From IMG/VR virus record IMGVR_UViG_3300023110_000048, positions 1 through 49,585 of that record: a stretch of 49,585 nt of DNA; one strand, written 5' to 3'. Each line of letters begins with the position of its first letter. Within the stretch, counting starts at the first letter, position 1. This document shows, piece after piece, positions 1 through 49,585 of the stretch. This DNA comes from a virus. The notes under the pieces were generated by a model that saw only the letters and a program-made list of their open reading frames with translations, was not told the origin of the DNA and searched no databases. The translations under genes and the position numbers were made by a program.

Positions 1-1
1 A

Positions 2-871
2 AAAGACCATGCCAAAAAACATACCATATGCACTTGGCAGAGTCTTAACATCCTTGGAAAGAAAAGCAAAGACGCAGAAGTAGAAATAACTCTCGCAGAG
101 TTTTTACAAGGTGTACAAACTATTATTGTAGACGAAGTGCACCAAGCAAAAGCTGATGTTCTAAAGGCACTACTAACACAAAGCCTAAAGAACGCTGCCA
201 TACGATGGGGACTAACTGGTACTATACCAAAAGAAAAATTTGAATTTGAAGCACTCCACGCTGCCATAGGTCCTGTAATTGGATCTATTAGTGCTAAGGA
301 GCTACAGGACAAAGGAGTGCTATCACAGTGTCACGTGAACATTCAACAACTAATAGACATTGTTGAGCATCGTGACTATCAAAGCGAACTCAAATACCTT
401 GTTACTAACGACAAGAGAGTTGAGTATCTGGCTAGCCAGATCATCAATATTAGACAATCAGGTAACACACTCATTCTAGTGGATCGTGTATCCGCAGGTA
501 AAAAGCTACAAGAGCTTGTGCCAGACTCAGTGTTTATCAGTGGCGAAGTAAAAGTAAAAGATCGAAAAGAGACATATGACGAAGTCCAGGATGCGAGCGA
601 CATGGTTATTATTGCTACATATGGTGTAGCAGCAGTAGGCATCAACATCCCAAGAATATTCAATCTGGTTCTTATAGAGCCAGGCAAATCATTTGTTCGT
701 GTGATTCAGTCTATTGGTAGAGGAATCCGCAAAGCAAAGGACAAGGACTTTGTACAAATATGGGACTTCACATCTACTTGTAAATTTGCCAAGCGTCATT
801 TAACTGAACGTAAAAAGTTTTATAAACAAGCCCAATACCCATTTACACTACAAAAGGTTGACTGGACATGA
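2..871 (+). CDS. uvsW: UvsW-type SF2 DNA/RNA helicase, 5' partial
   Basis: ATP-dependent helicase which in T4 acts in recombination-dependent replication and R-loop unwinding. The frame is open from base 2, so the N-terminus with Walker A lies outside the window. Seen in order: the Walker B/DExH box (IIVDEVH, bases 125-142), motif III GLTGT, motif V (ATYGVAAVGIN) and motif VI (QSIGRGIRKA). This motif set and spacing fit T4 UvsW. An internal GTG at 137 is not a plausible start because it cuts the DEVH box. The stop overlaps the next start by 4 bases. Confidence 0.9.
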   Translation, partial: KDHAKKHTICTWQSLNILGKKSKDAEVEITLAEFLQGVQTIIVDEVHQAKADVLKALLTQSLKNAAIRWGLTGTIPKEKFEFEALHAAIGPVIGSISAKELQDKGVLSQCHVNIQQLIDIVEHRDYQSELKYLVTNDKRVEYLASQIINIRQSGNTLILVDRVSAGKKLQELVPDSVFISGEVKVKDRKETYDEVQDASDMVIIATYGVAAVGINIPRIFNLVLIEPGKSFVRVIQSIGRGIRKAKDKDFVQIWDFTSTCKFAKRHLTERKKFYKQAQYPFTLQKVDWT

Positions 872-1374
872 AAATTCTAACACTTGAAAATAAATCATTT
901 GACTTGAACAACTTACCTGAGGAGATTGATGAGGACTTTAGGTTTTCTATTTTAGATAACTCAACTCCGTCAGATCCTGACTTTTATTTTGTGCCTCTTA
1001 TCTTTTTAGAATCATTTAGCAACTCCGCTATCGTTCTAGAGATCAATGGACACGAAGTAATGATGCCTATTGATTTCCATATTGCTGTAGGTGATAGCCG
1101 CACAGGCAAGGACTTAGAAGTCCTGCCACTTACAAGTTTGAATGATAGAGGCTTTGAGGCATTCTTATTCAATCCTCTAAAGAGCTACAAAGCAGACTAT
1201 GGCGAAATCAAAGTAACTAACTTTTACAATGACATCAAATGGTACTTCCCTAAGATAAAGTCAGGGCAGTTACTATCGGTGCCACTAACAGACGATGAGA
1301 ATCCATTGTGTGCTTTCTTCATCAAGGATGTAAATCGTCAAACAGAAATTATTGACTTCTGCAATCTTATATAG
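868..1374 (+). CDS. Conserved T4-like phage protein, unknown function (168 aa)
   Basis: Not recognised. Acidic soluble protein without signal peptide or membrane segment. It starts at an ATG overlapping the uvsW stop (ATGA) and sits directly before the clamp-loader-like gene, so it is probably cotranscribed with replication genes. Cyanophage-type genomes often carry a gene of unknown function in this place. No catalytic motif is evident. Confidence 0.75.
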   Translation: MKILTLENKSFDLNNLPEEIDEDFRFSILDNSTPSDPDFYFVPLIFLESFSNSAIVLEINGHEVMMPIDFHIAVGDSRTGKDLEVLPLTSLNDRGFEAFLFNPLKSYKADYGEIKVTNFYNDIKWYFPKIKSGQLLSVPLTDDENPLCAFFIKDVNRQTEIIDFCNLI

Positions 1375-1378
1375 TATT

Positions 1379-1831
1379 ATGGCAAAGCTACCAGTTAAAG
1401 ATGTTCTTGCTGCTGTAGATATAGGAGCAAAGAATGTATGGGACGAGCTGAGTGATGAGGAGAAAAAGTCTGTATCATTTTGGCTATTAAATAGATATGC
1501 TTCTAGTGTAAAAGGTTCAGACGCTGAGATAGCAGTATTGAAGACTAACGAGTTCTTCAATAAACATTATATGATTATGTCAAAGCATCCTAAACTACAA
1601 TGGCAACTACTCTGTCTGTCAGCAGACTACGGAAAGATTAAATACCATGAGTGGATTGGATTGAAGTCTGGCAAGGATAAACTAGATGCACAAAACAGCA
1701 AGTTTCTATCTGTTCTTGAAAAGGCATACCCAAATCAAAAAATGGACGAGCTACTCATATTAGCAAAAATGGCAACTAAAGAAGATATACAGGAACTAGC
1801 AGACAATCATGGCATCGACATCAAACTCTAG
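1379..1831 (+). CDS. Putative sliding-clamp loader small subunit (gp62-like)
   Basis: 150 aa. The pattern (a helix, then FWLLNRYASS, then a LKTNEFFNKHY segment and a KLQWQLLCLS...KIKYHEWI block) resembles the small clamp-loader subunit of marine T4-like phages, which has FLINRGLSYF, a NEM-N segment, KLQYDFYINSIR and a final K-R-F-S-KW. In T4 this subunit forms the gp44/62 complex that loads the gp45 clamp. I chose ATG 1379 because the upstream in-frame TTG overlaps the previous gene. The assignment rests on pattern and position, and gp44 is not in the window. Confidence 0.5.
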   Translation: MAKLPVKDVLAAVDIGAKNVWDELSDEEKKSVSFWLLNRYASSVKGSDAEIAVLKTNEFFNKHYMIMSKHPKLQWQLLCLSADYGKIKYHEWIGLKSGKDKLDAQNSKFLSVLEKAYPNQKMDELLILAKMATKEDIQELADNHGIDIKL

Positions 1832-2504
1832 ATTCAAATGCGAATACTGTAAGAAAAGTTTTTCTAAAGAGAGTACAATACTCGTTCACGTTTGCGAAAA
1901 GAAACGACGAGCGCAGCAACGTGACGAGAAAAGAGTACAAACAGGATTTTACGCATTCAATTTATTCTATAGGAAAGGCACAGGCTTCAAACGTGACAAG
2001 ACGTATGAGGAGTTCTGTAACTCTCCTTACTACAATGCCTTTGTAAAGTTTGGTTCATTCGTTACTAACGTCCGCCCTCTGTATCCAGAGAAATATATTG
2101 AATACATCGTAATGAGCGGAGTAAAGATTGACAAATGGTGTGATGAGGCATTATACGAAAAATATGCTGTGGATCTTATAAAGAAGGAAGATGTACATAC
2201 AGCATTAGAGCGTAGCATACAAACAATGACAGAGTGGGCAACTGAGAATCCACCAGCACAATGGAATCATTATTTTAGATTAGTAAATCTAAACAGAGCA
2301 GTATATCATATCAAAGATGGAAAGCTATCACCATGGCTACTACTAAACTCTGTACAGGCACAGGATATGATGGGACGATTCAACGAGGAGCAACTTGGAC
2401 TGATCTATCATATATTAGATCCAGATCATTGGGGTAAAAAGTTTTCACAATCATCTAGGGATGTTATTTTAGCAAAAGAGGTGATAAAGGAAAGCAAATT
2501 ATGA
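1809..2504 (+). CDS. C2H2-type zinc-finger phage protein, unknown function
   Basis: 231 aa. Residues ~9-29 form a classical finger: C-x2-C (CEYC), a 12-residue spacer containing KSFSKEST, then H-x-C in place of H-x3-H, followed by a basic stretch (KKRRAQQRDEKR). The rest is alpha-helical and rich in Trp/Tyr. It starts inside the previous gene (23-base overlap) and overlaps the next start, so it belongs to the same operon. A nucleic-acid-binding role in replication or late transcription is an inference from the finger and the neighbours. Confidence 0.7.
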   Translation: MASTSNSRFKCEYCKKSFSKESTILVHVCEKKRRAQQRDEKRVQTGFYAFNLFYRKGTGFKRDKTYEEFCNSPYYNAFVKFGSFVTNVRPLYPEKYIEYIVMSGVKIDKWCDEALYEKYAVDLIKKEDVHTALERSIQTMTEWATENPPAQWNHYFRLVNLNRAVYHIKDGKLSPWLLLNSVQAQDMMGRFNEEQLGLIYHILDPDHWGKKFSQSSRDVILAKEVIKESKL

Positions 2505-3493
2505 GAAAAGGATATCGTACTACACATCTACATTTTCCAGCAGGAGGTGGTGGTAGGATGCTCCTATCTTTAATATCAAGTATGTATTATAAACATCCTT
2601 TATATAAGATAGGTATGGCTGGCGAGGCACATGATATGCATCACAGTACCAATCTTGACTTTCGTAAAACTGATAATACGATACCAAAAAAGCCAGAAGA
2701 TGATTTCTATTGGTGGCATCATATAGATTGGGCTGTCGATCACGAACTTATTAAGAACTGTAATTACGTTAGGATGGTAGTGACTGACAAAGACACTGAG
2801 CAGATAGCTTACCTAAGAATAATAAAAAATTTTATAGGAGATTCTTTAACTTACTATCATGAACAACAAGAACCAATTAGTTTAACACTTCGAGAGAAAA
2901 CAGTTTTCTTATCTTCAGACCCAACAGATATATTACATTGGTATGACGTAGATGAGATTTACAAATCGTTTATCAAGATTGGTAGAAAAGTCAGCAAACA
3001 TCTATCGGGGCATTCGCCAAAGATAAGAACTATGAGTAGGCAAGATGTATGGGATTTATCTCACAGTTACAAAGAACCTTTGCCGCTAAATATCTGGCGA
3101 CTTGAAAAATACTGGCATCAGTATCGAGCTTGGAGAATTATATTAGCACATAGTAAAAATATTCCTTTAGGAATAAAAGAGATGATAAAGGATCACTTAG
3201 TTCATACAAATGAAGATTTAAAATCAACTAAAGATGGAATGCTAAAATATTTTTCTGAAACTACTTTTGATCCTGTATTGCATTCTACTAACAATACATT
3301 GCCTATACATTTTAGAAACATAATGACTAAACCACATTATACTATTAAAACTTTGGAGAATTTTTATAACAAAAAATTACCTCCTGCATCTAAAAATTTT
3401 TACCTTCATTATCTTAAATATAATGAAGAGTTTGCAAAATTATTTTTCCCATCATTAAATTGGGGGACAGGTTACATAGATGACGCCGTATAA
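2501..3493 (+). CDS. Sulfotransferase-like protein, copy 1 of tandem pair
   Basis: 330 aa, paralogous to the next gene. It opens with a Gly-rich loop (FPAGGGGRMLLSLISSM, residues ~11-27) placed like the PAPS-binding 5' loop of sulfotransferases. It ends with a segment (IHFRNIMTKPHYTIKTLENFY) resembling the usual C-terminal 'R-x2-x2-P-x2-T-I-x2-L-E-x-F' pattern of that family. No signal peptide. The ATG overlaps the previous stop (ATGA). The fold assignment is an inference; the canonical PKSGTTW motif is absent. Confidence 0.55.
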   Translation: MRKGYRTTHLHFPAGGGGRMLLSLISSMYYKHPLYKIGMAGEAHDMHHSTNLDFRKTDNTIPKKPEDDFYWWHHIDWAVDHELIKNCNYVRMVVTDKDTEQIAYLRIIKNFIGDSLTYYHEQQEPISLTLREKTVFLSSDPTDILHWYDVDEIYKSFIKIGRKVSKHLSGHSPKIRTMSRQDVWDLSHSYKEPLPLNIWRLEKYWHQYRAWRIILAHSKNIPLGIKEMIKDHLVHTNEDLKSTKDGMLKYFSETTFDPVLHSTNNTLPIHFRNIMTKPHYTIKTLENFYNKKLPPASKNFYLHYLKYNEEFAKLFFPSLNWGTGYIDDAV

Positions 3494-4487
3494 AACTACA
3501 CATTTAGATTTTCCCGGAGGGGGTGGTGGTAGAATGCTCTTATTTTTAATATCAAGCATGTACCAAGAAAGTCCAGAATATACCATTGGTTATCTAGGCG
3601 ATGCTCATCAAATGGATCATTATAATATACATTATTGTTTTGATCCAGAAGATCCTTTCCAGCCAATAAATCAAGTTGAGTGGAGATCTCAAATTGATAA
3701 ATCGCCTGACTATAAATTTTATTATTGGCATAATATTGGACAACAGTCCAAACTTTATTTCCAAAATCAAACTGAAGGGAAATATCTTCAAAACTGTAAC
3801 TACATTAAGATGCTCGTTACTGAGGATGATTTTGCTCAAATAAATTTCTTACGAATTATAAAAAATGAATTGGGTGATGGAATGGATTATGTTCGAAAAA
3901 GATCTAAGGCGTCACTCAAAATACCATATGAGATTATTCAACTAGGCGATAAACCTAATGAGATTATGAGATATTATGATATCAAAAAAATGTATAAAAC
4001 ATTTATTAAGATAGGTAAAAGAGTATGTAACTACCTTGAAAGAAGATATCCTATTTTAAAATATATAGATAGGCAAGATATTTTAGATCAATATTCTTCA
4101 ACCTTACCAAAAAATGATGTATATAGATTTAAGAGACGATACACAACATATCGTGCTTGGCGTATGATATTATCAGAAGAAACTCTTGAGTTAGGATTGC
4201 TGAAACTTTTAAAAGAAAGAATAGATCTTTTTTCTATAGAATATTATACTACAAAAGATGATCCTGGAAAACTATTTACTGATACTACTAATATATTATT
4301 TGTAGACTATCGATCTATAATAACTAACCCAGAAGAGACAATTCAAAAACTAGAAGAGTTTTATGGTAGATCAATGCCAAGCCCATCTATAAACTTTTAT
4401 AAAACTTATCTTAGATATAATGAAGATTTAGCAAGTGTGTTTATTCCTTCACTAAACTGGAAAACAGGAGACTTTAAATGGACATAG
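3480..4487 (+). CDS. Sulfotransferase-like protein, copy 2 of tandem pair
   Basis: 335 aa. Shares with its neighbour the opening TTHLDFPGGGGGRMLL, the YRAWRMIL and RQDI blocks, and an ending of the type YNEDLASVFIPSLNW. Overlaps copy 1 by 14 bases and def by 10 bases. The two copies have diverged in the middle, so this is an old duplication. The C-terminal VDYRSIITNPEETIQKLEEF is the clearest sulfotransferase-like element. Substrate unknown. Confidence 0.55.
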   Translation: MTPYKTTHLDFPGGGGGRMLLFLISSMYQESPEYTIGYLGDAHQMDHYNIHYCFDPEDPFQPINQVEWRSQIDKSPDYKFYYWHNIGQQSKLYFQNQTEGKYLQNCNYIKMLVTEDDFAQINFLRIIKNELGDGMDYVRKRSKASLKIPYEIIQLGDKPNEIMRYYDIKKMYKTFIKIGKRVCNYLERRYPILKYIDRQDILDQYSSTLPKNDVYRFKRRYTTYRAWRMILSEETLELGLLKLLKERIDLFSIEYYTTKDDPGKLFTDTTNILFVDYRSIITNPEETIQKLEEFYGRSMPSPSINFYKTYLRYNEDLASVFIPSLNWKTGDFKWT

Positions 4488-4969
4488 TATATTACCCAAA
4501 TGAGATCCTCACTACAAAAGTTGCTGAGGTAGATATCACTAATCCTGGATTTGATCCTAAAGAGATCAAAGCTATAATGATTGATACAATGCTGAGTAAC
4601 AACGGGATTGGACTTAGCGCCAACCAAGTTGATTTGAATCATCAACTATTTGTTATGGGAGCAGATCCAAAGAACGCAGAGCTTTGTATCAACCCTACAG
4701 TATTACAACACACTGAGGATACTGTATTAGAAGACGAAGGATGCTTGAGCTTCCCTGGCATATTTGTTCAAGTCAAACGCCCTAGAGAAATCCTAGTAGA
4801 ATATACAGATGAGAATATGGAGCAACGACGACAACACCTAACAGGATATGCTGTCAAAGTATTCTTACACGAGTGGGATCACCTACAAGGAGTATGCTTC
4901 AAGGATCGTGTGTCACCACTAAAATGGAAAATGGCTTCCAAAAAAGCGAGTAAGAGAAATGGAAAGTAA
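4478..4969 (+). CDS. def: Peptide deformylase
   Basis: Removes the N-formyl group from nascent peptides using a metal centre. All three family motifs are intact: motif I GIGLSANQV, motif II EGCLS (Cys metal ligand) and motif III HEWDHLQG (H-E-x2-H with catalytic Glu). 163 aa, the short C-terminally trimmed form usual for phage deformylases. In cyanophages the enzyme is thought to help mature host photosystem or other short-lived proteins during infection. The stop is overlapped by a homing endonuclease start. Confidence 0.96.
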   Translation: MDIVYYPNEILTTKVAEVDITNPGFDPKEIKAIMIDTMLSNNGIGLSANQVDLNHQLFVMGADPKNAELCINPTVLQHTEDTVLEDEGCLSFPGIFVQVKRPREILVEYTDENMEQRRQHLTGYAVKVFLHEWDHLQGVCFKDRVSPLKWKMASKKASKRNGK

Positions 4970-5456
4970 ATATTCTAAATGGTATTTTGAGTTGATGACA
5001 TCACGTCCAGTTCGAGAAGATACTTATTTAGAAAAGCATCATATAATTCCCAAATGTGTAGGAGGTTCTGATGATGAAGAAAATCTTATTCTTTTAACAC
5101 CTAGAGAACATTTTATTGCACACTTATTGCTAACTAAAATGTATGAAGGAGAAGCAAGGCACAAACTGCTATACGCATTCAATATGATGTTTGTTAGAAG
5201 TAGCAAGAATAGATTGCGTGGCAACTTCAATTCAAAGTTATATGAATCTATTCGTAAAGAAGCACATCAACATTTTGGAAAGCACGGGAGAAAAGGTAGG
5301 CCCGCTTGGAATAGAGGAATGACTCGATCTCAAGCGGTAAAGGATGCTGTGAGTAAAGCCAATAAAGGCAGGACTGCTTGGAATAAAGGAGTGCCTCGAA
5401 CTGAAGAGGACAAGGCTAAGATGCGAGCCGGTTGGGCTAAAAAATTGGGGAAGTAA
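4959..5456 (+). CDS. HNH homing endonuclease with NUMOD3 repeats
   Basis: 165 aa. The N-terminal HNH nuclease has HHIIPKCVGG, then a NLILLTPREHFIAH segment (residues ~27-55). The C-terminal half carries NUMOD3-type DNA-binding elements GRPAWNRG and GRTAWNKG, typical of phage-borne homing enzymes. It is free-standing, wedged with a 10-base overlap into the end of def and ending 1 base before the next start. This suggests a past insertion between two core genes without disrupting them. Confidence 0.88.
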   Translation: MESKYSKWYFELMTSRPVREDTYLEKHHIIPKCVGGSDDEENLILLTPREHFIAHLLLTKMYEGEARHKLLYAFNMMFVRSSKNRLRGNFNSKLYESIRKEAHQHFGKHGRKGRPAWNRGMTRSQAVKDAVSKANKGRTAWNKGVPRTEEDKAKMRAGWAKKLGK

Positions 5457-5457
5457 C

Positions 5458-6045
5458 GTGGATGTGGATATAGATTTTGCTGATAGAAATTTATTATTAG
5501 ATATAATTCCTCACCGTGCAGCAACACTAGAGAACGGAGCTAAACACAATACAGGAATATATGGAACTGCTATCCCGTGGAATCCGTTAACTGGACAAGC
5601 TACGATAAACTATAAGCAGGCAGAAGAGAGAGGCTATTTCAAAATAGACTTTCTGAATGTCAATATATACAAAGGTGTTAGAGATGAAGGACATCTAGAT
5701 GAGTTGATGAATACAGAGCCAGAGTGGGAGTTGCTACAGCACGACGAATTTGTAAATCAAGTATTTCACTTGAGCGGGCACGGACCGTTATGTCGTAAGC
5801 TACAACCTACTAGCGTCGAAGAACTCGCAATGGTCCTAGCTATCATACGTCCATCCAAAAGGTATCTAGCGGATCAAGGCTGGGACGCTATACGCCGAGA
5901 AGTATGGAAGCCTCCATACAATGGAGACTATTACTTCAAGAAAGCTCATGCCTTTTCTTACGCAATTGCTACAGTCGTTCATATGAATTTACTCTGTGAG
6001 CAAATTATTTCGGACGACGAACTAACTGCACATTCTTCCTCTTGA
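5458..6045 (+). CDS. DnaE/PolIII-alpha-like mini-protein
   Basis: 195 aa starting at GTG with SD GGGGAAG. It preserves scattered blocks of bacterial DNA polymerase III alpha: DVDIDFADR (cf. the DIDIDF palm motif), GYFKIDFLNV (cf. G-x2-K-D-F-L-G), FHLSGHGPLCRKLQPTSVEELAMVLAIIRPS (cf. the FQLES...RPG block; only part of it is conserved), and a YYFKKAHAFSYA block (cf. F-NKSH-x2-AYA). At under a fifth of the normal length it cannot be a complete polymerase. Similar short proteins exist in marine T4-like phages, with no settled function. Confidence 0.7.
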   Translation: MDVDIDFADRNLLLDIIPHRAATLENGAKHNTGIYGTAIPWNPLTGQATINYKQAEERGYFKIDFLNVNIYKGVRDEGHLDELMNTEPEWELLQHDEFVNQVFHLSGHGPLCRKLQPTSVEELAMVLAIIRPSKRYLADQGWDAIRREVWKPPYNGDYYFKKAHAFSYAIATVVHMNLLCEQIISDDELTAHSSS

Positions 6046-6373
6046 CTCTCTTTAGTGTTAGGTTGTGCAGATTAACTGTTGGGCCTAGCACTATATTGAC
6101 ATCTTTGCTGTTCATATTTCTCAAACAGTATCTAATAGGCTCAACATCTTTGCTTAGGAATATTGTAATAGGTATTAACCTATTTGATTCCATCCACCAT
6201 GTTTGTCCTATCTCTAGTAGATATTGTTTGTCCTCAGTAGTCTTAAGCATAGAGTAATCTAATATTGTTGTAATATTATTATCTTGATTTACAACAATAC
6301 CAACGTATTCTTTTCCGCCGTATGTGATTACACTGATAAATGGGTAGTTTTCTTCTATTTGGTTTCGTAACAT
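6005..6373 (-). CDS. Conserved T4-like phage protein, unknown (122 aa)
   Basis: Convergent with the DnaE-like gene, overlapping its 3' end by 41 bases. Beta-rich, with a WWMESNRLIPITIFL block and a basic C-terminus ending KRKNVQLVRRP. It has the look of a conserved marine T4-like protein with a 'W-x2-SNR-x-IPI-x-IFL' core, but I know no function for it. The + strand ORF opposite it is a shadow. Confidence 0.7.
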   Translation of the reverse strand: MLRNQIEENYPFISVITYGGKEYVGIVVNQDNNITTILDYSMLKTTEDKQYLLEIGQTWWMESNRLIPITIFLSKDVEPIRYCLRNMNSKDVNIVLGPTVNLHNLTLKRVKRKNVQLVRRPK

Positions 6374-6391
6374 TAATCTATTTTTATTCCA

Positions 6392-6399
6392 TATAAATA
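6392..6399 (+). promoter_or_regulatory. T4-type late promoter
   Basis: Exact TATAAATA box, the T4 late consensus recognised by gp55 with gp33 and the clamp. The next gene's ATG begins only 6 bases after it, so the expected start point falls at about the ATG and the transcript would be leaderless or nearly so. Confidence 0.55.
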
Positions 6400-6404
6400 A
6401 TATT

Positions 6405-7181
6405 ATGCAGTTAATACCACGTTATTTAGTAGATAATATTATTACGATAGTAGGTAGTGAGCAAGGCCTTTCTACGGAGATGATGCCAGTGTATACACGA
6501 CAGATCAAAGTCTATAAAGGAATAGACAATACAATACAATTTAGATTATTGAACGCCGATCACAAACCCATAAACATTGATTTATATAAAATAATGTTTG
6601 TAGCATTTGATGACAATGGTAGAAAAGTAATTGAAAGAGAGTGCCATCCATACGCACCAACAGATAGTACAGTTCATCGAGGCAAGTTTCAAACAACAAT
6701 TACAGAAAATGATTTATACAACTTGCCAAAGCAAATGATGAGATATAACATTTATCTAATAGATGAGGAGAACCGTCGTCACATAACTTATGTAGATAGT
6801 CACTTTGACAATAATGCTACAATAGTTGTTGATGACTATGCCTTTCCTCCAGCCAAGCCTGCCGGAGTGGCGACGGTATTTACTCCAGATAATAATTTCT
6901 GGTACAGTGAATATCTATCTGCTCAACCAGCCCTAAATGGATCTGAGGCGTTACACACTGTGGCAGTATATACCACAGGATACGCAGGCACTGTAACTGT
7001 GCAGGCTACACTTGAGAACACACTGTCCTCACCAACATGGGGAGACTTGTTTGACATAACACTGGACGGAACAGAAACAGAACCAGTAGCAAAGAACTTC
7101 AACGGAGTATTTTCATTCTTGCGTGTGAAGTTTGATAATGACCCAGTAGATAAGATAAAAAAGATTCTCATCCGAGATTGA
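6405..7181 (+). CDS. Putative baseplate/receptor-binding-associated structural protein
   Basis: 258 aa. Residues ~30-150 (RQIKVYKGIDNTIQFRLLNA then PINIDLYKIMFVAFD) resemble the BppU-type N-terminal beta-sandwich found in phage baseplate and tail-fibre proteins. The second half is a beta-rich domain like a carbohydrate-binding or Ig-like module. A late promoter (TATAAATA) sits immediately upstream, consistent with a virion protein. No collagen or coiled-coil stalk, so it is probably not a fibre shaft. Confidence 0.55.
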   Translation: MQLIPRYLVDNIITIVGSEQGLSTEMMPVYTRQIKVYKGIDNTIQFRLLNADHKPINIDLYKIMFVAFDDNGRKVIERECHPYAPTDSTVHRGKFQTTITENDLYNLPKQMMRYNIYLIDEENRRHITYVDSHFDNNATIVVDDYAFPPAKPAGVATVFTPDNNFWYSEYLSAQPALNGSEALHTVAVYTTGYAGTVTVQATLENTLSSPTWGDLFDITLDGTETEPVAKNFNGVFSFLRVKFDNDPVDKIKKILIRD

Positions 7182-7206
7182 CTTTTGTAAATAATCATGC
7201 TATAAT
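7178..7206 (+). promoter_or_regulatory. Sigma70-type promoter for the primase gene
   Basis: TTGACT at 7178-7183, a 17-base spacer, and a perfect TATAAT at 7201-7206. The primase ATG is at 7213, about the expected transcription start, so the message would have almost no 5' leader. This is the only clear promoter of this class on the + strand. Confidence 0.7.
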
Positions 7207-7212
7207 GAAAGT

Positions 7213-8190
7213 ATGAGCCTATTATCTGATACTGTATGGGCACACCTTCCATACAAGAGAAAACAAACGCCTAGTGGCTGGACCGCATTCAACTCTGTAT
7301 GTTGTCATCATCGAGGACACAAAGCAGATAACAGAGGGCGCTCTGGCATCATTATATCCAACGAAGTAATCAGCTACTCTTGCTTTAACTGTGGCTACAA
7401 GGCATCTTGGCAGCCTGGACGCAACCTCACGGCTAAAATGAAGCAGTTACTAGAGTGGTTATCAGTTCCTTCTGATTTGATTACACGGATCTCATTTGAC
7501 ATAATGCGTGTCAATCAAGACATAGAGCACATACAATATGTCTCACATCGTCCTCAGTTTGATCCTGTTAGACTTCCTGTTGGTTCTCAACTAATGACTG
7601 AGACACAAAACGAAGCAGTTGTTCCTGTATTAGAATATATGGCTAGTAGAAACTTGCTTATGTCTGATACAAACTTCTACTGGAGTCCTGAGCTAGGTAT
7701 GAAGAATAGATTTATTATTCCCTTCTACTATGGCGGAGAATGTGTTGGCTATACAGCTCGTACCTACAAGACTGAAGGGAGCATAGCAAAGTATCTAACA
7801 TACTCGCAGCCAGGATTCGTATATGGTATGGATGCTCAACCATATGATAGGCCTTACGCTATCGTGTGTGAGGGCCCGCTAGACGCTCTTCTCATCAATG
7901 GGTTAGCAGTATTAGGTAGTGACATAAACCCGCAGCAGGCGCTTCTTATAAACTCTCTGAATAAGAATATCATCGTAGTACCTGACAGAGATAAAGCAGG
8001 AGCAAAGATGATTGAGGCAGCATTGGAGAATGAATGGATGGTAAGTATGCCTCCTTGGCGTAATGAAATAAATGACATAAGCGATGCAGTAGCTAAATAC
8101 GGTAGAACACTAACTCTTTACAGTATAATGAAATACAAAGAGAGGACCAGTCTAAAAATAAAATTGAGAATGAAAAGATGGATAAAATAA
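7213..8190 (+). CDS. DNA primase (gp61-type)
   Basis: 325 aa. The N-terminal zinc-binding domain has Cys/His ligands CCHH near residue 30 and CFNC near residue 57. It is followed by a TOPRIM domain with the metal-binding acidic residues in EGPLDALL (~residue 220) and VPDRDKAG (~255). This architecture and the nearby DnaB-type helicase match T4 gp61, which makes RNA primers with gp41. It is separately promoted (TTGACT/TATAAT). Confidence 0.88.
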   Translation: MSLLSDTVWAHLPYKRKQTPSGWTAFNSVCCHHRGHKADNRGRSGIIISNEVISYSCFNCGYKASWQPGRNLTAKMKQLLEWLSVPSDLITRISFDIMRVNQDIEHIQYVSHRPQFDPVRLPVGSQLMTETQNEAVVPVLEYMASRNLLMSDTNFYWSPELGMKNRFIIPFYYGGECVGYTARTYKTEGSIAKYLTYSQPGFVYGMDAQPYDRPYAIVCEGPLDALLINGLAVLGSDINPQQALLINSLNKNIIVVPDRDKAGAKMIEAALENEWMVSMPPWRNEINDISDAVAKYGRTLTLYSIMKYKERTSLKIKLRMKRWIK

Positions 8191-8312
8191 AAGATGCTTT
8201 CCGTAAGCTCTGGGAAATTATTTCTTTTCCATTTGTATGGGTAAAAGAAGAAATTGAATTTAGAAAACGATTAAAGAAATTGAGAGAACAAGACCCTTTT
8301 ATTTATGAGTAA
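8178..8312 (+). CDS. Small amphipathic protein (44 aa)
   Basis: Starts inside the primase 3' end and stops 2 bases before the carbamoyltransferase ATG. Sequence character: KIKDAFRKLW, a hydrophobic FPFVWVKEEI segment, then a basic helix and the ending DPFIYE. Small proteins of this shape ending in DPFIY occur in T4-like cyanophages at similar places. Function unknown; possibly membrane-associated. Confidence 0.65.
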   Translation: MDKIKDAFRKLWEIISFPFVWVKEEIEFRKRLKKLREQDPFIYE

Positions 8313-8314
8313 GT

Positions 8315-9817
8315 ATGATTACTTGGGGCGTCAGCGCAAACAGTCATAACGCATCGCTAACAGCATTCGATGGAGATAAAATTGTATTCTCTAGTCACTC
8401 AGAACGATTTAGTAGAATAAAAAACGATCCACATCTAAACAGTAAAATTATAAACTATGCTCTACAATGGGGCTACCCTTCTGAAGTAATATGGTATGAA
8501 GATCCAATTCTAAAAAGTGTCAGGCAGCTAAAAGCGGGTCAAGGTTGGAAGTTTGGCGAGAACAATGTTGAAAAGTATATGGCAAAGTATGGCATACACT
8601 CTCCCGTGAATACAATGAGCCATCATCAGTCACATGCCGCTGCAGGATACTACACCTCAGGATTTTCAAATGCTACAGTTATAGTAATAGATTCTATTGG
8701 AGAATTTGAGACTCTAACTGTATGGGAAGGCACTGGACAGAACCTACATCAAATATTCTCACAAGGATATCCACACTCAATTGGTTTATGGTATAGTGCT
8801 ATGACGCAACGACTAGGACTAAAGCCAAATGAGGAAGAATATATACTGATGGGAATGGCAGCATTTGGTGATAGCAATAAATATTTTGACGAGATACTAG
8901 ATACATTTTTTGACTTGACGCCATCTGCTATAGATAATATATTTGGCAAGATACCAACTATAAAGCTAAAGCATAATCTACATCGAGGATGCTTATGGTG
9001 GAAGCCAGATATGATAGCACACGAATTTGGTGGTCCAACTTTTTGGGCATATGATGTGGCAGCAGCAACACAACGAGTCTATGAGATGTTACTTGAGACA
9101 ATCTCTAGAGAAGTAAAGAGTCGAACTACTAGCAATAACCTAGTCCTTATGGGCGGGTGTGCTTTGAATTGTAGTGCTAATACTAATATATACAGTATGT
9201 GGGATAATGTATGGATTATGCCTGATCCAGGTGACTCCGGTTCATCAATTGGATCTGTATTAGCATATAGGGGCAGACATATAGACTGGCCCGGTCCATA
9301 CTTAGGATATGAAATAGAAGGAACACTAAATTATGACAGAATCATCTCAGAACTTGAATCCATCGGACTCTGCGGAATTGCAAGAGGACATGCAGAGATT
9401 GGTCCTCGTGCCCTCGGCAATCGCTCTCTTATTGCTGATCCTCGGGATCCAAATTGCAAGCGTAGGGTTAACCATATTAAACAGCGGCAAGAGTTCAGAC
9501 CCTTCGCCCCCGCAATCCTCGCTGAATATGCCGATGAATATTTCGACGGCCCAACAGGACCATATATGCAATACACTCCGAAGTGTCGAGAGCCAGAACG
9601 TTTCCCAGGCATTGTACACACTGATGGAACCTCAAGAGTCCAAACAGTTACAAGAGAGGATAACCCTAGCTTTAGAGAATTGTTAGAACTATGGTATGAC
9701 AAGACAGGCTGTCCTATGTTGCTAAACACTAGCCTAAATATAAAAGGACAGCCTATGGTAAATGACTTAGGAGACGCACGTGACTTTGAAAAGAAATACG
9801 GAGCAAAAGTATTCTAA
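8315..9817 (+). CDS. Carbamoyltransferase (NodU/CmcH family)
   Basis: 500 aa, close to full family length. Transfers carbamoyl from carbamoyl phosphate, via an adenylate, onto a hydroxyl of a sugar or nucleoside. Seen: the N-terminal Kae1-like domain start with GVSANSHNASL and ERFSR, the metal-binding HHQSHAAAGYY motif at ~residue 103, GGCALNCSAN, and the C-terminal YrdC-like carbamoyl-binding domain with RGHAEIGPRALGNRSL. Known in T4-like cyanophages with unproven substrate; a modified nucleotide or virion/cell-surface sugar is plausible. One base overlaps the helicase start. Confidence 0.92.
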   Translation: MITWGVSANSHNASLTAFDGDKIVFSSHSERFSRIKNDPHLNSKIINYALQWGYPSEVIWYEDPILKSVRQLKAGQGWKFGENNVEKYMAKYGIHSPVNTMSHHQSHAAAGYYTSGFSNATVIVIDSIGEFETLTVWEGTGQNLHQIFSQGYPHSIGLWYSAMTQRLGLKPNEEEYILMGMAAFGDSNKYFDEILDTFFDLTPSAIDNIFGKIPTIKLKHNLHRGCLWWKPDMIAHEFGGPTFWAYDVAAATQRVYEMLLETISREVKSRTTSNNLVLMGGCALNCSANTNIYSMWDNVWIMPDPGDSGSSIGSVLAYRGRHIDWPGPYLGYEIEGTLNYDRIISELESIGLCGIARGHAEIGPRALGNRSLIADPRDPNCKRRVNHIKQRQEFRPFAPAILAEYADEYFDGPTGPYMQYTPKCREPERFPGIVHTDGTSRVQTVTREDNPSFRELLELWYDKTGCPMLLNTSLNIKGQPMVNDLGDARDFEKKYGAKVF

Positions 9818-11241
9818 TGAGCAGACAGAACACAGACTATGGATATGATATACAACGTGTATATCTTGAGATGTTTCTAACAGATGCTGAATCGTTTATT
9901 AGGTGTCAAGGTGTATTTGAGCCAAAGACATTTGATAAGAGATTACAATCAGCAGCAAAGTTTCTAGCAGACTATGTAGCAGAGCATAACGCAATACCTA
10001 CACGGGATATGGTGAATGGTGCGTGTGGTACAGAGCTACGAGATCCTGGCCCAATGAAGACAGAGCATTATGATTGGCTACTAGCAGAGTTTGAAACTTT
10101 CAGCAGACACAAAGCACTTGAGGAAGCTATTCTCAAGTCAGCAGACTTACTAGAGAAAGGCGAGTATGGCCCAGTAGAGGATCTAGTAAAGAACGCAGTG
10201 CAGATAGGATTACAAAAAGATTTAGGAACTAACTACTGGGCAGATCCTAGAGGCAGACTAGAGTGGATCAAAAGTAGGAACGGACAAGTAAGCACAGGCT
10301 GGACAACACTGGATCAGAAACTATTTGGTGGATTCAACAGAGGAGAACTGAATATATTTGCTGGAGGCTCTGGCGCAGGTAAAAGTTTATTCCTGGCTAA
10401 CTTAGGAGTCAATTGGGCAAAGGAAGGATTGAATGTAGTTTATCTAACATTTGAGCTTTCAGAACAGATTGTTAGTATGAGACTTGACTCTATGGTTACA
10501 GAGATACCTTCTCGAGAAATATTTAAGAGTATAGATGATGTAGAGATGAAGGTAAAGATTATAGGAAAAAAGTCTGGCGCATTCCAAGTAAAGTATATGC
10601 CATCAGGTAAAACAGCAAACGATATTAGAGCATACATAAAAGAATTAGAAATCAAAACAGATAGAAAAATAGATGTATTGCTTGTAGATTATTTAGATTT
10701 GATGATGCCTATTGGCAAACGCATCTCGGCTGAGAACTTATTTGTAAAAGACAAATATGTATCTGAAGAGTTGCGTAATTTAGCTATGGAAACAAACACA
10801 CTATTTGTAACAGCATCTCAGTTGAATAGAGCCTCTGTAGAAGAGATAGAATTCGATCATAGTCATATCTCAGGAGGATTATCTAAAATACAAACAGCAG
10901 ATAATGTAATAGGTATCTTTACTTCTAGAGCTATGCGGGAACGAGGACGATATCAAATCCAGCTAATGAAAACTAGAAACTCCTCAGGAGTAAATGCTAA
11001 AATAGATTTAGATTTTAATATTGATACACTACGCATAACAGACTCAGAGGATGAGGAAGGTGTAACTGTTACATCTAACACAAGTGCTCAGTCTATATTG
11101 AGCAAGGTAAAGAGAAACGGATCAGCACCTACAAGTCCAGATGAAGTACCCGACGAACCTAAAATGAAAATCACAGCTAAAACAGATAGCACTAAACTTC
11201 GAGATTTTCTAAACAACCTTAAAACGTCTGAGGAAGACTAG
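9817..11241 (+). CDS. Replicative DnaB-type helicase (gp41-like)
   Basis: 474 aa. The N-terminal helical domain is followed by a RecA-type motor: Walker A GGSGAGKS (~residue 187), the H1a-like TFELSEQ, Walker B VLLVDYLDLM, a Gln sensor in TASQLNR, and the Arg-finger region near KTRNSSG. The C-terminal ~70 residues are acidic and low-complexity. It drives the fork 5'-3' and recruits primase. Follows the carbamoyltransferase by ATGA overlap; the primase is two genes upstream. Confidence 0.93.
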   Translation: MSRQNTDYGYDIQRVYLEMFLTDAESFIRCQGVFEPKTFDKRLQSAAKFLADYVAEHNAIPTRDMVNGACGTELRDPGPMKTEHYDWLLAEFETFSRHKALEEAILKSADLLEKGEYGPVEDLVKNAVQIGLQKDLGTNYWADPRGRLEWIKSRNGQVSTGWTTLDQKLFGGFNRGELNIFAGGSGAGKSLFLANLGVNWAKEGLNVVYLTFELSEQIVSMRLDSMVTEIPSREIFKSIDDVEMKVKIIGKKSGAFQVKYMPSGKTANDIRAYIKELEIKTDRKIDVLLVDYLDLMMPIGKRISAENLFVKDKYVSEELRNLAMETNTLFVTASQLNRASVEEIEFDHSHISGGLSKIQTADNVIGIFTSRAMRERGRYQIQLMKTRNSSGVNAKIDLDFNIDTLRITDSEDEEGVTVTSNTSAQSILSKVKRNGSAPTSPDEVPDEPKMKITAKTDSTKLRDFLNNLKTSEED

Positions 11242-11270
11242 CAACTAATAAGTAAAATAAAAGGAGAACT

Positions 11271-12134
11271 ATGTCATGTGGATGCGGGCGCTCGCCAGAC
11301 TTTTGTAGAGGATGGCACGCTCTTACAGAAGAAGAATGGCAAGAAGAACTTGCTAAGTTTCGTATTGAGGAACAACAGGAAGCAAAATCAAACACAAAGT
11401 ATCACGAAGTCACTGTACTAGAAGTACATCATACAACACCATCACTATTTAAGATTAGAACAACAAAGCCAGAAGGTTACGCATTCAAGCCAGGTGAGTT
11501 TACAATGATTGGGCTACCTGACAGTATAAAGCGAGCTTATTCTTTTACATCAGCACCTAGTGATGACTACCTAGAGTTTTATTCTATCAAAGCACCTAAC
11601 GGAGAACTTACATCATTATTGAAGTATGTTTTACCTGGCGACACAATGCATGTTGGTAAAAAAGCCAAAGGCACTTTGCTTGCAGAAAACTTTACACCTA
11701 AAGAATCTGAACGAGTATGGCTACTAGCTACAGGAACAGGTATTGCTCCATTTATGTCTATACTTAGAAGTAGGCAACTTAAAACTATGTTTGAAAGAAA
11801 AACATATGTAATGTGGAGTGTTCGTAAAAAAGAAGACTTACTAGCATATGACGAGGAGCTAACTAGAAATTCGTTTATTCATTATATGCCAATCGTTACA
11901 CAAGATGCTGAACACTTTGGCTGGACTAAGCGCATTCAAGAATATTTGTTAGATCCTGCTACACACGGACTGACTATGATTCCAGAACTAGATCCTATAA
12001 AGGACAGAGTTATGTTATGCGGCTCTATGGAGTTCAACGAAGACTTGCGTGAGATACTAGAAGAGCGTGGGTTTGTAGAAGGAAGTAATCAACAACAAGG
12101 AACCTACGTTCTAGAGAAAGCATTCGTAGGATAA
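11271..12134 (+). CDS. Ferredoxin/flavodoxin-NADP reductase-like oxidoreductase with Cys-rich N-terminus
   Basis: 287 aa. Residues ~1-30 carry a CGCGRSPDFCRGWHALTEEE segment, a Cys-rich cap seen in front of other marine phage and cyanobacterial proteins. The rest is an FNR module: FAD-binding R-A-Y-S-F-T-S (~residue 90), NAD(P)-binding GTGIAP (~155), a VMLCGS motif, and a terminal E-K-A-F-V-G. It could reduce ferredoxin or flavodoxin during infection, for example to feed ribonucleotide reductase. Good SD (AAGGAG). Confidence 0.8.
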   Translation: MSCGCGRSPDFCRGWHALTEEEWQEELAKFRIEEQQEAKSNTKYHEVTVLEVHHTTPSLFKIRTTKPEGYAFKPGEFTMIGLPDSIKRAYSFTSAPSDDYLEFYSIKAPNGELTSLLKYVLPGDTMHVGKKAKGTLLAENFTPKESERVWLLATGTGIAPFMSILRSRQLKTMFERKTYVMWSVRKKEDLLAYDEELTRNSFIHYMPIVTQDAEHFGWTKRIQEYLLDPATHGLTMIPELDPIKDRVMLCGSMEFNEDLREILEERGFVEGSNQQQGTYVLEKAFVG

Positions 12135-12137
12135 ATA
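12130..12137 (+). promoter_or_regulatory. Possible variant late promoter
   Basis: GATAAATA, one base off the T4 late box, overlapping the reductase stop codon and 16 bases before the ATG of the ExbB-like gene, which also has an AGGA Shine-Dalgarno. Confidence 0.3.
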
Positions 12138-12153
12138 ATTGATAGGATTTTTT

Positions 12154-12618
12154 ATGGAAACAAGATTGAAATGGTGGGCAATGTTTTGCTCGTCGATAGT
12201 AATGTTATTTTTATGTTGGCAGTTTGGATTTCTTACAACACTTTATAATACAGATGTAACATATATTAGTTGGTTGATTATTGGACTATACATCGTATTG
12301 AGTTTGAGAGCTGGTTGGAAGATCCATATGTTCGACATTACAAACGATAAGCAATCTAGCTCACGCCCAGAATGGTATATGAGTGAAATGCTGCTAAGCC
12401 TAGGAATGGTAGGAACTGTTATAGGCTTTATCTATATGCTCAGCACAATGTTCACAGACATTAATGTTCAAGACATTAATAGCGTTCAATATGCATTGGG
12501 ACAAATGGCAACTGGTATGGGGACGGCATTATGGACAACACTAACGGGCCTTATCTGTAGCATCTTGCTAAAGTTGCAATTAGTGTATATGGACGAGTTT
12601 GTGAAATATGAAAAATAA
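12154..12618 (+). CDS. ExbB/TolQ/MotA-like proton-channel protein
   Basis: 154 aa. Predicted membrane segments at ~residues 10-28 (FCSSIVMLFLCWQFGFL), 38-54, 88-104 (LGMVGTVIGFIYML) and 125-143 (ATGMGTALWTTLTGLICSIL). The last two, with G-x-VGTVIGF and TGMGTALWTT, are the hallmark of the MotA/TolQ/ExbB channel core. I chose ATG 12154 (AGGA SD) over the upstream TTG. Overlaps its partner by 11 bases. Probably forms an inner-membrane complex with the next two genes. Confidence 0.7.
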   Translation: METRLKWWAMFCSSIVMLFLCWQFGFLTTLYNTDVTYISWLIIGLYIVLSLRAGWKIHMFDITNDKQSSSRPEWYMSEMLLSLGMVGTVIGFIYMLSTMFTDINVQDINSVQYALGQMATGMGTALWTTLTGLICSILLKLQLVYMDEFVKYEK

Positions 12619-13384
12619 GTATATAAGCACTCTCGCCCTTACGGATTTATTATTCAATCTAATTTTAGGATTTGTATTCCTTTTCCTTATTAGCTTTTTA
12701 TTGATTAACAAACCAGAGAAGACTGCTGACGTAGAAAAGAAAGCAGAGATGATAGTCATAATGCATTGGGAAGACATGCATGAAGCTGACATTGATCTCT
12801 GGGTACAAACGCCTCATGGAACGGTGAACTTTGTTCAACCAACTAGAGGCAATGTGTTCTTAGACAAAGATGATTTAGGAACACGAAATGATTGGTATTG
12901 GAAACCAAACGGTGAATTGGAAGTTGTTCGTATCAACCGAGAAGTTGTTACCTTTAGAGCATTAGAAGTAGGAGACTACACAATCAATGCTCATTATTAT
13001 TCTTCAGCTCCAGCAGTATTTCCAAAGCAGTTAGTAGAAGAAGGTTGGCTCAAAGAGAATCCATCTATGCGAGGTCCTGCCAATGTTACTGTTGAGGTTA
13101 TAAGGTTGAATCCTTTCTATATTGTGCATACAAGCTCGCATATTTTAGAAGAAAAAGGAGCCCAAAAAACTTTTATCAATTTTGAACTTGATGATCTAGG
13201 AGTAGTTAGAAACATTAACTATCTACCAAAGAATTTGATTCGGGGTAAAGTACCTGGACAAGAATATCATCTATCAGATGTACCTGATGAAGTTGATGAA
13301 GGATTACAACGAGCATTGAGGCAACAGACAGCACCGGGCCCAAGCCCAACAACACCAAGTCCATCACCACCATCATCAAACTGA
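12608..13384 (+). CDS. ExbD-like membrane anchor fused to YfaP/DUF2135-like domain
   Basis: 258 aa. A short cytoplasmic N-terminus, one membrane segment (~residues 15-33, LILGFVFLFLISFLL) as in ExbD/TolR/MotB, then a periplasmic domain containing DIDLWVQTPHG, the signature of YfaP-type beta-sandwich domains. The tail is Pro/Ser-rich (PSPTTPSPSPPSS). Family knowledge: ExbD-type anchors plus a peptidoglycan- or protein-binding domain make force-transducing complexes. Translationally coupled to the ExbB-like gene. Confidence 0.68.
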   Translation: MKNKYISTLALTDLLFNLILGFVFLFLISFLLINKPEKTADVEKKAEMIVIMHWEDMHEADIDLWVQTPHGTVNFVQPTRGNVFLDKDDLGTRNDWYWKPNGELEVVRINREVVTFRALEVGDYTINAHYYSSAPAVFPKQLVEEGWLKENPSMRGPANVTVEVIRLNPFYIVHTSSHILEEKGAQKTFINFELDDLGVVRNINYLPKNLIRGKVPGQEYHLSDVPDEVDEGLQRALRQQTAPGPSPTTPSPSPPSSN

Positions 13385-13396
13385 CCGGAGAGATAC

Positions 13397-13957
13397 ATGA
13401 CACTTTTAATGATATTTGGCTTCTTAGCCGCAGCTTTGTTTGTATATGCTATTATCCAAAGTAGAGCAACACTACATCAATATTATATTATTCCTACAGC
13501 ACTAGCTACAGTAATTGGTATTGTATTCTTTTATAATACTGTATTAGGATATCCAACTACTGCACTGAATAGTAAAGAGTTTGAATATCTCTCATATCAT
13601 ACTGATGGTGAAACTATTTGGATTTGGGTAAAGCACGATGACGAGGATGAACCACGCTCATATGCTAAACCCTATACAGAGCAAACTCAAGCTGAACTTG
13701 AAGCAGGAGACGCTTCTAGAGAGCAAGGAAAAACTGTTAGAGGTGAGTTTATGGAAGAAGAGGCTCTTGAGGAGAACGATGGATCATTTGTTTTAGGTTC
13801 TTCTAAGTCTGCTGGCGGAGCATTGGAACTATATGATTTAGATCCTGCTAAGTATTTGCCGCAAAAAAATCCACAAGCAAATAATCCTCCAGCAGTAGTT
13901 ATGGAAGCTATGAGACAAGGTGTTACACCAACTACAACATCTATGGGCGGACCTTAG
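13397..13957 (+). CDS. Two-TM membrane protein, third gene of the channel module
   Basis: 186 aa. TM1 ~residues 3-20, TM2 ~33-52, then an acidic soluble domain (GETIWIWVKHDDEDE, LYDLDPAKYLP) and a Thr-rich end. SD GGAG 7 bases before ATG. Follows the ExbD-like gene by 12 bases, so it is probably in the same operon and complex. Homologous-looking three-gene sets occur in T4-like cyanophages as hypothetical proteins. Confidence 0.7.
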   Translation: MTLLMIFGFLAAALFVYAIIQSRATLHQYYIIPTALATVIGIVFFYNTVLGYPTTALNSKEFEYLSYHTDGETIWIWVKHDDEDEPRSYAKPYTEQTQAELEAGDASREQGKTVRGEFMEEEALEENDGSFVLGSSKSAGGALELYDLDPAKYLPQKNPQANNPPAVVMEAMRQGVTPTTTSMGGP

Positions 13958-14441
13958 CCATAGCACTATAGGATAGTAATCTACGATCTCTATTAGTAGA
14001 TACTATTCTATATATTGTTTCCGGTGGAATAGCAATAGCATAACCTAGCTTTAATCTAACTGACATTAAATCTTTTATTTCAAATACAGTAGTAGCAGAT
14101 ATTGACACCCATATATTATATTGAACTTTACTTTGTCGATCTACATGGATTTTATGATTATGAAAATTTGTTCCAGTATTTTTATAATATAAAAGTTGCC
14201 TAATAGGAGTTGTCCATTCTACTACTTTTTTAGGATATGATGTTGGCTTTCTAAACAACCCCCAGTTATAATAATTTAGAAGAGATTGTGTATTGAGACA
14301 TGATTGAGTTACTAGATAGCCTTCGTCAAACCAATTACACCCTGACATCCATATACAAGGGGTAAGGACATCATTTGGGTAATTATGTTTGCGTAACCAA
14401 GTTTTATTTTTGTCTTTAAATACTCGATAAATTTGTATCAT
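13941..14441 (-). CDS. Hypothetical protein, possible degenerate 2OG-oxygenase/cupin fold
   Basis: 166 aa, convergent with the preceding gene. An HNHKIHVDRQ segment followed by beta strands, a GYAIAIPPETIYRIV turn and RRLLSYSAM strand resembles the layout of small 2-oxoglutarate/cupin barrels, but the distal His is absent (Tyr in its place). No firm family. Start ATG 14441 has only a weak SD. Confidence 0.55.
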   Translation of the reverse strand: MIQIYRVFKDKNKTWLRKHNYPNDVLTPCIWMSGCNWFDEGYLVTQSCLNTQSLLNYYNWGLFRKPTSYPKKVVEWTTPIRQLLYYKNTGTNFHNHKIHVDRQSKVQYNIWVSISATTVFEIKDLMSVRLKLGYAIAIPPETIYRIVSTNRDRRLLSYSAMAKVRP

Positions 14442-14563
14442 ATAACTTACTACACGAACATTATATAAGTTTAGTTTTTATACAACCAGCATTTATGACA
14501 CCAAACAACGCTACGGAATACACCGTAAATAACGATTCTTTTTTTAACAGTCGTTTAGACATA

Positions 14564-14571
14564 GATAAATA
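14564..14571 (+). promoter_or_regulatory. Possible variant late promoter for small exported genes
   Basis: GATAAATA, one mismatch to the T4 late box, 16 bases before the SD/ATG of a 20-aa hydrophobic ORF and upstream of a run of small exported proteins. Confidence 0.35.
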
Positions 14572-14587
14572 TCTAAAAAGGAATAGG

Positions 14588-14650
14588 ATGGAACCAATTG
14601 GAATTGCGATGCTATTGATAGCATTTTTTGTGCTAGGCACATCAATATAA
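14588..14650 (+). CDS. 20-aa single-pass hydrophobic peptide
   Basis: MEPIGIAMLLIAFFVLGTSI, almost entirely a membrane helix, preceded by an SD (AAAAGGA, 6 bases before ATG) and a possible late promoter. Too short for homology judgement, but the SD and the operon position before two lipoproteins support translation. Confidence 0.45.
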   Translation: MEPIGIAMLLIAFFVLGTSI

Positions 14651-14665
14651 CACATAAGGAAACAC

Positions 14666-14791
14666 ATGGTAAGAGTTATAATAATTTCATTATTGTTAAC
14701 TTCTTGCTATACAATAACAGCAAGTGAATGCAATGCTCGTCATTTCTTTGACGAAAAGGCTAGAAGCCAATGTATGGCATTTGTTCAATAA
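14666..14791 (+). CDS. Small lipoprotein (41 aa)
   Basis: N-terminal hydrophobic stretch ending in a lipobox (LLTSC), then a short Cys-containing domain with CNARHFFDEKAR. SD AAGGA 7 bases upstream. Paralogous to the next gene (shared C-x-ARHF motif) and overlapping it by 22 bases. Probably a lipid-anchored periplasmic peptide. Confidence 0.6.
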   Translation: MVRVIIISLLLTSCYTITASECNARHFFDEKARSQCMAFVQ

Positions 14792-14973
14792 AAAAATATT
14801 TTATACTAGTATTATTTATAAGTATAATACAATCATCTTGTAGTGCATTTATAAATTGCGAAGCTAGGCATTTCTGGGATAGAAAATACAACGACGGAAT
14901 TGCCTATAATAAATGCGTTGCATATAGGAGTAAGGAGAAGGATAGATGGTACGATCGTATATTTGGATTTTAG
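14770..14973 (+). CDS. Small lipoprotein (67 aa), paralog of the previous gene
   Basis: Hydrophobic helix (FILVLFISII) then lipobox-like QSSC, followed by INCEARHFWDRKYND and KCVAYR. The C-x-ARHF[FW]D motif and two-Cys layout match the 41-aa neighbour, indicating tandem duplication. Ends in WYDRIFGF, overlapping the next start by 28 bases. Confidence 0.6.
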   Translation: MYGICSIKKYFILVLFISIIQSSCSAFINCEARHFWDRKYNDGIAYNKCVAYRSKEKDRWYDRIFGF

Positions 14974-15230
14974 CGGCATTTGTATTAATGGGAATGTCTG
15001 ACGGGGAAAGACGAGCAGAGCAAGTTCGCATTAAAGAAATGATGGCACTGTCACAAGTATATAATAAACAACCTAGTCCAGTTGGAAATCGTAGAGCATT
15101 GAGGATTCAGCGTAATAGGTATAGAAACAATCTGCCTCCTATCTTTCCCAAAACAATTTACAGAGAACCACAGCGTCCTCCACAACCTAATTCATATGTC
15201 AGGTTCTATGGCGGCATCCCCCGCGGCTAA
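14946..15230 (+). CDS. Small exported protein, proline/arginine-rich
   Basis: 94 aa. N-terminal hydrophobic signal (IWILAAFVLMGMS), then a basic helix (ERRAEQVRIKEMM) and a Pro/Arg/Tyr-rich tail. Starts within the preceding lipoprotein gene, SD AAGGAG. No family recognised; may bind the envelope or be a secreted small protein. Confidence 0.6.
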   Translation: MVRSYIWILAAFVLMGMSDGERRAEQVRIKEMMALSQVYNKQPSPVGNRRALRIQRNRYRNNLPPIFPKTIYREPQRPPQPNSYVRFYGGIPRG

Positions 15231-15244
15231 CTAATAAAGGATTT

Positions 15245-16165
15245 ATGGCAAAACCTTGCCCACTATGTGCAAGTACAAATACTGAAGAAATTGACTTTGT
15301 ATCTCGCAAGAGATTGAACGATGCTTATATAGCAGAGTATGGTATAGACATTATGGATGATGTCAAAACAGATATGCCACTAGCTAGATGTAACGATTGT
15401 GATTTACGCTACTTCTATCCGGCATACCCCGGTGGGCAATCCTTCTATGACAAGCTACAGCAGTTTGAATGGTATTACAAAGAAGAGAAGTATGAATATC
15501 ACTATGTAAGCAAAATGTTCAAGGGCACAGGTTCTGTGCTTGAGATTGGTTGTGGCACAGGTGAATTCAGCTCTCACATTCCTATGCAATTATATAGAGG
15601 ATTAGAGTTCTCTGAGGTAGCAGTACAAAAAGGAATTGCTAAAGGTAGGAACATCTCATCAGAAACTATTGAGGTACACGCTCAGCAGAATCGTGAGAAA
15701 TATGATGTAGTTTGTTCGTTTCAAGTATTAGAGCATGTTGTAGATCCACAGTCGTTTATTGCAGCATGCCTAGCTTGTCTAAAGCCTCACGGAGTGCTTA
15801 TACTAACAACACCTTCAGAAGACTCTTGGTTACAATACAAGCAGGATTTTTGCCTCAATCTGCCTCCACATCACATTACACGATGGACTGACAGATGCTT
15901 CAATAATGTAGCTAAACAATTTAATTTACGACTAGAAGACATACATCACGAACCATTGGACGACTTTCATCATCCTTGGTATCTGAATGCGTTTTTTGTG
16001 TATATGATAAACAAAAAGCTAGGCATCAAACATTCTGTATTGCGGCAGCCCAAGCATTGGATATCACATAAAATAAGTGATTGGATTGTAAAGACTATAG
16101 GAAAAGATATACCCAATGCCTTCCAAGGTTATGGGCATACAGCGGTAGCAGTATTTAGGAAATGA
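15245..16165 (+). CDS. SAM-dependent methyltransferase with N-terminal zinc ribbon
   Basis: 306 aa. N-terminal ribbon CPLC (residues 5-8) and CNDC (~49-52), then a class I methyltransferase: motif I VLEIGCGTGEFS (~99), an acidic LEFSE after strand 2, the VCSFQVLEHVVD block, and post-motif LKPHGVLILTTPS. This Zn-ribbon plus Methyltransf_23/11 layout is typical of C- or O-methyltransferases acting on sugars or lipids. Overlaps the next start by 4 bases. Confidence 0.85.
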   Translation: MAKPCPLCASTNTEEIDFVSRKRLNDAYIAEYGIDIMDDVKTDMPLARCNDCDLRYFYPAYPGGQSFYDKLQQFEWYYKEEKYEYHYVSKMFKGTGSVLEIGCGTGEFSSHIPMQLYRGLEFSEVAVQKGIAKGRNISSETIEVHAQQNREKYDVVCSFQVLEHVVDPQSFIAACLACLKPHGVLILTTPSEDSWLQYKQDFCLNLPPHHITRWTDRCFNNVAKQFNLRLEDIHHEPLDDFHHPWYLNAFFVYMINKKLGIKHSVLRQPKHWISHKISDWIVKTIGKDIPNAFQGYGHTAVAVFRK

Positions 16166-16854
16166 GAATAGTCACGTTTGGGTGTTCCCATACAGCAGGA
16201 CAAGGTTTAGAAGATGTATATCCAAATACTATGGGTATATCTAAACGTGGCTGGCCCTCTAAACTAGCCGAACTAAATAATTGTGATATTCTAAATTTAG
16301 GCTTTGGCGGAGGATCTAATCTTCGTATATTTCTAGCTTATTCTTATTACGCAAAACATTTAAGAAAAGATAGAGACATAGTTCTAATACTATGGACATA
16401 TCCACATCGTTGGACTTTTTTCAATACAGATAAAAATGTTTGGATTGATGCTTTACCACCAGATAATTTATCAAACATACATCCTAGTCGCCAAGCTGAA
16501 CATAGGTATTATTATAAGAGATTATATACATCTGAAAATCAAGAAGAACGTTTATCAGATTTAGTGTCAGCAGTTAATTCAATACAAAGTATTTGGAAAA
16601 CACCGTTAGCACATATAGCAGTTAAACAAGAGACATATAATTTATTCCAACTGCAAAAAATGAAAAATACTGATAGCTGGATTAAATACAACCCTATTGG
16701 TTATTGGTATGATTCCATTGGAAATTTTGATTTGAATATGCCTATTAGAGGCTTAGACAATTTACATTTATCAGAAGAGAGACAACATTATTTTGCGGAG
16801 CAAATACAACAACAATGGCTTTGGACAGTAAAACAAGAATTAGGTTGGCAATAA
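16162..16854 (+). CDS. SGNH/GDSL-like hydrolase fold protein
   Basis: 230 aa. Block I FGCSHTAGQGL (catalytic Ser at residue ~9), block II-like GFGGGSNLRI and a C-terminal DNLHLSEERQHYFAEQI (Asp-x2-His dyad). This is the canonical Ser/Gly/Asx/His arrangement of SGNH esterases and acyltransferases. Could deacetylate or acylate glycans. Coupled by ATGA to the methyltransferase, so the two may modify one glycan. Confidence 0.75.
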   Translation: MRIVTFGCSHTAGQGLEDVYPNTMGISKRGWPSKLAELNNCDILNLGFGGGSNLRIFLAYSYYAKHLRKDRDIVLILWTYPHRWTFFNTDKNVWIDALPPDNLSNIHPSRQAEHRYYYKRLYTSENQEERLSDLVSAVNSIQSIWKTPLAHIAVKQETYNLFQLQKMKNTDSWIKYNPIGYWYDSIGNFDLNMPIRGLDNLHLSEERQHYFAEQIQQQWLWTVKQELGWQ

Positions 16855-17138
16855 AGCCTACAGACGAATATACATATGTATGGGACGCCAATACGGCTGA
16901 CGAAACTATATTAGAGAACGGAAGATATACACGAGTTACTACAAAAAAATATGGGAAGAAGTTATTCTCAAATGAACAAAGAATTTTAAATATGAGTATA
17001 TCTACTATACTATTAGCTAAACACTATCAAGAGAATAACCAAAAATTTAATTTTAAATGTTCAGATAAAGATTATGAGTTAGCTTGCTTATATAATCCAT
17101 CTATAGAATTTTACAAACAATATAGACTAACTGGCTAA
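16815..17138 (+). CDS. Hypothetical protein (107 aa)
   Basis: Starts inside the SGNH gene (40-base overlap), basic, no signal or TM. Contains RYTRVTTKKYGKKLFSNEQ and a Lys/Tyr-rich C-terminus. Convergent with the adenine methyltransferase gene, overlapping by 12 bases. Not recognised. Confidence 0.55.
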   Translation: MALDSKTRIRLAIKPTDEYTYVWDANTADETILENGRYTRVTTKKYGKKLFSNEQRILNMSISTILLAKHYQENNQKFNFKCSDKDYELACLYNPSIEFYKQYRLTG

Positions 17139-17966
17139 ACCATTTGCTATGTCTTTGCGTGAGATAGAATACGCTCCCATTGTATCCCTACCATATTGTG
17201 TCCAGTCAACTTTTTGCCAAGGCTCTACTGGTCCACGAACATATATAAATGAATTAGGATTAGTTACTGCTATCTCTTGAGGATCTGTAATAATCTGTCC
17301 AGCACGTCTGCCTTTACGCCTAAACGCAAAATCAGCTTCTTGAGGATTTCTTGTAAATGAATACTCTTTAGGTATTTCGTTTTGAACCTCTGCTTCTCGC
17401 TCGCCTCTAGTCCATAGTTGAGCAACTGCAGGTACGGAGTATCCTTTTGCTCCTTCTGAGCCATCACCTTCGGAAGGCAAGTAAAACGCATTCTTTGGTA
17501 AGTTGTATTGATCTACCAAACGAAACTCTTTGCTCATACGATTCTGTACAGATGGACGACGAAAAGTTATTGGAACTATTTGTGCGATATGATCTGCAAA
17601 TGTAGCTGCCTTATTAAAGAAAGCTACTGCTAAATTAGAGTTAACACCAAACGGAGGATTCATAATAACAGTCTTACCAGGCTCGTAATTGTGATTAGAC
17701 TTAAGGAAGTCTGCTTGTTGTATGTCATCACGCTGAGGATCTAAATCATACATCTGTATGCCTGGAAAATGTTTGGCTAAATCACCATTACCAGCAGATG
17801 GTTCTATCATAGTAGATGGCTTTGGGTCTAACCCAGACAATGTCTTTTTTACAAAGGCAGCAAAGTTTTGTGCTACAGCAGGACGAGTAAAAAACTGATC
17901 TTTCTCTGTCCCTGCAATCTCTTTACGCTGTCGTTGTGACAGCTCTGTTAATTCATAATATCTCAT
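17127..17966 (-). CDS. DNA adenine methyltransferase with capsid-targeting-like N-terminus
   Basis: 279 aa. Motif I MIEPSAGNGDLA (~residue 53), an acidic residue in MYDLDPQ, and catalytic motif IV IMNPPFG (~100) mark an N6-adenine (gamma-type) methyltransferase. The first eight residues MRYYELTE match the layout of T4 capsid-targeting peptides and end in L-x-E, the prohead-protease cleavage consensus. The next gene on this strand has MRYYEISE. It may therefore be packaged in the head and delivered with the DNA. Lies 34 bases after the 466-aa gene and is likely cotranscribed. Confidence 0.82.
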   Translation of the reverse strand: MRYYELTELSQRQRKEIAGTEKDQFFTRPAVAQNFAAFVKKTLSGLDPKPSTMIEPSAGNGDLAKHFPGIQMYDLDPQRDDIQQADFLKSNHNYEPGKTVIMNPPFGVNSNLAVAFFNKAATFADHIAQIVPITFRRPSVQNRMSKEFRLVDQYNLPKNAFYLPSEGDGSEGAKGYSVPAVAQLWTRGEREAEVQNEIPKEYSFTRNPQEADFAFRRKGRRAGQIITDPQEIAVTNPNSFIYVRGPVEPWQKVDWTQYGRDTMGAYSISRKDIANGLAS

Positions 17967-18000
17967 TTATTTTTTTCATCCTCTAAGTCTCATAGTTTAG

Positions 18001-19401
18001 TTATTCCCAATCATCATCCGGGAAGTTTATCTTGATAGAATGATTATCTGGATCACTTCCTGCCATAACTGCTTGAGCATGGAAGGCTAACGCATCTCCC
18101 CATTCCTGCCAGTTACCTGGATCGAATTGCTTTAGCTTGAATGTTCTAATAGTTTTAGCTTTGCCGTATTTTTTCATATGAGGTTTAGATACTTTCTCAG
18201 GACCTAATACAGTAATTTTTTTAGTATCTATTTTTATAAACCCGCCATCAGACGTAGTCATTGAGATTTCGTCTGGTAGCTTTTTAGCGTTCTTTTCAGC
18301 ATCTAAATTTACTTTGAGTTTGTCCAATGCCATAGACAGAGCTGTATCCATTTTGACATTTAGCTTGTCCGAGTATTCTGATTCATATGACTGTACCATA
18401 TGGCGAACTGCTTGTGCCATTTTGAATGCTTCTGACTTCATAGTAATGCCAGCTTTGTGCTTGAGCCACTCACGAACCATGATAGACACCTTAGCATCAT
18501 TTGCCTCTAGTGAAGCGTTTAAACGCTCGTAGCCCTTGTTATCGTGTGAGTCAATTACTTTGTAGCCCGTAGGATCTAATGCTACTGCTTGCATGGGTTC
18601 TGATGGATGTATAATAGATTGTCCTGCTCTGTCAATAATAGTTGAATAACCTAGCTCAATAAGAATTAGTGTCCAACGATTAGTAGGCGCATCAGCTTTG
18701 ATATTATCTTTAATATCAAATCTTACAGTATGATCCGTGCGGTTTGCTCGAGCAGTTTTATCCTGCATCATCTTTATCAGCTCTTCTTCGTATTCTGGTT
18801 TGAATGATGTAGCTAACTGGGACGTGAGACAGAAGTAAGTATATCGAGACATATTCCAAAAACGCCCGCCTGGAGTCTTTACTCTTGCTCCATCATTTGC
18901 TGCAGCTAATATAGACTTGGCTGCCTCCCAGCCTACTGCTTCTGACATACGATTTTTCTGAACGAAAAAGTCTTCAATCATTCGTGCTAGTTTATCATAA
19001 TCCTGATCCCACATCCTAGAGTTATATGTCTTCAAATCCATAGCACGATTCATATCAACCTGTAATATACCAACCTGTGGTTGCTCACCAGCAAACGGTA
19101 CATCTAAGATGCGTTTCCTAGGATTATAATAAGACTTCCACGCTTCTTTTAGTGGATACAAATAAATGCCATTTGGAGTATTGTAGCGTGACTTTGGATT
19201 GATGCCAACCTTAAAACCAGATATGTTCTTTCCGCCTTTAGGTTGTAAGTCGCCCATATCCATTACATATGAAATGAATATGTCTTCTCGATCCTTATAC
19301 TGTTCTAGTTTATCAGTAAGAGGCACTCGAGGATTTAGTTCTTTACCTGTTTTATCCGAAATAGGATTTCTTCTCGCTTCTGATATTTCGTAGTATCTCA
19401 T
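18001..19401 (-). CDS. Large putative internal virion protein, capsid-targeting-like N-terminus
   Basis: 466 aa. Begins MRYYEISE-A, fitting the I-x-E cleavage pattern for T4 head proteins. Internal blocks: NTPNGIYLYPL (~residue 95), VPFAGEQPQVG, and ELGYSTIIDRAGQSIIHP followed by EPMQAVALDP (~250-280). The last pattern (G-Y-x3-I-D ... P-x-Q-x-V-x-LDP) recalls phage ADP-ribosyltransferase-like domains ending in a DPSQI-type strand. That would parallel T4 Alt, but the link is weak. It has a late promoter directly upstream. Confidence 0.7.
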   Translation of the reverse strand: MRYYEISEARRNPISDKTGKELNPRVPLTDKLEQYKDREDIFISYVMDMGDLQPKGGKNISGFKVGINPKSRYNTPNGIYLYPLKEAWKSYYNPRKRILDVPFAGEQPQVGILQVDMNRAMDLKTYNSRMWDQDYDKLARMIEDFFVQKNRMSEAVGWEAAKSILAAANDGARVKTPGGRFWNMSRYTYFCLTSQLATSFKPEYEEELIKMMQDKTARANRTDHTVRFDIKDNIKADAPTNRWTLILIELGYSTIIDRAGQSIIHPSEPMQAVALDPTGYKVIDSHDNKGYERLNASLEANDAKVSIMVREWLKHKAGITMKSEAFKMAQAVRHMVQSYESEYSDKLNVKMDTALSMALDKLKVNLDAEKNAKKLPDEISMTTSDGGFIKIDTKKITVLGPEKVSKPHMKKYGKAKTIRTFKLKQFDPGNWQEWGDALAFHAQAVMAGSDPDNHSIKINFPDDDWE

Positions 19402-19408
19402 AATGTAT

Positions 19409-19422
19409 TATTTATATAAATA
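19409..19422. promoter_or_regulatory. Overlapping divergent T4-type late promoters
   Basis: TATTTATATAAATA is an almost perfect palindrome giving TATAAATA on both strands: + box 19415-19422 before the lipoprotein at 19438, minus box 19409-19416 before the 466-aa virion protein starting at 19401. The boxes share two bases, so the two late complexes would exclude each other. The minus start point falls at about the ATG. Confidence 0.55.
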
Positions 19423-19437
19423 GCATAAAGGATAGAC

Positions 19438-19587
19438 ATGAATAAAGTATGTATATTATTATTTATTGTCGTAGTATTGGCGGGATGTTCCAGTAAAACT
19501 GCAGACTGTGGATTTTTTGTATTAGAGAAGGACCTTGCTAACTGCGAGCGAGTAAAGTCAAATCCTGGATCAGGAATGAGGTTCTAA
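19438..19587 (+). CDS. Small lipoprotein (49 aa)
   Basis: Hydrophobic N-terminus with a good lipobox LAGC at ~residues 14-17, then a Cys-bearing mature part (TADCGFFVLEKD, ANCERVK). SD AAAGGA, exact late promoter 15 bases upstream. Its stop abuts the next lipoprotein's ATG (TAAATG). Resembles the small lipoproteins at 14.7 kb in size and Cys layout. Confidence 0.65.
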   Translation: MNKVCILLFIVVVLAGCSSKTADCGFFVLEKDLANCERVKSNPGSGMRF

Positions 19588-19803
19588 ATGATGTTACCTA
19601 GAATAATCGCGTTTTTATGTTATGCAGCTATCATAACAGCAATACTCATATTAGTAACAGCTTGCTCACCATCAGGACATTCTAACTCAGCTCGTCCCAA
19701 TTGGCAGCAGTCTTCCGTTACTAATAAATCGTGTAACTCTAACCCAAGAGGTGACGGCGGCGCTACATATGGATTTCCACAACGATGGTTTGGTGGTTGC
19801 TAA
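19588..19803 (+). CDS. Small lipoprotein (71 aa)
   Basis: Long hydrophobic signal (FLCYAAIITAILILV) then lipobox VTAC. The mature part is Ser/Asn/Gly-rich with two more Cys and ends FGGC. Directly follows another lipoprotein gene. Position in a late operon and lipidation could suit an Rz1-like spanin, but no proline-rich Rz1 character is seen. Confidence 0.6.
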   Translation: MMLPRIIAFLCYAAIITAILILVTACSPSGHSNSARPNWQQSSVTNKSCNSNPRGDGGATYGFPQRWFGGC

Positions 19804-20102
19804 TCAACCGGACAATCCTGCATACCAATATCTTCGAATGCCAAGCAGTTGATTTGATGACGAATCTCCGCGCCATATGCATCAGCTATTCCAATCAAAT
19901 CTTCTAACCATATATAACCAGCCATGAACCAAATCATGAATATACTCCATAACAGTATTCGTCTCCAACGACGATAGTTTGGTGGTGTCACAACTCCCTC
20001 CCTCTTATAGTGTGGTGATAATTCAGGCAACCAATCAGTACCCCCATTTCTCACATGCCAATGCTCTCCGGGTAGATGTGGATTACGATCTGGATCTGAC
20101 AT
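19800..20102 (-). CDS. Single-pass membrane protein (100 aa)
   Basis: Starts at ATG 20102 after a very strong SD (GGGGGAGG). Hydrophilic His/Pro-rich N-terminus (PHLPGEHWHVR), one TM (~residues 50-68, RILLWSIFMIWFMAGYIWL), then a short Cys-containing tail. Convergent with and overlapping the + strand lipoprotein by 4 bases. Unknown; topology with the tail outside is likely. Confidence 0.6.
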   Translation of the reverse strand: MSDPDRNPHLPGEHWHVRNGGTDWLPELSPHYKREGVVTPPNYRRWRRILLWSIFMIWFMAGYIWLEDLIGIADAYGAEIRHQINCLAFEDIGMQDCPVD

Positions 20103-20132
20103 ATCCTCCCCCGAACGAGTGTAGCGAGCCAA

Positions 20133-20145
20133 CGGCTGAAAGCCG
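20133..20145. other. Small perfect hairpin between two minus-strand membrane genes
   Basis: CGGCTgaaAGCCG, 5-bp stem with three-base loop, in the gap between the lipoprotein at 20.2-20.3 kb and the following membrane protein. On the + strand it is followed by GGTTTTG, a weak terminator-like tail. Confidence 0.35.
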
Positions 20146-20172
20146 GTTTTGCGGTGATAGCATTATCCTACT

Positions 20173-20337
20173 TCAAAATGGATTCCAATATTCGTCCCAT
20201 TTATCCTCATTGTAATCACGACACCGTTCTCGCCCCTCCTCAGTAAAATACATAGATGGACAACGCCAAGCCTGTAACCCCCATATACATGATGATAATA
20301 AAATAGATATCAAACCAACAATGATAAATAGTCGCAT
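20173..20337 (-). CDS. Small lipoprotein (54 aa)
   Basis: I chose ATG 20337 so that the protein opens with a compact signal MRLFIIVGLISILLSSC (lipobox LLSSC at residues 13-17). The mature part is Trp/Tyr-rich and acidic with two Cys (RCPSMYFTEEGRERCRDY). Divergent from the + strand methyltransferase gene across a 16-base AT-rich gap. Confidence 0.6.
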   Translation of the reverse strand: MRLFIIVGLISILLSSCIWGLQAWRCPSMYFTEEGRERCRDYNEDKWDEYWNPF

Positions 20338-20353
20338 ATAAAATATATATCTT

Positions 20354-20965
20354 ATGACATCTACAATCATCCAACTTCACGATATCCTTAGAAACGATCC
20401 TGTAACCCTTATGCGGGATAAGCTCAACTATTTTTTAGCACGATGTGATAAGAAAAAAATAAAATTTAAGCACATCTCAGAGATAGGAACTTTCTGTGGG
20501 GGAACCGCGCATCTACTAGCACAACACTATCCCCGTGCAATCATAAATACTGTAGACGTAAATCTATGGGATCAGTATTTCCTTCCCAATCGTAATAATG
20601 AACATATCCGACAAATGGTGCAACAACACTATCAAGAACTATACGATATCGAATTACGACTCCCAGAACAAATTGGTGAGATACAATCGTTCTATGAATC
20701 CATAAATCCTAACCTAACACTGCATCAAAATCATTTAGACTTAACAGGTTCTGATCTCATCATCATTGACGGTGATCATAGTCCTGAGGGTATAAAACGA
20801 GACTTTGAACAGATTGTTGAACAGGCTCCCGGGGCAACCCTATTTTGCGATGATACTCATATCTCATACATATTTAAAATTGTACAAAGGATGGCTAAAA
20901 AATATAACTATCGTCTATCCGGACCGCATTGGAATCGTCACTACACCGTACTAACACCGTGTTGA
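20354..20965 (+). CDS. Class I methyltransferase-like protein
   Basis: 203 aa. EIGTFCGGTAHLLAQ (~residue 43) is a glycine-rich SAM loop, INTVDVN the acidic strand-2 end, and SDLIIIDGDHSPEG (~135) the family block of Methyltransf_24-type enzymes, often O-methyltransferases or hydroxylase-like proteins of sugars. A TATAAAAT box lies 9 bases before the ATG. Stands alone on this strand before a structured noncoding region. Confidence 0.75.
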   Translation: MTSTIIQLHDILRNDPVTLMRDKLNYFLARCDKKKIKFKHISEIGTFCGGTAHLLAQHYPRAIINTVDVNLWDQYFLPNRNNEHIRQMVQQHYQELYDIELRLPEQIGEIQSFYESINPNLTLHQNHLDLTGSDLIIIDGDHSPEGIKRDFEQIVEQAPGATLFCDDTHISYIFKIVQRMAKKYNYRLSGPHWNRHYTVLTPC

Positions 20966-21222
20966 GGGAGCATGAGCTAACCTGTCTATTGGCTCGGAGA
21001 CGCTGTCCATACAAAGACTATCCCGAGGAGCGTAGAAAAGCCTGTTACAGGTTATAAGAAAATTCTGTGCAAAAAATTTTTGAATTGAGACTGTATGAAA
21101 AACGAAGTTTTTCCTACGGGCCTATTGGGCAAGCAACCGTGTTGCTAGCACAATATGGTTTGAGATTGGGAGGAGCTTTTGTTGTGCGGAGAATTCGTCT
21201 AGGGTGAGATGCGGATTTTTAG
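20966..21222. other. Noncoding stretch with nested inverted repeats
   Basis: No gene seen. TAACCTGT (20978-20985) pairs with ACAGGTTA (21047-21054) around an inner CTCGG (20993-20997)/CCGAG (21023-21027). Further on, a GAAAAAC-gaa-GTTTTTC hairpin lies near 21097. Could be a folded RNA or a terminator region at the strand-switch point. Confidence 0.4.
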
Positions 21223-21324
21223 CTACGGATTTTTAATATAGAGTACTTTTCGTTTCTGGGTACCACTTTCCGTGATACTGGGTATCGCATAGGGCTGGGG
21301 TGTGCGCTTGCAATAAGTGTGCAT
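21223..21324 (-). CDS. 33-aa peptide with near-perfect Shine-Dalgarno
   Basis: Short ORF beginning MHTYCKRTPQPYAIP, preceded by GGAGGTGG 4 bases before the ATG, the strongest ribosome site in the area. Basic, no hydrophobic segment. Lies downstream of the 77-aa ORF in the same direction. Supported only by the SD. Confidence 0.4.
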   Translation of the reverse strand: MHTYCKRTPQPYAIPSITESGTQKRKVLYIKNP

Positions 21325-21360
21325 TAAGCCACCTCCAAAAAAATTTTCTTTCTTTTTTTC

Positions 21361-21594
21361 TTAACCGACTATCGTTATCTTATCAAATAATTTTACATCC
21401 GTTATCTTATGTTCCAGATAGTTACACTCGGATAGATATTGTTGTATGATGCTAATAGCATTCTTACTAGAATAGCCAATTACGTCTTCAGTTACGCTAT
21501 GCTGCTCCCCAGTGCTAGATACATAGCTATATGATACTCTAAATACGCCCGCTGGAGTCTGCTTGGTTGGTGTTGTTGCTTGTTGTAGTGCCAT
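21361..21594 (-). CDS. Hypothetical protein (77 aa)
   Basis: Not recognised. Beta-rich with GVFRVSYSYVSSTGEQHSV and an amphipathic helix (NAISIIQQYLSECNY). I prefer ATG 21594 over an upstream GTG inside a hairpin, though no clear SD precedes it. Lies downstream of the five-hairpin region and may depend on readthrough from the AAA ATPase gene. Confidence 0.5.
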   Translation of the reverse strand: MALQQATTPTKQTPAGVFRVSYSYVSSTGEQHSVTEDVIGYSSKNAISIIQQYLSECNYLEHKITDVKLFDKITIVG

Positions 21595-21612
21595 ATAGTA
21601 TTTAGCATACGG

Positions 21613-21765
21613 TGGGGACACGGAAGGGCAGCCATGTCCCCATACGCTAGTCCCAGGAGTACATACTCTACTGTAGGACTAACAGCAATTCCATAGCGCC
21701 CGCTTGGTGGGGCGCAGACACTCTACGAGTGCTGTTTGGCGGCGTTAGGTTTATAAGCTCGCCGC
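21613..21765 (-). other. Array of five consecutive hairpins (candidate structured RNA)
   Basis: Five adjacent stem-loops without intervening gene: TGGGGACA/TGTCCCCA (8 bp, 14-base loop); TAGTCC...GGACTA with inner GAGT/ACTC; GCGCCC/GGGCGC (6 bp, 8-base loop); CACTC-tac-GAGTG extended by CAG/CTG; GCGGCG/CGCCGC (6 bp). It fills the gap after the AAA ATPase gene, so on the minus strand it is a long structured 3' region or a separate ncRNA. No U-tract follows, so not a plain terminator. Confidence 0.5.
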
Positions 21766-21772
21766 AGCTCTG

Positions 21773-22810
21773 TTACTTCAGCAATGAGACGGCAGCGTAC
21801 TTCTGCCAGCTATCACCGAAAGCACTCTTCAACTCGGCAGCCTTGACTACCGTGCGTAATGATTGCTCCCGTAACTTATCAAAGTTATCAGTAACAAAGT
21901 CTAACACATTGTTCTGTTCTGCGTCAGTCATGTCAAAGTCTTTGAGCAGTCCATCCTGTGCTACTTGCTTGATGCGTAACAGTCGCTCTCTGTCTGTACT
22001 AATGTCACAGCTCATATAGTGTGAGCGTGATGTGAGAGCATCTAGGTGTGGCTTCAGTTTGTTTGACTTGACTGTCTCAAAGTCAATGTTAGTAAGGAAG
22101 ATAGCCGATGCTTGGAAGTCAAAGCGATCTGGAATACCTTCTCTATCTAATACACGTGACTCAGTGTTCCAACAAATAGTTCGTCGTGCTTTAGAATCTA
22201 ATGCTGCCTTTAGTATGTTCAACATCAGTGTGTCTTCAAAGATCGTATCACAATCATCGAAGACGACCACTTTGCCAGCATCACGGAACTTATACAGTGC
22301 TTTGTATAATCCGATTGGACTCATAGCACCTTTGATAATAGTGTATGGAACTTCCTTCTCGGATAGTGTTGAGAGGATGTTGTGCTTGGATAGCTTGCGC
22401 TCTACTCCGTGTGACTTACCTACACCAGCAGGGCCACTAATAATGAGTGACTTGATCTTGCCTTTCTTTGCTGCGCCTGTCAGTGCTTCTAGCATCTCAA
22501 AACGCTCGCGCATTCGTACAATAATCTCCTCGTCTGTCTCAGTAGTCAGTGCCATAGCCGGGGTGAGTGCTCTGCTTATTTCTTGCATGCCGCCTTCTAT
22601 CATATAGTTGTTGTCTGTTACTCTTACACGAATGTTCTTGTTGGGAAAGCCTGTTACGGCTGTAGCATCTACATATACCTCATCGTATCCGCGAGGCATA
22701 GTTTTGATGTTCTTTACTATTGGGAAAGTCTTACCAGCGACTGAGATAGCCTTGTTGCCTGGTGCGTTGTGGAATGAACTTGAATTAGGATGGAATGTAA
22801 TATTTGCCAT
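21773..22810 (-). CDS. AAA-family ATPase
   Basis: 345 aa. Walker A GPAGVGKS (~residue 126), Walker B VVVFDDCD (~182), sensor-1-like FLTNIDF (~237). The ~100-residue N-terminal region is beta-rich. Single-domain AAA protein without a recognised effector domain; such ATPases are common in pelagiphage/cyanophage-type genomes. Its own consensus promoter and AGGAG SD stand in front, and the hairpin array follows the stop. Confidence 0.8.
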   Translation of the reverse strand: MANITFHPNSSSFHNAPGNKAISVAGKTFPIVKNIKTMPRGYDEVYVDATAVTGFPNKNIRVRVTDNNYMIEGGMQEISRALTPAMALTTETDEEIIVRMRERFEMLEALTGAAKKGKIKSLIISGPAGVGKSHGVERKLSKHNILSTLSEKEVPYTIIKGAMSPIGLYKALYKFRDAGKVVVFDDCDTIFEDTLMLNILKAALDSKARRTICWNTESRVLDREGIPDRFDFQASAIFLTNIDFETVKSNKLKPHLDALTSRSHYMSCDISTDRERLLRIKQVAQDGLLKDFDMTDAEQNNVLDFVTDNFDKLREQSLRTVVKAAELKSAFGDSWQKYAAVSLLK

Positions 22811-22857
22811 TATGTCTCCTGCCTTGTTATTGCCTAATGTTTCACCCTATATAACTT

Positions 22858-22886
22858 ATTATATAGGGGTTTGTGCCTAATGTCAA
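22858..22886 (-). promoter_or_regulatory. Consensus sigma70 promoter (AAA ATPase)
   Basis: TTGACA, 17-base spacer, TATAAT: both boxes exact. Drives the ATPase gene at 22810. Confidence 0.85.
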
Positions 22887-22897
22887 GTTATTTATTT

Positions 22898-23137
22898 CTA
22901 TAATTTTACAGCAGCTCCTTCTGGTAATGCAAGTTTGACTTCTTCGTAACCTCTAAAACTAACAATGTCTTCATCATCTTCTACAGGGTTGGTCGCCAGG
23001 TGCTCGTCAATAACTCGTTCAGCAATGTTGAGCGCATCCTTCAAACTTACTGGAGGAAGAGCTTCTGGCAATACTGTGATCTCTCCGCCTTTGCTTGTGT
23101 ATGCTGCTACTGCCCGGTCTAGTTGCTCTCTAGTCAT
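22898..23137 (-). CDS. Hypothetical acidic protein (79 aa)
   Basis: Opens MTREQLDRAVAAYTSKGGEI, a small-helix plus GG-turn pattern seen in short phage and bacterial proteins of unknown function, then acidic (EDDEDIVSF). AGGAG SD, own promoter. A DNA- or polymerase-binding role is speculation. Confidence 0.65.
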   Translation of the reverse strand: MTREQLDRAVAAYTSKGGEITVLPEALPPVSLKDALNIAERVIDEHLATNPVEDDEDIVSFRGYEEVKLALPEGAAVKL

Positions 23138-23196
23138 TGTCGTCTCCTGTGGAGTGTTTGTATTGTGTAAGCTCTTGTGTCTTACTGTATGTATAT

Positions 23197-23225
23197 ATTA
23201 TAGCGTAGTGCTTGACAAAAGTCAA
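23197..23225 (-). promoter_or_regulatory. Early promoter with 5' hairpin leader
   Basis: TTGACT, 17 bases, TATAAT, poly-A upstream. The leader contains GTAAG...CTTAC (23167-23185), a hairpin at the expected 5' end of the transcript. Confidence 0.85.
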
Positions 23226-23235
23226 GCACTTTTTT
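23207..23235 (+). terminator. Intrinsic-terminator-like hairpin on + strand overlapping a minus promoter
   Basis: AGTGCTTGAC-aaaa-GTCAAGCACT, a perfect 10-bp stem followed by TTTTT on the + strand. The same bases form the spacer and -35 of the minus-strand promoter, so it could block antisense transcription. Confidence 0.5.
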
Positions 23236-23241
23236 GCCTAA

Positions 23242-23595
23242 TTATCGACCAGCAACATGATTTACTTGTGGTCCAAGTCCGCCAACAATCTCCTCAGCAA
23301 ATGGATCGTTGTTGGTGTTAGCTGGTCCCAATCCACCTACGATCTCTTCAGCAAATGGATCAATGTTGGTGTTAGCTGGACCAAGTCCGCCTACGATCTC
23401 TTCAGCAAATGGATCAATGTTGGTGTTAGCTGGACCAAGTCCGCCTACGATCTCTTCAGCAAATGGATCTACGCTAACTGCTACTGGACCCAATCCACCT
23501 ACAATCTCTTCTGCGAATTTGTCAGCACCTGTGAAGGCCATTGCGGCGTTACTCATTACCAATGCTGCTACTGTTGCTGTGATAAACTTTTTCAT
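23242..23595 (-). CDS. Secreted five-repeat peptide precursor-like protein
   Basis: 117 aa from ATG 23595 (SD GGAGC), own consensus promoter. Sec signal MKKFITATVAALVMSNAAMA, then five copies of FAEEIVGGLGP at residues 27, 45, 63, 81 and 99 with an exact 18-residue period. The linkers are ANTNIDP or variants, and the end is QVNHVAGR. No other domain. This looks like a repeated peptide released or displayed outside the cytoplasm. No family is recognised; a pheromone-like precursor, an adhesive repeat or a decoy are all possible. A longer upstream extension of the frame crosses the promoter and is not real. Confidence 0.75.
   Translation of the reverse strand: MKKFITATVAALVMSNAAMAFTGADKFAEEIVGGLGPVAVSVDPFAEEIVGGLGPANTNIDPFAEEIVGGLGPANTNIDPFAEEIVGGLGPANTNNDPFAEEIVGGLGPQVNHVAGR
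23269..23517 (-). repeat. Five tandem 54-bp coding repeats
   Basis: 54-base units encoding FAEEIVGGLGP plus linker. The central three are nearly identical in DNA, so recent unit expansion is likely and copy number may vary. Confidence 0.85.
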
Positions 23596-23686
23596 CGTCG
23601 TGCTCCGTATTGGAGTTAGTAAAAATTGTAAGCTAAATTGCCTACAGTGTGTCAGCAAAGCTAAATGCCTTACTGTATAAAAACTA

Positions 23687-23715
23687 TTATAACGTAGTGC
23701 CCGACAAATGTCAAG
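23687..23715 (-). promoter_or_regulatory. Consensus early promoter (repeat peptide gene)
   Basis: TTGACA, 17 bases, TATAAT, A-tract upstream. A longer leader contains GTAAG...CTTAC arms around about 35 bases. Confidence 0.85.
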
Positions 23716-23731
23716 CACTTTTTTTATCTTT

Positions 23732-23941
23732 TTACCTAATAACTTTAAATTTCTTTCCACCAATTACTTCGTAGCGTACAACCTTCAAGCTACTAGCAGT
23801 TTCTACCTTTTGTGCTCCACCATTCTCAAACGCCCTTACCTGTGCTGTTTTTACATCAGCGTCCAGTCTAGCACTCTTCATCATGCCCTTGTTGCTGTAT
23901 GTGCCAATTGCTCTGCTGTAAAATGTTTCTTGCTTTTTCAT
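23732..23941 (-). CDS. Small basic protein, paralog of the gene at 47985
   Basis: 69 aa. Shares with the 76-aa protein at 47985-48215 the core MKSARLDADVKTAQV, then AFENGGAQK and SSLKV, ending in KFKVI. AGGA SD, own promoter. Two diverged copies 24 kb apart in one window suggest a useful early-phage family. Function unknown. Confidence 0.7.
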   Translation of the reverse strand: MKKQETFYSRAIGTYSNKGMMKSARLDADVKTAQVRAFENGGAQKVETASSLKVVRYEVIGGKKFKVIR

Positions 23942-24000
23942 AGTATATCCTATGTGTGTGTTGCGTTTGTTAGTAAGTTTTATTACTTACTATACTTCTA

Positions 24001-24029
24001 ATTATAACAGCCTATCTGCCGTTTGTCAA
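24001..24029 (-). promoter_or_regulatory. Early promoter
   Basis: TTGACA, 17 bases, TATAAT. The leader has GTAAG...CTTAC hairpin arms around TAATAAAA. Confidence 0.85.
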
Positions 24030-24048
24030 GCACTTTTTTTATCTTTTT

Positions 24049-24300
24049 TTAGATACTCAATTGTGCCATCAACTTGCCACCTACGCCAATGCTCATGTCG
24101 CCTTCACTGTGCTTTACGAGCGCAAACTCCTGCCATACCTTCTCTACCTTGAGGCTTAGCATTCCAGTCACCTCATCACCGTTGCTGGGCTTGCCAAACT
24201 TGGAGAACGCCTTCGCCTTTGCTAACGGGCTGAGATCCAAATGCTGTCCTCGTCCGCCTAACCTAATTGCTGGAAGTGTCATTCTTTCTTTCTTTGTCAT
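24049..24300 (-). CDS. Hypothetical protein (83 aa)
   Basis: Single early gene with its own promoter and a GGAG SD. Gly/Lys-rich N-terminal half (LPAIRLGGRGQHLDLS), then a beta segment (MLSLKVEKVWQEFALV) ending GKLMAQLSI. Soluble; not recognised. Confidence 0.6.
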   Translation of the reverse strand: MTKKERMTLPAIRLGGRGQHLDLSPLAKAKAFSKFGKPSNGDEVTGMLSLKVEKVWQEFALVKHSEGDMSIGVGGKLMAQLSI

Positions 24301-24342
24301 TGCCTGCTCCGTGTGTTGTTACTGTTTCAACGTTATGTATAT

Positions 24343-24370
24343 ATTATACAGTCTTTTAGGAAATAGTCAA
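24343..24370 (-). promoter_or_regulatory. Early promoter
   Basis: TTGACT, 16 bases, TATAAT, A-rich tract upstream. Confidence 0.82.
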
Positions 24371-24390
24371 GCCTTTTTTTTATCTTTTTT

Positions 24391-24576
24391 TTATTTTTTT
24401 CTGATGCTCCAGTAGTTGTCGCCATCAAAGTCTCGGTGTGGAGTGGCAGTATATCCGCCTACGTTCAGTGTCGCCTCCATTGCGTTTCTATCGTATGTAA
24501 AAGTATAGCCGTTGTTGGAGTTAGCAATTCTTTTGATGATCGCTGCCGTTGTGTCGTTTGCTGCTGGAATGCTCAT
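24391..24576 (-). CDS. Hypothetical protein (61 aa)
   Basis: Small alpha/beta protein (AAIIKRIANSNNGYTFTYDR, then GGYTATPHRDFDGDNYWSIR). AGGAG SD and own promoter. Its C-terminal Lys codons lie in the A-tract upstream of the next promoter. Confidence 0.6.
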   Translation of the reverse strand: MSIPAANDTTAAIIKRIANSNNGYTFTYDRNAMEATLNVGGYTATPHRDFDGDNYWSIRKK

Positions 24577-24617
24577 ATCGTCTCCTGTGTTAGTTACTGT
24601 TTCAACGTTATGTATAT

Positions 24618-24645
24618 ATTATAGCACAGGTATGAAATAAGTCAA
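24618..24645 (-). promoter_or_regulatory. Early promoter
   Basis: TTGACT, 16 bases, TATAAT, with AAAAAAAGATAAAAAAAA-type A-tract upstream. Confidence 0.82.
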
Positions 24646-24693
24646 GCCTTTTTTTTATCTTTTTTTATTTTTTTCTATCCTGGCGGGATAGGA

Positions 24694-24731
24694 TCGGAGA
24701 CATCCGATGATCATCGGACATCACCGATGTC
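24694..24731. repeat. CCGATG/CATCGG repeat cluster with perfect palindrome
   Basis: Contains the 16-base palindrome TCCGATGATCATCGGA (24703-24718) followed by GACATC-acc-GATGTC. More copies of the hexamer lie in and around the zinc-finger gene (near 24798, 24833 and 24966). Confidence 0.5.
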
Positions 24732-24734
24732 TGC

Positions 24735-24923
24735 CTATCTGAAGAAAAAGTCGCTCACGGACGGAACACGGTCCGCCATCCTCTTCCAATCAACATCGGA
24801 CTTCACCGATCCTTTGTTCATATTCATTGTGCATCGGCGAGTTCCGATGTGGCTCTTGAGCTTATATTCCGCAACATCCGCTCCGCATAATGGACAAATA
24901 ATTCTGGTACTAATCTTTGACAT
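24735..24923 (-). CDS. Small C2H2/C2HC zinc-finger protein (62 aa)
   Basis: I chose ATG 24923 (AGGAG SD) rather than an upstream frame extension through the promoter. ICPLCGADVAEYKLKSHIG then RRC gives C-x2-C-x12-H-x4-C, a compact zinc finger, probably DNA- or RNA-binding. Flanked by CCGATG repeats, which might be its operators (inference). Confidence 0.7.
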   Translation of the reverse strand: MSKISTRIICPLCGADVAEYKLKSHIGTRRCTMNMNKGSVKSDVDWKRMADRVPSVSDFFFR

Positions 24924-24944
24924 AATATTCTCCTTATTACTTTC

Positions 24945-24973
24945 ATTATAACATAGGAGACAGCCGATGTCAA
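24945..24973 (-). promoter_or_regulatory. Consensus early promoter (zinc-finger gene)
   Basis: TTGACA, 17 bases, TATAAT. A CCGATG word overlaps the spacer/-35 edge. Confidence 0.85.
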
Positions 24974-25022
24974 GAAAAAAACCCACAAAAAAATGCCGCC
25001 CATTGCTGAGCGGCTATTGTTA

Positions 25023-25694
25023 TTACTCGCAGTTGGCTGGCTTCAAGAATTCGGTAGCCTCAGTCTCAATGGTAGTTCCATCAAACATATTAGCAATGAG
25101 TTTGAATGAATGTGCCGAGCAGGAGAAGGAAGCGTATGTCCAGCTATTGCCAGTTGGATAGGTATCGTTGGAGTAGGAGTTGCCTTCTCGTGTTCGCTCA
25201 ATCCTTACTGAGCTAACAGCATCGTTTGTCATCCAAGTAGCTACCAATGTATACTTACCTGGTGTTACTGTAAATGCGAGTGGGTCAATGATGTCGTTGT
25301 ATTCGTTCTCATCCTCATCACCTGCCAGCGGAATGGTTGGCTCTACACAAACACCATTCTCCTCAACCATACCAAAAGCCTCACAACCATCTTCAATAAG
25401 CTCTGGCTCAGTTGGCTCTTCTACTGGTGGATTGATGATGTTGATCTCAAGCTCGTCATCTACACAAGTGTTGTTGGCGGCGTCATATACTAAGCCAAAT
25501 GCCTCACAACCATCTTCAACCAACTCGCCCTCGTCCTCGCCTTCGTCAGTCACAGTTGGCTCAACTGGTGCTGTTGGAGCTGGTGCGTCATATGAATTGT
25601 CATATGCTACTGTGCCTTCATCTGGCGTTACACCACAACCAATTGCTGCTACTGCGATAATTGCTGCTACCATTGCGTTTTTGAACTTTGTCAT
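25023..25694 (-). CDS. Acidic lipoprotein with duplicated Cys motif
   Basis: 223 aa. Lipobox AAIGC at residues ~16-20, then a long Pro/Glu/Asp-rich spacer containing two copies of a [VI]EDGCEAFG[LM]V ... CV unit (each with two Cys, likely one disulfide), and a C-terminal beta-rich domain (FTVTPGKYTLVATW ... SFSCSAHSFKLIAN). The layout suggests a surface- or periplasm-exposed stalked domain. Own promoter. Function unknown; envelope or superinfection effects are possible. Confidence 0.75.
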   Translation of the reverse strand: MTKFKNAMVAAIIAVAAIGCGVTPDEGTVAYDNSYDAPAPTAPVEPTVTDEGEDEGELVEDGCEAFGLVYDAANNTCVDDELEINIINPPVEEPTEPELIEDGCEAFGMVEENGVCVEPTIPLAGDEDENEYNDIIDPLAFTVTPGKYTLVATWMTNDAVSSVRIERTREGNSYSNDTYPTGNSWTYASFSCSAHSFKLIANMFDGTTIETEATEFLKPANCE

Positions 25695-25753
25695 TGTGTG
25701 TCTCTCTTTGGAGTTGCGTATTGTGTAAGCTAATTACTTACTGTATAAAAACT

Positions 25754-25781
25754 ATTATAACACAGATGAGGATAAAGTCAA
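25754..25781 (-). promoter_or_regulatory. Early promoter; -35 contains the stop codon of the 36-aa gene
   Basis: TTGACT, 16 bases, TATAAT. Leader hairpin GTAAG-taattag-CTTAC. The TGA of TTGACT ends the preceding small gene. Confidence 0.82.
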
Positions 25782-25888
25782 CCTTTTTTCTCATCTTTTT
25801 TGGAACTTTTTTTCAGCTCATCTAGCTCCAGTTCCAACGCCCTCAAGTTAGCTGCCATCATTTCGTATGCGTTGTTCATATCTGCCAT
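25778..25888 (-). CDS. 36-aa helical Lys/Glu-rich peptide
   Basis: MADMNNAYEMMAANLRALEL then a charged coiled-coil-like end (LDELKKSSKKDEKKG). Leader with an AAAGAGAG purine run and its own promoter. The Lys-rich tail is encoded by the A-tract of the next promoter, and the stop lies in its -35 box. Confidence 0.55.
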   Translation of the reverse strand: MADMNNAYEMMAANLRALELELDELKKSSKKDEKKG

Positions 25889-25948
25889 TGTCTATCTCTC
25901 TTTGGAGTTGCGTGTTGTGTAAGCTCTTATGTCTTACTGTATAAAACT

Positions 25949-25976
25949 ATTATAACATACTTTTGAATAAAGTCAA
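25949..25976 (-). promoter_or_regulatory. Early promoter
   Basis: TTGACT, 16 bases, TATAAT. Leader hairpin GTAAG-acataagag-CTTAC. Confidence 0.83.
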
Positions 25977-25986
25977 GCCTTTTTTT

Positions 25987-26139
25987 TTAGGAAAAATCAA
26001 CTTTTTTTCCTGCTCGCCTGTTATAGGCTTTCTTGGACTTGTGAGCGCCTTTGCCAGTCATTCCCTTCATTTGGAGGAAGACATAGTTGCGTGGAGCGTC
26101 TGCTGTTACAGTGGTGTTGTTCTTGTTGCGCTTCTTCAT
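25987..26139 (-). CDS. 50-aa strongly basic protein
   Basis: MKKRNKNNTTVTADAPRNYV followed by a Gly/Lys-rich stretch (MTGKGAHKSKKAYNRRAGKK). AGGAG SD and own promoter. Likely a nucleic-acid- or RNA-polymerase-binding early protein, judged only from charge and context. Confidence 0.6.
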   Translation of the reverse strand: MKKRNKNNTTVTADAPRNYVFLQMKGMTGKGAHKSKKAYNRRAGKKVDFS

Positions 26140-26180
26140 ATCATCTCCTGTGTGTGGAATAATTACTTACTATACTTCTA

Positions 26181-26209
26181 ATTATATAGGAGGAGAGCTC
26201 AAATGTCAA
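26181..26209 (-). promoter_or_regulatory. Consensus early promoter (TATATAATTAG class)
   Basis: TTGACA, 17 bases, TATAAT. The -10 context CCTATATAATTAGAAGTATAGTAAG-type recurs before the methyltransferase genes. Confidence 0.85.
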
Positions 26210-26248
26210 GCCTTTTTTTTACCTTTTTCTAATCTTTTTTTTGGGCGT

Positions 26249-26292
26249 GTAATGTAACCGTGTATGTTACAATGTAATCTGTAACCTTACAT
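26249..26292. repeat. TGTAAC/GTTACA word cluster
   Basis: In 44 bases: TAATGTAACC, TATGTTACA, ATGTAATC, TGTAACC, TTACAT. Direct and inverted copies of a TGTAA[C/T] word in the gap after the 58-aa membrane gene. Could be a regulator-binding site; no gene covers it. The rest of 26210-26347 holds only the upstream A-tract of the promoter at 26181. Confidence 0.4.
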
Positions 26293-26347
26293 CGCGACAG
26301 GCTATACTGTAATCAACCTCCTCCTATTCTGAGGATTCTAAGATTTC

Positions 26348-26524
26348 TCATAACAGTATCACTTCCGCTAACAGTACAAGTACCGCTAGTATTCCCACTA
26401 CAGAGACTCCCATCAGTCCCAAAAAGAAAGCTGCGACGATATACAACGAAGTTGTATATCTCGCGGGCTTATATTCCTCACGACTCTGTCGTGGGGAATC
26501 TATGGCTCCTATTATACGGCTCAT
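26348..26524 (-). CDS. 58-aa single-pass membrane protein
   Basis: Basic N-terminus (SPRQSREEYKPARY), then a long hydrophobic segment (~residues 26-58, LYIVAAFFLGLMGVSVVGIL and on). ATGA overlap with the preceding gene, so it is the last cistron of a four-gene operon. Unknown; could be a small inner-membrane effector. Confidence 0.6.
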   Translation of the reverse strand: MSRIIGAIDSPRQSREEYKPARYTTSLYIVAAFFLGLMGVSVVGILAVLVLLAEVILL

Positions 26525-26679
26525 CGTTCTATTACCCTATGCTTACGGAGTATTCTTCCTAGCTCAATATACTCTGCTCTCTGTTCATTAGACTTTTGGT
26601 ATTTGTCTCTAAGCTCATTATATCGTTTGAGGATACATAGTAGTGAGACTGTGGATTGTGTTGAGTTGATATCTATCAT
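26521..26679 (-). CDS. 52-aa coiled-coil-like protein
   Basis: Mostly helical and charged (ILKRYNELRDKYQKSNEQRA). ATGA-coupled on both sides to neighbouring small genes. Not recognised. Confidence 0.55.
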   Translation of the reverse strand: MIDINSTQSTVSLLCILKRYNELRDKYQKSNEQRAEYIELGRILRKHRVIER

Positions 26680-26909
26680 CGTTTTCGTCTCCTTTCTAAT
26701 CCAGCTAGTTCGGATGCTCGTTGTCGTCTTTGTTGTAATAACGCTCGTTGCTCATTACGCTCAGCACATTCCCTTACGAGTTGGCGGATGTCTGAGTTCA
26801 TTCCATATGGTTTGTGTTCTATAGATAAACTGAGCTCGTCACGTCCTGTTGGGAGGGCGGTGCCACTCATGTCAGCTTCTGTAGTAGTATGGATTCTTCT
26901 AATAGCCAT
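26676..26909 (-). CDS. Hypothetical basic protein (77 aa)
   Basis: Long Arg-rich C-terminal helix (CAERNEQRALLQQRRQRASE). Starts 4 bases after the stop of the 54-aa gene and overlaps the next start. Part of the same operon; unknown. Confidence 0.55.
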   Translation of the reverse strand: MAIRRIHTTTEADMSGTALPTGRDELSLSIEHKPYGMNSDIRQLVRECAERNEQRALLQQRRQRASELAGLERRRKR

Positions 26910-26913
26910 AGTA

Positions 26914-27078
26914 TTATCCTTCGTTGTTATGAGATTTTACGTCTTCTAGTAGAGCTGAGATCTTTGCCATGCTCCAGTCATTGAAGGTGAGGAATGCTGT
27001 CTTATATGTATCGTTTGGAAGAATGACGTTGTAGGTTAGCAGTGAACCAACTACCATTCCTAGTGCTAGCTTGAACAT
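26914..27078 (-). CDS. 54-aa protein with N-terminal hydrophobic helix
   Basis: MFKLALGMVVGSLLTYNVIL forms a signal anchor, then a short polar tail (NDWSMAKISALLEDV). First gene of a four-gene operon under the promoter at 27141. Probably inner-membrane anchored. Confidence 0.6.
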   Translation of the reverse strand: MFKLALGMVVGSLLTYNVILPNDTYKTAFLTFNDWSMAKISALLEDVKSHNNEG

Positions 27079-27140
27079 TTGTGTCTCCGTATTTGGAGTT
27101 GTTGGAATATGTAAGCTCTTATGTCTTACTGTATGTATAT

Positions 27141-27168
27141 ATTATAACATCTTTATACGAGATGTCAA
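27141..27168 (-). promoter_or_regulatory. Early promoter of the four-gene small operon
   Basis: TTGACA, 16 bases, TATAAT. Leader hairpin GTAAG-acataagag-CTTAC. Confidence 0.84.
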
Positions 27169-27176
27169 GCACTTTT

Positions 27177-27347
27177 TTATCCTTCTAGAATAAAATTAAG
27201 AGCAGCGACGAGATAAACATAACCAGCTATCGCAATGAGTGGAAGAGCATACACTACCGTTGTGGCAATAACTGTCAGTGGCAGTGGAAGTATAAATGGT
27301 GCTACTACCATCGCTGTTCCTAATACTCTTTTGGCTAAACTTTTCAT
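27177..27347 (-). CDS. 56-aa two-helix membrane protein
   Basis: Basic start (MKSLAKRVLG) then two hydrophobic segments (MVVAPFILPLPLTVIATTVV and LPLIAIAGYVYLVAAL). Own promoter. A holin-like outline but in the early region, so more likely an envelope or host-takeover peptide. Confidence 0.6.
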   Translation of the reverse strand: MKSLAKRVLGTAMVVAPFILPLPLTVIATTVVYALPLIAIAGYVYLVAALNFILEG

Positions 27348-27413
27348 TGTCGGGTCTCCGTTGTTGGAGTTGTTGGAAGTAGTAAGCTAAATTGCTTACT
27401 GTTTATAAATTAT

Positions 27414-27441
27414 ATTATAGCACGGTTGAGGACGAAGTCAA
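27414..27441 (-). promoter_or_regulatory. Early promoter with 7-bp leader hairpin
   Basis: TTGACT, 16 bases, TATAAT. Leader AGTAAGC-aattta-GCTTACT (27381-27400), a perfect 7-bp stem. Confidence 0.84.
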
Positions 27442-27463
27442 GTCTTTTTTTATCTTTTTTTGG

Positions 27464-27478
27464 GGCGTCGCCGCCCCA
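27464..27478. other. GC-rich hairpin after the 111-aa gene
   Basis: GGGGC-gtcgcc-GCCCC between the stop of the 111-aa gene and the next promoter's A-tract. On the minus transcript it is followed by A, not U. It may therefore protect the 3' end rather than terminate. Confidence 0.4.
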
Positions 27479-27487
27479 ATGTTTATA

Positions 27488-27823
27488 TTACCACAAATCA
27501 GTAGCAAGCTCTTCGTCGCTCATAGCAGCCAAATCTTTAGCCATCTGTCGCGCCTCAGCCTCTTCTTCTTGATGCCACCCAAACATCGCAACCATATCAG
27601 CCATTGTCTCTGGATCGCCCCAAAGGCGTGTCTTGGATTTGTTATAGGTAGCTCGTCCGCCAAATAAATTTACCAGTGTTGTTTCTAGATTATCTGAAAC
27701 ATCATCAATACCAATCTCAGTATAAAATTTTCTTGTATCAATACCAGCGCGGATAAACTTGCGGAAGGCTGGAGTCATCTTTACGCCTGTCTCGTTGTGC
27801 TTGCGGATAATATCTAATGTCAT
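27488..27823 (-). CDS. Hypothetical protein (111 aa)
   Basis: Soluble, helical. N-terminal TPAFRKFIRAGIDTRKFYTE, then an acidic Met-rich end (EARQMAKDLAAMSDEELATD). Such MSDEEL endings are common in early phage proteins. Own promoter and GGAG SD. No family assigned. Confidence 0.6.
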   Translation of the reverse strand: MTLDIIRKHNETGVKMTPAFRKFIRAGIDTRKFYTEIGIDDVSDNLETTLVNLFGGRATYNKSKTRLWGDPETMADMVAMFGWHQEEEAEARQMAKDLAAMSDEELATDLW

Positions 27824-27886
27824 TGTCGTTCTCCGTATTTGGAGTTGTTGGAAGTAGTAAGCTCATTGCTTACTGTTTATAATGTT

Positions 27887-27915
27887 ATTATAGCAAGTGC
27901 TTGAGCAAATGTCAA
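27887..27915 (-). promoter_or_regulatory. Consensus early promoter
   Basis: TTGACA, 17 bases, TATAAT. Leader hairpin AGTAAGC-aatga-GCTTACT (27856-27874). Confidence 0.85.
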
Positions 27916-27926
27916 GCACTTTTTTA
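27895..27926 (+). terminator. + strand terminator-like hairpin inside minus promoter
   Basis: AAGTGCTTGA-gcaaatg-TCAAGCACTT plus TTTT. The same ~38-base element recurs unchanged at 31.9 kb. Confidence 0.45.
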
Positions 27927-27932
27927 TCTTTT

Positions 27933-28166
27933 TTACAACCGCATTTCCCGCTCAAAATTCATTGCAAATGCATCTTCCTCACTCATAGCAGCAATCTCAG
28001 CATCAATAGCAGCCATCATTGCTATCCCCTCTGGAGTTGCGTAGTATGCCTCTTTCTCTTTACGATCTCGCTCAAGCAAAGGTTTGAGCAGGGCAAACTT
28101 TTCTGCTGTTGGAATATTTAGGCTTTTGATTCTGTTGCGCTCTTTGCGATTTGCTTCACTAAACAT
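27933..28166 (-). CDS. Hypothetical charged helical protein (77 aa)
   Basis: Highly charged (SEANRKERNRIKSL, LLERDRKEKEAYYA), then MAAIDAEIAAMSEEDAFAMN. Likely all-helical; own promoter and GGAG SD. Unknown. Confidence 0.6.
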   Translation of the reverse strand: MFSEANRKERNRIKSLNIPTAEKFALLKPLLERDRKEKEAYYATPEGIAMMAAIDAEIAAMSEEDAFAMNFEREMRL

Positions 28167-28230
28167 TGTCGTTCTCCGTATTTGGAGTTAGTAAAATGCG
28201 TAAGCTAAATTGCTTACTGTTTATAATGTT

Positions 28231-28259
28231 ATTATAACAAAGCCTTGTCCAAATGTCAA
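28231..28259 (-). promoter_or_regulatory. Consensus early promoter
   Basis: TTGACA, 17 bases, TATAAT. Leader hairpin GTAAGC-aattta-GCTTAC (28200-28217). Confidence 0.85.
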
Positions 28260-28278
28260 GCACTTTTTTTATCTTTTT

Positions 28279-28554
28279 TTATCTTTTTGCGTATGCTGTC
28301 ACTGTTGTGCCATTCACTGTATAATCAACAACTTCCAGCCGCTCCTCAGCCAGCATCCGAACCATACCGTTCAAGTCAGCTAATGCTCGGCTCTCGCTTA
28401 CTCCGTCCATCGTCTCATCAGTGTATTCATCATATACTGTAAGCTCAACAACCACTCCGTTCAGTGTCCACTCATCTTCAATCAGTGTAGCCGTTTCAAT
28501 CATCCAATCCTTGTACATACCGCCGTCTAAGTCTTTGTGTGCTGCTACTGTCAT
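28279..28554 (-). CDS. Hypothetical acidic protein (91 aa)
   Basis: Beta-rich with EDEWTLNGVVVELTVYDEYT and a closing VDYTVNGTTVTAYAKR. Own promoter and GGAG SD. Not recognised. Confidence 0.6.
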   Translation of the reverse strand: MTVAAHKDLDGGMYKDWMIETATLIEDEWTLNGVVVELTVYDEYTDETMDGVSESRALADLNGMVRMLAEERLEVVDYTVNGTTVTAYAKR

Positions 28555-28600
28555 TGTCTGCTCCGTTGCGTGTTGTTGTTATTCCTAACTGTATGTATAT

Positions 28601-28628
28601 ATTATAGCACAACTTTGATAAATGTCAA
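28601..28628 (-). promoter_or_regulatory. Early promoter
   Basis: TTGACA, 16 bases, TATAAT. Leader hairpin GTTA-ggaa-TAAC. Confidence 0.83.
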
Positions 28629-28647
28629 GCCTTTTTTTTTATCTTTT

Positions 28648-28887
28648 TTATTTCTTTTCTGAAATAAATTCTACCACACTTGGGAAGCTCCGAGCCAGCG
28701 CCAGCTCGTCTTCGTCCATCATAGTCTCGAGGTGATCCTGAAAATAATCAGCAAATGTAGCAAACTCAGCTCTGTCGTCCTCGTCTTCCATATCCCAAAT
28801 GTTCCGTGCGTCTGTATAACAGTCGCTCACATACTTCAGTGCCGTTGCTTCGTCTGTTATTTCTGGTAAGTAACCTAGCTCTGCCAT
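28648..28887 (-). CDS. Hypothetical very acidic protein (79 aa)
   Basis: Many Asp/Glu (NIWDMEDEDDRAEFATFADY, MMDEDELALA), DNA-mimic-like overall charge; helical. Own promoter. The high negative charge would fit a DNA-mimic inhibitor, but that is only an inference from composition. Confidence 0.6.
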   Translation of the reverse strand: MAELGYLPEITDEATALKYVSDCYTDARNIWDMEDEDDRAEFATFADYFQDHLETMMDEDELALARSFPSVVEFISEKK

Positions 28888-28931
28888 TTGTCGTCCTGTG
28901 TGTGTTGTTAGTGTTTCAACGTTATGTATAT

Positions 28932-28959
28932 ATTATAGCACAGGTATGGAAAATGTCAA
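28932..28959 (-). promoter_or_regulatory. Early promoter; -35 holds the upstream gene's stop codon
   Basis: TTGACA, 16 bases, TATAAT. The TGA within TTGACA ends the 96-aa gene. Confidence 0.82.
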
Positions 28960-29246
28960 GCCTTTTCTTGAAGAAATTTTGAATTTTTTTCTGGGGAGGT
29001 ATCATTCATAATGTCCAGCGCCGACTCTACCCAATTAGGCTTATCCGCTGACAGCGTAATATCGTCCTCACGAGCTTGAGTGGAGAAGTAGGTCCATACA
29101 CCGTGTATATTTCTAATGAAGCGAACACGACGAATGTCGCCTTTCGCTCGCACTAGGATGTCATCAAACCTGTCTTCACGGTATCCTATGTATTGGGTTT
29201 GGAATACTTTTCTATCGTGGAAGATTTCAAATAGTATAGCTGTCAT
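28956..29246 (-). CDS. Hypothetical protein (96 aa)
   Basis: Small beta-rich protein (VFQTQYIGYREDRFDDILVR, VRFIRNIHGVWTYFS). 11 bases after the nuclease candidate, probably the same transcript. It could be a partner or immunity protein of that candidate, judged only from position. Confidence 0.6.
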   Translation of the reverse strand: MTAILFEIFHDRKVFQTQYIGYREDRFDDILVRAKGDIRRVRFIRNIHGVWTYFSTQAREDDITLSADKPNWVESALDIMNDTSPEKNSKFLQEKA

Positions 29247-29257
29247 TGTGTGTCTCC

Positions 29258-29917
29258 TTAGAATGTAATACCGTTATTCTTTGAGAACCAGTCCTCATTG
29301 ATATAAGCAATCTCATAGTTGTCTTTGTCACGCTCCAAATGTACCTGTACAGTATTACAGTTTGTTGTAATCTTCCTGCCAGTTGTTCTGCGTAGCTCCT
29401 CCTTTTCGTTGAGGATATTGCGTAGCTCATTAGCCACATAAGTTGTATCCACTTTTACAATGAGGACACAAAGCTCTTCGTGGAAGATGCCAAAGTAGTG
29501 ATCCACCCCAGCATAAGCATCAATAGCCTCATGGGTATAAGCTCCGTTATACACACCTTTCGCCGTGTAGAGGGCAAATCGTGTGCCGTTAGGGCGTAGT
29601 TCCTGTCGTAAGTTGCGAGCTTCTTTGTCCCCAATAGCGTTGGACTTGTATTCTGCCATGCGTCCTGTTGAGGGGTCATAAGCATCGCTGCCGTATGCCT
29701 CAGAGTCTTTACCAGCTGAGATCTTTTCGTGTGCTACATGGCCCAGCTTCTCCGCCATAACAGGCTCACGCCACTTGGACTTGTCAGTCACCTTTGGGTA
29801 ACCTTCTTGCTTACCCTTCACATATAAAATATTAGCTACCTGCTCAAAGTCCATAATCTTTGCCAACTCTTCGTTGCTCGCACCTGCTAATAATTCTTTT
29901 AGTTGCTCAGCGTTCAT
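29258..29917 (-). CDS. Candidate PD-(D/E)XK restriction-type nuclease
   Basis: 219 aa. Residues ~65-105 read HEKISAGKDSEAYGSDAYDP then GRMAEYKSNAI: an acidic residue in a turn followed ~9 residues later by E-Y-K fits the D-(x)n-ExK catalytic core of type II restriction enzymes and related nucleases. A further helix/strand region follows (ALYTAKGVYNGAY, YFGIFHEELCVLIVKV). No recognition domain is identified. Own promoter (TTGACT/TACAAT) and AGGAG SD. A structural comparison would be decisive. Confidence 0.5.
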   Translation of the reverse strand: MNAEQLKELLAGASNEELAKIMDFEQVANILYVKGKQEGYPKVTDKSKWREPVMAEKLGHVAHEKISAGKDSEAYGSDAYDPSTGRMAEYKSNAIGDKEARNLRQELRPNGTRFALYTAKGVYNGAYTHEAIDAYAGVDHYFGIFHEELCVLIVKVDTTYVANELRNILNEKEELRRTTGRKITTNCNTVQVHLERDKDNYEIAYINEDWFSKNNGITF

Positions 29918-29961
29918 ATCATCTCCTGTGTGTAAAAGTATTCCTAACTGTCTATAATGTT

Positions 29962-29990
29962 ATTGTATATCCAATCCACAGAAAAGTCAA
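29962..29990 (-). promoter_or_regulatory. Early promoter with TACAAT -10
   Basis: TTGACT, 17 bases, TACAAT; weaker -10 than its neighbours. Drives the nuclease candidate. Confidence 0.7.
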
Positions 29991-29998
29991 GCCTTTTT

Positions 29999-30181
29999 TT
30001 ACTCAGGATGATTAAATCTTTTAGTTGAGTTATCATATTGTAGTTCCATCTTTACTTGGATCCGCTCTGTGCCATCGCCCTCTTTTGGTATATCACCACA
30101 AGCGAGCAGGATGGCACCTATGATATAAAACATTACAATTTTGGCTCCTGTTGTGGGAGCGAGTCTGTTGATGAAGTTCAT
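29999..30181 (-). CDS. Small lipoprotein coupled to outer-membrane protein (60 aa)
   Basis: Signal with lipobox (IIGAILLAC), then GDIPKEGDGTERIQVKMELQ, mostly polar. Its ATG overlaps the stop of the 467-aa protein (TAATG), so translation is coupled and a joint role at the outer membrane is likely. Confidence 0.65.
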   Translation of the reverse strand: MNFINRLAPTTGAKIVMFYIIGAILLACGDIPKEGDGTERIQVKMELQYDNSTKRFNHPE

Positions 30182-31584
30182 TAGTATAAGTATCCTATGA
30201 CAAAGCTACCAGAGCCAAAGTTGGCACTCATCTGAGCGTCATTGTATTTGGCTCGGGAGGTGGTTGAATAGGCGTGTAAGCCTACTGTGACATTGTTTTC
30301 AAAACGATAATCAAATCCAAAATTGACGGTGAGTCCTGAGGTTTGCCAGTTGTAATCCTCACCATCGAGAGCAACGGATGTGTTACCCATAGCAAGCCCT
30401 AGCCCAATATAGATAGTCCACCAGCGCCCCAGCCAACTATCCACAGAGTTTCCAAAGTTGTAGTTAGACCCTAGCACTACGGAACGAGCATCTCCTGAGG
30501 CAGGCATCACTCGCTTATATCTATAGTTATCTTCATACTTCTCAATATTTGCTAGGGTCAGCTGGGCTGAGATATCTACAGAGGGCACAAAGAAGAATCT
30601 ATATACACCTGTAAAGCCACCCCCTGAGAATGTAGCCGTATCATCCTCTTCTCTGTTGGGGTCTGATGATGCTTTTGTTAGGGTAGCCGTATAGGAAGTA
30701 ACACCCGCTGATGCTTTAGCAAACCCTGGGATATCCACAGGTTTGTTAGCTTTCATATGAGGTATAATCTCCTCTAGGCGCTCTACTTCTTCCTTCAACT
30801 CTTGGATCTCAGCTTCACGCTCAGCCTCTATCCGTTCAATAGTCTTCTGAACCCGCTCGTTCTTTCGTTTTGATATGGCAAGCTCCTCGTTGATCTGTTC
30901 AATGCGTTTGTCCTTTTCATCTGCGGATGATGCTAGGTTACGCCGCTCACGCTCTAGCTCATATATAAGCTCTTGGCGAGCTGTCTTTTCTTTCCTCAGA
31001 GCGATAACTTCTTTATCCTTCTCCTCAATCTTTATCTCAGCCTCACGCTCTATTTGGTTTTTGAACTCTAGCCGTTCTCTGTAGCCAAGCTCAAGAGCCT
31101 CACGCAAAATCCTATTATCTTCTTCAAAACGATTGGATACTATATCCCGTTTGTCTATTTTGATTAGGACTGATGTCTTGTATTGACTGTTAGAGAACAG
31201 CCCTGTCTTTTTGTGTGGATATTGTGAGACAATATCTCTCTTTAGGATGCGTGACACGATGCGTGAGTTGGCTCGCTGTTTTGTAGAATCTGAATATTCC
31301 TCATCACCATCATCAAATAATGTAATAGAGGATTTCTCATTATCTATCTGTATCTCTACTTCACCAAATGCGTACAGCGCCTCCGCCGAAGCTCGCTCAA
31401 CAGCCTGTGCTCGTGCTGCGTCTTCATCAGGAATCCATTCAGAAGTTCCATTAGCATAATAAAATCCATCTCTCTCATAGGGTTGTTCGCCTACCCATGG
31501 AGGTGTATCTTCCGCTCGTGCCACGCCTATCGCCATCAAGCCAGATAGGACAATGGCAGCCAAGCCGCCTATTGTCTTGTTCAT
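30181..31584 (-). CDS. Exported coiled-coil protein with C-terminal beta-barrel
   Basis: 467 aa. Signal peptide (~1-24, cleavage after ARA). Residues ~27-150 resemble an LPP20/SHD-type periplasmic domain (YYANGTSEWIPDEDAARAQA ... FGEVEIQI). A long charged coiled coil spans ~155-285 (LERERRNLASSADEKDKRIE and similar). Residues ~300-467 alternate strands (VNFGFDYRFENNVTVGLHAY) and end in FVIGYLY, with the terminal aromatic expected of BAM-inserted outer-membrane proteins. A phage-coded barrel of this kind could alter the host surface. Follows a 79-aa gene by 2 bases and is cotranscribed. Confidence 0.75.
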   Translation of the reverse strand: MNKTIGGLAAIVLSGLMAIGVARAEDTPPWVGEQPYERDGFYYANGTSEWIPDEDAARAQAVERASAEALYAFGEVEIQIDNEKSSITLFDDGDEEYSDSTKQRANSRIVSRILKRDIVSQYPHKKTGLFSNSQYKTSVLIKIDKRDIVSNRFEEDNRILREALELGYRERLEFKNQIEREAEIKIEEKDKEVIALRKEKTARQELIYELERERRNLASSADEKDKRIEQINEELAISKRKNERVQKTIERIEAEREAEIQELKEEVERLEEIIPHMKANKPVDIPGFAKASAGVTSYTATLTKASSDPNREEDDTATFSGGGFTGVYRFFFVPSVDISAQLTLANIEKYEDNYRYKRVMPASGDARSVVLGSNYNFGNSVDSWLGRWWTIYIGLGLAMGNTSVALDGEDYNWQTSGLTVNFGFDYRFENNVTVGLHAYSTTSRAKYNDAQMSANFGSGSFVIGYLY

Positions 31585-31586
31585 AG

Positions 31587-31826
31587 TTATGCTACCAGTG
31601 CTAGTTCGTTAGTCAGTTCAGCCATGTCAATGCCGTGGTTGTTGTCCTCAGCAATGTCATAGGCAAGTTCGCAAGTGTAGTTGAAATCAGGGGAGTCATG
31701 GATGGCTTGGACAGCCTCAAAGTCACGCTCGTTGTTCAGCATCACCATAGCCAAATACGCAGGGTCATTGACGTTACCTGCCATACCTACACGGAATGCT
31801 CTGTCGAGGATTTCTTGTTCAGTCAT
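31587..31826 (-). CDS. Hypothetical acidic protein (79 aa)
   Basis: Helical, ending MAELTNELALVA; contains EDNNHGIDMAELT. First gene of the operon with the outer-membrane protein and lipoprotein. Soluble; unknown. Confidence 0.6.
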   Translation of the reverse strand: MTEQEILDRAFRVGMAGNVNDPAYLAMVMLNNERDFEAVQAIHDSPDFNYTCELAYDIAEDNNHGIDMAELTNELALVA

Positions 31827-31885
31827 TGGGATCTCCTACGGAGAGTTGAAAAATATGTGAGCTCAACGCTCACTGTATATTTCTA

Positions 31886-31914
31886 ATTATAGCAAGTGCT
31901 TGAGCAAATGTCAA
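31886..31914 (-). promoter_or_regulatory. Consensus early promoter of the outer-membrane operon
   Basis: TTGACA, 17 bases, TATAAT. Leader hairpin GTGAGC-gttga-GCTCAC (31857-31873), where a G-C pair replaces the A-T pair found in other leaders. Confidence 0.85.
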
Positions 31915-31924
31915 GCACTTTTTT
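31894..31924 (+). terminator. + strand terminator-like hairpin inside minus promoter
   Basis: Same AAGTGCTTGA/TCAAGCACTT stem and T-run as at 27.9 kb. Confidence 0.45.
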
Positions 31925-31930
31925 ATTTTA

Positions 31931-32623
31931 TTATGCCGCTATACGAAAGAGCTCCTCAAAATCCAATTCCAAAGCAGCCACCTCAGCCTTTACTGCGTCT
32001 AGGCGTCGCTCCTCATACTCTGCTTCCACAAGCTCAAGCTCAGCGTCTGTCAGCGTGTCGTCATCTGCCTCAAATCGTGTAACAAGCTCGCTCATAGCAG
32101 CTCGTCGCTCAGCCTCAGCAGCAGCCTCAGCAGCCTTACGCTCAGCTTCCTCAGCCTTTGTTTTAGCAGGATCTACATCAATAACATATACGTCCTCAGC
32201 GTAAAATGTAACACCGTTGTATCTGTCGGTGAAGTCCAAGTTTGTAGTATCGATGCCAAAATAATCACCTACAGTTTTGCGGACCTCGTCGAAGGAAGTG
32301 TATGAGTCATTTGACTCTGGATCAAGGTGACTAAGCTCCATATCCTCAATATCATACTCGTCTAAGTTACGGAGCCAAAATACAATGTATCTTACATCAC
32401 CGTCAGCATCTACACTCAGTGTTGGGAAATCAACAATGGTTAGTGAGTCGTCAAATCTAATGGTGTCTTCCGACACAAGCTCATCATTGATGACAACTTC
32501 CTCATTTTTTTTGCCGCACATATTGACAAAAAAGTTCCGCATTGTGTTTGGAAAGTCACCCTCACCGTTACCTGGGGCGCTTACTAAAAAGTCTGTGTTT
32601 TTGGTGATGTTACTTAGTCTCAT
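31931..32623 (-). CDS. Acidic coiled-coil protein (230 aa)
   Basis: N-terminal half beta-rich and acidic (VDFPTLSVDADGDVRYIVFW), with no signal. C-terminal third an Ala/Glu-rich helix (AKTKAEEAERKAAEAAAEAE). Own promoter. Function unknown. Confidence 0.65.
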   Translation of the reverse strand: MRLSNITKNTDFLVSAPGNGEGDFPNTMRNFFVNMCGKKNEEVVINDELVSEDTIRFDDSLTIVDFPTLSVDADGDVRYIVFWLRNLDEYDIEDMELSHLDPESNDSYTSFDEVRKTVGDYFGIDTTNLDFTDRYNGVTFYAEDVYVIDVDPAKTKAEEAERKAAEAAAEAERRAAMSELVTRFEADDDTLTDAELELVEAEYEERRLDAVKAEVAALELDFEELFRIAA

Positions 32624-32679
32624 TGTCAGCTCCTGTGTGCTGTTATAAAAAATGTTAGTTTCCTAACTGCTTAAATACT

Positions 32680-32707
32680 ATTATAACACACCTATGGAAA
32701 AAGTCAA
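32680..32707 (-). promoter_or_regulatory. Early promoter with GAAA-tetraloop leader
   Basis: TTGACT, 16 bases, TATAAT. Leader GTTAG-gaaa-CTAAC (32654-32667), a 5-bp stem closed by a GNRA-type loop. Confidence 0.84.
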
Positions 32708-32734
32708 GCCTTTTTCTTATCTTTTTTTAAGAAA

Positions 32735-32758
32735 ATTATAGGACTCAACCAAAGTCAA
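32735..32758 (-). promoter_or_regulatory. Decayed promoter remnant
   Basis: TTGACT and TATAAT both present but only 12 bases apart, too close for normal use. Looks like a promoter that lost about 4-5 bases. Confidence 0.35.
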
Positions 32759-32774
32759 GCCCTGTCTTATACTT

Positions 32775-33683
32775 TTATTGATCTTTTGGTACACGGAGTT
32801 GTGCTAGGTGCCAAGTCTCAATTTTATCTTTTGATCCTTTTAGGTTGGTTAAAAACTCTACAGTTTTTGGATCGTTGAGGAAGCGACTCAATCCTTCAGG
32901 AGAAACTGAGTCAAATGGGTGAACAGATATTTTCGCCCATTCATTGTGAGCTTGCATAATCTCTTCAAATGATGCTGGTTTGACTTCTGCTGGCTTATTA
33001 GGATTAGTCAAATCAGGCTTGGCTATCAAATAGCCTTTTCCAATTCGTTCTATTCCATTCTTACCTTTAATAATTTTTGCTCCGTTAGCAGGACCAAAGG
33101 TTTCTCTATCACTACCCATTACTTGGAAAACATCTTCACGTCCTGTGCTTCCAGTAATACCAACAACAATCAATCTTTTATCTGGCAGTCTATCAAATAC
33201 TTGTATACCAGCTCTAATCATCTGAGGTTTGATATTATCAAACGTACGATATGATGCTTCGTCAAATGGAGTTGCTGTAGTTACTACCCATACACCATTG
33301 CTTGTTTTTGTTTCTTTTATGGTAGCTATAATTTGTTTAGCAACTGCTTGAGCTTGAGTTGTTTTTACAAGATTGATAGTAGCTTGATGTTTAGTAGTAT
33401 CTTTTCCTGTAATTGGTCCTAAGAAAACATGCTGGTTGCCTTTATTAGCGTGAGGTCCACTAGGATCTCTTCCTTGGCGAGTGTCTAATCCTGACGCATC
33501 TAGATCTGCTTTGATTCCCTCATCATTTGTTTTGATATCTTGTCCGCTCATGATTATTCTGTGAGCTTGCGGACTCATCTTGAGAAGAGCGTATATCATA
33601 GACTTTCCAGCCTCGACATATTCTACAAGATTATTGTGCTCATTAATGATATCTAAATAATATCGCATATTTGGTGGGTACAT
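32775..33683 (-). CDS. Hypothetical protein with capsid-targeting-like N-terminus
   Basis: 302 aa. Starts MYPPN and then MRYYLDIINE, the same MRYY opening as two proteins at 17-19 kb, ending in I-x-E. Body alpha/beta (TINLVKTTQAQAVAKQIIAT, GVWVVTTATPFDEASYRTFD); no family recognised. A GATAAATA late-type box lies 26 bases upstream, over the previous stop codon, and AGGA precedes the ATG. A head-packaged protein is the best reading. Confidence 0.65.
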   Translation of the reverse strand: MYPPNMRYYLDIINEHNNLVEYVEAGKSMIYALLKMSPQAHRIIMSGQDIKTNDEGIKADLDASGLDTRQGRDPSGPHANKGNQHVFLGPITGKDTTKHQATINLVKTTQAQAVAKQIIATIKETKTSNGVWVVTTATPFDEASYRTFDNIKPQMIRAGIQVFDRLPDKRLIVVGITGSTGREDVFQVMGSDRETFGPANGAKIIKGKNGIERIGKGYLIAKPDLTNPNKPAEVKPASFEEIMQAHNEWAKISVHPFDSVSPEGLSRFLNDPKTVEFLTNLKGSKDKIETWHLAQLRVPKDQ

Positions 33684-33709
33684 ATCTCATTCCTATAGAA
33701 AGTTTTGAA

Positions 33710-33717
33710 TATTTATC
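33710..33717 (-). promoter_or_regulatory. Variant late promoter
   Basis: GATAAATA on the minus strand, overlapping the stop of the methylase-N-domain gene and preceding the MRYY-type protein at 33683. A late signal inside the early region supports the virion-protein reading. Confidence 0.4.
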
Positions 33718-34192
33718 CAAAATCAAATAAACTATTAATATGTTCCTCTTGTTTTTCTACAGCAGTCTTAGTGTCACCATCAAAACGATAGTGATACTCT
33801 AAGGCATCAGCACACACTATATTTCGCTCAACAACGGGCCTAAATTCTTCACGGGTACAAAGTAACCGCTCTCTACATAAACTCACGTTGTCGGGCATCA
33901 GATCAACTCCATATATCGTCGATAGAGCTGTCTCGAAATCTATACCCGCCTCCAGCTTGCGGATGAGCACCTCGGATAAGAATTGTCCATCACCACAGGA
34001 TGGATCAAGAAATGTTTTGGTTGGGTCTGTAAATAATTCTGGATCTAGTTTATCCAATATCTCTTGTACCAGTGGTGTAGGCGTAAATACTTCGCCCGTA
34101 GCTTTGACTCTTGTTTTCTCACGATCTATACCGCTCATATATTCTCTGTCCCGCATATGGGCAATATATTGCTTCATAGATTTTGTTGTCAT
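33713..34192 (-). CDS. Free-standing N-terminal domain of N6-adenine methyltransferase, clamp-peptide tail
   Basis: 159 aa. GEVFTPTPLVQEILDKL then motif I FLDPSCGDGQFL (~residue 60) and IYGVDLMPDNVSLC. The frame ends before any NPP[YF] catalytic motif, so it lacks motif IV. The last residues INSLFDFG resemble a sliding-clamp-binding peptide. Similar short proteins occur in other marine phages, so it is probably not a recent truncation. ATGA-coupled to the next upstream methyltransferase. Confidence 0.75.
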   Translation of the reverse strand: MTTKSMKQYIAHMRDREYMSGIDREKTRVKATGEVFTPTPLVQEILDKLDPELFTDPTKTFLDPSCGDGQFLSEVLIRKLEAGIDFETALSTIYGVDLMPDNVSLCRERLLCTREEFRPVVERNIVCADALEYHYRFDGDTKTAVEKQEEHINSLFDFG

Positions 34193-35355
34193 ATAGTCTC
34201 TGTTATGTGATTAATTTCCTCATCAGTAAGGTTGAAGTATTGATATAGTTCGTCATTGGTCCAATACCTATCTAACGGAACTCCTTTAAAGTGAAATAAA
34301 AATGCTGTTCTTTCTCCTCTTCCTAAAATTTTATTCAAAAATAGTTGCAGGTTACAATTTAATAAATGTACCAATCGTTCGCCCTGCTCATCTGAATCTG
34401 TAGGAACAGTTACAATCATATTTTTATTACCAGCAACTATTTCGTAGTCATAATTTACAACAGCTCTATTACCAAAAGCAGCAACAAATACTTTGGGCCT
34501 GCCAGCAAACTTATGTCGTTCTGTTACAGCAGGAATTGTATCTAAAGTTCCATCAGCATTTATAGCATCAACAACTTTGCTATCTCCAGATCCAACAGTT
34601 ACGCTAGTACCAGCACAACACCATACAGCATTATACGGATTTGCTTTATAAGAAAATGCTTTTGATATAATGCTTCGTGTAATAGGATTAGACGCAGATA
34701 TAGTCAATACATTAACTTTAGTTAGTTCTTCTTGTCCATTGCCAAAAATAATTTTGTAATCATCACCTGATGATACTTTGTTCCTCATTATATAATAACA
34801 AAAAGTACTACCAACACCAGCAAAATGTTCTGTTTTAATTCGATCATCCATATTCAATAATTCTAGATCACCTACTGTGACTTTTGTTTTAGGACCAATA
34901 TGTCCTTTTTCAAAAGCAGTAGCAATAGCAGTAGGTGAAATAAGTGCTAATATACCATTAGGTTTTAACACTTCCATTCCTTTATTATGGAACTTAGCAT
35001 ATAAAGGAGTTTTACCATTACCTTTAAATGGTGGATTGCCAACCACAATGTCAAACTTCATAACAATATCTTCATTAATAAACTCACTTTTTGTGTATGT
35101 GCCTTTCAGTTTTAATCTGCCAACGGTTGTACGAATACGTAGATTGTTAGCCTCAAAACCAAATACTCTGTTCTTAATATTTTCTATGGAATGTCCAGCG
35201 TCAGCAAGCCTACGCTCTATAGCACTAACAAACTGCCCGCCACCAATGCTTGGGTCTAAAAATGTAGTAGTTGAGCTAGTCCAAACCTCAGTTGGAAAAG
35301 CATCAAGCATTGTATTTACTAAATCTTTTATATCAAAGCGTCTTCTTTGGAGCAT
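34189..35355 (-). CDS. N6-adenine DNA methyltransferase (TaqI/Eco57I-like), island copy 1
   Basis: 388 aa. N-domain with MLQRRRFDIKDLVNTMLDAF, motif I FLDPSIGGGQFV (~residue 33), GFEANNLRIR, and motif IV VVGNPPFKGNG (~105). A divergent middle and a C-terminal end of the shared type (YFNLTDEEINHITETI). Sixty bases after the helicase C-half gene, with no promoter but a perfect 13-bp hairpin between. Confidence 0.87.
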   Translation of the reverse strand: MLQRRRFDIKDLVNTMLDAFPTEVWTSSTTTFLDPSIGGGQFVSAIERRLADAGHSIENIKNRVFGFEANNLRIRTTVGRLKLKGTYTKSEFINEDIVMKFDIVVGNPPFKGNGKTPLYAKFHNKGMEVLKPNGILALISPTAIATAFEKGHIGPKTKVTVGDLELLNMDDRIKTEHFAGVGSTFCYYIMRNKVSSGDDYKIIFGNGQEELTKVNVLTISASNPITRSIISKAFSYKANPYNAVWCCAGTSVTVGSGDSKVVDAINADGTLDTIPAVTERHKFAGRPKVFVAAFGNRAVVNYDYEIVAGNKNMIVTVPTDSDEQGERLVHLLNCNLQLFLNKILGRGERTAFLFHFKGVPLDRYWTNDELYQYFNLTDEEINHITETI

Positions 35356-35374
35356 CTTGTCCTGGGTGAGGTGT

Positions 35375-35403
35375 GTTGCTATTTTCTGTTAGAAAATAGC
35401 AAC
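35375..35403. other. Perfect 13-bp hairpin between helicase C-half and methyltransferase
   Basis: GTTGCTATTTTCT-gtt-AGAAAATAGCAAC. Followed by CTTTTTTT on the + strand (terminator-like there). On the minus transcript it may be a processing or attenuation site within the operon. Confidence 0.6.
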
Positions 35404-35415
35404 CTTTTTTTATTT

Positions 35416-36747
35416 TTACTTAGCAGCATTAGCCATAGCAACCATCTCAGCGTGAGCTTCGTTGATAACACCAAGCTCAAATAATCCAGCTACTACATCA
35501 ACATCTACTTTGAAGTCAGCTACAAAGTCTGCTCTTAGCTCACTGCTATCCTTTACAGCAGCAAGTCCTGCTGACACTGTACCTTCGTCACTAGCGTATA
35601 GTACCATATCCAAGTGCTCTACAATAGCAGTAATAACTTCACGCACACGAGCGAGCTCCTTAGCAGCCTCACGCTCCTCAGCGTCAGTAGCCTCACCGTT
35701 CTTCTTCTTACCAGCAGCTTCTTTCGTCTTGCCCTTCTCAGCAACTTCTTGAAGTTCTGAGCGGAATGCTTCAGCATCACTAGCAAGTAACGCCTTCATC
35801 ATACCAACTGTCAACTTGTCAATGTCAGCCAACTTGCCAATCGCTCTGCTTACAGCACTTCTGTTCAGCGCATCTACTAGGTAGTCATCAGCAGCAATCT
35901 TGACAGCACCTTGTGCTTGGCAAGAGAACAAGTCCAATGTGTCAAGTACCTCAGCCATAATCTCCTCCATTGTCTTGGAAGGATTCTTCTTCTTTTCCTT
36001 CATTGCTGTTTCGAGGATCAAAGCATCAAACTTATCATCTCTGTTAGGATCAAAGCTGAGTGAGAAAATACGCCCTACCTTGTTCTCATCTGATGGAGTC
36101 AATGCTCGTGAAATCTTTTGTACAGTAGCACCAAACTGTCCACCGTCATAAGCTAGGTAAAGCTCTGTAATCTGTGGGATTGAGAATGAGCGCTGAGCTA
36201 AGTTAGAAGCAATAATAATAACTTGCTCTCCTCGTCTGTTAGCAAGTGTAATCTCGTCCAATACAATCTGCTGAGCTCGACGATTGTTTACTCTCTTGCC
36301 ATTGATCTCGTTGCCACCGTATAGTGTAACAATGTGGTAACCTGCGCCTAGTGCCTTCTTGAAAATGCGTCCTACCTCAGCCAAGTTCTCATTGCGGATC
36401 TTACCAAAGAAAAACATACGAGTTGGTAAATCTCTGTCAGCCAACTTACGACTGGCAAATGTTTGGCGCTTTACACTGAGCTCGGGAAGATTGTGCTTGC
36501 TCTCAAACATAGCTTGTAGCATTGAGATGAGGAAATTTTCAGCAAGCTCTGGGCAGGTAGCAAACTTGCTCCAGCTTGGAAGCAGTTTGAACTCGCTCTC
36601 TGGAAGAGTTTCGAGGACCTTGTTGACGACACCTACCAAGCTCATTTGGTAGCTCTCTACCTTTGCGACTTTCAAGTCACGCTTGGTGTCCAACGCAAAC
36701 ATTGTGTTTACAAAGTGCTTTGCCATTGTGTTTCTTTTAGCTGCCAT
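35416..36747 (-). CDS. C-terminal half of a split SF2 helicase
   Basis: 443 aa. Has the second RecA-like domain only: RMFFFGKIRNENLAEVGRIF, motif V-like QVIIIASNLAQRSFSIPQI, and motif VI QKISRALTP. No Walker A or DExD box is present. A Lys/Glu/Ala-rich insert (~330-350) precedes a helical end. The matching first domain is the 345-aa gene at 40.6 kb. In T4-like numbering this is not UvsW. AGGA SD and own promoter. Confidence 0.7.
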   Translation of the reverse strand: MAAKRNTMAKHFVNTMFALDTKRDLKVAKVESYQMSLVGVVNKVLETLPESEFKLLPSWSKFATCPELAENFLISMLQAMFESKHNLPELSVKRQTFASRKLADRDLPTRMFFFGKIRNENLAEVGRIFKKALGAGYHIVTLYGGNEINGKRVNNRRAQQIVLDEITLANRRGEQVIIIASNLAQRSFSIPQITELYLAYDGGQFGATVQKISRALTPSDENKVGRIFSLSFDPNRDDKFDALILETAMKEKKKNPSKTMEEIMAEVLDTLDLFSCQAQGAVKIAADDYLVDALNRSAVSRAIGKLADIDKLTVGMMKALLASDAEAFRSELQEVAEKGKTKEAAGKKKNGEATDAEEREAAKELARVREVITAIVEHLDMVLYASDEGTVSAGLAAVKDSSELRADFVADFKVDVDVVAGLFELGVINEAHAEMVAMANAAK

Positions 36748-36806
36748 TGTGTATCCTGTGTTGGATGTGTAAAAAGTGTTAGTTGCTGTCCTAACTGTAT
36801 GTATAT

Positions 36807-36834
36807 ATTATAACACCATTGCGGAAATAGTCAA
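36807..36834 (-). promoter_or_regulatory. Early promoter (helicase C-half operon)
   Basis: TTGACT, 16 bases, TATAAT. Leader hairpin GTTAG-gacagcaa-CTAAC (36778-36795), identical to that at 44.8 kb. Confidence 0.84.
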
Positions 36835-36885
36835 GCCTTTTTTTATTCTTTTTATAAAAAAAGTTGTCTTTTTTTCTCCGCTCAT
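36808..36885 (-). CDS. 25-aa micro-ORF in an orphan promoter cassette
   Basis: Starts in the same leader (CAGGGCTGACG before ATG) that precedes the methyltransferase at 38099, but reads only MSGEKKTTFFIKRIKKGLTI before ending inside the next promoter. Either a tiny basic peptide or the scar of a deleted methyltransferase gene. Confidence 0.3.
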   Translation of the reverse strand: MSGEKKTTFFIKRIKKGLTISAMVL

Positions 36886-36933
36886 CGTCAGCCCTGTGTG
36901 CTGTGGTGTTATGTATTACTTACTATACTTCTA

Positions 36934-36962
36934 ATTATATAGGAGGAGGGCGAAAAAGTCAA
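36934..36962 (-). promoter_or_regulatory. Early promoter without a normal gene (orphan cassette)
   Basis: TTGACT, 17 bases, TATAAT, same context as the methyltransferase promoters. Only a 25-codon ORF follows before the next promoter. Confidence 0.75.
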
Positions 36963-36980
36963 GTCTTTTTCTTATCTTTT

Positions 36981-38099
36981 TTACAGATTTTCAAAGAAAT
37001 TTTTCACTTCTTCATTCGTCCATAGACGATGGACATCAAAGGTAGGGCAGTAGTCAATGAGCACGGTGTTCTGTCCTCCGCGGATTCTACGGAACTCTTG
37101 GGCGAGGGCGACAAAGTATTCTGACAGCACAAATGATTTGATGTTCTCTACCTCAGCATCTGTTGTCACAGGATAGGCAAAGTATGATGGCCCATAGTCT
37201 CTGTCATCAACAATAATGTTTTCTTCTTTTAGGGCCTTTGTATTAGATATAATCAGTTTTTGTTCATTATGAAATACAGGCTGGCGTTTGGTGTATACGA
37301 AATATTCATTGCCTCTATTGTTACAATAAATTGGATAACAATGTTGTTCTGATTCTGTAGGAGAAAAAGCAGGTCCGTGATTGTTTCTTTTGAACATACG
37401 GTTATTTGCCTTCTTTGTGTCTTGACATAAATCCATTACTCTTTTATATACATCTATAATAGGATCTACAGTGTCATATATAAACTCACCTTTAGGAACA
37501 GTTATTGTCGAGTCATCATATACAACTTCTATATCACCGTCATAAGACTTATCTACAATCCAAGAACAAATCTTTATACCTACATTGAAATGATTATTCG
37601 CAGTAAAATCTACACGCTTCAAACCTTGTAAACCTAGTAATGAAAATCGTTTAGATTTTTCACATACTGAAGTAGGAGTGACCATAGCTACTACACTGCC
37701 AAGCTCTAATGCTTTCTTACAAAATAGATTATATATTTTATTCTGTCCGCCTTCTTTATTACCGTCTTGATATGGAGGATTGCCTACAACTACATCAAAT
37801 CTCATATCTGTGTCACTTTCAATAAAATCCTTTACTTCGTAAGTTCCAATTAATCGGTTTCGCCCAATAGTGGCACGGAGTCTCAAGTTGGAACTATCAT
37901 AGCCAAATACACGAGATTTGATGTTCTCCGCTGAGTGTCCTGCTTCTCGTAACCTTCGCTCAATTTCTTTTACAAACTGCCCACCGCCAATAGCTGGATC
38001 TAAAAATGTAGTAGTGGCAGAAGTCCACATCTCAGTTGGAAGAGCATCAAGTATGTTATTTACTACATCGGCTATACTAAATAGTCTTCTTTGGAGCAT
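36981..38099 (-). CDS. N6-adenine DNA methyltransferase, island copy 2
   Basis: 372 aa. Shared first ~100 residues (MLQRRLFSIADVVNNILDAL, motif I FLDPAIGGGQFV, VFGYDSSNLRLRA), motif IV VVGNPPYQDG (~107). The centre, probably target recognition, differs entirely from its neighbours. Ends HRLWTNEEVKNFFENL. The 5' ~180 bases are nearly identical to copies 3 and 4. Confidence 0.88.
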   Translation of the reverse strand: MLQRRLFSIADVVNNILDALPTEMWTSATTTFLDPAIGGGQFVKEIERRLREAGHSAENIKSRVFGYDSSNLRLRATIGRNRLIGTYEVKDFIESDTDMRFDVVVGNPPYQDGNKEGGQNKIYNLFCKKALELGSVVAMVTPTSVCEKSKRFSLLGLQGLKRVDFTANNHFNVGIKICSWIVDKSYDGDIEVVYDDSTITVPKGEFIYDTVDPIIDVYKRVMDLCQDTKKANNRMFKRNNHGPAFSPTESEQHCYPIYCNNRGNEYFVYTKRQPVFHNEQKLIISNTKALKEENIIVDDRDYGPSYFAYPVTTDAEVENIKSFVLSEYFVALAQEFRRIRGGQNTVLIDYCPTFDVHRLWTNEEVKNFFENL

Positions 38100-38150
38100 C
38101 GTCAGCCCTGTGTGCTGTGTGTGTTAGTTGTATTACTTACTATACTTCTA

Positions 38151-38179
38151 ATTATATAGGAGGCGGGCGAAAAAGTCAA
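38151..38179 (-). promoter_or_regulatory. Early promoter, methyltransferase class
   Basis: TTGACT, 17 bases, TATAAT in the repeated CCTATATAATTAGAAG context. Confidence 0.84.
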
Positions 38180-38229
38180 GTCTTTTTCTTATCTTTTTTT
38201 GGAAATATATTGCGTCAGTAACTGTTTTG

Positions 38230-39303
38230 TCATACAGTAGTTTCAATAATTTGTATTTCCTCATCAGTGAGGTTCCACTCACGGGCATACTCAAAGCCTG
38301 TCTTGATTTGTGACAAATCAATCTTCTTTAAAAATCGTGTACAATCTTTAGCAACACCTTTGAGCTTCATTTTTCTGTAAAAGTATCTTACCGCCTTATT
38401 GTTCTCAATAAGTAGCTTCAATGCCTCAGCCTCTTCCATTGTGTCTAGTGTAACACAACCTGTCATTGAGCCTGCGTAAGGCATATCTGTAACAGTATAG
38501 CTCTTCTTACTCTCTAGTAGAGTAAAGCAAAATCTAGGAGCAGCAGGAGCAGCATAGTTACCCATTTTAGCAGTCTCAACAGTAAAGTCGTTGCTCACTT
38601 TTGGCAGTCGAATTACAGTTTCAACACTACCTGTGCCAATCTTATGCTCAGTTGGACCAAACTCTCTATATGCCCACTCATTTACAGCAAACATCCTAGC
38701 ACAAATACCACCCTCAATTGACATTTCTGAGGACTTTAGTGCCTTACGCTCTACAAAGTATAGCGTATTATATTTCCACGCATCATACTCTGTCATCAAG
38801 TTGATGACATCTACTTGGTTACCATCTTTGATTAGGTCCTTGATAATAGCCTTTGGGCTTATAAAAGCCAATATGCCACCTGGCTTTAATATTGAAAGTG
38901 CCTTTTTCCTAAATGTTCTATATAGTGTTGAGTTGCCACCAGTGCCTCCAGTAGTCTTTTTGTCAGCATTGTTGAACGGTGGGTTACCAACTACTACATC
39001 AAAATCCATTAATACCTCATTGTCAATTAGATCCTTTACTTCGTATGTACCAACTAGCTTGTTACGTCCTTTAGCAGCACGGAGTCTCAAGTTGGAGCTA
39101 TCAAATCCAAATACACGAGATTTGATGTTCTCATCTGAGTGTCCTGCTGCTCTCAGTCTGCGCTCAATCTCTTTTACAAACTGCCCACCGCCAATAGCTG
39201 GATCTAAAAATGTAGTAGTGGCGGAAGTCCACATTTCAGTTGGAAGAGCATCAAGCATGTTATTTACTACATCAGCTATACTAAATTGTCTTCTTTGAAG
39301 CAT
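38230..39303 (-). CDS. N6-adenine DNA methyltransferase, island copy 3
   Basis: 357 aa. Same N-domain (MLQRRQFSIADVVNNMLDAL, FLDPAIGGGQFV), motif IV VVGNPPFNNAD (~107), a unique middle (KAIIKDLIKDGNQVDVINLM ...), and C-terminal WNLTDEEIQIIETTV like copies 1, 4 and 5. Own promoter copied with the 5' end. Confidence 0.88.
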   Translation of the reverse strand: MLQRRQFSIADVVNNMLDALPTEMWTSATTTFLDPAIGGGQFVKEIERRLRAAGHSDENIKSRVFGFDSSNLRLRAAKGRNKLVGTYEVKDLIDNEVLMDFDVVVGNPPFNNADKKTTGGTGGNSTLYRTFRKKALSILKPGGILAFISPKAIIKDLIKDGNQVDVINLMTEYDAWKYNTLYFVERKALKSSEMSIEGGICARMFAVNEWAYREFGPTEHKIGTGSVETVIRLPKVSNDFTVETAKMGNYAAPAAPRFCFTLLESKKSYTVTDMPYAGSMTGCVTLDTMEEAEALKLLIENNKAVRYFYRKMKLKGVAKDCTRFLKKIDLSQIKTGFEYAREWNLTDEEIQIIETTV

Positions 39304-39349
39304 CGTGCCCTGTGTGCTGTGGTGTTATGTATTACTTACTATACTTCTA

Positions 39350-39378
39350 ATTATATAGGAGGCGGGCGAAAAAGTCAA
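39350..39378 (-). promoter_or_regulatory. Early promoter, methyltransferase class
   Basis: TTGACT, 17 bases, TATAAT; sequence and leader nearly identical to those at 36.95 and 38.17 kb. Confidence 0.84.
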
Positions 39379-39397
39379 GTCTTTTTCTTATCTTTTT

Positions 39398-40498
39398 TTA
39401 GATATTTTCTTCGAGGAAGGCAATGTCATCAGCAGTCAAACCAAAGTGCTTATAAACTTCTTCGTTAGTCCAAACTCTAGTAAAATCTACAACGGGAAGG
39501 AATCTTGTCTGTGGGCCATCTATACTACGACTTGTTTTTGTTAGCTCATATAATGCTACACACAGATTAGATTTGAGATAAGTTCTAATGTTGTCAGCTT
39601 CAATCCTGTCCTTAGCAATAAGCTGACGATATGATCCTGGTATGCCTGTTCCAGGCTCAGTGAGCTCTACTGCCTGTAAATGACACTTGGCGTTAGACAT
39701 ATATGATGTAACTACACGATAGTTGTCAATGTCTCTGTCTAGCTTACCTGTCTCAATCTTATGTCCGTGTCGTGAAACATTAGCTATTACATTACCAATT
39801 TCATCAGTTAGCTTTACAGCCTTGAATCGTAAAATAGATTCTTTATTGTAGTATTCAGTTCCTGCCACTCGCTCAATCTTTTCAATTATGCTTTTAATTT
39901 GTCCATCTAACCAAATATCACCATCAAACTTTGGAGCACTATTGTCAGTAATAAAATATAATGTTTCTACTGTAACGCCTGGAAATGTTTCTGACGGTAA
40001 AAATTCTACAACACCTAAACCGTTATCGTTGATACGTTTTCGTAAGGAGCGGTAGTTGTTTGATTGAGCTAATGATGATGGAACAACAGCAGCAACAGTA
40101 TTGGACATATCCATTGCTTTGGAAATGAATTTGTCCCATAAAGTTGCTTTACCATTTGTACCATCTGTATATGGTGGATTCATTACAGTAACATCAAACT
40201 TCATATGGGTGTTTTCACTAATAAAATCCTTTACTTCGTAAGTTCCAATTAATCGGTTTCGTCCTTTAGTAGCACGAAGTCTCAGATTGGAACTATCATA
40301 TCCAAATACACGAGATTTGATGTTCTCTGCTGAGTGTCCTGCTTCTCGTAACCTTCGCTCAATTTCTTTTACAAATTGTCCACCACCAATAGCTGGATCT
40401 AAAAATGTAGTAGTGGCAGAAGTCCATATCTCAGTTGGAAGAGCATCAAGCATATTATTTACTATATTAGCTATACCAAATTGTCTTCTTTGAAGCAT
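39398..40498 (-). CDS. N6-adenine DNA methyltransferase, island copy 4
   Basis: 366 aa. N-domain MLQRRQFGIANIVNNMLDAL, FLDPAIGGGQFV, motif IV VMNPPYTDGT (~107); the centre includes LPSETFPGVTVETLYFI. Ends FGLTADDIAFLEENI. Promoter differs from copies 2 and 3 (TATACT -10). Confidence 0.88.
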   Translation of the reverse strand: MLQRRQFGIANIVNNMLDALPTEIWTSATTTFLDPAIGGGQFVKEIERRLREAGHSAENIKSRVFGYDSSNLRLRATKGRNRLIGTYEVKDFISENTHMKFDVTVMNPPYTDGTNGKATLWDKFISKAMDMSNTVAAVVPSSLAQSNNYRSLRKRINDNGLGVVEFLPSETFPGVTVETLYFITDNSAPKFDGDIWLDGQIKSIIEKIERVAGTEYYNKESILRFKAVKLTDEIGNVIANVSRHGHKIETGKLDRDIDNYRVVTSYMSNAKCHLQAVELTEPGTGIPGSYRQLIAKDRIEADNIRTYLKSNLCVALYELTKTSRSIDGPQTRFLPVVDFTRVWTNEEVYKHFGLTADDIAFLEENI

Positions 40499-40541
40499 CG
40501 TGCCCTGTGTGTGTTTGTGTTATTGCCTAACTGTTCTATAT

Positions 40542-40569
40542 AGTATAACACAGATGAGGAATAAGTCAA
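40542..40569 (-). promoter_or_regulatory. Early promoter, TATACT variant
   Basis: TTGACT, 16 bases, TATACT. Leader GTTA-ggcaa-TAAC hairpin. Confidence 0.7.
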
Positions 40570-40598
40570 CCAAATTCCTCATCTTTTTTTATTTTTTT

Positions 40599-41636
40599 TT
40601 AGGCAGCCAACGCTTCTTCAGCTCGTCGTCTGTTCATAAGCAGCTCGCCGTATGTTGTGGACACATAGCTATCTACAGCCCAGTCACCTACCGCTCGCTC
40701 AGTGTTGGTGCCTGTCATCAACAACACATAATCAGTGTTGTCAATCTCATTCTGTAGCAAGCTCGCCTGCCCTGCCTGATGGACACCAAAGTCAGCCTCG
40801 TCAACAATGAGCAACTTGGAAGCATTACGACCCATTACAAACTTGACACGCTCCTCACGCTCGCTGCCTGCGTTGATACCTAAGTATACAATAATCCGCT
40901 TGCCTGCTGCCAATGCTCCGTCAATCTGCTCTTGGTAGTTTGGATTGTTAGTTGTTTCGATATGCTCTAAGTCAGCAAACTGCTCAAACTCAACCAAGTC
41001 ACTTGCGAATGAAGTAAACACTGTTTTGACATATGAAGTAACAACAATCATATCTACGTTCATTACTTGCCCAACACCTGCGCTCCACAGTGTCTTACCA
41101 AAGCGAGCACAAAGTTCAGCAAATACAACCTTGTCTCCTCTGTTGTATGCCGCTAACACCTCGTCCATCATATCCATCTGTGCCGTGGAAAACTTTACAT
41201 CAATTCTAGCCTGCTTGTAGCTGGACAAGAATGTAGCAATGACAGGCTTGAGTGTGTCAAAGCTGGCAGCGTGGAATTCTGTACCTACTGACAAGTCATT
41301 GCTGAGGCGTAGCTCGTCAATCAAGTTACGCATCAAATCATCTAGCTTGGAATGCTTGCGGAATCGCTTGACGTGCTCTGCGTAGTCTGAGGCGTCCCAA
41401 ACTTTTACAAGTCCGTCAGCAGCCATTCTGTCATATACACCACCGCGTCGTGAAAAAGTAGAGCGTCTAATGTATGCCTTGACATCAGCCTCAGCTTCTT
41501 CAAGTGTCATTGGGATAGTAACAAATCGCTCACCAAACTTACACTTGCCTTCTGGACTGGACTCGTCTGCGAGTGTAGTGTCCATAACCAAGTAAACCAT
41601 CATACGTGACTTTTTAATGTTTGCATCTAGTGACAT
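40599..41636 (-). CDS. N-terminal half of a split SF2 helicase
   Basis: 345 aa. Walker A-like LCARFGKTLWSAG (~residue 183), motif Ia region MIVVTSYVKTVF, DEAD box LLIVDEADFGVHQAG (~275), motif III-like LLMTGTNTERA (~307), then the frame ends. No motif IV-VI. The ~160-residue N-terminal region is helical and charged. The 443-aa gene 4 kb away supplies just the missing second domain. AGGAG SD, own promoter; so it is a designed gene end, not a frameshift. Confidence 0.72.
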   Translation of the reverse strand: MSLDANIKKSRMMVYLVMDTTLADESSPEGKCKFGERFVTIPMTLEEAEADVKAYIRRSTFSRRGGVYDRMAADGLVKVWDASDYAEHVKRFRKHSKLDDLMRNLIDELRLSNDLSVGTEFHAASFDTLKPVIATFLSSYKQARIDVKFSTAQMDMMDEVLAAYNRGDKVVFAELCARFGKTLWSAGVGQVMNVDMIVVTSYVKTVFTSFASDLVEFEQFADLEHIETTNNPNYQEQIDGALAAGKRIIVYLGINAGSEREERVKFVMGRNASKLLIVDEADFGVHQAGQASLLQNEIDNTDYVLLMTGTNTERAVGDWAVDSYVSTTYGELLMNRRRAEEALAA

Positions 41637-41696
41637 AGTGTGTCTCCTGTGGAGTGTGTAAAAAATGTAAGCTCTTATGTCTTACTGTATGTATGT

Positions 41697-41724
41697 ATTA
41701 TAACATACCTTTGGAAAAAGTCAA
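41697..41724 (-). promoter_or_regulatory. Early promoter (helicase N-half)
   Basis: TTGACT, 16 bases, TATAAT. Leader hairpin GTAAG-acataagag-CTTAC. Confidence 0.84.
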
Positions 41725-41733
41725 GCCTTTTTC

Positions 41734-41841
41734 TTATCTTTTTTTATCTTTTTTTCTATTTTTTTCATCGAGGCTGATGATGAGGTTGTGTAGCATTCTA
41801 GCTGGGAGGAACTTTATTGTGCTGGTGTATCCTATTGACAT
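41734..41841 (-). CDS. 35-aa basic peptide
   Basis: MSIGYTSTIKFLPARMLHNL, then ending in a Lys-rich run encoded by the next promoter's A-tract (DEKNRKKDKKR). Good SD (AGGAG) and own promoter support translation. Unknown. Confidence 0.5.
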   Translation of the reverse strand: MSIGYTSTIKFLPARMLHNLIISLDEKNRKKDKKR

Positions 41842-41882
41842 GGCGTCTCCTGTGTGTTGCTGTATTACTTACTATACTTCTA

Positions 41883-41911
41883 ATTATATAGGAGGCGGGC
41901 TCAAAAGTCAA
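41883..41911 (-). promoter_or_regulatory. Early promoter, methyltransferase class
   Basis: TTGACT, 17 bases, TATAAT, CCTATATAATTAGAAG context. Confidence 0.84.
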
Positions 41912-41931
41912 GACTTTTTTTATCTTTTTTT

Positions 41932-41948
41932 GGGGAGGCATGCTCCCC
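41932..41948. other. GC-rich hairpin after methyltransferase copy 5
   Basis: GGGGAG-gcatg-CTCCCC just after the stop of the 425-aa methyltransferase on the minus strand, followed by an A-tract rather than U. Like the hairpins near 27.47 and 43.38 kb. Confidence 0.45.
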
Positions 41949-41963
41949 GTTGTGTGGAAGGAA

Positions 41964-43241
41964 TTATTTGATAGTGTTTTCGATGTAAGCAATCTCTTCA
42001 GCAGTAAAACCAAAGTGGCTATACAAGCTAGCGTCGTCTAACTTATTGTTATGGACATCATACTGTGGAATGCTATGACTCTTTACAGCAATACACCAGC
42101 CGTTAGTCTTTTTGTATGTAGCTGCCAAAAATCTAATTGCCTTAGATGAAAAATACTTGCGGTATAGTTCACCTTCATTCTTATCTTCAACTGGAAGATA
42201 ATACATCAACGCACCAAAAGCAGTAGTTGTGATTGGCATATTATTATCATCAGCGTCTTTATTGTAAAATGAGGAGCTAATGTTTAAGCCAATCTTTAAT
42301 ACACCGTCGTTACTAACAACTTTATTAGTGTAACCTTTGCCTCTTTTAGCTGATGACTTAATACAATCATATCTAAACTCAGCGTCAGCAACTTCGCTAA
42401 AGGTAGCATCTATACTATCGCTATCTCTGTCACCCATACCTAGCACAATCTGATCTGCTGATGATGTTATTTTGTTGTTGATGCCCTCAACAAATAACTG
42501 TTCTGCTGTCTTTGCGTAGCCGTCTGTAATATCATATGTTGACTCGCTGTCGTCAGCTAGTATAACGCGAGTATTACCTGTGTAAGCCTCTTTCTTTGCT
42601 ACAATAGCGGCTATTTCAATGCCTTGCTTGAAGTAGTTATCAGCTCTAGTATCTACTAGCTCAGTATTCATAACTGTTGTTAGTGCTGTTCTAACTGCTT
42701 TCGTAGCAGCATTGTTACCTTTTAGCCACCCAGTTGGTATAACCCATACCAAGTAACCACCGTCGGCTACAAATGTAATAGCTTTCTTTGTCAGCATGGG
42801 CCAAATCTTTTTTGTTACTTTCGTGCCTGGAATTGGCGCATCGTATGGTGGATTACCAATAACTACATCATACTTGCCTTTCGCAACATCATCTATACGA
42901 GTGATAATCTTAACACCCATCTTTTCTAACCACGCTGTCTTTTCTTTATCATCAGATAAAAATGTAATATTTTCTTGTGAAGTTTTTTCACCCATTAGCC
43001 TGTTTTGTTCAAGTAGCTCTAGCACAAATTCTACATTGTATAGCACTAGGATATTTTTTGTTGTATCAGCGTTCATAAGCATCTCTTCTACAAGCTCTTT
43101 AGTAAAAGCTCGTGGAGTATGAATCTTATGACTTGATGGCATCATATGATGCTTTTGTAGTTTTACAAGATGCTCCCATGCTTTATCAAACTTGGCGCTA
43201 ACAATAGCTTTGTAATCTACTGTATTTACTTTAGCTGCCAT
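41964..43241 (-). CDS. Divergent N6-adenine DNA methyltransferase, island copy 5
   Basis: 425 aa. IHTPRAFTKELVEEML matches the start of TaqI-type enzymes, and motif IV is clear (VVIGNPPYDAPIPG, ~residue 128). Motif I is unusual: ILVLYNVEFVLELL stands where F-x-DP-x2-G-x-G-x-F is expected, so SAM binding may differ or the protein may need a partner. The end is FGFTAEEIAYIENTI, shared with the island. Own promoter. Confidence 0.82.
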   Translation of the reverse strand: MAAKVNTVDYKAIVSAKFDKAWEHLVKLQKHHMMPSSHKIHTPRAFTKELVEEMLMNADTTKNILVLYNVEFVLELLEQNRLMGEKTSQENITFLSDDKEKTAWLEKMGVKIITRIDDVAKGKYDVVIGNPPYDAPIPGTKVTKKIWPMLTKKAITFVADGGYLVWVIPTGWLKGNNAATKAVRTALTTVMNTELVDTRADNYFKQGIEIAAIVAKKEAYTGNTRVILADDSESTYDITDGYAKTAEQLFVEGINNKITSSADQIVLGMGDRDSDSIDATFSEVADAEFRYDCIKSSAKRGKGYTNKVVSNDGVLKIGLNISSSFYNKDADDNNMPITTTAFGALMYYLPVEDKNEGELYRKYFSSKAIRFLAATYKKTNGWCIAVKSHSIPQYDVHNNKLDDASLYSHFGFTAEEIAYIENTIK

Positions 43242-43300
43242 TGTGTGTATCTCTCTTTGGAGTTATAAAAAATGTTAGTTTTCCTAACTGCTTAAATACT

Positions 43301-43328
43301 ATTATAACACACCTATGGAAAAAGTCAA
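43301..43328 (-). promoter_or_regulatory. Early promoter (methyltransferase copy 5)
   Basis: TTGACT, 16 bases, TATAAT. Leader hairpin GTTAG-gaaaa-CTAAC (43274-43288). Confidence 0.84.
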
Positions 43329-43400
43329 GCCTTTTTCTTATCTTTTTTTATTTTTTTTTATTTTTTTTTTTGGGGAGCGTCACCGCCCCCCTGTATGTTA

Positions 43401-44774
43401 TCAAAAAGTGGATAACTCTTCTACACTCATAGCTTCAACAATCGCCTTTGCTATTGTATTTTTGATGTCGCTTACACCATGGTCCATACCAAACTCGCGC
43501 TCTTCACCACCTTTGCTTGGCTCAGCCTTTTCAGCTACAACAGTTTCAATAGTTGTGGCGCTTACATCTGTGCCAGTGTCTTTGATGGCGCTAACCATAT
43601 TAGCAATCATATTTGATGTTGTGTCATCATCATTTACAATCAATGCCGTTACCATTGCGTATGTCTTCTTGCTTGGATCAGCTTTGAATAATCTTACAGC
43701 TCGCCCAATTGTCTGCTGTAATGTATCTTCAGCTAAGTTACGCATAATAACAACACCTGTTAGCCCGTCAACATCAATGCCTTCAGCCAGCATATTGTAA
43801 TGGAATACTAAAGCATTATCACAAGCTTTCAGCGCCGCAAACCACTTTTGGCGTGACATTTTGACATTGTCAACTCTAAAGCCTGTTTTAGATGTACAAG
43901 TAAAAACTTTGTGGTCGGCGTAATGCTTCTTGAAAGTAGCAATACTGTCATTTACTAGCTTGACATGAGCTGAGCCTTTTGTAGCAAACAAAATCTTGGA
44001 GCTACCAATTGTTGCTAAGCCACTTTCTACTTGCTTCTTAGCCGCTGCTACCATCTGGCTAACAGTGCTGTCGTCTGTGTTACCCTTGCTGTCAGCGTCA
44101 GTGTAGTAACTTACAACGTGAAGCTCTGGAGCAACAATGTAACCCTTAGCAATCATCTCAGCAGCGTCACGTACAAACCATCGCTTGCCAAATACATTTA
44201 CATTGTTGAGCCCTGTGCCTGTCATATTGTGTCGCTCAGTTGCTGTAAAAGTCAGCTTTACAGTAGCGTCAATATTGGACCAAGTCTCAAAGCGTGACGC
44301 ACCTACCAGCTTCTGTGCTTCGTCAGCCATAGCTAAGTCAAACTTGACACCTACCAACTCTGGCATGGAAGCGTAGCAGCAAAAAATAATTGTTGTGCCA
44401 CCTGCTTTGCGAGCTGCTTCTACAGCTACGCCAGCGTCAGTAGTTGTGCCCAAGTAGTTGGACCAGCTACTAAACAACTCTTCTTTTACTTCACCGGAGT
44501 TGAAGTTGATGGTGTTAAACTTACCGTCAATAGCAAAGTTGAAGTCACCTGCTAACTGGTGACACAAGCTAATAGTTGGAGCACCAATAAAAATTAGCTT
44601 GGCGCCGTTATTGCTTGCTACTAAGCTGATGTTAGCCTGCAGGATGCTTTTGCCAGCGCCTGTGGGCAGTACAAATCGACCACGTGTTTCGCCAGCAGCT
44701 ACCTTGCTCTCGTATGTAGCAAGTCCGTCTGTTTGGTGTTCGCGTAATGTAATGATGTTGTTTAGCTTTAGCAT
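43401..44774 (-). CDS. Complete SF2 DEAQ-type helicase
   Basis: 457 aa from ATG 44774 (SD AAGGGAA); the longer frame runs through its promoter. Motif Q-like LREHQTDGL, Walker A LPTGAGKS (~residue 40), DEAQ box (LAMADEAQ, ~145), motif III LTFTATE, V MLAEGIDVDG, VI QQTIGRAVRLF. Resembles type I/III restriction-type and UvsW-like motors. Transcribed immediately before the methyltransferase/half-helicase genes, so a role in the same system is suggested. Confidence 0.88.
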   Translation of the reverse strand: MLKLNNIITLREHQTDGLATYESKVAAGETRGRFVLPTGAGKSILQANISLVASNNGAKLIFIGAPTISLCHQLAGDFNFAIDGKFNTINFNSGEVKEELFSSWSNYLGTTTDAGVAVEAARKAGGTTIIFCCYASMPELVGVKFDLAMADEAQKLVGASRFETWSNIDATVKLTFTATERHNMTGTGLNNVNVFGKRWFVRDAAEMIAKGYIVAPELHVVSYYTDADSKGNTDDSTVSQMVAAAKKQVESGLATIGSSKILFATKGSAHVKLVNDSIATFKKHYADHKVFTCTSKTGFRVDNVKMSRQKWFAALKACDNALVFHYNMLAEGIDVDGLTGVVIMRNLAEDTLQQTIGRAVRLFKADPSKKTYAMVTALIVNDDDTTSNMIANMVSAIKDTGTDVSATTIETVVAEKAEPSKGGEEREFGMDHGVSDIKNTIAKAIVEAMSVEELSTF

Positions 44775-44834
44775 TTGTTTCCCTTGCTTGGGGTTTGTAA
44801 AAAGTGTTAGTTGCTGTCCTAACTGTATGTATAT

Positions 44835-44862
44835 ATTATAACACAACTTTGAATAAAGTCAA
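44835..44862 (-). promoter_or_regulatory. Early promoter (complete helicase)
   Basis: TTGACT, 16 bases, TATAAT. Leader hairpin GTTAG-gacagcaa-CTAAC (44806-44823). Confidence 0.84.
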
Positions 44863-44954
44863 GCCTTTTTTTATTCTTTTTTTATTTTTTTCTAAAAAAA
44901 GTTTCAAAGCTGGACTCATTGCGTGTTGTGGAATAATTACTTACTATACTTCTA

Positions 44955-44983
44955 ATTATATAGGAGGCGGGCTCAGAAGTCAA
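44955..44983 (-). promoter_or_regulatory. Orphan early promoter upstream of the helicase promoter
   Basis: TTGACT, 17 bases, TATAAT in the methyltransferase-class context. Only a 27-codon Lys-rich ORF without SD (44836-44919) lies before the next promoter. Tandem promoters for the helicase or a deletion scar. Confidence 0.7.
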
Positions 44984-45002
44984 GACTTTTTCTTATCTTT
45001 TT

Positions 45003-45959
45003 TTAAGAAAAATCAAATAAATTGTCTATGGGCTTGGGGGAGGGTTCAGCTATAGGATCACCCGTATCTACTGACTTGCGGATATCTAGCAGCACATCTG
45101 ACTCATACTTCTTATCTGGTGTTGTTCGCATATCCTTGTGGATCTGTGTAGTGAGCTGATGATCCTCTGGTGTAACGACATTCTCTGGCGCTGAGTCAAT
45201 TCTCAGTTTAGCTATGTCATAGTATTTTGTATCACGCTCTATGCCTATAAATGATCTGCCTGTGAGCTTTGCGGATACTCCTGCTGAGCCTGATCCCATA
45301 GTAAAATCTAATACAGTATCACCAGGATTAGAATATGTCATGATGAGCCAATTCAATACATTGGTTGGCTTCTGCGTAGGATGAACTGTCTGCTGCGCTG
45401 AAAAGTTTCTAGATCCATGTAGGATTGACTTGGGCTTTCGTGTTCCTTCATTCTCTCCGCCAGTATATATTTTACCTTTGCTACCAAAACCAAAGCCGTG
45501 TGTATTTGTTCCTGTGCCGTAGCCATCAGGATTATGTCTCTTGTATGGATCACCCTCTTCCATAATAGGATTGTATGTGCCGCCTGATTGACGAGCGAAC
45601 ACCATAATATTCTCATGAACTTTCTGTGGGCGATACTTTGCTAGTCCAGGGCTACCACATTTGTTTTTGTTCCATATCAGCTCGTGGCGAAACCAGTCTA
45701 GCTTTGAGACTATCAGTAAAGCAGAGAATGGTTGGCTACCGAAAAATACAATGTTTGCTTGTGGCTTACATACACGCTCAAGCTCACGCCATAACCTTCC
45801 AAAGTCTAATACTGTATCCCATTCAATAGTAGTAGTGCCATACGGTGGATCGTTACAAACCATATCCACCGAAGCGTCCTCAAGTTGTTCGAGGACGCTA
45901 AAGCAATCATCGTTGTGTAGTGTTATCATTTCAAGATTTAAATAATGAACGGGAATCAA
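45003..45959 (-). CDS. Beta-class amino-methyltransferase (N4-C or N6-A) with clamp-peptide tail
   Basis: 318 aa. Motif order IV then I: CNDPPYGTT (~residue 35), TRD in the middle, then HPTQKPTNVL and VLDFTMGSGSAGVSA (~220), the beta-class arrangement. The C-terminus is IDNLFDFS. Start ATG 45959 has GGAG 6 bases upstream; an alternative in-frame ATG at 45929 is possible. Overlaps the preceding gene. Confidence 0.87.
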   Translation of the reverse strand: MIPVHYLNLEMITLHNDDCFSVLEQLEDASVDMVCNDPPYGTTTIEWDTVLDFGRLWRELERVCKPQANIVFFGSQPFSALLIVSKLDWFRHELIWNKNKCGSPGLAKYRPQKVHENIMVFARQSGGTYNPIMEEGDPYKRHNPDGYGTGTNTHGFGFGSKGKIYTGGENEGTRKPKSILHGSRNFSAQQTVHPTQKPTNVLNWLIMTYSNPGDTVLDFTMGSGSAGVSAKLTGRSFIGIERDTKYYDIAKLRIDSAPENVVTPEDHQLTTQIHKDMRTTPDKKYESDVLLDIRKSVDTGDPIAEPSPKPIDNLFDFS

Positions 45960-46170
45960 TTACTCCCAGCTCCTGCTGTACTACAGGATGTTCAACGTGC
46001 TCTACACGATTGGCTGGATGTAGTGTATCCTGCTCACGCTTCACTAACCTAGCTTCAGCAGCAATAAAATCAGCCAGCTTTAGAAACTCCTCTGCTCGTT
46101 CAAATTCGCCAAGACCCATTGCTTCAGCATACTGATCCATGAATGTCTTTTTATGATATCTATCAGTCAT
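45931..46170 (-). CDS. Hypothetical protein (79 aa)
   Basis: I chose ATG 46170, which overlaps the previous stop by 8 bases. Charged helical (KKTFMDQYAEAMGLGEFERA), then HPANRVEHVEHP. In a chain of overlapping small genes ahead of the methyltransferase; unknown. Confidence 0.55.
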   Translation of the reverse strand: MTDRYHKKTFMDQYAEAMGLGEFERAEEFLKLADFIAAEARLVKREQDTLHPANRVEHVEHPVVQQELGVIDSRSLFKS

Positions 46171-46483
46171 AGTAGTCACTCTCTTTGGATAGGATTTCTT
46201 CTTCAAAGTTATGAACAACACGGATAACATCATCCAAGCAGTTTAGCTCTGAGCCAATCCTCTGAGAGTCTAGATAAACTGCGAAGTGGAAGAACTCGTC
46301 ACGCTTTACATCAAACTCTACATCAGTAGATTTATTGCGAACAGCATACTTATTCTCTCCTCTGCTGAGGATATGATAGTTACCCTTCATACGCCGAAGA
46401 GCAACAAAGTATTTCATCTCAATGTCATGGACATGCTTTCGAGCCTGTGCCAACTCGTCATGAATTTGCTGTAGGTGTGTCAT
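46163..46483 (-). CDS. Hypothetical protein (106 aa)
   Basis: ATG 46483 follows GAGGAAA at SD distance. Helical N-terminus (QQIHDELAQARKHVHDIEMK), then a beta segment (NYHILSRGENKYAVRNK). Overlaps the preceding gene by 26 bases. Unknown. Confidence 0.55.
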   Translation of the reverse strand: MTHLQQIHDELAQARKHVHDIEMKYFVALRRMKGNYHILSRGENKYAVRNKSTDVEFDVKRDEFFHFAVYLDSQRIGSELNCLDDVIRVVHNFEEEILSKESDYYD

Positions 46484-46649
46484 CGCTTTCCTCATCATCA
46501 GAGTTCATAATTAGTTTGAGGCTACGCTCCATCATCAGCTCTTCCATAGCCTCGGTTAGTGCTAACAGTTTTCGCTTCTCCTTCAGCCTCTTCTCCAATT
46601 GAATAATCTCAACTTTGAGTTCAGCTGATGATTGCCTATATCTTGCCAT
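46458..46649 (-). CDS. Small coiled-coil protein (63 aa)
   Basis: Lys/Glu heptads (VEIIQLEKRLKEKRKLLALT) and an acidic tail (DDEESDD). GAGG SD; starts 1 base after the previous stop. Unknown. Confidence 0.55.
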   Translation of the reverse strand: MARYRQSSAELKVEIIQLEKRLKEKRKLLALTEAMEELMMERSLKLIMNSDDEESDDTPTANS

Positions 46650-46650
46650 A

Positions 46651-46857
46651 TTAGTCCTCTATAATGTTATCGTCAGTATCCACAATAGTGAAGCGTTTAG
46701 AAAGCTCGCTACGAGTGAATCCACAACGGATAGTGTCAATAGCATATAGCTTTCGTAATGCTGCTTGTGTGCGGGGAAAATAAATAACCTTACCATCCTT
46801 CATTGTTCGTCGTGTAACAATGAGAGCAGTCTGATCATGCTTTGTTAGTCTTGCCAT
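46651..46857 (-). CDS. Hypothetical basic protein (68 aa)
   Basis: Alpha/beta, ARLTKHDQTALIVTRRTMKD ... FPRTQAALRKLYAI; acidic end. AAGGAG SD located inside the preceding gene. Unknown. Confidence 0.55.
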   Translation of the reverse strand: MARLTKHDQTALIVTRRTMKDGKVIYFPRTQAALRKLYAIDTIRCGFTRSELSKRFTIVDTDDNIIED

Positions 46858-47008
46858 TTCTCTCCTTAAAGCTTCGTAGAGTGTTTCGCATAGCTCTCAG
46901 CTCTACCGCATTTATGCGCCTAGCCAAGACAGTTAGCTCTTCAAAAGATTTATTCCTATGACCCATTCTGCGTAGGGCCGATGCTGTAAGAGTACCAATA
47001 TATTTCAT
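46835..47008 (-). CDS. Hypothetical Arg-rich protein (57 aa)
   Basis: MKYIGTLTASALRRMGHRNK, helical and basic throughout. First gene of a six-gene overlapping operon that ends with the beta-class methyltransferase. Possibly nucleic-acid-binding by charge. Confidence 0.55.
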   Translation of the reverse strand: MKYIGTLTASALRRMGHRNKSFEELTVLARRINAVELRAMRNTLRSFKERNGKTNKA

Positions 47009-47058
47009 GATAGTTCTCAGTTAGAGTGATAGGCAGAAAACACTACCTTATATTTCTA

Positions 47059-47087
47059 ATTGTATAGGATTATTTTGAGAAAGTCAA
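47059..47087 (-). promoter_or_regulatory. Early promoter of the 47-45 kb operon
   Basis: TTGACT, 17 bases, TACAAT. Confidence 0.72.
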
Positions 47088-47095
47088 GAAAATAT

Positions 47096-47983
47096 TTAAG
47101 GGCCGTAATCAAACAAAGTATTAGGCAGTTCTGCGTGTTCAGCTACAGTTAGCCTATCTTCGGCAATTTTTACATAGGTAGGATTTAGCTCTATTCCAAC
47201 AAAGTCATGCCTGCAACTTAGGGCAGCAACCCCCGTGCTACCACTACCACAGTATGGATCTAAGACGCATCTTCTGCCCTCAGGAGTATAGATACGAACA
47301 AGCCACTCCATTAAATCTACAGGTTTGGGCGTAGGATGTGAGTTATCCTCACCTCGATCCTTCCGAGATACACGGGGGGCATAAAAATACTTTTGATGCT
47401 CATATAGATCGAATAGTCCTACTACGTTTGACGGATATCTGCCGTTAGGATCAGCATTGACTTTGTGAGTTGTCTGTCGTTTGGACTTCTCAACCTCTCC
47501 GCCAAAAGCTCTGCGCTGATGTCCACCTGACACATAGGTAGGAGTCTTTGTGTTCCACGGGATGCGATTGCCTTCTATACAGACAGTCCCTGTCCCCCAG
47601 CGTTCTATATTCTCTCGTATCGTTCTTTCAGATATCGGCTTCTGTGCTACTGCTATGGGCTCGTGTGCGGGCTTTAGTTTATTAGCTTTAGCCATTTTAG
47701 TTGTTACGATCCACGTTAGCATATCGCGAATGATAAACCCGCCATCCTCCATATAGGTAGCCATACGATGGTATAGCTCAGGAGAACAAAAGGACAAGCA
47801 CCAAGCGCCAGGCTTGAGGACACGATGAACTTCAGCCCATAGCTCTGAGCTTGGAAGCTCGTCGTCCCATTCGGCTATATTCATTTGATAAGGTGGATCA
47901 GTGATACACACATCTATAGAGTTGTCCGTAAACTGTCGCAACAATTTAGAATTGTCGCCACAGTATAGTTTCCAACGACTCAT
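47096..47983 (-). CDS. Beta-class amino-methyltransferase with clamp-peptide tail
   Basis: 295 aa. ITDPPYQMNIAEW (~residue 29), middle TRD (RIPWNTKTPTYVSGGHQRRA), HPTPKPVDLMEWL and VLDPYCGSGSTGVAA (~240). Different target region from the 45-kb enzyme. The C-terminus is LPNTLFDYGP. Weak SD; starts 2 bases after the previous stop, so it is read through from upstream. Confidence 0.88.
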   Translation of the reverse strand: MSRWKLYCGDNSKLLRQFTDNSIDVCITDPPYQMNIAEWDDELPSSELWAEVHRVLKPGAWCLSFCSPELYHRMATYMEDGGFIIRDMLTWIVTTKMAKANKLKPAHEPIAVAQKPISERTIRENIERWGTGTVCIEGNRIPWNTKTPTYVSGGHQRRAFGGEVEKSKRQTTHKVNADPNGRYPSNVVGLFDLYEHQKYFYAPRVSRKDRGEDNSHPTPKPVDLMEWLVRIYTPEGRRCVLDPYCGSGSTGVAALSCRHDFVGIELNPTYVKIAEDRLTVAEHAELPNTLFDYGP

Positions 47984-47984
47984 G

Positions 47985-48215
47985 TCAGCTAATGACTTTG
48001 AAGAGTTTATTACCTAATTCGGGGATGCGTTCTACTTTGCGGACTTTGAGGGATGATTCTGATTCTAGCTTTTGTGCGCCGCCACGCTCAAATGCTTCTA
48101 CTTGTGGGGTCCTAATGTCACAGTCAAGTTTAGCACTTTTCATTTCAGCTTTGCCTGAGTATCTATACGTTGTGACTGGATCTGCAGGTCCTTGTTTTTT
48201 GTCTTGATCTTTCAT
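47985..48215 (-). CDS. Small basic protein, paralog of the gene at 23732
   Basis: 76 aa. Core EMKSAKLDCDIRTPQV, FERGGAQK, SSLKV and KLFKVI match the 69-aa early protein. AAGGA SD. Here it sits beside methyltransferase and head-type genes instead of carrying its own promoter. Unknown. Confidence 0.7.
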   Translation of the reverse strand: MKDQDKKQGPADPVTTYRYSGKAEMKSAKLDCDIRTPQVEAFERGGAQKLESESSLKVRKVERIPELGNKLFKVIS

Positions 48216-48223
48216 GTTTTTCC

Positions 48224-48541
48224 TTATTTCATTGAATCAATCATATCAGCGATAGTTTCTGGTTCAAATGTAGTAAAGGCTCTTCCTCTCCCTCCCTGCA
48301 TTGATTCTATAGTTCCGCCATCGCCTGGGTTTATACTAACAATAAATTTCTTACCATCGTCTCGAGTGACGATCATTTCATAACCACGGGGTGAGTCGTT
48401 GTGTTCTACTTCCCATCCCCTATCAAATTGGACCTCTTCCCAATCTTGGAAACGTTTGTCCCAATCCCTGCCAGACTGTTCTGACTCTGTTGTTTCTAAT
48501 CCAGCTAGCTGTCGTAGTCTGCCTAGTTCATTTAGTCTCAC
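48224..48541 (-). CDS. Small protein with shared N-terminal LRxLAGLE signal (105 aa)
   Basis: GTG start overlapping the previous stop (GTGA), AGGAG SD. N-terminus RLNELGRLRQLAGLE is like that of the next upstream gene (RLQELAGLE), suggesting a common targeting peptide, perhaps for the phage head. The body is a small alpha/beta domain (GYEMIVTRDDGKKFIVSINP). Unknown. Confidence 0.6.
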   Translation of the reverse strand: MRLNELGRLRQLAGLETTESEQSGRDWDKRFQDWEEVQFDRGWEVEHNDSPRGYEMIVTRDDGKKFIVSINPGDGGTIESMQGGRGRAFTTFEPETIADMIDSMK

Positions 48542-48828
48542 CAACTGCTCCTGTCTCTTCTATGCGATTCATCTGGAATATGTGCTGCTTCTTCTGCGTG
48601 TGATAATACACTTTTTAAATGTTGAATAGATTTATATACCAAATCAAACTCTTTCGTCTCTCCTCCAGCTCGTTTAGTATGGCGGTGTAAAAAGCTATCT
48701 TCTCTGAATAGCTCTTCTAGTTTTTTGACATTGACATTAGCTTGAATGAATAAACCTTTAGCTTTCTCAGAAGCATAAGCATCTTCTTCCAATCCTGCTA
48801 GCTCTTGTAGCCTATCTAATGCTTCCAC
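48538..48828 (-). CDS. Small helical protein with N-terminal LQELAGLE signal (96 aa)
   Basis: GTG start after AAGGAG. EALDRLQELAGLEEDAYASE, then long helices (NVNVKKLEELFREDSFLHRH). Coupled to the following gene. The shared N-terminal octamer suggests joint targeting. Confidence 0.6.
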   Translation of the reverse strand: MEALDRLQELAGLEEDAYASEKAKGLFIQANVNVKKLEELFREDSFLHRHTKRAGGETKEFDLVYKSIQHLKSVLSHAEEAAHIPDESHRRDRSSW

Positions 48829-48853
48829 TATAAATCTCCTTTTCAGTATTTAG

Positions 48854-49303
48854 TCAATCGTTGCGTTGAGCAATCTCACACCAATTATACCTAGGGCCTG
48901 AGCCAGTATATTTGACAGCATAACCACGCTCTTGTAATGCTATACCAAGGTCCATTCCATCTACCTTTACACTAGCAACAATTCTAAAATACTTGCCTCG
49001 TTCTGGCTCAGTGAGCTCAATCTCTTTTGCGTTGGACATCTTTTCCCTAACCCAGTTACGAGCTCTCATAGCTAGATATCGTTCGTCTGTACAACGTCCT
49101 CGGATCTCAGGCGCATCAACACCTCTGACTCTAACAGAGATGAGCCTGCCAAATACATCAGGCACTCCAGGAATATTGACTGTGAACGTATCTCCATCAT
49201 AAGCATTGACAAACTCAACGCCAGTGAAATGTTTGACGTGAGCATGAGAGATTCCTGCAGATGCCATTACACTCATCGCCAAACCTATAATAAATTTTTT
49301 CAT
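48854..49303 (-). CDS. Exported thermonuclease (SNase-like)
   Basis: 149 aa. Signal peptide (~1-21, ending SHA), then a staphylococcal-nuclease fold: VNAYDGDTF (Ca-binding Asp), VRGVDAPEIRG (catalytic Arg and Asp), ERGKYFRIVASV (Glu and second Arg), and LGIALQERGYAVKY. All key residues present. It would act in the periplasm, perhaps on DNA of rival phages, or reach the virion. ATGA-coupled to the upstream gene. Confidence 0.88.
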   Translation of the reverse strand: MKKFIIGLAMSVMASAGISHAHVKHFTGVEFVNAYDGDTFTVNIPGVPDVFGRLISVRVRGVDAPEIRGRCTDERYLAMRARNWVREKMSNAKEIELTEPERGKYFRIVASVKVDGMDLGIALQERGYAVKYTGSGPRYNWCEIAQRND

Positions 49304-49585
49304 TCGATTATCTCTGTTCCTTGTTCAATAACTTCGTGATGTGGCCCTGGTGCCCAAACAGCATGAGTCTGATAGGCTGCTGTGACATACCCTGCGCCAA
49401 ATAATAATATATAAATGATAGTTGTTCTAATGTTACGCCAAAGCCCTCCCTTGCCTTGGTTTGTTTTATAACCCAAATACATCCAGTATAGTCCTCCAAC
49501 CATGAGCAATCCCATAGCAATTTGGAAATAAATGTTAGAGGTAAGGGCAGCACCTGATGCTCCAAAGATAAGAAGCAGCAAGACA
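49300..49585 (-). CDS. Membrane protein, 5' end outside the window
   Basis: At least 93 aa, frame open to the window edge. Membrane segments ~residues 1-14, 19-38 (FQIAMGLLMVGGLYWMYLGY) and 53-70 (TIIYILLFGAGYVTAAYQ), and an acidic tail. Coupled to the exported thermonuclease; might help its export or immunity, but nothing proves this. Confidence 0.6.
   Translation of the reverse strand, partial: VLLLLIFGASGAALTSNIYFQIAMGLLMVGGLYWMYLGYKTNQGKGGLWRNIRTTIIYILLFGAGYVTAAYQTHAVWAPGPHHEVIEQGTEIIE

What the first reader, a model, noticed from the sequence alone, without database searches (positions are those of the whole stretch)
33713..44774. Phage-borne methyltransferase-helicase island
Five NPP[YF] adenine methyltransferases, one methylase N-domain without catalytic motif, a complete SF2 helicase and two half-helicases lie together on one strand, most with their own early promoter. 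Family knowledge: such methylases with SF2 motors form restriction or BREX-like systems, yet no fused nuclease is present. Inference: a modular modification, anti-restriction or superinfection-exclusion system. The nearest nuclease candidate is at 29.3-29.9 kb.
Basis: partly seen in the sequence, partly recalled or inferred. Interest (0 to 1): 0.85.

Follow-up and report, generated by a model that had tools for sequence, protein, structure and literature searches.

The report
Phage split helicase with methylase array
A marine phage carries what looks like a virus-specific restriction-modification machine, cut into separate proteins and served by a row of DNA methylases that share one front half but have exchangeable target-recognition halves; it looks like a way for phages to keep changing which DNA they mark as their own.

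Summary
On the minus strand between 33.7 and 44.8 kb lie five NPP[YF] methylases, a SAM-binding-only protein (Ndom), one whole SF2 helicase and two half-helicases. The halves are the RecA1 and RecA2 lobes of one motor. In dozens of viral contigs the same genes form an operon, RecA1-RecA2(split or fused)-MTase-Ndom; scans of 84,980 bacterial and archaeal genomes found almost nothing. The claim of no fused nuclease is probably wrong: the RecA1 protein has an N-terminal GIY-YIG-like domain, canonical T5orf172 in distant relatives, though catalysis is unproven. The window's MTases are a cassette array: promoter plus N-half nearly constant (82-88% aa for three copies), C-halves unrelated (22-28%), with a sharp break at NPPY. 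A second virus has five tandem MTases of the same kind (N 92-96%, C 23-46%), and N- and C-halves have different nearest relatives, so recognition halves are swapped. Three isolates of cyanophage S-CAM7 carry three different modules against one constant Ndom. Best reading: a virus-borne, multi-subunit relative of Type ISP/IIG restriction-modification enzymes with changeable multi-site specificity. Methylation is likely. Cutting of foreign DNA and the Ndom's role (completing the active site, clamp tethering) are inferred.

The parts
40599..41636 (-). P0006: RecA1 half of a split SF2 motor with an N-terminal GIY-YIG-like domain (residues about 10-125)
   Evidence: RecA1 lobe; N-domain
35416..36747 (-). 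P0002: RecA2 half of the same motor plus a C-terminal helical region of about 180 aa (coupler-like position)
39398..40498 (-). M5 (P0005): N6-adenine-type MTase cassette, motif I LDPAIGGGQF, NPPY
38230..39303 (-). M4 (P0004): MTase cassette, motif I intact, NPPF
36981..38099 (-). M3 (P0003): MTase cassette, motif I intact, NPPY; C-half closest to MTases of another virus (L051)
34189..35355 (-). M1 (P0001): older-diverged MTase cassette, motif I intact, NPPF; no sigma70-type promoter of its own
33713..34192 (-). Ndom (P0009): SAM-binding domain only (motif I LDPSCGDGQF, no NPPY), C-terminal INSLFDFG tail
41964..43241 (-). M7 (P0007): NPPY MTase without SAM motif I, of the type that accompanies P0008-like helicases in cyanophages
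43401..44774 (-). P0008: complete SF2 helicase (TTG start possible at 44846), related to cyanophage helicases; second, alternative module
37774..38073 (-). Constant N-half repeat D1 (copies at 35030, 37774, 38978, 40173; 65-88% to the reference)
39307..39398 (-). Repeated promoter/leader unit D2 (copies 36891, 38108, 39307, 41840, 44912)
36891..36982 (-). Orphan D2 promoter/leader with no MTase behind it, now in tandem with the P0002 promoter: probable footprint of a lost cassette
41840..41931 (-). Second orphan D2 promoter/leader, in tandem with the P0006 promoter

Best explanation
The island is a phage-borne, multi-subunit restriction-modification-like machine with an expandable set of specificities. 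Shown: P0006 and P0002 are the two lobes of one SF2 motor. They are conserved, in split or fused form, next to an adenine-type MTase and a SAM-binding-only protein (Ndom) across many viruses. In the window and in a second virus the MTase gene is multiplied into an array whose promoter and N-half are nearly constant while the C-half (from NPPY on, including target recognition) is exchanged. Supported but not proven: P0006 carries a GIY-YIG-like nuclease domain. Inferred mechanism: P0006+P0002 form an ATP-driven DNA translocase that pairs, through the constant N-half, with whichever MTase subunit is present. Each MTase gives one target site, so an array marks phage DNA at several sites early in infection. 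Unmarked DNA (host chromosome, or a superinfecting phage) would be recognised by the same MTase, translocated by the motor and cut or blocked. Ndom is the common partner of all MTases, perhaps completing the SAM site in trans and, by its LFDF-like tail, tying methylation to the replication clamp. P0008+M7 is a second, alternative module using the same Ndom. The constant N-half and repeated promoters let recombination add, delete or swap recognition halves.
For: Conserved operon: 46 loci with RecA2 and 78 loci with RecA1 in viral contigs, with RecA1-RecA2-MTase-Ndom contiguous and on one strand in nearly all of the close branch. The split itself is conserved (S-CAM7 CC03 gp53/gp54 and many contigs). 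MTase-only query: 7 of 7 loci carry the helicase. Array: N-half 82-88% vs C-half 23-28% for M3/M4/M5; L051 five MTases N 92-96%, C 23-46%; three more loci alike; DNA identity falls from about 80-100% in the promoter and N-half to background at the NPP codon. Nearest relatives differ between halves: M3 N-half nearest M5 (88%), C-half nearest L051 (42%); L026 third MTase N-half nearest its siblings (79%), C-half nearest L034 (69%). GIY-YIG-like N-domain: pLDDT 92 model with b-b-a-a-b-a order; BFVD named hits enriched for GIY-YIG/T5orf172 although none significant; profile match to distant family members, E 1.7e-6, probability 90%, three of which have Pfam T5orf172 at E down to 1.7e-8. Natural replacement: S-CAM7 isolates with 97-99.6% identical flanks carry split helicase+MTase, fused helicase+MTase, or PD-(D/E)xK-like protein+MTase+P0008-like helicase, all joined at the start of the same Ndom. 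Single-chain forms (ME01 1074 aa; L126 1144 aa) keep the order N-domain-helicase-MTase.
Against: No activity was tested. The GIY-YIG-like domain has no significant structural hit (PDB E > 1; best E 0.06) and its conserved residues (K33, G35, D99, D100, R103, H122 of P0006) differ from the classical Tyr/Arg/Glu set, so it may be a binding domain. The window's RecA halves are separated by three MTase genes, unlike all relatives seen. Some distant fused helicases (for example L102, L106, L108, L109) have no detected MTase or Ndom nearby. Four loci lack Ndom. The clamp-tail idea rests on a short motif.
Confidence: 0.55

Rival explanations
1. Modification only: the array protects phage DNA from many host restriction enzymes, and the split motor merely helps MTases find or move between sites; the N-terminal domain is a DNA-binding relic without cutting activity.
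For: Arrays multiply MTases but never the motor. The N-domain active site is non-canonical and has no significant fold hit. Multiple methylases in jumbo phages have been read as protection against several host systems (PMC7824862).
Against: Motor and N-domain are retained with invariant residues in nearly all relatives. In L008, L009 and L039 the MTase NPPY motif is broken and Ndom is gone while the motor is kept, so the motor has a use beyond methylation. In other cyanophages a PD-(D/E)xK-like nuclease gene sits in the same operon.
Confidence: 0.27
2. Restriction-like attack on the host chromosome to feed nucleotides to the phage: methylation protects phage DNA while unmodified host DNA is degraded.
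For: Early-type promoters, motor plus nuclease-like domain, virus-restricted distribution.
Against: It does not by itself explain why specificity is diversified and swapped between isolates.
Confidence: 0.12
3. Chance cluster: unrelated replication/repair helicases (UvsW-like) next to orphan MTases, or decaying remnants of a restriction enzyme.
For: P0008 belongs to a helicase family common in cyanophages (424 phage records); one helicase is split; Ndom lacks NPPY.
Against: Gene order and the split are conserved across divergent viruses with intact motifs. Every island ORF is intact. Modules are replaced as units at one locus in S-CAM7.
Confidence: 0.04

Closest known systems
Type ISP restriction-modification enzymes (LlaGI, LlaBIII; PMC4666363)
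   Same: Same order of parts: nuclease-like domain, SF2 motor, linker/coupler position, gamma-type adenine MTase, recognition part; single-chain relatives such as ME01 (1074 aa) show it in one protein.
   Different: GIY-YIG-like instead of Mrr-type nuclease domain; cut into three polypeptides in the window; a separate Ndom protein; several MTases per motor; found in viruses; no sequence match to any solved Type ISP structure.
PADLOC REase_MTase_IIG model PDLC03626 (single-chain Type IIG)
   Same: The gut phage NatCom_35866 helicase (E 3e-32) and MTase (E 4e-35) cover its helicase and MTase parts; P0006 matches weakly in the motor region (E 0.006).
   Different: Separate chains, virus-restricted branch, Ndom and arrays.
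Cyanophage helicase-MTase modules of S-CAM7, Bellamy, ME01, ACG-2014f (annotated as helicase, DNA methyltransferase, hypothetical)
   Same: Same or equivalent genes with the same Ndom.
   Different: One MTase per module; no array; the S-CAM7 CC03 halves are adjacent.
Specificity-swapping systems of bacteria (Type I hsdS, Type III mod; own knowledge)
   Same: Constant part plus exchangeable recognition part.
   Different: Here the exchanged part includes the catalytic NPPY half, all copies are intact genes in an array, and the carrier is a phage.
CglI (separate endonuclease and helicase subunits; PMC5737866)
   Same: Restriction enzyme with the motor on a separate chain.
   Different: The motor itself is not split; no Ndom or array.

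Membership tests
Type ISP restriction-modification enzyme | Single polypeptide holding all activities | tested here: not met
   RecA1, RecA2 and MTases are separate ORFs; fused only in some relatives
Type ISP restriction-modification enzyme | N-terminal Mrr-family nuclease domain | tested here: not met
   N-domain is GIY-YIG/T5orf172-like, no Mrr match
Type ISP restriction-modification enzyme | SF2 helicase-like motor | tested here: met
Type ISP restriction-modification enzyme | Gamma-type adenine MTase followed by recognition domain | tested here: met
   Eco57I Pfam; profile hits to CamA, M.TaqI, BrxX, RM.BsaXI
Type ISP restriction-modification enzyme | Cleavage after convergence of two translocating enzymes | not testable with these tools
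   needs biochemistry
BREX | PglZ phosphatase-like protein and BrxC-type large ATPase | tested here: not met
   No window ORF exceeds 500 aa and PADLOC hits of the tested island proteins are confined to MTase domains and motors; absence beyond the contig ends cannot be excluded
GIY-YIG / T5orf172 nuclease | Fold topology and sequence profile of the family | tested here: met
   for distant members Pfam T5orf172 to 1.7e-8; for the window protein only by profile-profile match to them (E 1.7e-6) and topology
GIY-YIG / T5orf172 nuclease | Canonical catalytic Tyr, Arg and Glu | tested here: inconclusive
   window branch has Y15, K33-F-G35, R58 (R/K in relatives), D99/D100, R103, H122
N6-adenine DNA methyltransferase (gamma type) | SAM motif I and NPP[YF] in that order | tested here: met
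   M1, M3, M4, M5 have both; M7 has NPPY only; Ndom has motif I only

The most novel reading that the evidence does not exclude
A virus-restricted diversification system: one split motor/nuclease serves an array of methylases whose SAM-binding halves are constant and whose catalytic/recognition halves are exchanged as cassettes between viruses, while a separate SAM-domain protein with a clamp-binding tail completes the methylase active site in trans and couples marking to replication, letting the phage mark its own DNA at many changeable sites and attack unmarked competitors.
Probability: 0.25. Interest if true: 0.9.

Novelty: new variant of a known kind. Interest (0 to 1): 0.76.

Why it matters
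Restriction-modification is usually seen as a bacterial weapon. This would be a phage-restricted version that keeps its specificity changeable, with a modular design (constant docking half, exchangeable recognition half, one shared motor) not described in the literature searched here. It gives cultured models (three S-CAM7 isolates) for testing whether phages use such systems against host restriction, host DNA or rival phages, and it suggests a natural route to methylases with swappable specificity.

Tried and rejected
1) Single-sequence scans of viral contigs with P0004, P0006 and P0002 found nothing; two-sequence profiles with the S-CAM7 homologues were needed. 2) The nuclease candidate at 29258-29917 was considered as the missing subunit and rejected: no phage homologue, absent from all related loci; its PD-(D/E)xK look is by eye only. 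3) BREX was considered and rejected (membership table). 4) Direct Pfam/NCBIfam recognition of the P0006 N-domain failed, as did Foldseek against PDB; the assignment rests on profile comparison with distant members. 5) A direct profile comparison of P0006 relatives with the isolated T5orf172 domain of the gut phage failed. 6) That Ndom is needed when the MTase lacks motif I: all 15 loci whose only MTases are motif-I-less but NPP-positive have an Ndom, but by my own hypergeometric estimate this alone is not significant (about 0.18); the link between Ndom loss and broken NPPY (3 of 4 versus 2 of 41, Fisher p 0.003, categories chosen after looking) is better but rests on few loci. 7) Literature searches for a split helicase, T5orf172 helicase-methylase or phage MTase array found no description; the library holds only open papers.
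Full report
WHAT IS THERE. The window is a 49,585-base viral record with T4-type replication genes (UvsW-like helicase at its left end, primase, DnaB-like helicase). The finding's island is transcribed right to left. In that order it holds P0008 (complete SF2 helicase), M7 (MTase), P0006 (RecA1 half-helicase), M5, M4, M3 (MTases), P0002 (RecA2 half-helicase), M1 (MTase) and Ndom (SAM-binding domain only). Motifs and Pfam/PHROG matches confirm each. Strong sigma70-type promoters of one repeated design stand before most genes: 15 exact matches in the window, all on the minus strand, against 0.04 expected; two orphan copies (36891-36982, 41840-41931) look like footprints of lost cassettes.

THE TWO HALVES ARE ONE MOTOR. 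The only phage matches of P0006 and P0002 in the annotated phage collection are neighbouring genes of Synechococcus phage S-CAM7 isolate 0809CC03 (gp53 and gp54), followed there by a methylase and an Ndom homologue. Scans with these pairs found 46 loci with RecA2 and 78 with RecA1 in viral contigs. In nearly all of the close branch the order is RecA1, RecA2 (separate or fused to about 750 aa), MTase, Ndom, contiguous and on one strand. A search seeded only with the MTase N-halves returned seven loci, all carrying the same helicase. Two scans of 84,980 bacterial and archaeal genomes gave no RecA2 relative and only two RecA1 relatives, on MAG contigs of 4-7 kb; these scans are pattern-based, so 'virus-restricted' is strong but not absolute. 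The window differs from all relatives seen in having three MTases between the halves.

A NUCLEASE-LIKE DOMAIN. The first 125 residues of P0006 form a confident separate fold (pLDDT 92, order b-b-a-a-b-a) with invariant Y15, K33, G35, D81, D99, D100, R103 and H122. No database names it directly and Foldseek gives no significant hit, but GIY-YIG and T5orf172 proteins dominate the named viral hits. Distant members of the same helicase family carry a canonical pattern YxYT...KxGQT...R...D..IH...EW, and three match Pfam T5orf172 (to E 1.7e-8). The window-type domain matches the profile of these distant members at E 1.7e-6, probability 90%. I take it as GIY-YIG-like. Whether it cuts is unknown.

THE METHYLASE ARRAY. 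M3, M4 and M5 are 82-88% identical up to NPPY and 23-28% after it; M1 is an older copy (65-67% / 22-26%). A second virus (L051, IMGVR_UViG_3300025139_000012) has RecA1-RecA2-five tandem MTases-Ndom with N-halves 92-96% and C-halves 23-46% identical; three other loci with two or three MTases show the same contrast. At DNA level the conserved block includes the promoter and leader and ends at the NPP codon. C-halves that diverged in place could not be at background while the same gene's N-half is 85-95% identical. Nearest relatives also differ: the M3 N-half is nearest M5, its C-half nearest the MTases of L051; the third MTase of L026 has its N-half nearest its siblings but its C-half 69% identical to L034. 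So recognition/catalytic halves are exchanged as cassettes.

NDOM. Ndom keeps SAM motif I in nearly all loci but never has NPPY, while about a third of the MTases have a degenerate motif I and most of these keep NPPY. Three of the four loci without Ndom have a broken NPPY, against two of 41 with Ndom (Fisher p 0.003, few loci). In half of 48 distinct Ndoms the last 14 residues contain [LIM]F[DESQ], against 1.3% of internal 14-residue windows, 5 of 55 MTase tails and 0 of 28 RecA1 tails; the window's ...INSLFDFG resembles the C-terminus of RB69 DNA polymerase (...KKASLFDMFDF), which binds the sliding clamp (own knowledge). Trans-completion and clamp tethering are therefore hypotheses.

A NATURAL REPLACEMENT EXPERIMENT. 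Three S-CAM7 isolates with 97-99.6% identical flanks carry three non-homologous modules at one place, each joined at the start codon of the same Ndom (93-95% identical): split GIY-YIG-like helicase + MTase; fused helicase + motif-I-less MTase; PD-(D/E)xK-like protein + motif-I-less MTase + P0008-like helicase. This indicates that P0008/M7-type and RecA1/RecA2-type genes are alternative modules for one Ndom, and that the window carries both.

HOW IT LIKELY WORKS. The order of parts equals that of Type ISP enzymes (nuclease, motor, coupler, methylase, recognition; PMC4666363), cut at two joints and with a different nuclease-like domain. The simplest reading is one motor shared by several interchangeable recognition/methylation subunits, giving multi-site marking of phage DNA and probable action against unmarked DNA. 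The main rival is marking without cutting. It works like a restriction-modification enzyme; it is not a member of Type ISP, because two defining features (single chain, Mrr nuclease) were tested and not met.

LIMITS. No activity, methylome or interaction was measured. Contigs are metagenomic. Locus sets overlap between scans and were de-duplicated by contig or sequence. The Fisher test used categories chosen after seeing the data.

Noticed in passing
45003-45959 and 47096-47983 (-): Two further MTases (N6_N4_Mtase family) end in DNLFDFS and NTLFDYGP, like the Ndom tail INSLFDFG and the RB69 DNA polymerase tail; possible clamp-tethered methylases.
   Followed up: partly
17127-17966, 18001-19401, 32775-33683 (-): Three otherwise unrelated proteins begin with MRYY(E/L) (the last after a short leader); the first is an NPPF methylase-like protein. 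It looks like a T4-type capsid-targeting N-terminus, which would mean a packaged methylase.
   Followed up: no
48224-48544 and 48538-48828 (-): Two neighbouring small proteins share an N-terminal RL(R/Q)(Q/E)LAGLE-like motif, perhaps another virion-targeting sequence.
   Followed up: no
23242-23763 (-): Protein with five near-identical DPFAEEIVGGLGPANTNI repeats behind a signal-peptide-like start.
   Followed up: no
29258-29917 (-): Orphan protein with a PD-(D/E)xK-like stretch GSDAYDPSTGRMAEYKS; no phage homologue, not linked to the island in relatives.
   Followed up: partly
35375-35403: 13-bp perfect hairpin (GTTGCTATTTTCT / AGAAAATAGCAAC) between P0002 and M1, in place of a promoter; terminator-like on the plus strand, possibly RNA processing on the minus strand.
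   Followed up: no
L129 6381-6983, L005 9731-10294, L136 3782-4393: PD-(D/E)xK-like genes (weak Mrr_cat match) beside P0008-type helicase, MTase and Ndom in cyanophages ACG-2014f, Bellamy and S-CAM7 SB42: possible separate nuclease subunits.
   Followed up: partly
L006 (gut phage NatCom_35866): T5orf172-helicase, Eco57I MTase and 260-aa Ndom homologue with an AAA ATPase gene (FGKNGAGKST) upstream: a relative of the system outside marine phages.
   Followed up: partly
L008, L009, L039: Systems without Ndom whose MTase motif IV is broken (NPNF, APPF, NPAH) but whose motor is intact: possible recognition-only versions.
   Followed up: partly
48854-49303 (-): Staphylococcal-nuclease-like protein (SNase Pfam E 4.5e-7) with a signal-peptide-like start.
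   Followed up: no
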